Part shown: positions 1 to 42,815 of the stretch, piece by piece
Layout: each line of letters opens with the position of its first letter
How positions within the stretch are numbered: the first letter of the stretch is position 1
Virus record (IMG/VR): IMGVR_UViG_3300010158_000133
Location: 1 to 42,815 of that record
DNA from: a virus
Reading direction: 5' to 3' (one strand)
Length of the DNA: 42,815 bases
Notes under the pieces: generated by a model
The model's input: the letters and a program-made list of their open reading frames with translations, nothing else
Database searches by the model: none
What the model was told of the DNA's origin: nothing
Program-made: the position numbers and the translations under genes

Positions 1-95
1 CCATCAGCACATTGGTTAAAGCAGATACTCCGTTGTTTGAGGTTCATGGCAGAACCTATTCCAATGTTTCGGTGCGTGTACCTCTCGCCACCTGA
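1..95 (+). CDS. C-terminal end of a plus-strand protein (partial)
   Basis: One plus-strand frame is open from position 3 to a TGA at 93-95 and would give the last 30 residues of a protein ending in VSVRVPLAT. Its base composition is visibly less AT-rich than the rest of the window. It would converge with the minus-strand gene that ends at 104, leaving 8 bases between the stops. A minus-strand frame is also open here, so the strand is not certain. Function is unknown because only the tail is visible. Confidence 0.35.
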   Translation, partial: ISTLVKADTPLFEVHGRTYSNVSVRVPLAT

Positions 96-103
96 CTATA
101 TTT

Positions 104-580
104 TTAGTTCTGAACGAACGCTTTGTCCGCCCAAGTTTTAGCACCCATTCTACCCCACAACTCCATATCACACATATCAGGATGTGATTGTCTCATATCA
201 CCTACAGTCAATACATCCAAAAATCCTTTATCAATAGAATACCATTTGCCACCTTTGGTTGTGAATACATTCATCCAAGTAATTTTTCCGTTATCGTAGG
301 TGTGTTTCACTTGAATGTTAACCAAAGAATTTTTCTTGAATCCTGAAATAACTTCTTTCGGTGTTGTAGTCCAATCAGAGATATTGATGAATCCTGCCTG
401 ACATTTAGCCGCCACACGGAACTCATATTGTTTATCTTCTTTAAGGTGATTAGACACCATAATACGACAAGGTTTTCCTTTAACCATTGTATTGTACGTT
501 CCGTAGAATACGTCGCCAGCCATAGTGCCAGTTGTAAGGTTAATTACTGTTGTTGTTGGGGTGGTGGTAGTTGTTGTCAT
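104..580 (-). CDS. Hypothetical 158-aa protein with Thr-rich N-terminus
   Basis: This is a soluble-looking protein of unknown function. Residues 2-11 are almost all Thr with one Pro, echoing the Pro-Thr linkers of the virion proteins. The rest is a mixed beta-rich sequence with Cys at about residues 38, 60 and 137 but no motif I recognise. There is no signal peptide or membrane segment. It is the last gene of the minus-strand early cluster and has its own host-type promoter at 602-634, 21 bases before the ATG. An internal ATG at residue 20 (MAGDVFYG) could be an alternative start that removes the Thr run, but the promoter spacing suits the upstream start. Confidence 0.75.
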   Translation of the reverse strand: MTTTTTTPTTTVINLTTGTMAGDVFYGTYNTMVKGKPCRIMVSNHLKEDKQYEFRVAAKCQAGFINISDWTTTPKEVISGFKKNSLVNIQVKHTYDNGKITWMNVFTTKGGKWYSIDKGFLDVLTVGDMRQSHPDMCDMELWGRMGAKTWADKAFVQN

Positions 581-601
581 ATATTTGATTGTTTTAGAAT
601 G

Positions 602-634
602 TAAAGATAAGGGGTTATTTTGGTTCTACCAAAA
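602..634 (-). promoter_or_regulatory. Bacteroidetes host-type promoter for the 158-aa gene
   Basis: Read on the minus strand, TTTTGG (634-629) is followed by 19 bases and then TATCTTTA (609-602). This matches the Bacteroidetes primary-sigma consensus of a -33 TTTG and a -7 TAnnTTTG, with the last base A instead of G. The element lies 21 bases before the ATG at 580 and has the same spacing as four other promoters in this window. Confidence 0.7.
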
Positions 635-640
635 GTTTTT

Positions 641-817
641 TTAACTTTCCAATTTCTCAAGTTGAGTTTTAAGGTAACACCATTGATAAAGTTGATTGGG
701 TGATTGACAAACCACATGAAATTTAGTGCTTCTAATAACTACGGCCAATTGTCCAGCGTGTTCTCCCATTAAAACTCTTACTGTTGTTCCTTTCTTGAAT
801 GAAATTGTTTTGGTCAT
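641..817 (-). CDS. Small KOW-like protein, 58 aa
   Basis: The ATG at 817 opens a 58-residue frame ending at the TAA at 641-643. The first half (FKKGTTVRVLMGEHAGQLAV) has the spacing of a KOW/SH3-like motif, in which a K-G-x-x-V-x-V stretch is followed by a G-x-x-A-x-V/I turn. KOW domains typically bind RNA or ribosomal proteins, but that role is only an inference here. Two Cys and several aromatic residues follow. A host-type promoter lies directly upstream at 840-872, so the gene is probably transcribed alone as an early gene. Its short length and promoter make it easy to miss. Confidence 0.65.
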   Translation of the reverse strand: MTKTISFKKGTTVRVLMGEHAGQLAVVIRSTKFHVVCQSPNQLYQWCYLKTQLEKLES

Positions 818-839
818 ATCTTTGGTTGTTTTGTGAATA

Positions 840-872
840 CAAAGATAAGGGGTTATTATTTAACTGCCAAAA
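840..872 (-). promoter_or_regulatory. Host-type promoter for the KOW-like gene
   Basis: On the minus strand TTTTGG (872-867), 19 bases, then TATCTTTG (847-840) gives a full match to TTTG...TAnnTTTG. The ATG at 817 lies 22 bases downstream. The flank CCCCTTATCTTT is shared with the promoter at 602-634, so the two look like a duplicated promoter. Confidence 0.75.
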
Positions 873-1041
873 GTTTATTTAACTTTTTTAAAGGTTTTTT
901 GTCGCCGTACCATCCTTTTCCGTGTTTTTTGCAACGTGTGCATCGGTAATCAGCAGTCCATCCATAAACCCATATCTCCTCCCAACGGTGAGAGCAAATT
1001 GATTGTTTTAATTTCAACATCATTTTGTATATCTTATTCAT
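856..1041 (-). CDS. Small zinc-ribbon protein, 61 aa
   Basis: The ATG at 1041 gives a 61-residue basic protein. Cys16-x-His18 is followed by Cys34-x2-Cys37 and His40, the layout of a small zinc ribbon, with Trp residues around it. Lys and Arg are abundant, which suits nucleic-acid binding, though that is inferred. The frame can be extended to a TTG at 1063-1065, but that TTG is the TTTG of the promoter -7 box, so it cannot be in the transcript and the ATG is preferred. Similar CxH...CxxC miniproteins are common as early phage genes, and I cannot name the family with certainty. Confidence 0.7.
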   Translation of the reverse strand: MNKIYKMMLKLKQSICSHRWEEIWVYGWTADYRCTRCKKHGKGWYGDKKPLKKLNKLLAVK

Positions 1042-1062
1042 ATCTTTGATTGATTTAGAATA

Positions 1063-1095
1063 CAAAGATATACCTTTCCAGAATACCAGCCAAAT
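1063..1095 (-). promoter_or_regulatory. Host-type promoter for the zinc-ribbon gene
   Basis: On the minus strand ATTTGG (1095-1090), 19 bases, then TATCTTTG (1070-1063) matches the Bacteroidetes consensus fully. The -33 box begins right after the stop codon of the upstream gene (1096-1098). The ATG at 1041 is 21 bases downstream. Confidence 0.75.
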
Positions 1096-1326
1096 TTATT
1101 TTAAAAATTGTTTTATCACCCCAATATTACCCTGTCCCTCATATATAGTATTTCTTAATATTTCCCCACTATCACCCTTTGTTCCCCTCATTATTTGGAG
1201 GTATTCTGGTTCGTTTGAATAGAACACCTCCAACCACACGTCATCTCCATTTTTCTTTGATACAAAGGAGTTTATATCGGTTACAACGGTTATAAACCCA
1301 AGTTCTTCAAGTTCTGTATTCGTCAT
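1096..1326 (-). CDS. Hypothetical 76-aa acidic protein
   Basis: This is a small soluble protein of unknown function with no Cys, signal peptide or membrane segment. The ATG at 1326 overlaps the TGA of the preceding gene in an ATGA junction, so the two are translationally coupled. It is the last gene of a five-gene unit that runs primase-side to left: papain-like candidate, primase, G8 protein, 62-aa gene, then this one. The sequence is mixed alpha/beta with a DDVWLEVFYSNE core, and I do not recognise the family. Confidence 0.65.
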   Translation of the reverse strand: MTNTELEELGFITVVTDINSFVSKKNGDDVWLEVFYSNEPEYLQIMRGTKGDSGEILRNTIYEGQGNIGVIKQFLK

Positions 1327-1511
1327 ATTCTTTCAGGTGATTTATAGTATAATTTTAACCAATCTATAAATGATATTGAGTCCGTAAATGGCCCACCAAA
1401 TGCTGGATATTGTTCCTTTGAGTATTCTTCATATATGTCGTCCCAAATCTTATCATTACATAATGCTAATGTTCCTTCAAGTTCAGGATATTCGGATGTC
1501 TGTTGTTCCAT
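1323..1511 (-). CDS. Hypothetical 62-aa acidic protein
   Basis: This is a short, strongly acidic and aromatic protein (many Glu, Asp, Tyr, Trp) of unknown function. It starts 6 bases after the stop of the secreted G8 protein and ends in an ATGA overlap with the 76-aa gene, so all three are probably co-transcribed. No motif was recognised. Strong acidity in a tiny phage protein is compatible with a DNA-mimic or inhibitor role, but nothing in the sequence proves that. Confidence 0.6.
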   Translation of the reverse strand: MEQQTSEYPELEGTLALCNDKIWDDIYEEYSKEQYPAFGGPFTDSISFIDWLKLYYKSPERI

Positions 1512-1517
1512 AATTAT

Positions 1518-3347
1518 TTATTTAAAAAATGGTGGAATTGTTGTTATTGTTCCGTTACTATCAATTTGAAACGCTGTTGTTCCATTTTGAACTCTAATAA
1601 GAGAACCTTTTTCCATCCCCAAAATTAAGAAACTTTTCTCACTTAATCCACAATTTACAAAATCAAATAATCCTGGTGGTGGTGTCGGTACTCTTGGAGG
1701 TAATTCATTCACAATCACACCAGGAAAATAACAATCTTTAAATAAGAATGGTCCTCCACCCGGTAGTGTATGTTTTGTTATATATAAACTATCAGAACTT
1801 TTACTATTGATGATATGTGCATTATATCCCCACTCATCAGATATTACATTAACTGAACCTGATGGATTGGCGTGAATAAATACACCATACTTATTTCCAA
1901 ATAAACTTAAATCTGTGTACTTGTAAGCATTTACATAAGCCCCGTGTTCCAAACCATATAACCCATTATTATAAATGGTAAATCCTTTAACTATATGACT
2001 ATGTGAGTCGTTCTGCCAAGTAAAAATACCATCACATCTATTGTTATGAGATATATTACTATCTAATATCCAAACATTATCTGTGAAATTTGATGGTTCG
2101 GGCCACAAAAACCCTGCGGCAGAACCACTACCATAATTACCAACCGCAATACATCTTTTTGCGGTATTATCTCTACCTGAACCCAAATAGAAACCTGTTA
2201 ATCTATAACCTCTAAATGGTGGGTCGCATTTAGTCATCGCAGCAACACAACCTGTGTATGTTGTATTGTGACTATTATTTGTTGTATCTTTATCGCTTGT
2301 TGGAAAGTCCCACCAATAAGCCTCCTCAAATGTGTTATAACTTATGCAGTTCTCAAATAAAACTCCGTGAGATGCGTGAGGAACATATGCGTGTGAACCA
2401 CAATCACTAACCACAACATTTTTAACATAAGAACCTGTGGTTGCATATCCGTTCATATGTAGGTGAAGTGCGTATCTACCCGTAACCTTTGTTGTATAAC
2501 CAGAACCATCTGGTTTTCTTGGCCCCATATATCTTATCTGCACATTTTTCATAGTAAAAGGCGTATTAACCATTCCAATATTAATATGACTTCTACCTGT
2601 TGGTGTCCCCTCAATTCTAACATTTCTTGTTAGGTTTAATACCTCCGAAGTTAAATAAATTTTTTTGAATGGATTATAAACTCTTGGATGGTTATATATA
2701 ATTGGGCTATCAAGAGTCACGACATTACTTACAACACTAACAATTTTTCTTGTATCAAAACCATTATAAAAATTTGGTTGTTTATTATCTTCAGTTGGAG
2801 TGATTGCAATAACATCTCCCGCTTTCCAATTTGCTGGTATTCTATTTAATACTATTTGATTTGAGCCTTTAACCGCAGAATCTTTCAAATAAACATATGG
2901 CGTTTTATCATTTCCAAATAGTGATACTGTACCACTATCTCTTACCCATAACCCAACATCCGTTCTAAATATATCCATACCCCCGCCGATGAATTTACTC
3001 TCATCAACATTTTTGAAAACTATGGTATGAATATAACTCATTAGTAATGGAGACATAATAAGTTTTCCAAACACATTTATATTTTCAGTTGAATAAAGGG
3101 TATTTGACCTGCTAGTTAGAAATTGAAGAGTTCCTCTCTTCATAATCTGTAACCCACCAACTTCTACGGTTGTATCAAGGGTTAAAACGTGTCCTGAATT
3201 TACGGTAATTGCGGCACCTGTAACAGGAACTTTCTTACCAACCCATACACTTTTATCAGTCCATTTTCCGCTTTTAATTGTTTGTGCAGTTTGAGCACTC
3301 AAAATTTGGGTAATAAATAACATACCCAATAACATAATCTTTTTCAT
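1518..3347 (-). CDS. Secreted G8-domain / parallel beta-helix protein (CEMIP-like)
   Basis: Residues 1-19 form a Sec signal peptide with a basic start, a hydrophobic core and the cleavage context LSA-QT, as in many Bacteroidetes secreted proteins. Residues 24 to about 130 resemble a G8 domain, with SGKWTDKSVW, a KVPVTGAAITVNSGHVLTLD-type strand pattern and many Gly. Residues about 230-500 have the short N/G-rich turns of a right-handed beta-helix. Around residue 290 is ALHLHMNG and around 325 is SHGVLFENCISYNTFEEAYW. Both match the conserved core of CEMIP/TMEM2-type proteins, which act on or bind hyaluronan. A role in degrading or binding envelope or capsule polysaccharide is inferred. It lies downstream of the primase in an early-type operon, not among virion genes, which is odd for a secreted protein. 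Confidence 0.75.
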   Translation of the reverse strand: MKKIMLLGMLFITQILSAQTAQTIKSGKWTDKSVWVGKKVPVTGAAITVNSGHVLTLDTTVEVGGLQIMKRGTLQFLTSRSNTLYSTENINVFGKLIMSPLLMSYIHTIVFKNVDESKFIGGGMDIFRTDVGLWVRDSGTVSLFGNDKTPYVYLKDSAVKGSNQIVLNRIPANWKAGDVIAITPTEDNKQPNFYNGFDTRKIVSVVSNVVTLDSPIIYNHPRVYNPFKKIYLTSEVLNLTRNVRIEGTPTGRSHINIGMVNTPFTMKNVQIRYMGPRKPDGSGYTTKVTGRYALHLHMNGYATTGSYVKNVVVSDCGSHAYVPHASHGVLFENCISYNTFEEAYWWDFPTSDKDTTNNSHNTTYTGCVAAMTKCDPPFRGYRLTGFYLGSGRDNTAKRCIAVGNYGSGSAAGFLWPEPSNFTDNVWILDSNISHNNRCDGIFTWQNDSHSHIVKGFTIYNNGLYGLEHGAYVNAYKYTDLSLFGNKYGVFIHANPSGSVNVISDEWGYNAHIINSKSSDSLYITKHTLPGGGPFLFKDCYFPGVIVNELPPRVPTPPPGLFDFVNCGLSEKSFLILGMEKGSLIRVQNGTTAFQIDSNGTITTIPPFFK

Positions 3348-3363
3348 TTTTTTCTTGTTTTTT

Positions 3364-4254
3364 TTATTTTATTTCAAAGTAATATTCGTCTCTTATTTCA
3401 CCTCTTAAATCTGCGATATCTTTTTCATCAGGTAGTTTAACCAACTTAATCCTGTTATATAAAACACCACCATTTAAGGTGTGATATAATTCAACGGCGT
3501 TATTGAACGCATCGGCGTCAAGACAGATAATCACATTCTTTTTTGCTTTGTTATATAGGTTAGTAAATAAAAGCTCGGATAGGTGTTTTCCAAGCATCGG
3601 AATTGAGTTCTTAACGAAGACGCTATCAAACGCACCTTCTACCAAATAAATATCTTCATCCCAATTAATTAGATTTTCATTAAAGATTATTTGGTCTTTT
3701 TCAACTGCAGGATTTTTGTATTTCATCTTTGCCCTCAAGTTCCAAGAACGGGCAATAAAATAATTAAGTTTCCCATCCTTATCATAAGATGGGATAATTA
3801 TTCTACCCTGAAAGTCCCCCGTCGTGGTGAGCCCGATATTACACCTCTCACAAATCTCATCTGTTATTCCACGGCTTTTAAGATAATTAAAAGCCTCCTT
3901 ATGTGGGGGATATATCGGGCTCGCTTCCAATACTTTTGTGTAACCTTGGGGTAATCTTAATATGTTCTTTTTCTTCTCTTGTACCTTGAATTCATCGGGT
4001 CGGATAAGTAAAAATGTTTTCTTTTGTTTCTTTGTTCCGTACTCATCAAATAACTTACCTATTGGACCACTTATACCACAACTCCAACAGTGATAGACAT
4101 ACTTCTCCAAACTGACTTCCAAATTACCTTTACCTCTACCTTCATCACATTCAACGCAGTTATATCCGTACTGCAATTTGCTGTCGTATACCTTCCTCGG
4201 CTCCCCAAGGACTTCCTCAATAAGTTCTAATACTACTTCTACTTCATCAGACAT
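3364..4254 (-). CDS. DnaG-type DNA primase, short phage form
   Basis: This enzyme should make RNA primers at the replication fork with the phage helicase. An N-terminal zinc ribbon has Cys33-x2-Cys36 and Cys56-x2-Cys59. The RNA-polymerase core follows at about 115-180, with the strand RIIIPSYDKDGKLNYFIARS. A TOPRIM domain has Glu207 in LVEGAFD, the Asp246-x-Asp248 pair in ICLDAD and a late DEKDIADL. These are the metal-binding residues of DnaG/gp61 primases. At 296 residues it lacks the C-terminal helicase-binding domain of bacterial DnaG, as phage primases often do. It starts 9 bases after the papain-like candidate's stop and lies about 36 kb from the helicase gene, unlike the closer arrangement in T4. 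Confidence 0.88.
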   Translation of the reverse strand: MSDEVEVVLELIEEVLGEPRKVYDSKLQYGYNCVECDEGRGKGNLEVSLEKYVYHCWSCGISGPIGKLFDEYGTKKQKKTFLLIRPDEFKVQEKKKNILRLPQGYTKVLEASPIYPPHKEAFNYLKSRGITDEICERCNIGLTTTGDFQGRIIIPSYDKDGKLNYFIARSWNLRAKMKYKNPAVEKDQIIFNENLINWDEDIYLVEGAFDSVFVKNSIPMLGKHLSELLFTNLYNKAKKNVIICLDADAFNNAVELYHTLNGGVLYNRIKLVKLPDEKDIADLRGEIRDEYYFEIK

Positions 4255-4263
4255 AATACAATA

Positions 4264-4725
4264 TTAACAAATTTGATATGCGTTGTGAACAATCTTTTTC
4301 ATAGATGTTGCATCACCAGTATTACCAATTACAGAACCATTCTTTAATGTGAATGCGTGTCCTTTAACAATAAGGATATAAGTTCCTGTTGGATACTTTT
4401 TAATAAATTGATTAAGAGTTGTTCTTTTAAGCTTATTGGTTGTTTTATCAACAGTTTTTAAAAACCAAATTTCTTTAATGATTTTTCCATTTAATGTTTT
4501 TCCCTCTTTTGAGAACTGGTCCATTTTAGAAGAAACATACATTGTTCCCTTTCTATTTTGTCTATTAAACTTTTCTTTAACCCAAGTATGAGCTTCGTCA
4601 TATGGGATTTCATATGAGGATGCGACGGCTCTTACAAAGCAGTCATTAGATTCGGATTGTGCAATTACTGATTCGGAATATCCGATAATTCCTTCTGTTC
4701 GGTTGATGTATGGTAGTTGTTTCAT
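4264..4725 (-). CDS. Putative papain-like (C39-like) fold protein
   Basis: Residues 27-37 (NDCFVRAVASS) have the Asn-Asp-Cys start of the helix that carries the nucleophile in papain-like folds, with Cys29. Residues 114-138 (GTYILIVKGHAFTLKNG, then IGN and D138) supply His123 in a beta-strand followed by Asn135 or Asp138. This gives the order Cys, His, Asn/Asp of a cysteine peptidase or transglutaminase-like triad. Similar NDC-containing proteins occur in many phages and are usually left unnamed. No signal peptide is present, so it should act in the cytoplasm. It heads the primase operon. The ATG is only 4 bases after the -7 box, so its mRNA is probably leaderless. Peptidase activity is not proven. 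Confidence 0.6.
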   Translation of the reverse strand: MKQLPYINRTEGIIGYSESVIAQSESNDCFVRAVASSYEIPYDEAHTWVKEKFNRQNRKGTMYVSSKMDQFSKEGKTLNGKIIKEIWFLKTVDKTTNKLKRTTLNQFIKKYPTGTYILIVKGHAFTLKNGSVIGNTGDATSMKKIVHNAYQIC

Positions 4726-4729
4726 AATG

Positions 4730-4762
4730 TAAAGGTATATAATAGTTTTGAAACTGCCAAAA
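4730..4762 (-). promoter_or_regulatory. Host-type promoter of the primase operon
   Basis: On the minus strand TTTTGG (4762-4757), 19 bases, then TACCTTTA (4737-4730) fits TTTG...TAnnTTTR. Only 4 bases separate the -7 box from the ATG at 4725, so the predicted start site falls at or within about 3 bases of the ATG. It appears to drive the papain-like candidate, primase, G8 protein and two small genes. Confidence 0.65.
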
Positions 4763-4771
4763 TTATTTTAA

Positions 4772-5086
4772 TTAATAGGTAAATTGTTTCTCGTCTTTTT
4801 TTAATCTAATCCATTCCATTCTATTTTTAACCCATAACGTATCACCTTTTTTACATATTAAGTATACTTTTAAATTAACATTATCCCAAATTTCGTTATT
4901 TTCATCAAGTATGATATGAGCGTTCTCGTGCCAATTTCCTGTTCCAAAAACAAGGTCTTTGGTTACTTGATTTTCGGCATACTTTTCTTTGACTACGATT
5001 GGTCTCCACTGTTCTTCGGGATTTATATCTTCACATCCCACTAAAAAAGAACTGATAATTGTTAATGATAATAATATTTTTTTCAT
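4772..5086 (-). CDS. Small lipoprotein, 104 aa
   Basis: The N-terminus MKKILLSLTIISSFLVGC is a type II signal peptide with the lipobox LVGC, so Cys18 should be lipidated and the mature protein anchored in the host envelope. The mature part is about 86 residues, polar, with NWHENAHIIL and a Trp-rich end. No enzymatic motif was recognised. Phage lipoproteins of this size often block superinfection, but that is known only for other phages and is an inference here. It has its own host-type promoter at 5106-5136 and is probably an early single-gene unit. Confidence 0.75.
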   Translation of the reverse strand: MKKILLSLTIISSFLVGCEDINPEEQWRPIVVKEKYAENQVTKDLVFGTGNWHENAHIILDENNEIWDNVNLKVYLICKKGDTLWVKNRMEWIRLKKDEKQFTY

Positions 5087-5105
5087 TTTGTTTTGATTTA
5101 GAATA

Positions 5106-5136
5106 CAAAGATACTCCTTTTTTTGTTACCGCAAAA
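5106..5136 (-). promoter_or_regulatory. Host-type promoter for the lipoprotein gene
   Basis: On the minus strand TTTTGC (5136-5131), 17 bases, then TATCTTTG (5113-5106). The -7 box is a perfect TAnnTTTG. The spacing is two bases shorter than in the other promoters of the window and the base after TTTG is C, so it may be weaker. The ATG at 5086 is 19 bases downstream. Confidence 0.65.
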
Positions 5137-5142
5137 TTTATT

Positions 5143-5484
5143 TTATAAAGTTCTGGTAATCCAATTACATATTGCATTAGACATAGATATATCCTCCTTC
5201 GACATATCAATAATTTCATCATATGTCTTAACAATAACACTACCATATGAATCAATTTTGTGATTTGGGTTGTTAGTATACACATCCACAATCCCGTTGT
5301 CTCCATTATAGTAATCGCAAAGTTCCATAACAGAAAACTCATTTTTGTGGGTTTGCCATCTTATGGAACCATAACACCTTAAACAGGTTACATATAAGAA
5401 CCCATCAGGAGTATCCAATATCTCCATATAAAGTTTGTCGGCTTTTTCTTTAGCCTTTTCATATTTTTCAATTAACTCTTTCAT
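5143..5484 (-). CDS. Hypothetical 113-aa protein with N-terminal coiled coil
   Basis: Residues 1-24 are a charged helix (KELIEKYEKAKEKADKLYME) and Cys34-x2-Cys37 may bind metal. The remainder is acidic and mixed alpha/beta with no recognised domain. It follows a 43-aa frame by 13 bases and probably belongs to the unit that starts at the promoter 5820-5852. A second open frame at 5031-5342 overlaps it in another phase and is treated as a shadow because it lacks a plausible start and has coding bias only from this gene. Confidence 0.65.
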   Translation of the reverse strand: MKELIEKYEKAKEKADKLYMEILDTPDGFLYVTCLRCYGSIRWQTHKNEFSVMELCDYYNGDNGIVDVYTNNPNHKIDSYGSVIVKTYDEIIDMSKEDISMSNAICNWITRTL

Positions 5485-5497
5485 ATCATTTAATTTT

Positions 5498-5629
5498 TTA
5501 ATCTAAAACCATTTCAGAATCAAAATACCAAGAACTATATCTTAAAGATAATTTTATAGTCAATTTTTTTTGTCTGCAGCATTTGTAGCACCATACTGCC
5601 TTTTTAATACGGGGGATAGTTATTCTCAT
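5498..5629 (-). CDS. Putative 43-aa basic CxxCC peptide
   Basis: The ATG at 5629 opens a 43-residue frame to the TAA at 5498-5500. It is basic, with Cys18-x2-Cys21-Cys22 after KKAVW and a Tyr/Trp-rich tail. It sits neatly between its neighbours, 4 bases after the stop of the membrane peptide and 13 bases before the next ATG, so it fits as the middle gene of a three-gene unit. Its short length makes it uncertain; conservation in related phages would settle it. Confidence 0.45.
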   Translation of the reverse strand: MRITIPRIKKAVWCYKCCRQKKLTIKLSLRYSSWYFDSEMVLD

Positions 5630-5633
5630 AATT

Positions 5634-5801
5634 TTAAAGTTTGTCGTAATCAATTAAATAAACTGCAATAAAAAGTGAAATATACATCAAAGTTATAAAT
5701 AACATATCGATGAGTGAGATAATATTAATGTCGTAATAACAATCACGCATTAAAAAAATGTAAACTAGTGTGATGAGAATAAAAATAAGATTTCGTTTCA
5801 T
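5634..5801 (-). CDS. Small two-helix membrane protein, 55 aa
   Basis: The ATG at 5801 gives a 55-residue protein with two hydrophobic segments, about residues 4-18 and 28-51, and a short MRDCYYD loop. It should be an inner-membrane peptide. The role is unknown; membrane peptides of early phage regions often affect lysis timing or exclude other phages. The frame extends to a TTG at 5820-5822, but that TTG is part of the TAATTTTG -7 box and cannot be transcribed, so the ATG was chosen. It is the first gene after the promoter at 5820-5852. Confidence 0.65.
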   Translation of the reverse strand: MKRNLIFILITLVYIFLMRDCYYDINIISLIDMLFITLMYISLFIAVYLIDYDKL

Positions 5802-5819
5802 ATTGATTGATTTATGAAA

Positions 5820-5852
5820 CAAAATTAAATAATCATTTTGAGATTACCAAAT
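5820..5852 (-). promoter_or_regulatory. Host-type promoter for the small membrane-protein operon
   Basis: On the minus strand ATTTGG (5852-5847), 19 bases, then TAATTTTG (5827-5820) is a full TTTG...TAnnTTTG match. The -33 box overlaps the last codons of the RuvC-like gene (TGG TAA). This is the rightmost promoter of the host type and marks the border between the virion block and the early-type block. Confidence 0.72.
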
Positions 5853-6440
5853 ATTTTTTGATTTTAAATAACCGAGAGCACAGGCATAACTATCAGACAT
5901 ATCGTAGTTTTCCTTTTTGAGAGTATTGTTTTTGGTATATAACCAAGTGATTTGTGGTTCCCTTTTTGCCACTTGTTCCCAAATTAAAACTTTTTTGTCT
6001 ATATCTTTTGGATATCCACCAAACAAGACAAATTTACCTTTATCATTTTCTTTTACAAAGTGGGGGAATGCGAATTTGCGAGAATTATATGTTGTAATGA
6101 ATTCAGGAATAACACCAAGAATATCATAAACTTCTTTACATACAAGAGTATTAAACCTCATAAGAGTGCCAACCGTAAAAACGTTATTACTATTTAATAA
6201 TGGTTCCTCAATAACTACAGTAGTTATTCCAAGTCCAACATAAGATTTTATTTTTTCTCTAAAAACCTCCGCCTTGAGAAGTAACTCCTCAATCTTATTT
6301 TCCGTTTTAACCTTTGGTGAAACGTGGGTTAATTCAAGTAGGTTTTTTGTTTCAATATCAAATAAACAAATACCTATTGTCTTGGTTGATACGTCCAGCC
6401 CCAATATCTTTGGGGACTCTTTTGATATGTCTTTTTTCAT
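5844..6440 (-). CDS. RuvC-like (RNase H fold) nuclease, probable Holliday junction resolvase
   Basis: Residues 12-27 (ILGLDVSTKTIGICLF) form the first strand with catalytic Asp16, as in RuvC and related resolvases. The second acid is Glu78 or Glu79 in TTVVIEEP, and the C-terminal acids are Asp180 and Asp183 in YDMSDSYACALGYL. Together these give the D-E-D-D set of the RNase H fold. At 198 residues it has the size of RuvC-type junction resolvases. It probably cuts branched DNA during recombination or packaging, replacing T4 endonuclease VII. It follows the 726-aa virion gene after one base, so it may be expressed late with the structural genes. Confidence 0.75.
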   Translation of the reverse strand: MKKDISKESPKILGLDVSTKTIGICLFDIETKNLLELTHVSPKVKTENKIEELLLKAEVFREKIKSYVGLGITTVVIEEPLLNSNNVFTVGTLMRFNTLVCKEVYDILGVIPEFITTYNSRKFAFPHFVKENDKGKFVLFGGYPKDIDKKVLIWEQVAKREPQITWLYTKNNTLKKENYDMSDSYACALGYLKSKNIW

Positions 6441-6441
6441 A

Positions 6442-8622
6442 TTAAAAATCTAACTTCACAACAAACTGTTGTATACCCTGTCTTAATTCAGGTGATTGTA
6501 ATTTTGTTACAACCAAAAGTTCTTTTTGTTCGTTTAATAAACCAATTTCTGTGATGTAAGATGTTGTTCCTGAAGCCCAAGTTGGGTTTGAAGTATTACT
6601 AAATTGGTTCCTACCAAGATTACATAAAAATCTCATTTCGTAAATAGTTGCCATTATATCGGTTTCTACATTACCATAAAAATAAAACTCATCACCGAAG
6701 TTCATTATATCAGGTGAGCCATTTGGAACCAAATTAATGTAATTATTTAAGTTATACGTAGGGGCAGAATTATAATTTGTTGGTGATATTTCAAATGTTG
6801 TTCCTGTTATTCCGCTCATAGTTAAAAATCCGTTTACTGTGGTCGCACTTATCATATCTGTAACATCAATCATCTTCCACTGCGTTGGGTCCGGTCTTAA
6901 AGTATCAACTCTTTTTTGGCAAAGTATTTGTAATTTGTTTGCAGAAAAACCTGAAAGGCTTCCTTGAGTTAAGAATGGAAATTCAGCTCCAAATCTAATT
7001 GCAACATTTTGAGAACTTGTAGTACAACCTGTGTCAGGCCCTAATATTGACGAATAATAATTACAGTGCAGTGAATTTGTAAAACCTGTATTATCAAATC
7101 TATACGTCACCCACATAGTTTCTGCACTTGATGCCATAATTCCGTTTAACTCGGCATTACTAAAACAAGTATTTGGTGTGATTAGTGATAATTTAGGTGC
7201 AGGTAAAGTCCAGTTTCTATTTGACTTATAAGATAAAGCCGCAACAACTTCCTCATCATCTATTACAATAATTTGTTGGTCCGGAAATACTTTACCAATT
7301 CTATTAAGTTTAGAGTTAGAATCAGGATTATTATCCCATAAGTGATAATACCTAATTCCTGGGTCATTCATATCACTATTTTCATTTGACTTAATGTAAT
7401 AAGGTGTACATAAATCATAATTTATTGGGTCAATAAAAAAGTCAGCACCTATTGTTGTTCCTGTGGTTTTGTGCCACATTAGGGTTGGTATGTTTATTTT
7501 AAAGTGTCTCGCCAAACCAGTACTATCTGTTGGGTTTTGTGGGTCAAATGGTTCTGTTGCGAATTTCTCACCATAGACAAAATCAATATCTTGATTTGTA
7601 TAGTGTATAATTGCAATAGCTTTTTGGTCTTTTGGTTTTACCGTAATTTTTTCATCAAATGAGTTATAATAAAACACTTCGCTTGTATCTGTTTGTCCTG
7701 TCGCCTCATTATATCCCAAATATTCTTTAGTTCCTACATATGTAACCGAACCAAATTTTGAATAATCTTCATACGTAGAACTAAACAAACCAGCCGGACT
7801 TTCAGTCCAAGGAATATTCATATTCCAAATAACAGTATTTTCTCTATTAATAACATCACAAGGTGATTCAAAATTTATTGTGTCCAATTGCCAATATGAA
7901 AATGGTGTAATTGTATCATAAAGTTGGGTCATTCCTGATGGATAAACGTGAACTTTTGCGTACTGTCCTGATACAGTATTTGCTGTATAATTAGGTACCG
8001 CCCTATCTAAAGTTATGCCATAACTATTTGTATATGCAGTTATTGATTGTATCTTATAAGTTAAAATAGGTACTGTTTCAATATCATTACAAGAACCAAT
8101 ACCGTCTAAATATATTGTTACAAAATCATTTACTTCAGGTGTTCCTGTTGTTGTAAAACAGAAATTTAAATCAATAATAATATCTGTTTGTCCTGATAAT
8201 GTACTCATATCAACCCAATAATTTGAATTGATTGTATACCCTGTTGAATCATTAACAACCCAAGGTGTTGTATTACCTGTTAGAAAAAATCCTTTTGAAC
8301 CAGCAGAATTAAATACCTCATCAATACCACTATCTTGGAATGGAATACCATAAGTATTACCATCTCCACCACTCACAAAATAAGGATATTTTATATTTTG
8401 TTTGTTTGATTGTGGCGTCCCTCTATCGTTTTGAGCACAGAAAGCAGGCATCAAAATGTTATTATTCACTTGATTATAATTTGGAACCGCAGTATAACTA
8501 ACTTCACTATCTCCAATTTGAAAATAAGAAATGTTAAAATTACCCTGTGATATTCTTCTTCTACCTACGTCGGTTACCCTTGTATTAATTAAACCTGAAG
8601 TATTTTTTATTATGTACGACAT
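6442..8622 (-). CDS. Virion structural protein, collar/appendage-like, 726 aa
   Basis: The N-terminus has LINTRVTDVGRRRIS and YFQIGDSEV, a layout like the particle-binding ends of phage appendage proteins (x-T-D-x-G-R followed by a G-D strand). The C-terminus reads SYITEIGLLNEQKELLVVTK and ends in VVKLDF, a pattern I associate with collar or tail-fibre proteins of T4-like phages (ITxIGLYD...VKxDF). In between are Gly-, Asn- and Thr-rich beta sequences without repeats. It is the last gene of the adhesin module and lies after a 26-base gap holding a TATTTATA element. Attachment to the tail or baseplate is inferred. Confidence 0.6.
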   Translation of the reverse strand: MSYIIKNTSGLINTRVTDVGRRRISQGNFNISYFQIGDSEVSYTAVPNYNQVNNNILMPAFCAQNDRGTPQSNKQNIKYPYFVSGGDGNTYGIPFQDSGIDEVFNSAGSKGFFLTGNTTPWVVNDSTGYTINSNYWVDMSTLSGQTDIIIDLNFCFTTTGTPEVNDFVTIYLDGIGSCNDIETVPILTYKIQSITAYTNSYGITLDRAVPNYTANTVSGQYAKVHVYPSGMTQLYDTITPFSYWQLDTINFESPCDVINRENTVIWNMNIPWTESPAGLFSSTYEDYSKFGSVTYVGTKEYLGYNEATGQTDTSEVFYYNSFDEKITVKPKDQKAIAIIHYTNQDIDFVYGEKFATEPFDPQNPTDSTGLARHFKINIPTLMWHKTTGTTIGADFFIDPINYDLCTPYYIKSNENSDMNDPGIRYYHLWDNNPDSNSKLNRIGKVFPDQQIIVIDDEEVVAALSYKSNRNWTLPAPKLSLITPNTCFSNAELNGIMASSAETMWVTYRFDNTGFTNSLHCNYYSSILGPDTGCTTSSQNVAIRFGAEFPFLTQGSLSGFSANKLQILCQKRVDTLRPDPTQWKMIDVTDMISATTVNGFLTMSGITGTTFEISPTNYNSAPTYNLNNYINLVPNGSPDIMNFGDEFYFYGNVETDIMATIYEMRFLCNLGRNQFSNTSNPTWASGTTSYITEIGLLNEQKELLVVTKLQSPELRQGIQQFVVKLDF

Positions 8623-8626
8623 CTTT

Positions 8627-8634
8627 TATAAATA
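8627..8634 (-). promoter_or_regulatory. TATTTATA element, candidate late signal
   Basis: The minus strand reads GATATTTATAAAAG directly before the ATG at 8622, with 4 bases between. The same core lies in five other long gaps of the virion and replication region. Such a short distance to the ATG argues against a simple promoter here unless the mRNA is leaderless or the element has another role. Confidence 0.25.
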
Positions 8635-8648
8635 TCTTTTTTATTTTT

Positions 8649-10028
8649 TTATATTTGAATTTCATCTTTAACGATAATAAATGATTCGTTATTTTTACCA
8701 AAATTAACATTACAACACTGACAACCCGTTATTGGATTTTGTAAATTAGATGACGCAAAAACATCTATTGTTTGGTCTAGTGTTGTCGCACATCCTGAAG
8801 CATTAGCATCAGGTACTGTTATAGTCATTTCAGATATTGATGTTCCGGTTACTCTATCTGCGTTTGTCATAGAAATAACATAATTCTCGTTTATTGTAGT
8901 ACCTGTAATATTTTCACTTCCGCAATTCGGTCTTGGTACTGTATAAGTTGAGGTTCTGCTTACTGATGGTGTTTGTAAAGTACTATTTAAATAAACTAAT
9001 GTTTGACCAGAAACTATTCCTTCTCCGGGCCCATTAACTAATTGAACATCACTAAAGGATAATACAAAGTTTATGTATGTACCAACATCAATTGGGTTAT
9101 CAAAGGTTAATTCCCAATCAGTAAGAATAATTCTTTTCCTTTGAGGATTATAAGTATCAACCAAAACTCTTTGGGATGTGATAGAAATTGAACCCGTATA
9201 TACTTTCGGTACTCCATCATAACCAATAGTTGCATTAAGTTGAAGTATACTACCAAGACTATCTTGAACATTAACAAGGTAATTATTTTCACATAACCCA
9301 TTAAAAATGTTTGATGGTTGGTAATTAATTCCATCGATTGAATATGAATATATTCCTGAACCTCCTGTAGGATAAACTGCAATACTACCATTACAAGGTG
9401 TTGTATTTTTACAAGTTGTATTTGTAGTAATTAATTCCGCGTCTAATCGTGATACAGTAGGACAACTCCCTTGTATTACCTGTAGATTTAAAATTAATGC
9501 GGCATTATTTCCTGTTGCATACCATCCGCTATCTGGTATATCAGAAACATTTAATGTGGTAAAAACTAATCCAACTCTATAAGTCATTTCCCATCTACCA
9601 CTACCTGAACCTGTGTTTGAAACTCTTGGATTCCAAGAAATTTTATATGTTGTTGTTCCATCAAAATATTCCCATTTTGTTTTACCATTTTCGGTTCCAT
9701 TTGGTGTGAATGCAAAATTAAATGTCTTTTTTTCCAAAATAAAAGTCATACACAAATTTGGTGGTGTCGGTGTTGGTAATTGGGGTGTTATTGGTATTAT
9801 TGTTTGATTTTTACAATCTCCATTACTTTTTATTAGAATATTTACTGCGTTGTTTGATACAACAATATCCACACCACTAAATAATTGTGAGTAAGGTACA
9901 TTAAGTGTGGGTGCACCGCCATTAACAAAAGTCGCAACTGTTGCTTGAGATGATTGGTCTAAATAACTAATATCATATGTTGCCGTATTATCTCCCGTTG
10001 TTAAACTAACTCTATAATTTACTGACAT
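8649..10028 (-). CDS. Virion adhesin-like protein with one SprB-like repeat, 459 aa
   Basis: Residues about 1-75 are a beta-rich head, followed by a short Pro-rich linker (QLPTPTPPN, about 84-92). Residues about 203-258 match a SprB-type repeat: paired Cys, NGSIAVYPTGGSGIYSYSID, then FNGLCENNYLVNVQDSLGS. SprB repeats are known from the flavobacterial gliding adhesin. The C-terminal part is Thr/Ser-rich and ends with a CQCCNVNF cluster. The start is 11 bases after the 823-aa gene. It is probably a tail-fibre or adhesin component on the particle surface; this follows from its place in the module and from the repeat type. Confidence 0.65.
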   Translation of the reverse strand: MSVNYRVSLTTGDNTATYDISYLDQSSQATVATFVNGGAPTLNVPYSQLFSGVDIVVSNNAVNILIKSNGDCKNQTIIPITPQLPTPTPPNLCMTFILEKKTFNFAFTPNGTENGKTKWEYFDGTTTYKISWNPRVSNTGSGSGRWEMTYRVGLVFTTLNVSDIPDSGWYATGNNAALILNLQVIQGSCPTVSRLDAELITTNTTCKNTTPCNGSIAVYPTGGSGIYSYSIDGINYQPSNIFNGLCENNYLVNVQDSLGSILQLNATIGYDGVPKVYTGSISITSQRVLVDTYNPQRKRIILTDWELTFDNPIDVGTYINFVLSFSDVQLVNGPGEGIVSGQTLVYLNSTLQTPSVSRTSTYTVPRPNCGSENITGTTINENYVISMTNADRVTGTSISEMTITVPDANASGCATTLDQTIDVFASSNLQNPITGCQCCNVNFGKNNESFIIVKDEIQI

Positions 10029-10039
10029 AATTATTTTTT

Positions 10040-12493
10040 TTATGGTGTTATTGTTATTGTAATACCACTACTTATTAACTGTGCAACCGCTGCGGTTGCT
10101 GTTGAACTAGAAATACCTTTCAAGGTTATTTTCTTTATATTAGTGTCAGGGTTATTCCAAGTTGACCCTGTTAAATCTATTAAAATATTATCTACAAATA
10201 GAGCATTATTCGTAACTGACCCAGCAATCTTGAGTTGTGTCATTTTGGTGGTAGCCCACTGATGAGGATAAGTATAAGTGTTTATTGTGTTATTACCTTC
10301 TATAGAAATATTATACGCACTTTGTGGTATATTTGCAGCATCTCCTGATATTACATTACGACTACCAATATAAAAACTTTCAATATTTGGTGGTAAATCA
10401 CCAACATCACCATAAGGAATTTCATTAATTGTTACCCCACTACCAAATAAATACATATTTTTTATTGTTCTTGGTAATCCAGCAACATCACCACCAACTT
10501 TATTATCTCCCGTTAATTCAAAATCTATTAACCCGTTTGGTAATCCGTATGTGTCTCCACTTATTGTATTATTTCCATAAACATAAAGTTTAGTTATACT
10601 TCTTGGTAATCCAAATGTATCTCCACTTATTTGATTATTTCCATACATCGAACAGAATGTCAATACTGGAGGTAAATCTGAAGTATTTCCATAAATTGTA
10701 TTGTTTCCTTGTATACTATATGCGATTGCCACTCTTGGTAATCCCGAAATATTTCCGGTGATAGTATTGTTACCAGTAATAAACGCGTTTGTTATTCCTG
10801 TTGGTAATCCCGCAACATCACCTGAAATTGTATTACTACCTTCAATATCCAAAATTGTTAAGTTTCTTGGCAAACCATAAGTACTTCCTGAAATTTTGTT
10901 ATTATAAGTAATCGTTGTACTTGTCAAATCAATAGGTAAATCATATGTTGAGCCTGATAATCTATTATTTGATGTGAATAAATAAGTTAAATTTATTGGT
11001 AATTCTGATACAATTCCACTTAACAAAATATTACTATTTAAAGTGGTATTAATTAATCCATCTAGTTTTTTAAATTCAGTTGTGGTTAATGTCATCGAAC
11101 CTGTAGTAACCGTAGCCGCGAAAAATTTTCCAATCGTTGATAAGTCCAAAGATTCCACAAAAATATCTCCTGTATATGGTGATGAATATGTATACGACGC
11201 CGTTCGTTCTGCACCAGGAGAATAATATGTTGATGTCGCTCCCGACCAAGTAACCAAATAACCATATGTAGTTGATGATAAAACCATACTAACCGTGGTT
11301 AATCCAATAGCCCCTAATTTCATTTTTTCCAATACATTTGTAGGAGTTAATGTTGGAGTTGGAGTCGGTGTAGTTGTGGTTGTGGTTGTTGGAGTCATAG
11401 TTGGTGTCGGAGTTGGAGTTTCAAATATTTGACTTGCTGCACCATTAAGATTACAATTAAGTGTTGGTGCAACTATTGAACAAGTTGTTGTCGCCGTATA
11501 ATCGCCATAATAGTCAATAACCGTACAGGTATAACTACCAGGTAATAAATTGTTAATAGTACTTGTCCTTGCACCTGTATTCCAATAATATGAGTAAGGA
11601 CTTGTTCCCCCATTAACAATAATTGATACTGAACCATTATTTGTCGTTTGAGTTGTTGTATTTGTTACCTGACACTGTATCGTCATAGGAATACTAACAA
11701 TAACACTACAATTATTATCATAAACATAAACAGGTATTGGTGGTGGTGCCGGTGTAAAAGAAGGTGTTGATGTCGGTGTTGATGTATAAGTTGGTGTAAC
11801 TGTTTGTGTTGGAGTAAAACTTGGTGTTGGAGTGTTTGTTGCAGTTGGTGATGGTGTAACACAAGGATTGAATCCTGCTGTCGGTATTGTAACAATATTT
11901 GATGAATGACTTAAGGATGGATTAAAATTAAAGGTTCCAACAGTATTGTTATAAGTATATGCCGTGTAATTTCCGCAACAATCATAATAATAAACATATT
12001 GCCCTGTTTGAGAATATCCAACTGTACAACTCACTCTAGAATTACAATCATCGCAATTCGCAGTTAGTTGTGTGGGTTTTGATTGTAGAAATGGTGCGGC
12101 GTATGATAAAGTATTTTCAATAACGGTTACACATCTTTGTGTAAATCCATATCTTGTATCATAAGTTTCAATTAAATATGTTTTACCTAATATTAATGTG
12201 TCTGTTGACGCCGATAAAATAAATTCATTTGAGCCACCACATTCAATAAACCTATAATTAGTAAACGTTGGTACTCCTATTAAAGAAATAACACCTGAAC
12301 CACCAGTAACTAAAGCCCAATTAGTACCATTATAATAATATCCATCAGGTACCGTAGGTCCTGAACATCCCGAACCAACATATATTATTCCATTTTGAAC
12401 AAATGATGTAACAGAATAACTACTTGCAACCGCATTTACCGCGATATATGCCGTTTGCCCTGAGGATAAAGATAAATTAATACAACTAACCAT
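10040..12493 (-). CDS. Virion adhesin with SprB-like domain, Pro-Thr linkers and leucine-rich repeats
   Basis: Domains in order are: a Cys-containing beta-rich head (about 1-210), a Pro-Thr linker (about 216-253), a SprB-like domain (about 270-350, NGSVSIIVNGGTSPYSYYWN then LLPGSYTCTVID), a second Pro-Thr linker (about 358-390), a globular part, and about 11 leucine-rich-like repeats (about 495-735) with the pattern GNNTISGDTxGLPxxIT and a period near 22. The frame extends to an ATG at 12511, but the ATG at 12493 gives a TAATATGG junction with the previous gene, as at 13360 and 27707, and is preferred. It is most likely a receptor-binding or fibre protein. No enzymatic motif was seen. Confidence 0.72.
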   Translation of the reverse strand: MVSCINLSLSSGQTAYIAVNAVASSYSVTSFVQNGIIYVGSGCSGPTVPDGYYYNGTNWALVTGGSGVISLIGVPTFTNYRFIECGGSNEFILSASTDTLILGKTYLIETYDTRYGFTQRCVTVIENTLSYAAPFLQSKPTQLTANCDDCNSRVSCTVGYSQTGQYVYYYDCCGNYTAYTYNNTVGTFNFNPSLSHSSNIVTIPTAGFNPCVTPSPTATNTPTPSFTPTQTVTPTYTSTPTSTPSFTPAPPPIPVYVYDNNCSVIVSIPMTIQCQVTNTTTQTTNNGSVSIIVNGGTSPYSYYWNTGARTSTINNLLPGSYTCTVIDYYGDYTATTTCSIVAPTLNCNLNGAASQIFETPTPTPTMTPTTTTTTTPTPTPTLTPTNVLEKMKLGAIGLTTVSMVLSSTTYGYLVTWSGATSTYYSPGAERTASYTYSSPYTGDIFVESLDLSTIGKFFAATVTTGSMTLTTTEFKKLDGLINTTLNSNILLSGIVSELPINLTYLFTSNNRLSGSTYDLPIDLTSTTITYNNKISGSTYGLPRNLTILDIEGSNTISGDVAGLPTGITNAFITGNNTITGNISGLPRVAIAYSIQGNNTIYGNTSDLPPVLTFCSMYGNNQISGDTFGLPRSITKLYVYGNNTISGDTYGLPNGLIDFELTGDNKVGGDVAGLPRTIKNMYLFGSGVTINEIPYGDVGDLPPNIESFYIGSRNVISGDAANIPQSAYNISIEGNNTINTYTYPHQWATTKMTQLKIAGSVTNNALFVDNILIDLTGSTWNNPDTNIKKITLKGISSSTATAAVAQLISSGITITITP
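10290..11015 (-). repeat. Leucine-rich-like repeat array in the 823-aa adhesin frame
   Basis: About 11 units of roughly 66 bases encode the motif G-[NS]-N-x-I-[ST]-G-[DN]-x-x-x-[LI]-P-x-x-[IL]-x-x. Isoleucine, Leu and Asn sit at LRR-like positions and GLP replaces the usual loop. Units differ enough that the array is diverged rather than freshly duplicated. One unit near 10390-10450 is longer, containing EIPYGDVGDLPP. Confidence 0.7.
11325..11420 (-). repeat. Pro-Thr linker 2 of the 823-aa adhesin
   Basis: A low-complexity tract encodes repeated T-P-T and poly-Thr between the SprB-like domain and the part that precedes the leucine-rich repeats. On the plus strand it appears as GT-rich DNA (gttggagttggagtcggtg). 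It is probably an extended, stiff spacer. Confidence 0.7.
11735..11850 (-). repeat. Pro-Thr linker 1 of the 823-aa adhesin
   Basis: A tract of Pro-Thr, Pro-Ser and Thr-Pro-Thr codons separates the N-terminal head from the SprB-like domain and ends in APPPIPV. It is of the same kind as the linkers at 12780-12930 and 18345-18790. Confidence 0.7.
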
Positions 12494-12494
12494 A

Positions 12495-13142
12495 TTATGG
12501 ACAAATTTCAAAACTATTTATTCGTCCAAACCTATCTATTTGAACTATGTAAAAATCATTACCAAATTTCATTTTTATATATCTATTGTTTCCATTATAT
12601 GGTGTATATAACACCCCATTTATGTATGTTTGATAAACAAAGATACCAATCACAGGAACTGTGTTGGAATCACTTATATAAGTATAAAGGTAGTTTAAAC
12701 TTAATTCATCATTACAAGTAAAACCACTTGATGAATAAACTGACCTGCCAATTAAATGACTTGCAATAACAGGTGTTGTAGTTGGTGTTTGAGTTGTGGT
12801 TGGAGTTTGTGTTGGAGTTTCTGTATTAGTTGGAGTTTGTGTGGGTGTTGGTGTATTGGTAGGCGTTTCTGTTGGAGTTTGAGTATTAGTTGGGGTTTGA
12901 GTTTGGGTTGGTGTCTGTGTTGGCATAGGTGTTATGTTAACATTTTCTCCTATTTCACATAATTGAGAATCCACTATTTTAAGTACAAAGTTTGTATCAG
13001 AATATGGTGATGGAACCTCAAATGAATATGGAAAAGATGATTCTGTTGATACATAAACACAATTTGCGCTCATCGCATCACAATAATATATGTCTACGGG
13101 CGTATTAGCCGTTACGGTTGATATGGTTACACTTTGACTCAT
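12495..13142 (-). CDS. Virion protein: small DVYI-type domain, Pro-Thr linker, C-terminal domain
   Basis: Residues 1-70 are a copy of a small beta domain also found in the genes at 13139 and 20349: TPVDIYYCD, a Cys, FPYSFEVPSPY, then LKIVDSQLCEI. Residues about 73-125 are a Pro-Thr-Gln-Asn linker made of TPTQTPTNT-like units. Residues about 126-215 form a compact C-terminal domain with IGIFVYQTYINGVLY and a KFGNDFYIVQIDRFGR strand pair. The start is in an ATGA overlap with the 73-aa gene. The layout is that of a tethered tip domain and suggests a small tail-fibre or decoration protein; no known family was recognised. Confidence 0.65.
   Translation of the reverse strand: MSQSVTISTVTANTPVDIYYCDAMSANCVYVSTESSFPYSFEVPSPYSDTNFVLKIVDSQLCEIGENVNITPMPTQTPTQTQTPTNTQTPTETPTNTPTPTQTPTNTETPTQTPTTTQTPTTTPVIASHLIGRSVYSSSGFTCNDELSLNYLYTYISDSNTVPVIGIFVYQTYINGVLYTPYNGNNRYIKMKFGNDFYIVQIDRFGRINSFEICP
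12780..12930 (-). repeat. Pro-Thr linker of the 215-aa protein
   Basis: About 150 bases encode 6- to 12-base units giving T-P-T-Q-T-P-T-N-T. The plus strand is strongly G/T biased here. The units match those in the 1217-aa gene about 6 kb away closely enough to be a substrate for recombination between the two genes. Confidence 0.75.
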
Positions 13143-13360
13143 TCTGATACTACTGTTTCTCCCGAGATTATGCTATTATTTGCATCAATTATTTTTAACA
13201 TATAAGCTGTTGATACATCATATGGATATGGTATTGTAAATGTATAAGGAGGTTCCGTTATTCTTGTAATATAAAAACAACTTGTTCCTCCACTTTGGCA
13301 TATATAAACATCAAATGGTGTTTGTCCTGTTATTTCATTTATTTGAACCTCAATTCCCAT
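13139..13360 (-). CDS. Free-standing small DVYI-type domain, 73 aa
   Basis: This protein consists only of the small domain: ITGQTPFDVYICQSGG, then a Cys, PPYTFTIPYPY and MLKIIDANN. It aligns along its length with residues 1-70 of the next gene (215 aa) and with the 75-aa protein at 20349. The ATG at 13360 lies in a TAATATGG junction with the 264-aa gene, and its TGA overlaps the next ATG. It is probably a virion component that binds the same partner as the tailed version. The function is unknown. Confidence 0.65.
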   Translation of the reverse strand: MGIEVQINEITGQTPFDVYICQSGGTSCFYITRITEPPYTFTIPYPYDVSTAYMLKIIDANNSIISGETVVSE

Positions 13361-13361
13361 A

Positions 13362-14156
13362 TTAAATAAATTGGTTATTTGTATTATAATAATTTAAAAG
13401 ACAATTATCACAAGTATCAAAACTTTGTGTTATTGTCGCCGTAATTCCTTCTATATAATTATACTCCGAAACAATTCCTTCGTATGATATTATAGTATAA
13501 CAAATATTATCAATATCAATATTAACAACTGATGATATATCTAAAGTTGATGATGTTGATGGACTATAAACAGTTAATCCTGATATAGAACCGTCACAAG
13601 CATCTACAATATATTTTTTATATAAAGGACAAGTCGTACAAGTATAATCATTCCACGCAGGTGTATTAATCTCATATTCTGTATCTATTGGTGTTGTTAC
13701 AATAGATTTTAATGTTACACAAAAGTCATCTCCATCAGGGTTATTAACTCCAACAACTTGTTGAATTGTCGGCATTAATTTTAATATTCCTGATGTTGGT
13801 CCAACATTACAAACCTTTACATAAACAGTATCTCCGCTATCACAAGTAAGAGCGCTAAATACAACTGTTGTACAAGCACTAACCGTAGTTAAAATACAAT
13901 CATCACAAGTTGGATATACAATATCTACAACATTTGTAAAATAGTTTCCACTATAACTTAATGATAAAACATTAATTGGTGGAATATATGAATCATTACT
14001 TTCACCCAAATAGTTCCAACAATTACCTGAACTATCTTTAAAAAAAGTGTTCGGTAAATTAGTGAAGTCCAATTTACTTGTCTGTATGATTTGCGTGTTG
14101 TAAGTTGCATAAGATGCAACGGGCGAACAACTTTGATATATATAAACTTTATTCAT
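13362..14156 (-). CDS. Virion-associated Cys-pair protein, 264 aa
   Basis: The protein has three copies of a C-x2-C motif after an aromatic or beta segment (YPTCDDCIL, YTCTTCPLY and FDTCDNCLL), the last near the C-terminus. Between them are similar stretches of about 70-90 residues, so it looks like a run of two to three related domains, each ending in a Cys pair. The pairs could bind metal or form disulfides on the particle surface. There is no signal peptide. It lies 4 bases after the 747-aa gene and precedes the small-domain genes. Family not recognised. Confidence 0.6.
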   Translation of the reverse strand: MNKVYIYQSCSPVASYATYNTQIIQTSKLDFTNLPNTFFKDSSGNCWNYLGESNDSYIPPINVLSLSYSGNYFTNVVDIVYPTCDDCILTTVSACTTVVFSALTCDSGDTVYVKVCNVGPTSGILKLMPTIQQVVGVNNPDGDDFCVTLKSIVTTPIDTEYEINTPAWNDYTCTTCPLYKKYIVDACDGSISGLTVYSPSTSSTLDISSVVNIDIDNICYTIISYEGIVSEYNYIEGITATITQSFDTCDNCLLNYYNTNNQFI

Positions 14157-14160
14157 TTTT

Positions 14161-16404
14161 TTATCCTATTATATATGTTGAACTACTATAAACAACATTT
14201 CCTCCTGAATAATCATACGCCAATTCAAAATTTGCACTCAAGTATGATGCGGGAAATCCTGAATACACATAATTATTTATTGGTGATGCCCATATTTGAA
14301 AATCGTTAGTGTCGGCAGAATTTGTTAATCTGGCTTGTAATACGTAAGGATAAATTCTACCAGTAGTAACTCCATAATATCTATTATAATTGTCACAAGT
14401 AACCGCAGAATATGTTGTTAGTAATGAACTTGCAGTTGTCGATGTATATGCATATGTCTCTAAACAATATGGAACACAACTAAATTCACTATATATCGTT
14501 GATGCGGTAACACCTCCTCCAGGTGGTGTTCCTGTTGAATTTACTGCTAACATTTGTATAAATGGTTGGTTATATTTTATACCGTTTAATGTAGTATAAT
14601 CAAATATACTAGCATTTGTTGAATAACTATTAACTTGAGAAACAATACCATTAAACCAAAGGTTGCAATTGTATCCATCATAAGCACCTAAATCATTTGT
14701 AATTGTCGGCATCGTCAAACTCATAGTATATCCTGTAGTAGTTGTCCCTGTTGTCACAACACTAGACGTATGTATTCTAAACTGCGAGTTTGAAAATCCA
14801 TCCCCACATTTTTGATTTCTAGTTGCGGTTGGGATATTTAACGCAAAGTATCGATAATAATCTGGGTCTAAAGAATTAAATGGAGTTCCACTATATTGCA
14901 TAATTTTTAAATAACTATTATAATATACATTTAAATCATTTATATCTTCAAATTCAATATCAATTTGTCCAATACCTAATATTCTATATTTACGAAATCT
15001 AATATAATTTCCAAGAGTTTGTGTACAAGTATATCCAGATGCTGGTGCAGGGTCTGATGGATATATCGCAGGAGTGCAACTTCTTACATAAGTTCCCGGA
15101 AAAAACATATCACTAAATGTTCTACTTCTAAATCCATTTGCATCAGTTATTAAATACTCACCTAGATTACCAACATTAGTGTATTTACAAAAATCAGAAT
15201 ATCCAACTGAACCAGGTACATTAGTTCTAAATGTTGCTCCGCTTAATGTTAATAACACACTTGTTGCAAGTCCATCGGTAGCGGTGCCGGCAGAAATTGT
15301 CGAACCACTTATCATATACGAACTATTTTTAAATTGATTGAATAAAGGCTCACAATTAAAGGTTTCAAGACAACTAAAATATAAATCCCAGTTTGTGTTA
15401 CCCGAAAATGGTTCAACCGTTATTGTTAATAAATCACCGTCTTGTTTATTTGTAAAACCAGTAAAACATAAAACTCTTCTATGGTAAGTAGAAGTATCTG
15501 CAGACTTTGGCATAACATTCAAATTTAAGTTACTGGCACTTAAATCACTACCAACAGTTATATATTCTAATATATACGGTTGAGGATAATTAACCCCAAA
15601 ATATGTTATTTTTAATGTATCCGGAACTGATTCTCCTTTAAAAGCAAACGGAAAATAATTAGTTGTTGAAGATAAAACAAATGTCGCACTTAATGGTTGT
15701 GCAACAGATTGATAATCTGTTTGATATTGTAATCTATGTTCGTAGGAACCCGGTTGAACTCCATTAACTCCTGACGCCAAACTATATCCCACACCATTAT
15801 CACAAGTGTATGGACTAACAGTTACTGTTCCAAAACAATCAAGATTCGCATAAATTGAACCATTTTGTACTGTTGGTATAAAAGTATATCCACTAACCAC
15901 AATTTTTTCTAAAATAGGTTTATATGTCCCCGCAAGTACAGGTGGTTGAGATGTTCCTGTTAAAGGATGATTAAATTGATGTGGATATGAACTATAGGAT
16001 GGTCCGCTAGTGAAAGCCGATGTAGTTAAATCATTTGGTCCATACCATCTAAACAAATAATCTGAAACAGGATTTTCACAACTACCAGTTAAATTTCCAA
16101 CTGATAGTACACCAACAGTTCCTGATAAAGGAATATCAAAATCTAAATTACAACTCACACATAAATCATTTGACACTACAGGAATATCTACCTCACAACG
16201 AGTACCAATATCCACAATTCTAATTGATGTGGTACCAATTCCAACTTCTATATAATAAGGGCAGTTACCACCTGTAATGTCCGACAAAGCAACATTACTC
16301 ATTACTGGAGTACCATAATCAAGATTTGAATAGATGTTTAAAGTTCCACTTAATGGTGTTGTTCCCGTATAAGTTAAGCAAGTTGCCGCCGAAAAAGTCG
16401 CCAT
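14161..16404 (-). CDS. Virion adhesin-like protein, 747 aa
   Basis: The first about 75 residues look like a distant relative of the small DVYI-type domain (TPLSGTLNIYS, CPYYIEVG, IRIVDIGTRCEV), followed by CVSCNLDF. The rest is beta-rich, with abundant Tyr, Ser, Thr and Asn and scattered Cys, and without internal repeats that I can see. There is no enzymatic motif, membrane segment or signal peptide. Its place between BspA-type and Cys-pair genes and its composition suggest a fibre or tip protein. The start is 18 bases after the 1217-aa gene. Confidence 0.55.
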   Translation of the reverse strand: MATFSAATCLTYTGTTPLSGTLNIYSNLDYGTPVMSNVALSDITGGNCPYYIEVGIGTTSIRIVDIGTRCEVDIPVVSNDLCVSCNLDFDIPLSGTVGVLSVGNLTGSCENPVSDYLFRWYGPNDLTTSAFTSGPSYSSYPHQFNHPLTGTSQPPVLAGTYKPILEKIVVSGYTFIPTVQNGSIYANLDCFGTVTVSPYTCDNGVGYSLASGVNGVQPGSYEHRLQYQTDYQSVAQPLSATFVLSSTTNYFPFAFKGESVPDTLKITYFGVNYPQPYILEYITVGSDLSASNLNLNVMPKSADTSTYHRRVLCFTGFTNKQDGDLLTITVEPFSGNTNWDLYFSCLETFNCEPLFNQFKNSSYMISGSTISAGTATDGLATSVLLTLSGATFRTNVPGSVGYSDFCKYTNVGNLGEYLITDANGFRSRTFSDMFFPGTYVRSCTPAIYPSDPAPASGYTCTQTLGNYIRFRKYRILGIGQIDIEFEDINDLNVYYNSYLKIMQYSGTPFNSLDPDYYRYFALNIPTATRNQKCGDGFSNSQFRIHTSSVVTTGTTTTGYTMSLTMPTITNDLGAYDGYNCNLWFNGIVSQVNSYSTNASIFDYTTLNGIKYNQPFIQMLAVNSTGTPPGGGVTASTIYSEFSCVPYCLETYAYTSTTASSLLTTYSAVTCDNYNRYYGVTTGRIYPYVLQARLTNSADTNDFQIWASPINNYVYSGFPASYLSANFELAYDYSGGNVVYSSSTYIIG

Positions 16405-16422
16405 ATATTATTTTTTTTATTT

Positions 16423-19400
16423 TTATTCTTGTCCTCCATCTGTTATACCTGTCCATCCATATCCCGTTGGTGTTGCTCCTGTTAACAAATCTTTACCGGC
16501 TTGTCCATCAGCGGTGTATTTTGCAGTACCAAAACTTATTGTAAGTCCTGTTTTAACAGTTTTACCTCCTGATGTCCAACCTGTATATATATCTGTTAGA
16601 TTAGTTGCCGAGAATGTTGATGGTGTTTTATTTGCCATAAATCCTGTAAAATTAGTAACTCCCGAAACGTTCCAATTTCCTATCGGTTGGTTAAACGCAT
16701 TTGCCGAACTGAACATAGCATTCATATTTGAAACAGATGAAGTATCCCAACCTGCTAATGGTTGATTGAATGCTGATGTTAATTGGAACATATTCGCCAT
16801 AATTTGTACTTTAGAAACATTCCAATTTTCAATTGGCTGGTTAAATAATGCGGCTCCGCTAAACATAGAACCCATATTTGTAACGCCACTATTAATTGTC
16901 CAAGCAGATATTGATGTATCACCACTATTATTAAATTTAACTGCGTTTGAGAACATACTACTCATACTTGTAACTCCTGACATATTCCAATAACCAATCG
17001 GTTGGTTAAAGTTACTAGCAGTTGCAAACATTGATGCAGTATTCTGCAGACTTGTTGTTGTCCAACCAGATATCGATGGACTTCCTCCATTATTAAAATT
17101 AACCGCACTTCCAAACATAGCAGACATATTTTGTACTTTAGATACATCCCAAGAGCCAATATCTTGGTTGAATTGCGACGCACTTGCAAACATCGATGAC
17201 ATATTAGTAACACCCGAAACATTCCAACTTCCGATTGGCTGATTAAATGGTGTGGATGCAAACATAGCACTCATATTTGTAACTGCTGATGTCACCCAAT
17301 TATCTATTCCTGTAAATCCAGAATTTTTAAATGCTGAGGCTTGGAACATACTTTGCATTTTTACAACATTTCTTACATTCCAATTAGATAAATCTTGGTC
17401 GAATGAACTACATCCACCAAATAAATTCATCATACCACCAAAATTACTATTGTCGGTAACATTTCTAACATCCCAACTACCAACTGGTTGATTGAAAGAA
17501 CTACACTGATAGAACATATGACCTAAATTTGTCGCCGCAGACATAGTCCAACCACTTATCGAAGGACTTCCGTTGTTATTAAACAAGTACTGTCTGTGGA
17601 ACATATAATTGAATTGTTGCACCTTACTGGTATTCCAATTTCCAATATTTCTATTGAATTTTGCAACTCCCGCAGAATTAGAATAGAACATATAAGAAAA
17701 TACTGTATTGGCGCTAGTTATCCAATTATTAATTGAATTACTTCCTTTGTTGTCAAACTTGACAGCATCTTGGAACATACTTGATAAGTTTTGATTGTTT
17801 CTCATATCCCAACTACCCAAATCATCATCAAAATTACTCGCAGATGCAAACATACCACTCGAGTCAGTTACTTTTGACATATCCCAAGAACCAACATTAT
17901 TTATTGTTGTTAAAGAAGTACAACTATTAAAAGTTGATGTCAATTTAGTGGTTCCGCTCAAATTAATAACATCAGTAACTCCTGTTAACACTAAATTAGA
18001 ACATCCATAGAAATGTGCGGTTTGTCCGGTTCCCAATTGTAATGGTCCCCATCTTAACACCTCCACAATTTTTAATTTATCTCCCGAATTATTATATGAC
18101 CACCCTCTCAAATTACCTGGGTCAGCATAAATATTAATTGTGTATGTTCCAGGTGATGAATATGTGTGTGTTAATGAAGACGCTGACCACACATTCACAT
18201 AATCAGTATTTGTATCTCCCCAATCTATAATACAACTATAATTTGAATCCGATGTATTAACAAATGGTAATTTAACTTGATTAATGTTACTTGAACCAGT
18301 ACCTGTGAATGTTGTTGTAAATCTACCTGTAAAATTATCTAAAGGTCTAGTTGTCGTTGGAGTTGGAGTAGTTGTTTCTGTTGGTGTATTTGTAGGTGTT
18401 TGTGTCGGCGTTTCTGTATTAGTTGGTGTATTTGTAGGTGTTTGAGTTGGTGATGGAGTTGGTGATGGAGTTACTGGTGGTGTCGGTGGTATATACCCTC
18501 CAAATGTGTAACCCGATAAATCACAATCCGCATAATTTGTTGGTGATGGAGTTTGTGTCATCGTAGGTGTTTGTGTCGGTGTTTCAGTATTTGTAGGTGT
18601 TTGAGTTTGAGTTTGTGACGGTGTTTGAGTTTGAGTTTGTGTCGGCGTTTGAGTATTAGTTGGTGTTTGTGTCGGCGTTTGAGTATTAGTTGGTGTTTGT
18701 GTCGGCGTTGGTGGTGGTGTAGAAGGTATTGTGGTAGTTGTTGGTGTTGGTGTTATAGTTTGTGTTGGAGTTGACGTTTGACTTGGTAACGGTAAACAAT
18801 CATCACATTTACTAAATAAAGAATAAACATTATTAATTGTCGTATCAGGACTTAAATTTAGGTCATCTCTTAAATATTGAACACAAGTCCATTTTGTTCC
18901 ATTTGGTGATGTTACATTTGCATTAAATACTGTTCCAATAACCAATTGAACTGAATTATAAAGTATTGGTCCTGAAACATAATAATAGTTATTTAAAGTT
19001 CCGCACTCCAATAAAACTTTAACTGTTGAACAGTCAAATGGTGGGTCAATAATTGTAAATGTTGCCTTACCCAATATTTCTAATATGTTTGTTGGTGTTA
19101 AAGTTGGTGTTGCAGTTACTGACGGTGTCGGTGTTGGCGATGAATAAAATATTGAAAAATTTACGCCTACATTATATACAGGGCTTGCAGATGGTGTCGG
19201 TGGTATTGGTGAATTTGTGAAATCAAAATTAACAACTACACAATCAGTAGATACTGTTGGCGTAACTGGTGGAACGTATGCGGCATCAAAATACGCATTA
19301 AAATCAATAGCAAAATTACCAACAGGTGTTGGTGTAGGTGTTGGGCAAGGTCCAAAATCAAAAGAATTAAATGCTAAATCAGGACAGTCAGAGTACCAAG

Positions 19401-20076
19401 GAGATTTACCCTCAAGTAAACAAGCGCCACCTAAACTATTACTTAAACACCATCTATCACCTGTGAAGTAAATTACTCCACCTGATGTTCCATCACCAGT
19501 AAATGAATTTTTTAAATTGTAAGTGTCTGCCGATACAAAATTACCACTATAACCTGATAGTGTTGGATTACTCGTTCCAAAACAAAATTCAATATAATTA
19601 CACGATGGACAAAGACCATCGCTACAACCTGTTACAAGTGTAAAAATAACACCCGAACTATCATATAAGTCTCCAACATCATCATTTGTTACTAATGTTG
19701 CACACCCTTCAAAAAAACCTGTATTAGAAATGTAATATGTATTACCAATTGTATCTGGTAATCCAACTCCGCTAAATCTAAAAACATTTGAAGAGTTATA
19801 ACAATCTTGAAATTTTATTGTTGTTGAAAAACAAATTCCCGTTGCAATAAGTATACCTGATAAATCAACCTCATAACAAGTGTCTCCTCCATCAGAACGG
19901 TCTGAATAATAACCAGGTCTTGCCCGAGTACTACACTCCGCATTAGAATACAATAAACTACCAATTTGTATTGGTGAATCAGGTGAATAATATGTATTAT
20001 TAGACACTAAATTACAAGCGTCTGTGCAACTTGAAGACGTATAGGTTAACCTACGAGATAATGCGGTACAAGCCAT
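16423..20076 (-). CDS. Virion adhesin with Pro-Thr linkers, PKD-like domain and BspA-type repeats, 1217 aa
   Basis: The domain order is: a Cys-rich head (about 1-250, with CSDGLCPSCNYIEFC), short TPTPTP linkers and a further domain (about 250-430), a long Pro-Thr-Gln linker (about 430-577), a PKD-like beta domain (about 580-690, IIDWGD, then LTHTYSSPGTYTINIY), and BspA/DUF285-type repeats (about 709-1145). The repeats carry NMSSMFA, FNQPIGSWNVS and KVQNMSAMF motifs with a period of about 25. A final tail contains LTDIYTGWTSGGK and PTGYGWTGITDGG, which often follows BspA repeats. BspA-type repeats mediate binding in Bacteroidetes and oral bacteria. Here they probably form a receptor-binding tip on an extended stalk. 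A candidate late element lies upstream at 20093-20100. Confidence 0.8.
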   Translation of the reverse strand: MACTALSRRLTYTSSSCTDACNLVSNNTYYSPDSPIQIGSLLYSNAECSTRARPGYYSDRSDGGDTCYEVDLSGILIATGICFSTTIKFQDCYNSSNVFRFSGVGLPDTIGNTYYISNTGFFEGCATLVTNDDVGDLYDSSGVIFTLVTGCSDGLCPSCNYIEFCFGTSNPTLSGYSGNFVSADTYNLKNSFTGDGTSGGVIYFTGDRWCLSNSLGGACLLEGKSPWYSDCPDLAFNSFDFGPCPTPTPTPVGNFAIDFNAYFDAAYVPPVTPTVSTDCVVVNFDFTNSPIPPTPSASPVYNVGVNFSIFYSSPTPTPSVTATPTLTPTNILEILGKATFTIIDPPFDCSTVKVLLECGTLNNYYYVSGPILYNSVQLVIGTVFNANVTSPNGTKWTCVQYLRDDLNLSPDTTINNVYSLFSKCDDCLPLPSQTSTPTQTITPTPTTTTIPSTPPPTPTQTPTNTQTPTQTPTNTQTPTQTQTQTPSQTQTQTPTNTETPTQTPTMTQTPSPTNYADCDLSGYTFGGYIPPTPPVTPSPTPSPTQTPTNTPTNTETPTQTPTNTPTETTTPTPTTTRPLDNFTGRFTTTFTGTGSSNINQVKLPFVNTSDSNYSCIIDWGDTNTDYVNVWSASSLTHTYSSPGTYTINIYADPGNLRGWSYNNSGDKLKIVEVLRWGPLQLGTGQTAHFYGCSNLVLTGVTDVINLSGTTKLTSTFNSCTSLTTINNVGSWDMSKVTDSSGMFASASNFDDDLGSWDMRNNQNLSSMFQDAVKFDNKGSNSINNWITSANTVFSYMFYSNSAGVAKFNRNIGNWNTSKVQQFNYMFHRQYLFNNNGSPSISGWTMSAATNLGHMFYQCSSFNQPVGSWDVRNVTDNSNFGGMMNLFGGCSSFDQDLSNWNVRNVVKMQSMFQASAFKNSGFTGIDNWVTSAVTNMSAMFASTPFNQPIGSWNVSGVTNMSSMFASASQFNQDIGSWDVSKVQNMSAMFGSAVNFNNGGSPSISGWTTTSLQNTASMFATASNFNQPIGYWNMSGVTSMSSMFSNAVKFNNSGDTSISAWTINSGVTNMGSMFSGAALFNQPIENWNVSKVQIMANMFQLTSAFNQPLAGWDTSSVSNMNAMFSSANAFNQPIGNWNVSGVTNFTGFMANKTPSTFSATNLTDIYTGWTSGGKTVKTGLTISFGTAKYTADGQAGKDLLTGATPTGYGWTGITDGGQE
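16640..17950 (-). repeat. BspA-type (DUF285) repeat array
   Basis: About 16 units of roughly 75 bases encode M-x-x-M-F-x-x-A-x-x-F-N-Q-x-I-G-x-W-[DN]-[VM]-[SR]-x-[VS]-x. Some units are replaced by a variant with NNGGSPSISGWT. Many units share near-identical DNA (for example ttccaatttcctatcggttgg and its relatives), so unequal exchange within the gene is possible. Confidence 0.8.
18345..18790 (-). repeat. Long Pro-Thr-Gln-Asn linker tract
   Basis: About 445 bases encode TPTQTPTNTQTPT-like units, interrupted once by a segment with a single Cys (DCDLSGYTFGGYIPP, about 18480-18540). It is the longest low-complexity tract in the window and lies between the head and the PKD/BspA part of the 1217-aa protein. 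A short Cys-containing island in the linker may act as a small folded knot. Confidence 0.8.
18641..18710 (-). repeat. Perfect 30-base tandem repeat inside the Pro-Thr linker
   Basis: The 30 bases at 18641-18670 recur exactly at 18671-18700, and the first 9 bases of a third copy follow. Each copy encodes ten residues in frame (QTPTNTQTPT in register). Exact identity means a recent duplication and a likely site of length change that keeps the reading frame. Confidence 0.85.
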
Positions 20077-20092
20077 ATTTAAAATTTCTATC

Positions 20093-20100
20093 TATAAATA
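20093..20100 (-). promoter_or_regulatory. TATTTATA element upstream of the 1217-aa adhesin
   Basis: The minus strand reads GGTTATTTATAGATAG, 16 bases before the ATG at 20076. It lies in the gap between the plus-strand gene and the adhesin gene and has the same core as the element before 26604. It is a candidate late promoter or start-region signal. Confidence 0.35.
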
Positions 20101-20138
20101 ACCCAAAATCTGGTTTTTATTTAATAATAATTATAGAA

Positions 20139-20170
20139 TTTGTTTGACTTTAATAAACAACTGATGTTTG
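20139..20170 (+). promoter_or_regulatory. Possible host-type promoter for the plus-strand gene
   Basis: On the plus strand TTTG (20139-20142) is followed by 20 bases and GATGTTTG (20163-20170). The spacing equals that of the minus-strand host-type promoters. The -7 box has G instead of T at its first base. The ATG at 20186 is 15 bases downstream. Confidence 0.4.
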
Positions 20171-20185
20171 AAATATTTATATTAT

Positions 20186-20368
20186 ATGAAATTACTTAAA
20201 ACAATAAAAAAGATAATCGAAGAAGCAGAACAACATTATAATTTTGCTTGTGAAGGTAGTGTTAGTTTTGATGAGCTTGATAGACTGGAAAAGAACTACA
20301 AAGATTCTCTGAAATTATTAAAACTCTACAAAATTAAAGAAGAAAAATCTACAAAGAAGCGTCAATAA
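20186..20368 (+). CDS. Small charged helical protein on the plus strand, 60 aa
   Basis: The ATG at 20186 gives a Lys/Glu/Leu-rich protein (KLLKTIKKIIEEAEQHYNFA, then a C, SVSFDELDRLEKNYKDSLKL) that should form two amphipathic helices or a coiled coil. It is the only complete plus-strand gene in the window and sits between two virion genes, with a possible host-type promoter just before it. Its last 20 bases overlap the 3' end of the convergent 75-aa gene. A longer frame uses a TTG at 20168 that is part of the -7 box, so the ATG is preferred. It resembles an inserted moron-like regulatory gene. Function unknown. Confidence 0.6.
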   Translation: MKLLKTIKKIIEEAEQHYNFACEGSVSFDELDRLEKNYKDSLKLLKLYKIKEEKSTKKRQ

Positions 20369-20576
20369 TTTTGAACGTTTCGTATCCATTAGCACCACTC
20401 ATTATAACCATCACCTGAGGTGCAGAATTAAATAAAGAAGGAGGATATTCATAAACTGTCGGAGGCGTTGCCGCGCTCAATTGTCCCAAATAATATCTAT
20501 TATTACCATAGGAGTCTGCAATATATACATCTGTAGGCGTGTACCCCGTAAAATATGTTATTTCTAGTCTTGTCAT
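20349..20576 (-). CDS. Free-standing small DVYI-type domain, 75 aa
   Basis: The sequence has FTGYTPTDVYIADSYGNN, a Tyr-rich strand, PPTVYEYPPSLF and FKIIDASL, so it is a third clear copy of the small domain seen at 13139-13360 and at the start of the 215-aa protein, here without Cys. The ATG at 20576 overlaps the TGA of the SprB-repeat gene (ATGA); the longer TTG frame from 20585 is not needed. It probably works with the 713-aa protein as a virion part. Function unknown. Confidence 0.65.
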   Translation of the reverse strand: MTRLEITYFTGYTPTDVYIADSYGNNRYYLGQLSAATPPTVYEYPPSLFNSAPQVMVIMSGANGYETFKIIDASL

Positions 20577-22714
20577 CCTGTACAATAAATATCATAATCT
20601 ATAGTCAAATAAACTTTTACATCAAGTGATGAAACCAAATCTTGTCTGCCAGCATCACTCAAAATTGTTATTTCATTATTGATTTCATCTATGATTACCT
20701 CACCAACACCAATTGAACTTGATAATAAATTTTGTATTGAATTATAAAATAAGTTATCTTGAGGTACATCAAGTAATGAATATGTTGTATAAAATACTTC
20801 AGTTACTTCAGGACTAAGTGGGTTAACCTTTACTCTTGTGGTAAATGTTGCGGAAGATAAATTACATCCCGTTTCTCCAGATGTTAAATCTTGGAATCCC
20901 TCATTTAACATTTTTGATAAACTATATTTTGTATTTGTAATTAATTCAAATGTTTGTTCTCCAACAGTATAAGATTGATATGAATCAAAAGAAGTACTTC
21001 CGTTGATTGTTGTGGTTCTTTTCAAAGATGACCCATTTGAGTCAATAACAATCAAACTATACGTACCTGCAGTTAATCCTGTGACAGTTATTGTTTGTGG
21101 GTTATCCATTACGTTATCAGACCAACTATACGTAAATGGTGGTTTACCTGAGGATATAAGAGCAGTTATTGTTCCTCCACTATTTGAACCTGCGGTTGTT
21201 GGTATTAATAAAAAATCTACAACCGGAACATACTCCACATACACATTAACATTTTGTTTACACCCCACCGAATCCACCACAACAACTTCGTGTTGTCCTG
21301 AAGATAAATCATAAAACGTAACTGCAGATAATATACTATTTGAAATACTAGTTTTATTGTCTAATATATAAGCATATGGTTCTGTACCCCCTGTTGATTT
21401 TGTAACCGTAACTGTCCCGTTTTTTTGACCGTAAGTTGCTGATGTAGAAACCGCAGATATTGAAAAGGATTCTTGATTATAAATCGTATAATCATTCATA
21501 TAAGTACAACCAGAAGAGTCCGAAACAGATAAGTTATAAGTCCCTGCAGATAAATTTGAAAATAAATTATACATTAAATCAGTATTAACCTCCTTAACTG
21601 ACAAATCAGGATAAGTTAATGAATATAAAAAAGGATTGTTTCCACCCTGAATTGATACGGTTATCGCACCTTCGGAGAAAGAACAATTTGTATTTTTTGT
21701 TTCAATATTAACGGATGTCATACCTGATGGTGTATTCAAAGTAGTTCCAATTGAATCACTACAGAAAGCGGCATCTGTTACTTGAACTGTATATGGTCCA
21801 GCACCAATATTTTCTAATGTAAATGTACTTAAATAAGAAATTTCAACATATCCCGTAGATGCCGAGTAATAGTATGGTGGTGTTCCTCCAGTTAACTGAA
21901 CCGTTAAACTACCATCATTAGTTAAACAAGAGGGAGGATTTGCTGTGAATGCAACAAGTTGGACGGGATTTAAATTTACTATGGTTCCCGATTTTATAAC
22001 AGAGCAATTATAATAATCTCTAACATCAACACTATAATCTCCGGCAGTTAATCCTGTAATATAATTTGTCTCATCACCTGTGTTCCACTTATACGTATAT
22101 GGTGGTGTTCCCGTTAATCCTGTTACATAAATCTTACCAATTGGTGTATATCCACACGCGGCGTTTGGAACAACATATAATCCGTAATCAAGTGTTGGCG
22201 ATTTTTCTATGATAAAACTCTCACTTCTTCCTGTACATCCTCCTAAATCTTGAGCAATCATATAATAAGTTCCTGCAGTAAGATTTTGGAATGTTGTGTT
22301 GTTTACACTTGTTGTTGATGAAGTAACATAAGTATTGTCTGAATTGTATAGATAAATTTCGGTATAAGAAAAATTGGAAGAACTACTAACTGTTGCAGTT
22401 CCATTATTTAAATCACAAGTTGTATTTGTTACACTTGTTAAAAAACAAGAAACACCGCTTGAAACAGGTACATTAACAAATATTTGATTATTAGTAGGTG
22501 CCGATGAGTCTGTTATAAGTATTGTATATGTACCGGCACTAAGTCCTGTTCTTGAAGATAAGTCTGTACTTGCATCTACACCTAAATCAGGGTCCAACCA
22601 CTGTACATTATATTTTGGTGTCCCTCCATTTGGAATAATGATTATTGCACCTGAGTTTGTTGAAGAACAGTCTCCCGTCAATATAACATTATAATTTAAA
22701 CCAAAAGTTTCCAT
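20573..22714 (-). CDS. Virion adhesin of about seven SprB-like repeats, 713 aa
   Basis: Repeats lie at about residues 14-70, 96-160, 186-237, 261-318, 343-403, 428-485 and 508-560. The shared pattern is C at the start, a G-x-[IL]-x-V strand, G-G-T-P-P-Y-x-Y-x-W, then L-[ST]-A-G-T-Y-x-[VL]-x-[VI]-x-D. This is the SprB repeat, known from the large gliding adhesin of flavobacteria and related Ig-like surface proteins. Residues about 575-713 form a non-repeat C-terminal domain, perhaps the particle anchor or receptor tip. No signal peptide or type IX sorting domain is present, so it is not a stolen secreted host protein but is probably built into the tail. It starts 3 bases after the 992-aa baseplate gene. 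Confidence 0.78.
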   Translation of the reverse strand: METFGLNYNVILTGDCSSTNSGAIIIIPNGGTPKYNVQWLDPDLGVDASTDLSSRTGLSAGTYTILITDSSAPTNNQIFVNVPVSSGVSCFLTSVTNTTCDLNNGTATVSSSSNFSYTEIYLYNSDNTYVTSSTTSVNNTTFQNLTAGTYYMIAQDLGGCTGRSESFIIEKSPTLDYGLYVVPNAACGYTPIGKIYVTGLTGTPPYTYKWNTGDETNYITGLTAGDYSVDVRDYYNCSVIKSGTIVNLNPVQLVAFTANPPSCLTNDGSLTVQLTGGTPPYYYSASTGYVEISYLSTFTLENIGAGPYTVQVTDAAFCSDSIGTTLNTPSGMTSVNIETKNTNCSFSEGAITVSIQGGNNPFLYSLTYPDLSVKEVNTDLMYNLFSNLSAGTYNLSVSDSSGCTYMNDYTIYNQESFSISAVSTSATYGQKNGTVTVTKSTGGTEPYAYILDNKTSISNSILSAVTFYDLSSGQHEVVVVDSVGCKQNVNVYVEYVPVVDFLLIPTTAGSNSGGTITALISSGKPPFTYSWSDNVMDNPQTITVTGLTAGTYSLIVIDSNGSSLKRTTTINGSTSFDSYQSYTVGEQTFELITNTKYSLSKMLNEGFQDLTSGETGCNLSSATFTTRVKVNPLSPEVTEVFYTTYSLLDVPQDNLFYNSIQNLLSSSIGVGEVIIDEINNEITILSDAGRQDLVSSLDVKVYLTIDYDIYCTG
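21035..22675 (-). repeat. SprB-like repeat array
   Basis: Seven diverged units of about 165-250 bases encode Ig-like SprB domains. Conservation is at protein level only (GGTPPYTY, LTAGTYxxxVxD), so this is an old array. Similar single units occur in the 459-aa and 823-aa proteins. Confidence 0.75.
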
Positions 22715-22717
22715 ATA

Positions 22718-25696
22718 TTAACACGTTATGTTTACATTTATTCCCACACTCAAAGTTAATGTTTGATTTAGGTTTAATGGCTGTGTGCCTAAATTTGTTA
22801 TTGTTAATTGATTACCACTTATATTATAATTCAAATTATAATTTAATAAGGCCGGTAATGCTAAAATTAATGCCGCTCTCCAGTCACCATTTGATGGTGA
22901 ATTGTTCAAACCTGTTCCATAGTAGAATGGTTTATGTATAATTCTATTATTTCCTATTGATAAATCAACATACCAAGTAGATGTAAGTGAATTCGCACCA
23001 TTACAAGTTTGTATTGTATAGGTTGGACTAATTGCACTATTAACCGCCTGAGTCAACACCCCATTAAAGTTAGTATATGTTGTATTACCATTTAACCAAG
23101 GAAAAATATTTAAATTAATATATTCTGTTGATTGGCTATAGTTATTCAAAGATGTAACAATTGAACAAGGTTTTGCTAGTTTTGGTTCAACCAAACAACC
23201 TCTATTTCTTCTATATACAAATTTTTGTCTTTGTAATACAGAGTTCTCATACCTAATTCCTCCCTGCCAAATTGTTGTTGCGGGAACCATTTGTTCTACT
23301 AATTTCAACCAATATGGTCCCATACCAATAACGTAATCAATCAATTTTTGATATGTGTATTGATTATTTTGTATTCCAATATTTTCTTCTTGTAATAAAT
23401 AATTCCACCAAAGTGATTGTAACGTTGGGTATCCTCCTGTTTTTCCATCAGTTATAAATTGGCGATTTCTGGTATTAATCATATTCTGCCAGAAAGTTTT
23501 TGAAAATTCAAAGAATGTTTTTCTTTGTGGTTTTGGGTCAATAAAGGTAGAATCAACCCCACCCGGTACAGGATAATACGCTGTTAAGCCGCTTTCAGGG
23601 ATTGGGTAATTATAAAGTCTCGATTGTTCCCATATTTCATATGTAAGTCCTTGTCCAGGATTTAAAAATATGTCAGTATTTTTTACATTTAAAACTAATC
23701 TTTCGTTATCAAGATAATAATAAGCGTTGTAATTTCCTTGACTTGCACTTCTTAACTTATCATCAGTTTCTAACCAAGATTTATTATTATCAATAATCCT
23801 TAATAATTTAAATCCATCATTTATATATGGAAAATTTCTATAGGTATTTAAATATTCTTGACCGTAACTAAATGGTGTTAATTGACTTTGTATTTGAGTG
23901 TTTTGTCCTTTATATACATTTCCTGTTACCACCACTTCTTCAGGGCTCCTGTGAGATGGTGTTTGTTCATACCATCCCGCACCTTTTTGAAAAAAGTTTG
24001 ATTCAGTTGGTTTTGGTGCGTATGGGTATCCATCATAATCAATTGGATACTCCGATAAACTAACATTAACGTCCGTATAACTATCTTGTGTAGTAAAACC
24101 TGTGAACACCCTACCCCTAATTTTAAAAGTGTTTGTTGAGTCTAATGCCGGTTTTTCTTCAACGTATGTTCCTCCTGATATTTTACCAAATTGTTTATCA
24201 AAATTTTCAATATCAATTTTTTGGTCTGCAAGATATATATATTCGTTATACTCAATTAAAGATTCGGGAGCTCCTATTAAATTTAATAAAAACTCAACAG
24301 ACCTTCTTGTACCTTTTGATTTAAAAATATACGCCGAATTTAAAATTAAATTCCTGTAAAATGCGTAGTTTAATTCTGTCGGTGTTTGAGCTCTTGCATA
24401 ACCAGGGTAATTAGATTTAGTTTGATTACCAAAAATAGATGTTAGATAATCTTCATTTGTTATTGGTGAAAAATTTCCGTTCCATCCTAATGTTTGAGCC
24501 AAATCAGATAAAAGTTCTGATGGAATATCGTTTGATGGGTTATAATTAACTGAGTTTGCAAACGCAAGACCGTCAACATATTTTTTTAAATCATCAAAAC
24601 TTCTTCCATATATTTGAAAAACTCGTTCGACTTTTCTACCTAAAGTATCAAATTCTTTTAAAGAACCTGCAGTCAAAAATCTTGATATCAAGTTAGTTTT
24701 AAAAGTATCTAATTCTTCGGAAATAGATTGAAGTTGTGTCAAATAGTTGTCAAATGCAAACGACCTAATATCTAAATTCCACGGTCCGTCTTTTGGCCAA
24801 GTAACTTGTTGATAATTAGTATAAAATTGACCGTCTTGATTTTGTGCTGGAATTTGAAATATTGCAGTATATATTGGTTGTATTAATCTATTCAATAAAA
24901 ACTGTTCAATTTCATCAAATGTCTCCGCAAATATTTTATCCACAATAAAATCATTTGGCCTGATTTGAAAATCATTTGACCAAGTTGTTGCAGTATTTCC
25001 AAATGGGGCACCTGAAACATAAAAAGCGATATATCCTGTATATAAAGAATCTGATGGTTGAAAAGATAAAACTTTATACTCTGTGCCATCAAATACCACG
25101 GCATAGTCAAGATAAGTATTATTTAAGTTTCTGTAAGGTGAAACAGTATTTCCTGTTGAAATTAGATTATTTGTCGCATTAACAGTATAATCAACCCCTA
25201 TTGGATTAAAAATCCTATCCACATTAACCTCAAAATACGTTTCGTCATTTACAGAATCATAAGAAATATTGATTGCTGTGTTTCCTGTTGTAAAAGTTGG
25301 TGTTGTAAACATAACATCCAAAGACGCAGGAAAATAATTAATAATTTTTGTTACAGAAGTACTAAGTCTTTTCGCTAATGAACCATACAAAGAAAAATTT
25401 AATACTTGAGAAATATCATAGTTTGGATGAACTCTGAATTGACTTGATTGTATTCTTTCACTTTGAATAACGCTATCAACACCCAAATCAGAAAGATTTA
25501 CAGGTTTTGCAAATTCTCCTACACCGAAAGTTCTATTAACTTTGTCAACAACATTTGTAGTAAATTCAAAATTACCTTGCGTAAGTCCTCCTCCATCTAC
25601 AATTTGTAGACCAACAATATTGTCGGAAAAAGTCCCAGCACCGTTACCAGGTCTCGGCGGATAGTAATATTTTGTTTTTTTAATTGTAGTTGCCAT
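22718..25696 (-). CDS. Baseplate/tail protein with P2 gpI-like motif, 992 aa
   Basis: Residues about 455-485 (ILNSAYIFKSKGTRRSVEFL then LNLIGAP) match the conserved core of phage tail protein I (P2 gpI) and of baseplate proteins in related phages, in which a K-G-T-x-x-[AS]-[LV] turn is followed by a hydrophobic helix. Residues about 250-400 are helical (EIEQFLLNRL, LKEFDTLGRKVERVF), and the N- and C-terminal parts are beta-rich. The stop and the next ATG overlap by one base (TAATG). It probably sits at the tail end where fibres attach, since adhesin genes follow at once. A full-length match to a known protein is not evident to me. Confidence 0.65.
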   Translation of the reverse strand: MATTIKKTKYYYPPRPGNGAGTFSDNIVGLQIVDGGGLTQGNFEFTTNVVDKVNRTFGVGEFAKPVNLSDLGVDSVIQSERIQSSQFRVHPNYDISQVLNFSLYGSLAKRLSTSVTKIINYFPASLDVMFTTPTFTTGNTAINISYDSVNDETYFEVNVDRIFNPIGVDYTVNATNNLISTGNTVSPYRNLNNTYLDYAVVFDGTEYKVLSFQPSDSLYTGYIAFYVSGAPFGNTATTWSNDFQIRPNDFIVDKIFAETFDEIEQFLLNRLIQPIYTAIFQIPAQNQDGQFYTNYQQVTWPKDGPWNLDIRSFAFDNYLTQLQSISEELDTFKTNLISRFLTAGSLKEFDTLGRKVERVFQIYGRSFDDLKKYVDGLAFANSVNYNPSNDIPSELLSDLAQTLGWNGNFSPITNEDYLTSIFGNQTKSNYPGYARAQTPTELNYAFYRNLILNSAYIFKSKGTRRSVEFLLNLIGAPESLIEYNEYIYLADQKIDIENFDKQFGKISGGTYVEEKPALDSTNTFKIRGRVFTGFTTQDSYTDVNVSLSEYPIDYDGYPYAPKPTESNFFQKGAGWYEQTPSHRSPEEVVVTGNVYKGQNTQIQSQLTPFSYGQEYLNTYRNFPYINDGFKLLRIIDNNKSWLETDDKLRSASQGNYNAYYYLDNERLVLNVKNTDIFLNPGQGLTYEIWEQSRLYNYPIPESGLTAYYPVPGGVDSTFIDPKPQRKTFFEFSKTFWQNMINTRNRQFITDGKTGGYPTLQSLWWNYLLQEENIGIQNNQYTYQKLIDYVIGMGPYWLKLVEQMVPATTIWQGGIRYENSVLQRQKFVYRRNRGCLVEPKLAKPCSIVTSLNNYSQSTEYINLNIFPWLNGNTTYTNFNGVLTQAVNSAISPTYTIQTCNGANSLTSTWYVDLSIGNNRIIHKPFYYGTGLNNSPSNGDWRAALILALPALLNYNLNYNISGNQLTITNLGTQPLNLNQTLTLSVGINVNITC

Positions 25697-26604
25697 TAAG
25701 TTGTTATATTGTTAAAACTTTTACTAAAATCAATATCATTACCTCTACTTTGTCTAACCTCATACAATAATGAATTGAATTGGTCTCTAACTTCAAATAA
25801 GTTGTATTGTCTGAAGATATTATTATTAGAATCGTAGATTGTGTAAATACCGTCATCAATTGACTTGGTTTGATTACCATAAAGAGCAATTGCTAATGTG
25901 TCTATGTCATACTCGGCCATTTGTATGTCTATAGTTATAGGATTAAAAAAAGTATTTGTTATTATAATATTTTGGTCGGGTTGTCCTATGAATGGTGTTG
26001 CGTTTGGTTTGTTTGTTGGTGATGATGATGGTGTTAAAGTTAAAAATAGCAAATTAGATATTCCATCAACATATCTATATCTAACCGCCTTTTGAGTTGT
26101 GTTTGTTAGATTCACAACAACGGGTTCACAAAAGAAACAAGATGTTACTATTCTAAAAAAATTCGGTATTTTACTTCCATCAGGATTGAGATATTCAATT
26201 CTAAAACCAATTAACCCTTGGGGCACAAATTTATTAATAAATTGTGATGGTATATTTGCCAAATCAATAATAATACCTTTAACGTTTGGTAGCGCACTTA
26301 AAACACCACAATCGGTAATTGTTGTTCTGATTTCGGCTGGTCTTACATATAATGTATAAAAACCTAAAGCGTTAAATGTATCTGCAGGTAATGTTAAATT
26401 ATATAGTCCCCCAAGGATTTCAATATTTGTATTTCCACCCGTTTGAGCGTTATGAAAATATGGTCTTAAAACCGTTGGTGCGTTGAGGGTTTTTAATACA
26501 AAATTATCGGTTACATCCCTTGTGGGTGTATAATTTAATATTATTTCTACATCTTCAGGACTTACGTCTGAGGGTCGCGTGGCCCCGTATGTTCCAATTG
26601 CCAT
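25696..26604 (-). CDS. Baseplate-associated structural protein, 302 aa
   Basis: The N-terminal YGATRPSDVSPEDVEIILNY and VLRPYFHNAQTGG look like a tail-assembly protein that lies on others. The rest is beta-rich with a FCEPVVVNLT Cys strand and a C-terminal helix (LFEVRDQFNSLLYEVRQSRG). No known domain was identified. It follows a 23-base gap with a TATTTATA element and may head the left half of the baseplate block. A function in baseplate assembly is inferred from its neighbours. Confidence 0.6.
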   Translation of the reverse strand: MAIGTYGATRPSDVSPEDVEIILNYTPTRDVTDNFVLKTLNAPTVLRPYFHNAQTGGNTNIEILGGLYNLTLPADTFNALGFYTLYVRPAEIRTTITDCGVLSALPNVKGIIIDLANIPSQFINKFVPQGLIGFRIEYLNPDGSKIPNFFRIVTSCFFCEPVVVNLTNTTQKAVRYRYVDGISNLLFLTLTPSSSPTNKPNATPFIGQPDQNIIITNTFFNPITIDIQMAEYDIDTLAIALYGNQTKSIDDGIYTIYDSNNNIFRQYNLFEVRDQFNSLLYEVRQSRGNDIDFSKSFNNITT

Positions 26605-26617
26605 TTTAAATCTTTAT

Positions 26618-26625
26618 TATAAATA
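26618..26625 (-). promoter_or_regulatory. TATTTATA element upstream of the 302-aa gene
   Basis: The minus strand reads TAAACTATTTATAATAAAG, 13 bases before the ATG at 26604. The element before 35639 reads TAAACTATTTATTCAATAAAG, so 12 bases are identical and an AATAAAG follows in both. This pair is the best evidence that the motif is a real signal. Confidence 0.45.
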
Positions 26626-26627
26626 GT

Positions 26628-27707
26628 TTATATCTTTTTTTCCACTTTAAAAAAACCATATCCGTAATTTATTAAATCTCCCACATTATCGACTTCCCCC
26701 AATCTTTGTATTTTCTCATAAGCACTATTTTTTCCTCTCTCAATATATACGTTAGTTTGTATTTGTGGTTGGTCTATAACCCCCATCATAACCTCTTGTT
26801 TTGTTATTGGTAATGAGGTTATATTTTCCGTAGTAAATCCAGATGATTGAGCAAAAAATAATGTAGTACCATCACTATAATCATAATAATCTACATCTTG
26901 TATCGTATACCCCGTATAATTTTGTGTAATGGAGTTTATCACACCATACAATTCTCTGTTCTTATAAACATTTTTTCCTTGGATATATTTTACAGAACCA
27001 TATTGTTCCAAATCTTGTAGTCTTGAAGCAGTCTCTCCTGTTACATAAAATGGCGTTGACACATAATTGGAAGATGTTTGTGCAGATACTTCGTTATTTG
27101 AATCTCCAGAAAATATGTAATCATAACTAACAGGTGTTCCTGACCAACTTCCAACATTAGATGTAAAATATGCCGTTCCCTGTGGGTTGTAAATTGTTGG
27201 TAGTGAATATGGTAAACTAATTTTTTTAGATACTTTTATCATTCCCCAAGGATTTGTTTGAGTCAAAGTAATTGTATAATCTTTCATCATATACGGATAA
27301 GAATGCATCGCATAATTTGGTGAAAATGTTGTTACTGTTTGTGGTGTAGTTCCGTCTCCCCAATCCACAGTATATTTTGAAAGTTCTAAAAATTTCTGAT
27401 ATTCATCAGAAGTATTATACACATAAACATCGTATGGGTTTGAGGTTGTAGATGAAAATAAGAAGTTTGTAACAACATCTTTTTGTGTCATATATCCATC
27501 AAATGGTTCATAATATCCCATATCATTTACATTCTCCGTAATTAAAATTGGAATTGTTAATCCTGTTAGAAGAGATGTTCCATTAGTATTTCCAGTAAGA
27601 ACCTCGGTCATCGCCGAATATATACCAACACTTTTTCCATCATACGTAACCTTTGTTAGGTCACGTTTAATGGTCTCTGGTGATATTATTATTTTATAAT
27701 AATCCAT
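26628..27707 (-). CDS. Baseplate structural protein with PKD-like domain, 359 aa
   Basis: The N-terminus DYYKIIISPETIKRD belongs to the Y-x-[YK]-[RK]-I-I-x-S start shared with the 268-aa and 569-aa proteins. Residues about 112-155 hold a PKD-like beta-sandwich (YTVDWGDGTTPQTV, then MHSYPYMMKDYTITL). The C-terminus ends with IERGKNSAYEKIQRLGEVDN and a GYGFFKVEKK strand, a conserved-looking tail. The junction with the preceding gene is TAATATGG. It is probably a wedge or fibre-attachment protein. PKD domains often mediate protein or sugar contacts, but this role is inferred. Confidence 0.6.
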   Translation of the reverse strand: MDYYKIIISPETIKRDLTKVTYDGKSVGIYSAMTEVLTGNTNGTSLLTGLTIPILITENVNDMGYYEPFDGYMTQKDVVTNFLFSSTTSNPYDVYVYNTSDEYQKFLELSKYTVDWGDGTTPQTVTTFSPNYAMHSYPYMMKDYTITLTQTNPWGMIKVSKKISLPYSLPTIYNPQGTAYFTSNVGSWSGTPVSYDYIFSGDSNNEVSAQTSSNYVSTPFYVTGETASRLQDLEQYGSVKYIQGKNVYKNRELYGVINSITQNYTGYTIQDVDYYDYSDGTTLFFAQSSGFTTENITSLPITKQEVMMGVIDQPQIQTNVYIERGKNSAYEKIQRLGEVDNVGDLINYGYGFFKVEKKI

Positions 27708-27708
27708 A

Positions 27709-28515
27709 TTATGGGTTTACATATTGATACCAAGTTATGGGTGTTGTTGTTCCAACCCTTTGATTCACATTTGTATTTGTGTTAAATCTATATACGCGAT
27801 ACACTTTATTCACATAATCACAAACAACTCTATAGTAAAAATTATCAGTAGCATCAAAACTATTTTCCTCCCCCGCCGCTAATGATGATTGTGGTTTATT
27901 CATCATTTTTGTAAACACTCCTGTTTTTGCATTATAAAATTTGGCACTCATATAAAATGTATTAATGTTTAAAAATTCCAAACTCTTCAACCAATAAATA
28001 AAAAACCCTTCTTTATCTCCAATATAATCCAAAGTAAATTTTGGCTTTTTAATTTCAACTGGTTTATTATTCAAAAGAGCAGTAGTTTTATATCCTTGTT
28101 GTGTCGGTATAATAATTGTTATATAGTTAGTTTGTCTTTTCTCATCCACCGTATCGTAAAAATCCAATTTAAAAAATGACTTTGTAAAATCATTTGTAAA
28201 ATAATATATTTCTTTTGTTAAAAACCCTTGTGAAAAATAACTATTATTCCAACTTGATAAATTATTTAAGGGTCCTCCTGAATAAAAATAAAACTCATAA
28301 TTTATTTCTGTTTTATTTGTTGTTGGTTCAACATCGTGTGGAAATCTATCCACCTCAAAATCATATCCAGTACCAATAACTTGTTTTACCACCTCCTCCT
28401 CATATATTTCAATTGATTGGTCTTGACCTGCAAAATCCCAATCCAATTCGATAGGTATTGTAATTTCTTTACTACTTGAGCCACTCAAAATTATCCTATA
28501 ATTATTCACAGCCAT
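27709..28515 (-). CDS. Baseplate structural protein, 268 aa
   Basis: The start AVNNYRIILSGSSSKEITIP shares the Y-R-I-I-x-S motif with its two neighbours. Then come IELDWDFAGQDQSIEIYEEE and a beta-rich body without recognised domain. There is no Cys cluster, membrane segment or enzymatic motif. Its ATG overlaps the stop of the 569-aa gene by 14 bases, so translation is coupled. Baseplate wedge membership is inferred from the order after gp25, gp6 and the 1813-aa gene. Confidence 0.6.
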   Translation of the reverse strand: MAVNNYRIILSGSSSKEITIPIELDWDFAGQDQSIEIYEEEVVKQVIGTGYDFEVDRFPHDVEPTTNKTEINYEFYFYSGGPLNNLSSWNNSYFSQGFLTKEIYYFTNDFTKSFFKLDFYDTVDEKRQTNYITIIIPTQQGYKTTALLNNKPVEIKKPKFTLDYIGDKEGFFIYWLKSLEFLNINTFYMSAKFYNAKTGVFTKMMNKPQSSLAAGEENSFDATDNFYYRVVCDYVNKVYRVYRFNTNTNVNQRVGTTTPITWYQYVNP

Positions 28516-30211
28516 CTATTTTTGGTTTTACTGGTATGTTTATTCCTGTATTATAATTATTGACATTTGTTCCTTCAGGTATAAACCTAAAAATAACATT
28601 ATCAAACGGATAGTGTGATTTATTTAAAAAAGGAAAATTAACACCTCTACCTAAATTATCTATAATACCGTATGAATATAAATCTCTCCACCTAAATTCT
28701 TGGTCTGACTCTGAATAAAAAGAGTAAAAAGGAACATTATCGACATTATCAACATTACCTGTTTCAATAAAATCAGAATAGACTCTTATTGTTATGGGAT
28801 GATGTGGTTCATAATAATAACCGTCACTATTGGTTGTTGGATTTAAACTGGTTTGTAAATTATCTTGGTTAAATTTTACTTTATGATAAAAGGGGGAGAT
28901 TACTCTTTCTTTTTGCTCATAATCATTCCATTCACAAAAATCTCCGTTTATTATGTCTCCAGCACTTAAATTATTATTATAGTAAAATGTTTTTGTCGTA
29001 CCACTAATGTCCGTTTTATTATAAGAAGATGTTGTTATACTTGAATCTGAATTAAGATTATTTTCGTCCCACCAAGAATTTGTGGTATCAGTCAAATTAA
29101 ATTTCCACCCTTCTTTTAATCCAACATTAGATGCTGAAGGTTTATTGAAATAACCTGAATATCCTTTATGAATAACAGTTAAAAATAACTCACTTACAGG
29201 TCTTTTTTGATTATCTAAAACTCCCGTCAAATCAATATCTATTTTTGAGGTTAAAGTATAAGTATTACTACTCGTTTTTTGAGCACATCTTGTTGTATTA
29301 TTTGGTGTTATGGAACTCAAGTACAATTTTTTTTCTTCTCCAAAAGAATTTTTTTGGAACCCCGTTTTAGTCATTATAACTTCATCAACATTAGTTAAAA
29401 TTTTATGTTCCCTAACGTAATATTTTGAACGAGTTTCGTTTAATTGTTCAGGATAAATAACTCTTTTAAATTTGCCACTTCTATTATTAAAAAACGTATT
29501 TCCTGTATAACCAACATTATAAATGTTAAAAATATATTCATCACTACCTAATGAATCGTTACCTAACGAATAAACTTCAAACAAATTATTGATACCGTAT
29601 TTAAATGATAACTCAACAGATTCTCCGACTTGTAGTCCGTGTGGTGCAATACACTGAAAAGATATTAATTCACTACCATTTGATGTGGTATTTACCACTT
29701 TAAACGGTATGCCATCTTTAGCAATCCAAGCACCACTTGTATTATTTAATGAATAAAATAATCGTTTATTATAGTTACTATTATTAGCATAACTAATATA
29801 ATAGGTCCAATTATAGGTGTATGCACTTTTTGATTCGTATGTAAAATGTTGGTCTTTAGCGTCAGGTCTAAAAAAATCAAACTCATAAAATTGGGGAAAC
29901 CCATACCAAAAATTATTCAAGACCGATAGTTCGGGGTTTAAATAAAATAAATTATTTCTAAAAGGAACATAACTTGTAGTACCTGTATAGGCGTTAGAAT
30001 AAATGTAACTTATTTGAAATGTAGGTCTAAAAATTTCACACAATTGTCTCTCATTATCATAAACTTGAGGTAGGGACACAGTAGTGATTCTATCAAATTC
30101 TGTATTGAGTTTTGATGTTTGATTTAAAGTAATATCAATTTTTTGGTCGACCGCAGGTGCTGACTTATATTTTAACTTACTCGGTATTATTCTATAATCA
30201 TATAGTTTCAA
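28502..30211 (-). CDS. Baseplate structural protein, 569 aa, TTG start
   Basis: The frame opens with a TTG at 30209-30211 (MKLYDYRIIPSKLKYKSAP); no in-frame ATG is near. The TTG is credible because YRIIPS is the motif that opens the two following proteins too. An AGGAG just before it overlaps the end of the 1813-aa gene by 14 bases, giving coupled translation. The body is beta-rich, with IAPHGLQVGESVELS at about residue 190, a short motif common in T4-like structural proteins. By gene order it could be the counterpart of T4 gp8, but no sequence likeness was demonstrated. Confidence 0.6.
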   Translation of the reverse strand: MKLYDYRIIPSKLKYKSAPAVDQKIDITLNQTSKLNTEFDRITTVSLPQVYDNERQLCEIFRPTFQISYIYSNAYTGTTSYVPFRNNLFYLNPELSVLNNFWYGFPQFYEFDFFRPDAKDQHFTYESKSAYTYNWTYYISYANNSNYNKRLFYSLNNTSGAWIAKDGIPFKVVNTTSNGSELISFQCIAPHGLQVGESVELSFKYGINNLFEVYSLGNDSLGSDEYIFNIYNVGYTGNTFFNNRSGKFKRVIYPEQLNETRSKYYVREHKILTNVDEVIMTKTGFQKNSFGEEKKLYLSSITPNNTTRCAQKTSSNTYTLTSKIDIDLTGVLDNQKRPVSELFLTVIHKGYSGYFNKPSASNVGLKEGWKFNLTDTTNSWWDENNLNSDSSITTSSYNKTDISGTTKTFYYNNNLSAGDIINGDFCEWNDYEQKERVISPFYHKVKFNQDNLQTSLNPTTNSDGYYYEPHHPITIRVYSDFIETGNVDNVDNVPFYSFYSESDQEFRWRDLYSYGIIDNLGRGVNFPFLNKSHYPFDNVIFRFIPEGTNVNNYNTGINIPVKPKIDGCE

Positions 30212-33200
30212 CTCCTAAATATTTTACATTAAATTTATCAAGAGCGTTATTCCCTCTTACTAATCCGAAATAAAAATAAAATGGTGCTCCTACAGTTACG
30301 TTAGAACCATTTGCTAATGTTTGTCCTCCAACTCTATCACCTTCAAAAACAAATCCTGTTAACGGTGGAGTTGCTGGAGCCACATTATATATATACCCCT
30401 TAAGTTGTGATGGTATATTAACTTGTCCTCTAAAATAATTTGAAGACGCTGCAACTCTATCTAATGATTGATATTTTTGTGCTTGTATGTCCGCTTTAGT
30501 TGTTGCCCAATCATTATATTGATTACCAAAAATACTTGTTGTATTAGTTTGTGTTATATTCCATTTATACATAGGTACCACTTGAGTAAATACAGAAAGA
30601 TAATCATATAGACCAGGGACAGTGGAATCGTTTCTTATAATCCTTTTAGGTGAAATATAATCTCTAATCTGTGTGTCAGATGAAAAAAAGATTCCGACTG
30701 TTTTGTCTTTAACATAAAATGTATTTCCACCTGTTGAACCAGTAGTATAATCGTAACTTTCAAAATCAAATTCATCTACACCTATTTCAGAGTTAACTGA
30801 AATTGCTTGAGCATAATCGCCATCAAATCTTGCTTTTTTCCTTGAAAAAAAAGTATCGACCGATGCGTCTCCAGCACTTAATAATTGACCCAAAAATGTT
30901 GAACTGATTTGTCTTGATATTATAAATAAATTTAGAATATTAGATACATCTTGATAACTTGTTTGCTTCATATTATTTATGTTGTATCCAAAATAATCGC
31001 TAGAACAACTTAATTCGTTTGCAAACGCATCTCTTGGACCCAAATCCATAATTGTTGTTGGAAATTGTAATTGTAATTTATTTCTATGTGTTTTATTGTT
31101 TGGTGTAAATCCAACAAATTTTCCGCTACTATAGTTATAGGGAGACGACCTATAAAAAAAGTTATTTGTTACAGGATGTAACATAACAACATCTTTACAA
31201 TATTTGTTAAACGGTACATTAAAACTTCCTGTTGTTGGGTCAGTACCAAATAATCTTTTATTTTTAATAGGAAATGCAAATAATGTTCCATTAACCCAAT
31301 TGTTTACAAAATTGTGTCCAAATACTCCTCGGCAAGCCGCAAGATTAACTTTAAATCTGGCCTTCCATTCTGCTAACTGTTGAAAATCTCTTACTAATCT
31401 TATTATTGGTTTATCAACAAATACATAACAACCATTCCTAACTATACTTGGTTTTTCAAAACAAGGGTCTCCCACAGGTTTTACACCAAAATTTTCTCCA
31501 TTACCAGAGTAGCAACTCAAAGGTGCCAACCCTTGACAACTAAAACTATTAATAACAGTCTCTTCAAACTGACTTGGTTCATCATCTATACTATCTCCAC
31601 TATTGTATCCAATAGTTTGTTCACTATATTGTGGAGCTGAAACTCCATTATCATCATAGGCATAAATAGAAAACCCTAAATTTTGATGTAATACAAATGT
31701 ATTGTTTCCTTGAGTATCACTTCTGTAAGTTGAGCTTGGTAACCTATCGGTTCTCATTACAACCTTTTGTGTACCGGCAATAAAATTAGTTGTTGTTCCT
31801 GTTGGATATATGGGTGAAAAATAAACAAAGTTACCGGCTTGTATTCTTGTTACGGGTATATTATTATACACTCTTTGGATTTCTTTTTGAGCGTAAAAAT
31901 ATGTTCCTCCTTCTATATATTCGTTTGGATAATAACCTCTATGTTGCTTATCCCCATTCAAATTTAAATAATGATTTGGATTCATATTTAAACTATAAAC
32001 ATTAGAAGAAAAAGTATATTGGCTAGTTGTTTGTATAAGCCCTAAACTACCAGTTTGATAAGAACTTTGGGCAAAAAGATTATTTGTTGCGTCAACTGTA
32101 AGATACCCTCCAATAGTGTTAACTTTTGTATTATCTAATATTGTAAACGAACTTGTAGTATCTACCTGAAATGGTCTATTTGGAGTACCAGGGAATGATG
32201 TTAAAGCGGTTGCGTCTAATGCAGAATAATTAGCGATTAAATTTGAACTATAAGTCCTAAAACTTGATGGAACTTGATAGAAAAATGAATCGAAAAATAT
32301 TGGGTATCCTTGACTTGTTGTTTGATTTGTAGTGATTTGGTTATGTCTTGGTAAAACAAGTCCTGGTTGTATTGGAATATTTAATTTATAATTTCCACTA
32401 ACAACAACACTACCATATGATTTACCCATTAACCTACTAATATCAATATTCATAGGTTGTCTTGATGAATGAGGGTCAACACCTCTAACTAAAAACGCAA
32501 CAACATATTGTTTTTGGTCAGGCATCGTATATATTGGTCTAAAAGTATTGTAATCCGTCCCGTATCTGTAATTAGTGTAAATCCCTTGTGGGTCTTTTAT
32601 CTCCGCAAACATAGTCATAAAATTGTCCGTAAATCTATATCTTAAAGAATCGTATTGAGTAATTGTTGGCGTATTATATTGACCTGTTTGTGGCGTTGGA
32701 TTTAAATTAGAAAAATTACCATACGTCATCGCAGTAATTACTTGAAAATATTCAACGTCAGTTGGAAATTTTTGGAACACCACATTTTCATATTGTTGTA
32801 ATGATACATTTGTTACTGTTATATCAACATCATCATACCCATCTTGACCCCCAATTACCGAACCCAAAATGGTTATGGTTTCACTTTCTTCGTAATTATA
32901 ACCTCTATTATTGATTGTCACACTTGTAGGAACATTATTGACGACAACAATATCAAATGTAGCATTAACACCCACACCATCTGTAACTCCACTAACATTT
33001 ATATAAGTTCCATTAACTGCCGAAGTACCATTATAAGTGAAAGTTATACCTGATATTTGTCCTTTAGTATTTGGAATTAACGCTTGTTGTATTTCTGAAC
33101 TTTGATTAAGTATATAATTAACTGAAGGTAAAAATGAATTTGGGTTACTTGGGTCAGCACAATTTATAGTAATATTACTTATATTTTTTGGTAATCCTTT

Positions 33201-35639
33201 TACCGCAGTTGTAGTGACTTCATCACCATCGGAATTTAAATAAGAGGTTAATGTTCCACCAGTTAAATTTGGGTCTGTAGAGAACTTACTTCCATTAAAT
33301 GATATTATCGCACCTGTGGTAAATGTATCTGCACATCCGTCATCAATTAACAAAGCCATCACATTATCATAGTGAAACTTACCGGCATTTTGTGTTGGGT
33401 TAACAGAAACTTTTATTTGATTCCACCCTCCTCCCGGTTGTGAATTAAAAAACTTCGCCTTCGTATTAAATAAATTTAATCTTTCAGCCAAAGTCAAATC
33501 TTGTGAATGCCACTGATATGGTAATCCATTACAATTACCAATTATTGATGCTGGAGTTCTTTTGTAGTATGCGTTATTTCCATTTCCCGCCATCAATTCT
33601 TGTATTGCAAGAGCTGAATCTCCACAAGTATTTGTTAACCCACTACAAGCAGGTGTATTTACACCCCCAAGAAATGGGTCATCTTTACAATAATCTTCAG
33701 AATAAATGTTACTGAAACCTGTTGAACTTTGTGTATTAATTGTACAGGAAATTGATTGGTTTTGTTGTGCTCTTGTCGCAAAATTAAATGCGTCTCCTTG
33801 GTCTGTGTCTAAAGTTTCACTAGTACAACTACATATTTCACATTCAGGATACGTTAGAATTGGGAATTTTAATTTCTTAAAAGGATTTCCTATCTTATTA
33901 AATAAGTCTTTTAAGTTTGTTGGTTTTTTACAATTTGCTTTAACTCCTGGTATTGCATCAACAAGTTTACAAAGAAAATATATTGTATATGCAATTGGTC
34001 CATAAACAAAGATAAATAAGAGTTTAAATAAAGGCCATATAAATGCCACAATATGTATTATTGGTAATAAAGGTAAAACTATTAGAAGTATGATTGACAT
34101 CAAAAAATTTACAATATTGAATAACATATCAAAATTTCTTGTACCATCATTTGTTGGAAATTTATAATTTGTGCTATCACAACTATTATCCGTTATTTGT
34201 TTTATTCCAATAAATCTACCTCTATTTGTTCCTTTGTGGTAAAGGTCAATCATACCTGAAACGGTATAAACTTTATTATATGAAAACTGATAAAATCTAT
34301 CCTCGCAATCAATCGCGCTTTGTATTATTTGTCTACCCTTTGTTGTACCCGTATTTCCATAATCGGCCCAATCTAAACTAAAAGCATAAGATTGTATAAA
34401 CTCACCATACTGTGTAGGATTTGTAGTGCCCAAAAGTCTTGGGTCATTTACCGATGATATCCACCCGCCTTCTCTGATATTTGGGACCAAGAAATATCCT
34501 CTTTTAATTGTCGCAGCCAAATCATTTGATTGTTTCCATTTAACCTTGAATCTATATTTTGATTTTGTTGGTATCCCAACTTTTGGGTCGTTTGAAAAAA
34601 CCCTTTCACCAAATTCATTTATTACAACATATTCTAAGTTCATAGGGACATCCACCAACCAAGAGCCATCTGTGTCAATAACATTATTTCCACCGTTAAA
34701 ATTATACTGTTCAAGTACTGGTCTACCGTATGAGTCATCATATATTGTTTGTCTTATTGCCAATATTTCTCCAGGGCCTGCAACCAAGTTACAAAGATTA
34801 CCCATTTCGGTGGATGGTTTACACGCAATTTTTAAAGGTTTGGTATCTATTGAAGATATTAAAGACCCCATAAAAACTGCGGTTGGTTGTATATCAATAT
34901 TTGCATCGTCTCTTAAATCAAAATCCACCCTATTAATAGCAATTCTACAAATATTTTCATCCCCCCATAATGGTGATACATCTATTGATTTAGTTATATT
35001 AACAATTTGTGGTAAAGAATTTAGATTATTTGAACTTTTAAATTGTGGACCCGACACTTGAGCGTCTGTTGCCCTTCCCATTCTTATCAAATCCTGTGGT
35101 GTTAATGAAAACTCCCCAATATCGGATAAGTCTAAATCTAAAAACACTATTTGTACTCCAAGAGGAACACCCATAATCATATAATCCCCACTATCATTTG
35201 TTTTTACGGTGTACTTATAATACTTGTCGTAAATCTCTATTGCAAGTTTATTTGTTAATGCGTCTTTTCTTGAGGGAAATGTACCTGTAGGTACGTGATT
35301 TGAATATGATTGTTCGTATGGTAAAAGATTATATCTATAACCATCCTCGTTTTTAATATCAGTAGTGGTATAAGGATAAATTGCAGTTATTTCAGGATTT
35401 AACTTATCTACATCATCGATTGGTACAAAAATAGATACTTTTGCGTTTGGTACGCCATAACCATTATTTGCGGTTATTCTACCAACAACAACACCATAAT
35501 TAGCACAAGACCTATCATAAACATCTTCTTGTTGTATCTTTAAAGATAATATCTCTAAAAAATTAAAATCTTGTTCTAACTCAACGTTGATTGTTTTATT
35601 AATACCAATCTCTGTTCGTATTCTTTGTGAATATCCCAT
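30198..35639 (-). CDS. Giant baseplate protein with hydrophobic block, 1813 aa
   Basis: Residues 48-170 form a carboxypeptidase-regulatory-like beta domain (GVVVGRITANNGYGVPNAKV and later NDSGDYMIMGVPLGVQIVF) with an insertion of about 75 residues. Residues about 503-563 are a continuous hydrophobic block with two or three possible membrane helices (MSIILLIVLPLLPIIHIVAF and others). A Cys-rich stretch follows (YPECEICSCTS, PACSGLTNTC). The rest is a very long beta-rich body with Thr, Ser and Asn. It directly follows gp25 and gp6, where T4 has gp7, and may be the wedge's large outer protein. A hydrophobic block of this size is unusual in a baseplate protein and suggests contact with the host membrane or a buried core; both are inferences. 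Confidence 0.65.
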   Translation of the reverse strand: MGYSQRIRTEIGINKTINVELEQDFNFLEILSLKIQQEDVYDRSCANYGVVVGRITANNGYGVPNAKVSIFVPIDDVDKLNPEITAIYPYTTTDIKNEDGYRYNLLPYEQSYSNHVPTGTFPSRKDALTNKLAIEIYDKYYKYTVKTNDSGDYMIMGVPLGVQIVFLDLDLSDIGEFSLTPQDLIRMGRATDAQVSGPQFKSSNNLNSLPQIVNITKSIDVSPLWGDENICRIAINRVDFDLRDDANIDIQPTAVFMGSLISSIDTKPLKIACKPSTEMGNLCNLVAGPGEILAIRQTIYDDSYGRPVLEQYNFNGGNNVIDTDGSWLVDVPMNLEYVVINEFGERVFSNDPKVGIPTKSKYRFKVKWKQSNDLAATIKRGYFLVPNIREGGWISSVNDPRLLGTTNPTQYGEFIQSYAFSLDWADYGNTGTTKGRQIIQSAIDCEDRFYQFSYNKVYTVSGMIDLYHKGTNRGRFIGIKQITDNSCDSTNYKFPTNDGTRNFDMLFNIVNFLMSIILLIVLPLLPIIHIVAFIWPLFKLLFIFVYGPIAYTIYFLCKLVDAIPGVKANCKKPTNLKDLFNKIGNPFKKLKFPILTYPECEICSCTSETLDTDQGDAFNFATRAQQNQSISCTINTQSSTGFSNIYSEDYCKDDPFLGGVNTPACSGLTNTCGDSALAIQELMAGNGNNAYYKRTPASIIGNCNGLPYQWHSQDLTLAERLNLFNTKAKFFNSQPGGGWNQIKVSVNPTQNAGKFHYDNVMALLIDDGCADTFTTGAIISFNGSKFSTDPNLTGGTLTSYLNSDGDEVTTTAVKGLPKNISNITINCADPSNPNSFLPSVNYILNQSSEIQQALIPNTKGQISGITFTYNGTSAVNGTYINVSGVTDGVGVNATFDIVVVNNVPTSVTINNRGYNYEESETITILGSVIGGQDGYDDVDITVTNVSLQQYENVVFQKFPTDVEYFQVITAMTYGNFSNLNPTPQTGQYNTPTITQYDSLRYRFTDNFMTMFAEIKDPQGIYTNYRYGTDYNTFRPIYTMPDQKQYVVAFLVRGVDPHSSRQPMNIDISRLMGKSYGSVVVSGNYKLNIPIQPGLVLPRHNQITTNQTTSQGYPIFFDSFFYQVPSSFRTYSSNLIANYSALDATALTSFPGTPNRPFQVDTTSSFTILDNTKVNTIGGYLTVDATNNLFAQSSYQTGSLGLIQTTSQYTFSSNVYSLNMNPNHYLNLNGDKQHRGYYPNEYIEGGTYFYAQKEIQRVYNNIPVTRIQAGNFVYFSPIYPTGTTTNFIAGTQKVVMRTDRLPSSTYRSDTQGNNTFVLHQNLGFSIYAYDDNGVSAPQYSEQTIGYNSGDSIDDEPSQFEETVINSFSCQGLAPLSCYSGNGENFGVKPVGDPCFEKPSIVRNGCYVFVDKPIIRLVRDFQQLAEWKARFKVNLAACRGVFGHNFVNNWVNGTLFAFPIKNKRLFGTDPTTGSFNVPFNKYCKDVVMLHPVTNNFFYRSSPYNYSSGKFVGFTPNNKTHRNKLQLQFPTTIMDLGPRDAFANELSCSSDYFGYNINNMKQTSYQDVSNILNLFIISRQISSTFLGQLLSAGDASVDTFFSRKKARFDGDYAQAISVNSEIGVDEFDFESYDYTTGSTGGNTFYVKDKTVGIFFSSDTQIRDYISPKRIIRNDSTVPGLYDYLSVFTQVVPMYKWNITQTNTTSIFGNQYNDWATTKADIQAQKYQSLDRVAASSNYFRGQVNIPSQLKGYIYNVAPATPPLTGFVFEGDRVGGQTLANGSNVTVGAPFYFYFGLVRGNNALDKFNVKYLGVETI
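33960..34135 (-). other. Hydrophobic (membrane-like) segment in the giant baseplate protein
   Basis: The encoded residues, about 503-560, are nearly all Leu, Ile, Val, Phe, with few breaks (Pro, His, Lys). They could form two or three transmembrane helices, ending in IYFLCKLVDAIPG. It lies in the middle of an otherwise soluble protein, between a beta domain and a Cys-rich region. Confidence 0.75.
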
Positions 35640-35652
35640 TGTCCTTTATTGA

Positions 35653-35659
35653 ATAAATA
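35653..35659 (-). promoter_or_regulatory. TATTTAT element upstream of the giant baseplate gene
   Basis: The minus strand reads TAAACTATTTATTCAATAAAG, 13 bases before the ATG at 35639. It is nearly the same as the element before 26604. The gap of 86 bases between gp6 and this gene is the longest in the virion block, and a further TTTATTTATTT lies in it. Confidence 0.45.
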
Positions 35660-35725
35660 GTTTAGGGCGAATTTTTCCCAATACACCAAATTAAAAATAA
35701 GTGAAGATTGAAATAAATAAATTGG

Positions 35726-37564
35726 TTACGAGAATGTTACTGATTGGAAATTCTTTACAGAAACTCTAATATCTTTATTTGGATATCTTATTTGATATAT
35801 CTGACTTGGTTCCGCAAATATTGTGTCGTCTACCGGTTGAATTTGTTTTGTTTCTGCATCCAAATAGGCCATCGAAGTTTGAGAAGACGAATATTGTCCT
35901 CCTACATTATTAAACACATCTAAACCTGTTACTGTTATTACCCCGTTTTGGTTTTGTATGATACTTTTTATTTCTGATAAATAAACGTTCTGACCAAGTT
36001 GTCTATTTAATGGGTCTAAATACGCGGAAATACTATTAATAATATTTGATACAACTTGACCTGAGTTTTGAGTTGCTTGCAAAACAACAGAAATATTTAA
36101 AGATAAATCAATAACATCCGCAGTCATAACTGAAATATAATCATTCATCATTCTATAATTCGATAGATAATTGGCAATATTTTGTTTTAAAGTATTTGAT
36201 ACAATATTTGTTAATTTACCTGTTGTATCATATGATAAAATTTGAATATCAATTTTATTATTATTTTCTGTTATCGCCACTTTAGCAGGTGCTCCAAACT
36301 GAGCGGGCATATTTCTAAGTAATGCGTTATAATCTTGGATGGTAACCGCTCTTTTTTGTGCCGCAAAATTAAAAGAAACAAAGTTTCTAACTTCTTCTGT
36401 TGTTGGGGCGTTTGACCCACCTATTGCTGCTGTAACATTATTACATCTTAAAGAACCAATTACCGAAGTATTTGTTGTTTCAGAAGGACCGTTTACAAAG
36501 AAAGAAACTGTACCTATTTGATTAATTACATTAACACCTAAATTAGTTGCCAATCCTCCCCCAATTCTATACTGAACAAATAATGTTGAGTTTACAGGTA
36601 AGGTAGAACCTAATGAAAAATTATTAGATAATGTTTGAATATTTAAAGGACCTCCAAATGCGGTAAATTGATTTAAAGCATCTTGAGCGGATGTACTTCC
36701 TCCACCAAATATAATTCTTTTAAAACCTTCAGGTGTAAATTCGGACATAAATCTATTATTTGTCTGAACGTAACTACCGACTTTTATACCTGGTTGGTCT
36801 GAAACTTTAGTTGGGTCTTCAACAAATATTCTGTCTTCAGCTAAAGCGTCGACCTCATACCATCTATTATTTAAACCTAAAAATTCCGCAGTTGTTGGGA
36901 CGTTTGTATAATCAGTACCACTTTTTATTAAAACACTTGTTATACCTAAAACATTTCTTTCAGGTAAAAATAATTCAAAAAAGGGTCTAACATCATTTGG
37001 TGTTATAACTCTTTTAAAAACTTTAGTAATTCCATTAACAACTAATTCTCTTTTAGTTATTGTATAATTAACCAAAACACCATTACCATTAAAGTTAGGA
37101 ATTTTTAATCTATTAAGATCACCTTGAGAATTGTATGGGGATGCAAAATCAATATCATATAAATTTTCAAATGCTTGTCCCGCACCACTAACTTGTGAAC
37201 CTCTTAACAAAACACCCAAATATCTTTCATCTTCTTTGTCACCATATGCTGGTACCGTTATTGAAAAATCAACAAGGGATACTGATGGTCTTAATCCCGG
37301 AATTTTCAATCCATAAGTTCTTGCGATGTTATATATTGACGACCTTTGTTGTGCGTATTGTAAAACTGTTTCTTGTATACTTCTATCAATATGGTAATGT
37401 AAATTGTCGGCAATTGCCGCGTTTAAGTCCAAAAAAACTGAAAACACAGAAGCATCACTAAAGTCTTGGATTAAATTAGGGTAGTAAGTCCTAACATAAT
37501 TAAGAAGTTCTAATCTTATTCCTTCATAATCTCTTACCGTATAAGATATTTTACCGTTAGCCAT
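35726..37564 (-). CDS. Baseplate wedge protein gp6-like (baseplate J family)
   Basis: The N-terminal third has DFSDASVFSVFLDLNAAIAD, NLHYHIDRSIQE and YGLKIPGLRPS, the pattern of T4 gp6 and baseplate J proteins. Residues about 405-430 (RAVTIQDYNALLRNMPAQFG, then APAKVAI) match the strand-helix motif common to the family. Length is 612 residues against 660 in T4. In the baseplate, gp6 links neighbouring wedges into the inner ring together with gp25 and gp53. It starts 5 bases after the gp25-like gene, the typical partner. I am confident of the family but not of one-to-one equivalence with T4 gp6. Confidence 0.85.
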   Translation of the reverse strand: MANGKISYTVRDYEGIRLELLNYVRTYYPNLIQDFSDASVFSVFLDLNAAIADNLHYHIDRSIQETVLQYAQQRSSIYNIARTYGLKIPGLRPSVSLVDFSITVPAYGDKEDERYLGVLLRGSQVSGAGQAFENLYDIDFASPYNSQGDLNRLKIPNFNGNGVLVNYTITKRELVVNGITKVFKRVITPNDVRPFFELFLPERNVLGITSVLIKSGTDYTNVPTTAEFLGLNNRWYEVDALAEDRIFVEDPTKVSDQPGIKVGSYVQTNNRFMSEFTPEGFKRIIFGGGSTSAQDALNQFTAFGGPLNIQTLSNNFSLGSTLPVNSTLFVQYRIGGGLATNLGVNVINQIGTVSFFVNGPSETTNTSVIGSLRCNNVTAAIGGSNAPTTEEVRNFVSFNFAAQKRAVTIQDYNALLRNMPAQFGAPAKVAITENNNKIDIQILSYDTTGKLTNIVSNTLKQNIANYLSNYRMMNDYISVMTADVIDLSLNISVVLQATQNSGQVVSNIINSISAYLDPLNRQLGQNVYLSEIKSIIQNQNGVITVTGLDVFNNVGGQYSSSQTSMAYLDAETKQIQPVDDTIFAEPSQIYQIRYPNKDIRVSVKNFQSVTFS

Positions 37565-37569
37565 ATTAA

Positions 37570-38040
37570 TTAAATATTAATAATTACAAAATCACTCTGT
37601 GCAAATGTCGCAGAATCTGTTGAATAGTTTATTGTTATTTTTGCAGTATAATCGGCAGTTCCTTTACCAGGAACACGAAATATATATGGAACATCACTTA
37701 CGGTACTTCTGTTTTCAACACCGACAGGTGATTCATCCTCAACACTTGCAGGCTCAATCGTAATATTATTAACCAATAAATTTGGCATATAATTATTGAT
37801 TGCATCTCTGATGTCAGATTCTATCGCACTAAATGTTAAACCATCAAAAGGTTCAAAAATAAATTCATATATTCTTGTACCAAAATTTGGTAAGTAATAC
37901 CTTGAGCCTCTTCTCGTTAAAATTAAATGAATTAACGCTGCTCTGATTTCATCTTTTTGAAATTGAGTTAATTGTAAGTAATCACCAACTTTAGAATCTC
38001 TAAATGGGAAATTTATACCATATGTCCTTCCGTCTGCCAT
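37570..38040 (-). CDS. gp25-like baseplate wedge protein
   Basis: The core DEIRAALIHLILTRRGSRYY followed by LPNFGTRIYEFIFEPF and AIESDIRDAINNYMPNL is the hallmark of the GPW/gp25 family, whose members start sheath assembly and anchor the baseplate in contractile tails and type VI secretion. Length is 156 residues against 132 in T4 gp25; the extra part is a C-terminal insertion (PASVEDESPVGVENRS). It is the first gene of the virion block, after a 20-base gap that holds a TATTTAT element, and is followed by the gp6-like partner. This gene is the best single proof of a contractile tail. Confidence 0.88.
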   Translation of the reverse strand: MADGRTYGINFPFRDSKVGDYLQLTQFQKDEIRAALIHLILTRRGSRYYLPNFGTRIYEFIFEPFDGLTFSAIESDIRDAINNYMPNLLVNNITIEPASVEDESPVGVENRSTVSDVPYIFRVPGKGTADYTAKITINYSTDSATFAQSDFVIINI

Positions 38041-38045
38041 ATGTA

Positions 38046-38052
38046 ATAAATA
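38046..38052 (-). promoter_or_regulatory. TATTTAT element upstream of the gp25-like gene
   Basis: The minus strand reads AGATATATTTATTACATATGG: 5 bases lie between the core and the ATG at 38040. It marks the start of the virion gene block and overlaps the end of a weak hairpin (CTACA...TGTAG) formed by the end of the DUF5522 gene. Confidence 0.35.
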
Positions 38053-38060
38053 TATCTACA

Positions 38061-38246
38061 TTATTTTTTTATTGTAGTGTTACCTTTTTGTCCTTTAGGT
38101 TCATAAGGACAATGTCTACAATTATTTCCGCAGCAGTACCCTCTATCAATATGATATTGTTCCGTAAAAACTAATTTTGTCTCATCCATATAATAATGAG
38201 AAGGGAGAAGTTGTGACTTCTCCCCTTTTTTATTCTCTTTTTCCAT
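38061..38246 (-). CDS. DUF5522 small Cys-rich protein
   Basis: The core LVFTEQYHIDRGYCCGNNCR with HCPY is the DUF5522 signature, typical of Bacteroidetes chromosomes, where the four Cys and His residues could bind metal. Function is unknown. The N-terminal 20 residues include HYYMDET just before the core, as the chromosomal proteins do, so the ATG at 38246 is kept even though a strong hairpin lies in this part. It starts 3 bases after the ribonucleotide reductase, so the two are expressed together; its presence in a phage suggests transfer from a Bacteroidetes host. Confidence 0.8.
   Translation of the reverse strand: MEKENKKGEKSQLLPSHYYMDETKLVFTEQYHIDRGYCCGNNCRHCPYEPKGQKGNTTIKK
38203..38224 (+). 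terminator. Strong hairpin with T-tract inside the DUF5522 gene
   Basis: GGGAGAAG (38203-38210), a 6-base loop and CTTCTCCC (38217-38224) form a perfect 8-bp stem. On the plus strand CTTTTTTATTC follows, the form of a factor-independent terminator for plus-strand transcripts. On the minus strand the hairpin is 22 bases after the ATG of the DUF5522 gene, with only a weak T-tract, so it might slow or attenuate read-through from the reductase gene. Confidence 0.4.
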
Positions 38247-38249
38247 AGG

Positions 38250-40109
38250 TTATACTAATGTTATTTCACAAGCTCCACCAGCACAAGCCGCTTCACCTCT
38301 TAAATCTGTATCATCATCTATTTCAATTATCTTGGATAAATCAACATCTTTTAAGGTTTCCATTAATTCGTCATACTTTTCTTTTGTACAGTCCTCAAAG
38401 GGTGCCTGTTTATAACTTCCAGAATCGTAGGGCAATACAGATAATCCATTGTAGTGTTCCCTTTCAGTCCACATCCATTCGCCAACTGCCGGCCATTCGT
38501 GTTCTCTAACTGAAATAGTCGCCGAAACATTATGTGAATTACTTCCTGTTCTATGTCCTGGTTTAATCCATTCTGTGTGAACTTTTTTAACTCTCTCCAA
38601 TAATTGAATTGGTGATTCGTTTCTTAAGATTGAACCTTCGGGTGCTTTCTGTGGAATACCAATTACCGCAGTGTCGTGTGGACGGAAGTACTCATCTTCA
38701 ATAAGTTCGGGATGATTGGTTTTCAAATATCCGTAGATTGCTTCATTCTTTCCAACTCTCACTCTTCTGATGTAATAGTCATTATGCCAAGCGTGAATAC
38801 CTGATGATGTTCCAAGTGTTAACGAAGTAGTTCCTGCAGGTTTAACTGTAGTTGTTCTTGCCGCTTTGTTAATTCCCAATAACCCCGCGACTCTTTCATT
38901 CTCGGCCTTCACAACTTTTGCGCCTGTCTTCATATCCAAACCTAATACCGCACCTGAACCAATACCCGTCATCGATACACCGATAAGCGCATCTTTTTCA
39001 GTTGTTCTTTGCCAAATTGGTCTTAAGTAATGGAAGTTAGTATATCCCGCTTGTAATGTTCCGATGAATGTTGCAGCTTTGATTCTCGCCTCATAATCTT
39101 CTTGATTAACAACATTTGAAACATTCACCTCGCAAAGATTACAAAATTGGAATGGACGAAGTGCAATCTCACAACAAGGATTAGTTCCCCAATCTTTATC
39201 ATTTGTAAAGTAGATTCCAGGTTCTCCCGCTCCACTCGCTTCAATTCTTTTCCAAAGTTCCATAAAGTAATCTTTGGTAATCTTATGTCTTACAAGTGCT
39301 GCGGAGTTGTTTGCTCTTCCTCTTTGTGGGTTTGTTTCCCACCAAGCACCTGACTTACAACTAATCATCTCATCATCTGTTGCCGAGAATAAGGAAATAA
39401 GAGCCGCTCTGCGAATCCCTCCTGCCAATACCGCGTCAGCAATATGACAAACCATATCGTGAACCTCAATTGGTCTTAACCTGTCACCATCTTGTTTAGC
39501 ATCTAATATACCTTCAAGTTTAATCAAACACTCTTTAAGTGGTTGAGGTCCGGGGGCTTTACCACCTGATGTTACAAGTCTTGCGCCTTTTGCCCTGATG
39601 TCTGAAAAGTCAAACTCAATTTTTGAACCTCCGAAAAAGTATGATTTAACTAATACTTTAACTGCGTCAGCCCATCCTTCAATTGAATCTGCAACTAACC
39701 ATCTTCTTGTTCTTTCATTTGGTTTTCTAATTTCAGGTAATTCATCTACGTGATGTTTTTGAACTGAATAACCAACCCCTGTTCCACCAAGTAACAAGAA
39801 CATAATCTCTGAAAATACTCTCCAATCATCTACAGGAGCGTATGCACAGTTGTAAATTCTGTTTGGTGAAATCTCAATTGGTTTCCCTGCAAACTGCATT
39901 GACCTCATAGACGGTAATACTTGCTTGTTATAAACAAACTGATAATTGTCTCTTATCTCTTGTTCTAAATGGGGATACGATTTGATATGCATCTCCATAT
40001 TTCTTGTTACTAATTCGTACCAAGTCTCTCTTCTTTTTAACTCCGGCAAATACTTTGCATATTTCATATGCACCGTTATCTCCGATAGTATTCTGTTTGA
40101 AATTTCCAT
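38250..40109 (-). CDS. nrdJ: Adenosylcobalamin-dependent ribonucleoside-triphosphate reductase (class II)
   Basis: This enzyme reduces ribonucleotides to deoxyribonucleotides for phage DNA synthesis and needs coenzyme B12. The key residues of the Lactobacillus leichmannii enzyme are all present: Cys88 in IYNCAY (C119), Cys312 and Glu314 in TNPCCEI (C408 radical site and E410), Cys323 (C419) at exactly the right distance of 11, and a C-terminal C-x4-C (CAGGAC). The motif LLLGGTGVGYSVQ is typical of monomeric class II enzymes. The distance from the first to the radical cysteine is about 65 residues shorter than in L. leichmannii. Length is 619 residues. It follows a terminator-like hairpin and is co-transcribed with the DUF5522 gene. 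The NPCCE sequence has Cys where Gly is usual. Confidence 0.88.
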   Translation of the reverse strand: MEISNRILSEITVHMKYAKYLPELKRRETWYELVTRNMEMHIKSYPHLEQEIRDNYQFVYNKQVLPSMRSMQFAGKPIEISPNRIYNCAYAPVDDWRVFSEIMFLLLGGTGVGYSVQKHHVDELPEIRKPNERTRRWLVADSIEGWADAVKVLVKSYFFGGSKIEFDFSDIRAKGARLVTSGGKAPGPQPLKECLIKLEGILDAKQDGDRLRPIEVHDMVCHIADAVLAGGIRRAALISLFSATDDEMISCKSGAWWETNPQRGRANNSAALVRHKITKDYFMELWKRIEASGAGEPGIYFTNDKDWGTNPCCEIALRPFQFCNLCEVNVSNVVNQEDYEARIKAATFIGTLQAGYTNFHYLRPIWQRTTEKDALIGVSMTGIGSGAVLGLDMKTGAKVVKAENERVAGLLGINKAARTTTVKPAGTTSLTLGTSSGIHAWHNDYYIRRVRVGKNEAIYGYLKTNHPELIEDEYFRPHDTAVIGIPQKAPEGSILRNESPIQLLERVKKVHTEWIKPGHRTGSNSHNVSATISVREHEWPAVGEWMWTEREHYNGLSVLPYDSGSYKQAPFEDCTKEKYDELMETLKDVDLSKIIEIDDDTDLRGEAACAGGACEITLV

Positions 40110-40163
40110 TTTTAATTCTTTTTGTTTTTTATAAAAAATCCGTGATTTTAATATTAAATATTA

Positions 40164-40182
40164 AGCCGCTTGGTTTGCGGCT
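40164..40182 (-). terminator. Hairpin terminator after the helicase gene
   Basis: AGCCGC (40164-40169), a 7-base loop and GCGGCT (40177-40182) form a stem in an otherwise very AT-rich 129-base gap. On the minus strand it follows the helicase stop and is itself followed by TTAATATTTAATATT, which is AT-rich but not a clean T-run. The reductase gene downstream therefore needs its own promoter; the sequence TTAATATTTAATATTAAAATC is a possible but unproven element. Confidence 0.55.
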
Positions 40183-40238
40183 CATAATTTTGATAAAAAA
40201 AATAATGTTTTTTTGTGAAAAAGTAGATATTTAATTAC

Positions 40239-41612
40239 TTAATTATTTTGTTCTCTTTGTTTCCTTTTCTCCATTAATTCTTTAACTCTGTCTTTTTTTC
40301 TTTCTTCTTGTTGTTCTTCAAATCCTAAAAATGTTACTGATGTATCTATATCTATTTCAAGTAATTCATTATTAAACTTACAATTCTCAAATACCACACC
40401 ATCTTTACCCAATCTTGACTTTGTAATTGCAATTGTTGCCAAGTTCATTTCCTTCTGTTGTAAACTTTTCGCTATTGATATGATTACGTGTCCAACTTGT
40501 GCTTTCTTAATTGAGCCACCCATTTGGTCTGTTGTAACCACCTCCGATGAGATTGAACTTCTATTACCTTGAGTTGCGGTCCAACCAACCAAATCAAGTT
40601 CGTGACACATCGCTTCAAATCCTCTCATAACCGAACCTTCCGCTTTCCACTCATCTTTACTTGATGATTCTGGTGTAACACAATCAATATAATCCAACAT
40701 AATCAAATCAATCTTATTTCCATCTGCTATCATCTTTCTTACCATATTCTTTATTTGAGACATAGTGTAAGTGTCTGACGCTAATTTCTGTAGAACTAAT
40801 CTATTATCCATCGAACTTCTAATCTCCTCAACTTTTGCAAGAACTGTTTCTTTATGTTTGTTAAGGTTATCCGGTTCAATACCTGTCCATAACGTGAAGT
40901 GTTTTCTTTGAACAATCTTTGGGTTGTCCTCAAAAAATACTTGTAATACATTATACCCCAAGTTGTATGCTGTATTTGCGATTTTGGTTAAGATAGTTGT
41001 TTTACCAACCCCCGTAGGAGCGAGTATAACCCCTATCTCACCCTTCGCAAGTCCGCCCTTAAGTAGTTTATCAATACCGGGAATTCCCATAGGAATTGGG
41101 TGTCTGTAGTCCTCCTCAAGAACTGTATCAAGTCCCGAGAAGATGTCAGTAATTCCCATATCGGTTTGTCCCACTTGTAAGGCGTCCCTAACCAACCCTT
41201 CAACTTTGTCGTAAGACTCAAAATCACCTTCAGTAATTATTTTTTGAGCTTTCTCCATTGCCTTCTGTAACTCTTGTTGTTTACAGAATTTCAACGCTTT
41301 TTCTTGGACAAATATTGTTCCTTCAAAAGGTGCGTCTTTAACTTGTTTTAATGTGTCTAAAACAATTTTCTGCACCAATTCTTGTGTTATTTCTGACTTG
41401 ATTAGTTGTTCTAACGTATCAAAGGAAGGTGTTGATTCGTACTTTTTGTAGTACTCTTTTGTAAGTTGGCTAATAATTTTGAAATACTTGTTGTCGAAAT
41501 AGTTACCATCGAGGACATTAATTATAGTGTTTGAGAAGTTCTTGTCTACAATTAACTGATTAAGTAATTGTATCTGAAATGTGTTTCCTAAATAGTCAAA
41601 ATTTTTCTTCAT
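40239..41612 (-). CDS. DnaB/gp41-type replicative helicase
   Basis: The enzyme unwinds DNA at the fork as a hexamer. Residues 199-206 (PTGVGKTT) are Walker A, residues 302-310 (DLIMLDYID) are Walker B with Asp307, and Gln348 in TATQGN is the H3 sensor of RecA-fold helicases. Residues about 1-110 are the helical N-terminal domain that binds primase (LLNQLIVDKNFSNTIIN and so on). Length of 457 residues suits DnaB and T4 gp41 (475). The C-terminal tail is highly charged. A candidate late element lies at 41643-41649. Two small genes and the exonuclease lie directly upstream, a replication cluster. Confidence 0.9.
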   Translation of the reverse strand: MKKNFDYLGNTFQIQLLNQLIVDKNFSNTIINVLDGNYFDNKYFKIISQLTKEYYKKYESTPSFDTLEQLIKSEITQELVQKIVLDTLKQVKDAPFEGTIFVQEKALKFCKQQELQKAMEKAQKIITEGDFESYDKVEGLVRDALQVGQTDMGITDIFSGLDTVLEEDYRHPIPMGIPGIDKLLKGGLAKGEIGVILAPTGVGKTTILTKIANTAYNLGYNVLQVFFEDNPKIVQRKHFTLWTGIEPDNLNKHKETVLAKVEEIRSSMDNRLVLQKLASDTYTMSQIKNMVRKMIADGNKIDLIMLDYIDCVTPESSSKDEWKAEGSVMRGFEAMCHELDLVGWTATQGNRSSISSEVVTTDQMGGSIKKAQVGHVIISIAKSLQQKEMNLATIAITKSRLGKDGVVFENCKFNNELLEIDIDTSVTFLGFEEQQEERKKDRVKELMEKRKQREQNN

Positions 41613-41642
41613 AGTATTTGTTCGGGTAAACCCCTTTTATTA

Positions 41643-41649
41643 ATAAATA
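41643..41649 (-). promoter_or_regulatory. TATTTAT element upstream of the helicase gene
   Basis: The minus strand reads AAAAGATATTTATTAATAAAAG between the 150-aa gene and the helicase ATG at 41612. The GATATTTAT core is the same as that before 8622. Because the helicase is a replication gene, the element is not restricted to virion genes. Confidence 0.3.
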
Positions 41650-41653
41650 TCTT

Positions 41654-42106
41654 TTAAGCCAACTGATAATCCAAATATTCGTAAGATAATCTGTAATCTG
41701 AAAAAATGTCAGTAAGTCCTCTCAAGATTTCTTTTAGATATGGTCTTACATCAACCGTATACCTAACTTTTGGTGGAAACATTTTTCCGTCAAAAATTCT
41801 GTGACAAATTGTCTGTTCTCCCAACTTCACATACAGATTAAAATACTCGGCATCTTCTGTATAAGATGTGTTCATAACTGCCGCGTCGTGCATAATTGCC
41901 TCCATATTGTCCATCATATAGACAACGGTTTTCATTTTCAAGTCATACGTCAACGTATCCTTGGTGTCTTTCATAAACTCATAGAGTTCATAAGAATTTC
42001 TCGCCTTTGGGTTAAACCCCCTCACATTAAAGAATCTTTGTACTATGATGTTTTCATTCAAAGTTAAAAGAAACTCAAGTTTTGTGCTGTCTTGCTCTTT
42101 GTTCAT
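41654..42106 (-). CDS. Hypothetical replication-linked protein, 150 aa
   Basis: The ATG at 42106 gives a 150-residue acidic-to-neutral protein with FLLTLNENIIVQRFFNVRGF, a helical middle (VVYMMDNMEAIMHDAAVM) and QTICHRIFDGKMFPPKVRYT. The two RxFxxxxFxPK-like segments (RFFNVRGFNPKA and RIFDGKMFPPKV) resemble each other, suggesting an internal duplication. The longer frame to 42178 is unlikely because its first 24 residues overlap the previous gene and are Lys/Ile-rich. It lies between the exonuclease and the helicase, so a link to replication is inferred. No family recognised. Confidence 0.65.
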   Translation of the reverse strand: MNKEQDSTKLEFLLTLNENIIVQRFFNVRGFNPKARNSYELYEFMKDTKDTLTYDLKMKTVVYMMDNMEAIMHDAAVMNTSYTEDAEYFNLYVKLGEQTICHRIFDGKMFPPKVRYTVDVRPYLKEILRGLTDIFSDYRLSYEYLDYQLA

Positions 42107-42116
42107 ATTTCTATTT

Positions 42117-42305
42117 TTAATTGTGATTTTCTTTTGTATTATTTTTATCTTCTTTATATGGATAATAACGAATTCCATTTAATTTAATGGATTCTACCTT
42201 ATATCCCATTTCATTTTTTATTTCTACTTTCTTTAATGAGTTTGTACTGTAATAAATTCCATCAACAAAGATGGTCTCATCATCAATTCTTTTTAAACTG
42301 TTCAT
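42117..42305 (-). CDS. Hypothetical 62-aa protein
   Basis: This is a small charged protein with the hydrophobic strands ETIFVDGIYYSTNSLKKVEI and VESIKLNGIRYYPYKED, probably a small beta fold with a charged tail. The ATG overlaps the TGA of the exonuclease gene (ATGA) and its stop is 10 bases before the next ATG. I recognise no domain. Position between RNase H and the 150-aa gene suggests co-expression with replication genes. Confidence 0.6.
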   Translation of the reverse strand: MNSLKRIDDETIFVDGIYYSTNSLKKVEIKNEMGYKVESIKLNGIRYYPYKEDKNNTKENHN

Positions 42306-42815
42306 AATTTTCTTTTTTCCTTTCTTGTTAATTTTAAAAATGGTTTAAGGAAATTAACCCAAGCATTATCATCTTTCGGTAAGTACTTGAATAGTCCGTC
42401 AGCCATCATCATCTTCATTAGATTTTTATATCCCCTATCCGTCGGGTCAATTTTTTGTTTATAAACTTCTTCAACTAATACTTTTGCCTCATCTGTAATT
42501 AGGGGGTTTCCTAAATCAATTATTTTTAGATTTGTATTATAAAACTCTTCACCAAGTATACCATTTTTTGAGTGTCCAGTCAAAATTTTACCAATAATTT
42601 TTGGAACTTTCTTTTCCTGTCCGATAATTCGTGCATTATCCAAGATTTCGGTGATAGTGCATGATTTCTCCTGCAACATAGGGAATAACTTAACCAAAGT
42701 TTTTACACCAAGTCCATCAATACCTGAAATATTATCTGACGTATCACCAACAAAAACTTTTGTTAATAACACATTTTGATGGGGGATATTAACTTTATCA
42801 AGTAATATCATATCA
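42302..42815 (-). CDS. RNase H-like 5'-3' exonuclease, C-terminal part (partial)
   Basis: The frame runs to the window end without a start (the codon GAT precedes the internal ATG at 42811), so the N-terminal half with the first catalytic acids is missing. FVGDTSDNISGIDGLGVKTL is the helix-three-turn-helix region of the T4 RNase H and FEN-type nuclease family, with Asp residues in GDTSDNI. The C-terminal part contains helical segments and ends in KLTRKEKRKL. The enzyme removes RNA primers during replication. It heads the replication cluster with the helicase. Confidence 0.82.
   Translation of the reverse strand, partial: DMILLDKVNIPHQNVLLTKVFVGDTSDNISGIDGLGVKTLVKLFPMLQEKSCTITEILDNARIIGQEKKVPKIIGKILTGHSKNGILGEEFYNTNLKIIDLGNPLITDEAKVLVEEVYKQKIDPTDRGYKNLMKMMMADGLFKYLPKDDNAWVNFLKPFLKLTRKEKRKL

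Follow-up and report, generated by a model that had tools for sequence, protein, structure and literature searches.

Our analysis indicates that a 'gliding adhesin' domain can be a constant unit of a phage tail block, and that a SprB label in a phage genome is by itself no evidence of adhesin function. The window, which is the whole stretch of 42,815 nucleotides analysed here, carries at 20573..22714 on the minus strand the gene of a 713-aa protein with seven tandem SprB-type, Ig-like units. What is new is that this seven-unit array is an invariant core gene of the tail block in a large uncultured lineage of T4-like water phages, where it marks the border between the constant baseplate and the exchangeable fibres. 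We consider, with a probability of roughly 0.6, that the product is a constant baseplate arm or adaptor, in which a rod of seven Ig-like units together with a C-terminal domain holds the exchangeable fibres in position, perhaps with some weak adhesion of its own.

The plus strand over 20573-22714 is full of stops and noncoding, and the gene reads from 22714 to 20573 on the minus strand; the preliminary description had given these coordinates exactly and had not named the strand. It had also reported seven SprB-type repeats, and both the family and the number were confirmed. In a Pfam-A search the best family of the 713-aa protein was SprB (PF13573; E=5.2e-19, 68 bits against a curated cut-off of 28 bits), matched in six stretches. 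A search at the DNA level gave separate SprB matches for all units but one, six in total, and unit 2, which is missed by Pfam alone, was recovered by profile-profile comparison (hhalign) with units 5 and 6 at a probability of 97%. The AlphaFold2 model, which was built from a 37-sequence alignment of homologues (mean pLDDT 82), predicts all seven as consecutive Ig-like beta-sandwiches, followed by a linker of low confidence (residues 572-595) and a C-terminal alpha/beta domain.

The units, each of which is delineated by predicted strands and by hhalign, lie on the minus strand as follows. Unit 1 (residues 5-88; 22451..22702) has its SprB match at 22586-22669 and aligns with units 3-7, while unit 2 (residues 89-172; 22199..22450) is the most diverged. 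Unit 3 (residues 174-249; 21968..22195) is matched at 22073-22138, and unit 4 (residues 250-330; 21725..21967) has the best SprB match (21851-21949, 35.7 bits). Units 5 (residues 331-414; 21473..21724), 6 (residues 415-497; 21224..21472) and 7 (residues 498-571; 21002..21223) are matched at 21614-21703, 21356-21433 and 21110-21178, respectively. The pTM of the whole-protein model is low (0.35) and the angles between the units are not predicted by it. The C-terminal domain (residues 596-713; 20576..20929, minus strand) reached a pTM of 0.71 when modelled alone, and it has no known relative: Foldseek against the PDB gave no match with E<=0.001. Weak Foldseek matches to a metal-binding domain and to a sheath-tube were disregarded. 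Units 2 to 5 contain the cysteine pairs 100/160, 187/237, 263/318 and 344/403, which show little or no variation among the 37 relatives; they are odd for a protein assembled in a reducing cytoplasm, and it is possible that disulfides form after lysis.

The protein shares its repeat family with Flavobacterium SprB, but the latter is a large adhesin on the cell surface that leaves the cell through the type IX system, whereas the phage protein is 713 aa long and lacks signal and sorting domains. Judged from the translation, its N-terminus METFGLNYNVILTGDCSS contains no hydrophobic segment or signal peptide, and no CHU_C or Por_Secre_tail type IX sorting domain was matched in Pfam at E<=1, in a search that does detect CHU_C in a protein of the phage record LR756502. 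One of the 37 relatives gave a weak Por_Secre_tail match. Because the signal and sorting domains are absent, we rejected the idea that the gene is a captured host adhesin secreted from the infected cell, in agreement with the preliminary description; the gene is moreover a core member of the tail block, and we give this origin next to no chance, even though LR756502 offers such a case. In that 642 kb record (L010, 12298-17310) a 1670-aa protein has a signal-like N-terminus and, besides 13 SprB repeats, contains a PKD domain and a type IX sorting domain of the CHU_C family. It is distinct from the 713-aa protein and a genuine candidate for a secreted adhesin captured by a phage.

SprB is the best Pfam family in all 37 relatives, and several other Ig-like labels overlap with it. 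Matches to DUF1918, BiPBP_C and Y_Y_Y in the relatives were read as side labels of Ig-like folds and not as functions. The PHROG matches among the relatives included the Hoc-like families phrog_3945 (19/37) and phrog_2973 (9/37) as well as phrog_26672, 'virion structural protein' (14/37), with E=3.6e-21 for the best Hoc-like match; the PHROG search of the window's own 713-aa protein gave none. The profile of the protein weakly matches a phage decoration protein and a neck-whisker protein. A phmmer search against PDB sequences found no match, and the closest solved fold is the grappling-hook protein GhpA of Aureispira (PDB 9flp, 9fly, 9flw; E=4e-20), followed by eukaryotic Ig chains. GhpA is likewise a chain of similar Ig-like units, but it is a bacterial protein of about 5,000 residues and the whole-chain TM-scores are low (0.2). 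Bent chains are expected to give such scores, and the resemblance is therefore one of unit to unit. Therefore, the SprB-type units are a general Ig-like building block, and the SprB label alone is no indication of an adhesin function.

The preliminary description placed the gene right after baseplate genes, and the neighbourhood bears this out. Upstream and in the same direction lie a gp25-like baseplate wedge protein (37570..38040, minus strand; phrog_261, E=1e-17; PF04965) and a baseplate wedge gp6/Baseplate_J-like protein (35726..37564, minus strand; phrog_219, E=2e-21; PF04865), and six uncharacterised tail-block genes separate the two from the SprB-repeat gene. The most conserved member of the tail block is a 302-aa protein (25696..26604, minus strand), which is encoded by at least 544 viral contigs. 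A 992-aa protein (22718..25696, minus strand), encoded by at least 160 viral contigs, is the immediate upstream neighbour in every relative and ends 3 bases before the SprB-repeat gene starts; it partially matches a Microcystis phage tail-region protein, and its profile search against the PDB and PHROGs gave nothing convincing. Downstream of the SprB-repeat gene PT-rich, DUF285 and other fibre-like proteins are encoded. The first large one, a 1217-aa PT-rich/DUF285 protein (16423..20076, minus strand; DUF285 E=5e-111), is found in only 3 of 80 sister loci and, with its PT-rich linkers, is likely an exchangeable fibre; DUF285 is a family described from Mycoplasma. In the sister phages L041, L046, L055 and L061 its place is taken by very large collagen-like (GTSGTSG-type) reading frames.

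The window itself holds gp25 and gp6 of the T4-like myophage genes searched for, and six of the eight large sister contigs (115-309 kb) hold gp23 capsid (E about 1e-62) and T4 portal (E about 1e-76) genes; a sheath match stayed below the cut-off in all eight. The T4-type capsid and portal genes of the sisters therefore identify the carrier as a T4-like myophage lineage. No isolate of this lineage was found in the collections searched, nor were proteomics or microscopy of it. The lineage is abundant, and most of its tail proteins are without a named family.

Throughout this lineage the SprB-repeat protein has a length of about 710 aa in sister contigs and follows the same baseplate-side gene each time. 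In a first batch of loci it came next after the 992-aa neighbour in all 78 that extend past the neighbour; in a second batch, which overlaps with the first in some contigs and is thus not fully independent of it, it was present in all 65 loci with room for it, every absence coincided with a contig end, and no second copy of the gene was seen. The Pfam SprB match was above the cut-off in 8/8 large sister contigs. The protein can serve as a universal single-copy marker for the lineage.

The array itself is equally constant. The alignment of 43 non-redundant homologues spans 713 columns with hardly a gap, at an identity of about 48%, and in a unit-by-unit comparison each unit of the window best matched the unit at the same position in other phages (294/294). 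The lineage therefore spread with an array that was already complete. The pairwise identities of the SprB-repeat protein and of its 992-aa neighbour are closely correlated (r=0.94, with no replaced pair), the former diverging about twice as fast. The next gene downstream shows identities as low as 7-8% even in pairs whose neighbours share 85-99%, and few of the 80 loci contain the downstream genes that the window has. The hypervariability or exchange between close relatives that is expected of a receptor-binding tip was not observed in the SprB-repeat protein; it is the downstream gene that is exchanged. Gene exchange is the usual sign of host-range change. Thus the co-divergence with the neighbour and the swapped downstream gene place the SprB-repeat protein in the constant tail block, with the exchange zone beginning one gene later. 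Taken together with the fixed number of seven units, this makes a constant arm or adaptor the most likely function, with the choice of host made downstream.

We envisage that the seven rigid Ig-like sandwiches would form an elongated rod closed by the small alpha/beta domain. The position of the gene suggests that the product is a virion protein, as the preliminary description had stated; made beside the baseplate proteins, it would most likely sit on or near the baseplate, where it could space and hold the exchangeable fibre or tip proteins whose genes follow immediately. It may also add a weak, reversible sticking to the Bacteroidota surface. In a subgroup of relatives a PT-rich linker is fused to the C-terminus, in some cases together with a further repeat domain, which shows that the C-terminal end can display modules. 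In L045 (12985-16386) the SprB protein bears one such repeat domain as a C-terminal fusion, and a 90% identical copy of the domain stands as a separate ORF just downstream in L054 (12985-16114); the difference could be due to gene fission or fusion, or to an assembly error. Some points count against an arm: the C-terminal domain is without a structural relative that would indicate the anchor, the twofold faster divergence compared to the neighbour leaves room for some host selection, and the Hoc-like matches fit a head-decoration protein equally well.

The last point leads to an explanation which we regard as unlikely, namely that the array is a Hoc-like surface adhesin that decorates the tail or the head, binds glycans weakly, raises the rate of host encounter and holds no fibres. 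T4 Hoc, which sits on the capsid, is also a T4-like phage virion protein of tandem Ig-like domains, the relatives match Hoc-like PHROGs, the profile of the protein has the weak decoration and neck-whisker matches given above, and mucus- or epithelium-binding Ig-like phage proteins have been published. However, the 713-aa gene has its own C-terminal domain and is locked to the baseplate block rather than to head genes, and the fixed length and unit number are more in keeping with a part that bears load than with a decoration that is optional. Fibre-assembly genes can lie between baseplate and fibre genes, which is exactly where the SprB-repeat gene is located, and one could argue that it encodes a chaperone or scaffold for tail-fibre assembly that is missing from the finished particle. 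Yet a rigid multi-Ig rod is typical of a virion part and not of a chaperone, and the relatives match virion structural families, which makes such a helper very improbable.

The host phylum is probably Bacteroidota, judging from genomic signals: the genes are without a Shine-Dalgarno signal (3-4%, the same as background), a Bacteroidota-type promoter motif is 3-4 times commoner than in shuffled sequence (a rough factor, as the shuffle keeps base composition only), and the SprB family itself points the same way. Two scans for the tail proteins across 84,980 genomes of bacteria and archaea, made by pattern and reaching fairly close relatives only, revealed no relative and no direct host link. In flavobacteria the gliding-machinery proteins, including SprB and RemA, are among the proposed phage receptors (PMC7345892, PMC13288928). 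These proposals are compatible with the idea of SprB binding but do not support it for the 713-aa protein. One would argue that the repeats copy the gliding adhesin of the host, enabling the phage to bind either the same sugars or, repeat to repeat, SprB itself, and the consistent ranking of SprB as best Pfam family would agree with this. Against such mimicry, there is no sign of exchange or recent transfer, the units being ancient and fixed; the SprB repeats are an Ig-like family in their own right, with overlaps to several others; no evidence was found that they bind sugar or each other; and the genome scans, within their reach, gave no bacterial relative. We therefore hold mimicry to be quite improbable. 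The more specific picture, in which the array would bind SprB-family repeats (or the same sugars) on a gliding host, and the moving adhesin would first carry or anchor the phage and the exchangeable fibres would then choose the strain, appears distinctly improbable to us. The earlier suggestion that the repeat type points to binding of the adhesin or of its sugars is thus not supported: the array is ancient, invariant in number and order, and tracks the tail genes, and several Ig-like labels apply to it, of which SprB is just the best.

Arrays of Ig-like and BACON domains were already known from phage tails, and the tandem BACON-domain arrays beside the tail genes of crAssphage were suggested to assist the tail in binding to the surface of the host (de Jonge et al. 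2019, PMC6949934). Both systems place Bacteroidota-type beta-sandwich domains in tandem beside tail genes, but the crAssphage arrays belong to another domain family, vary in number by lineage and have a poorly conserved C-terminus, whereas the array described here always has seven units. UniProt already lists a homologue under the name 'SprB repeat [uncultured Caudovirales phage]' (A0A6J5LD72, 714 aa); it has the same fold over its whole length (Foldseek E=1e-60, 32% identity) and evidently represents this protein in a different uncultured phage. Its name is automatic only, and no functional study of it was found in the literature searched, nor was any paper describing SprB repeats in phage virions found in the open-licence PMC literature. 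Apart from this entry, LR756502 was the only matching record in the named phage collection.

Single SprB-type units also occur in two other tail-region proteins of the window, one of 823 aa (unit at 11570-11644, minus strand) and one of 459 aa (unit at 9330-9431, minus strand), and both are kept in the sister phage L009, the unit being reused across the tail. The 823-aa protein (10040-12511, minus strand) also contains tandem short repeats of the GLPxNLTxLxIxGNNTISG type, with a sub-threshold FNIP match only. Finally, a 609-aa protein (1518-3347, minus strand) combines a G8 domain and a beta-helix of the CEMIP type with a signal peptide in Bacteroidota style (MKKIMLLGMLFITQILSAQ), and is possibly a secreted, phage-borne polysaccharide-degrading enzyme.
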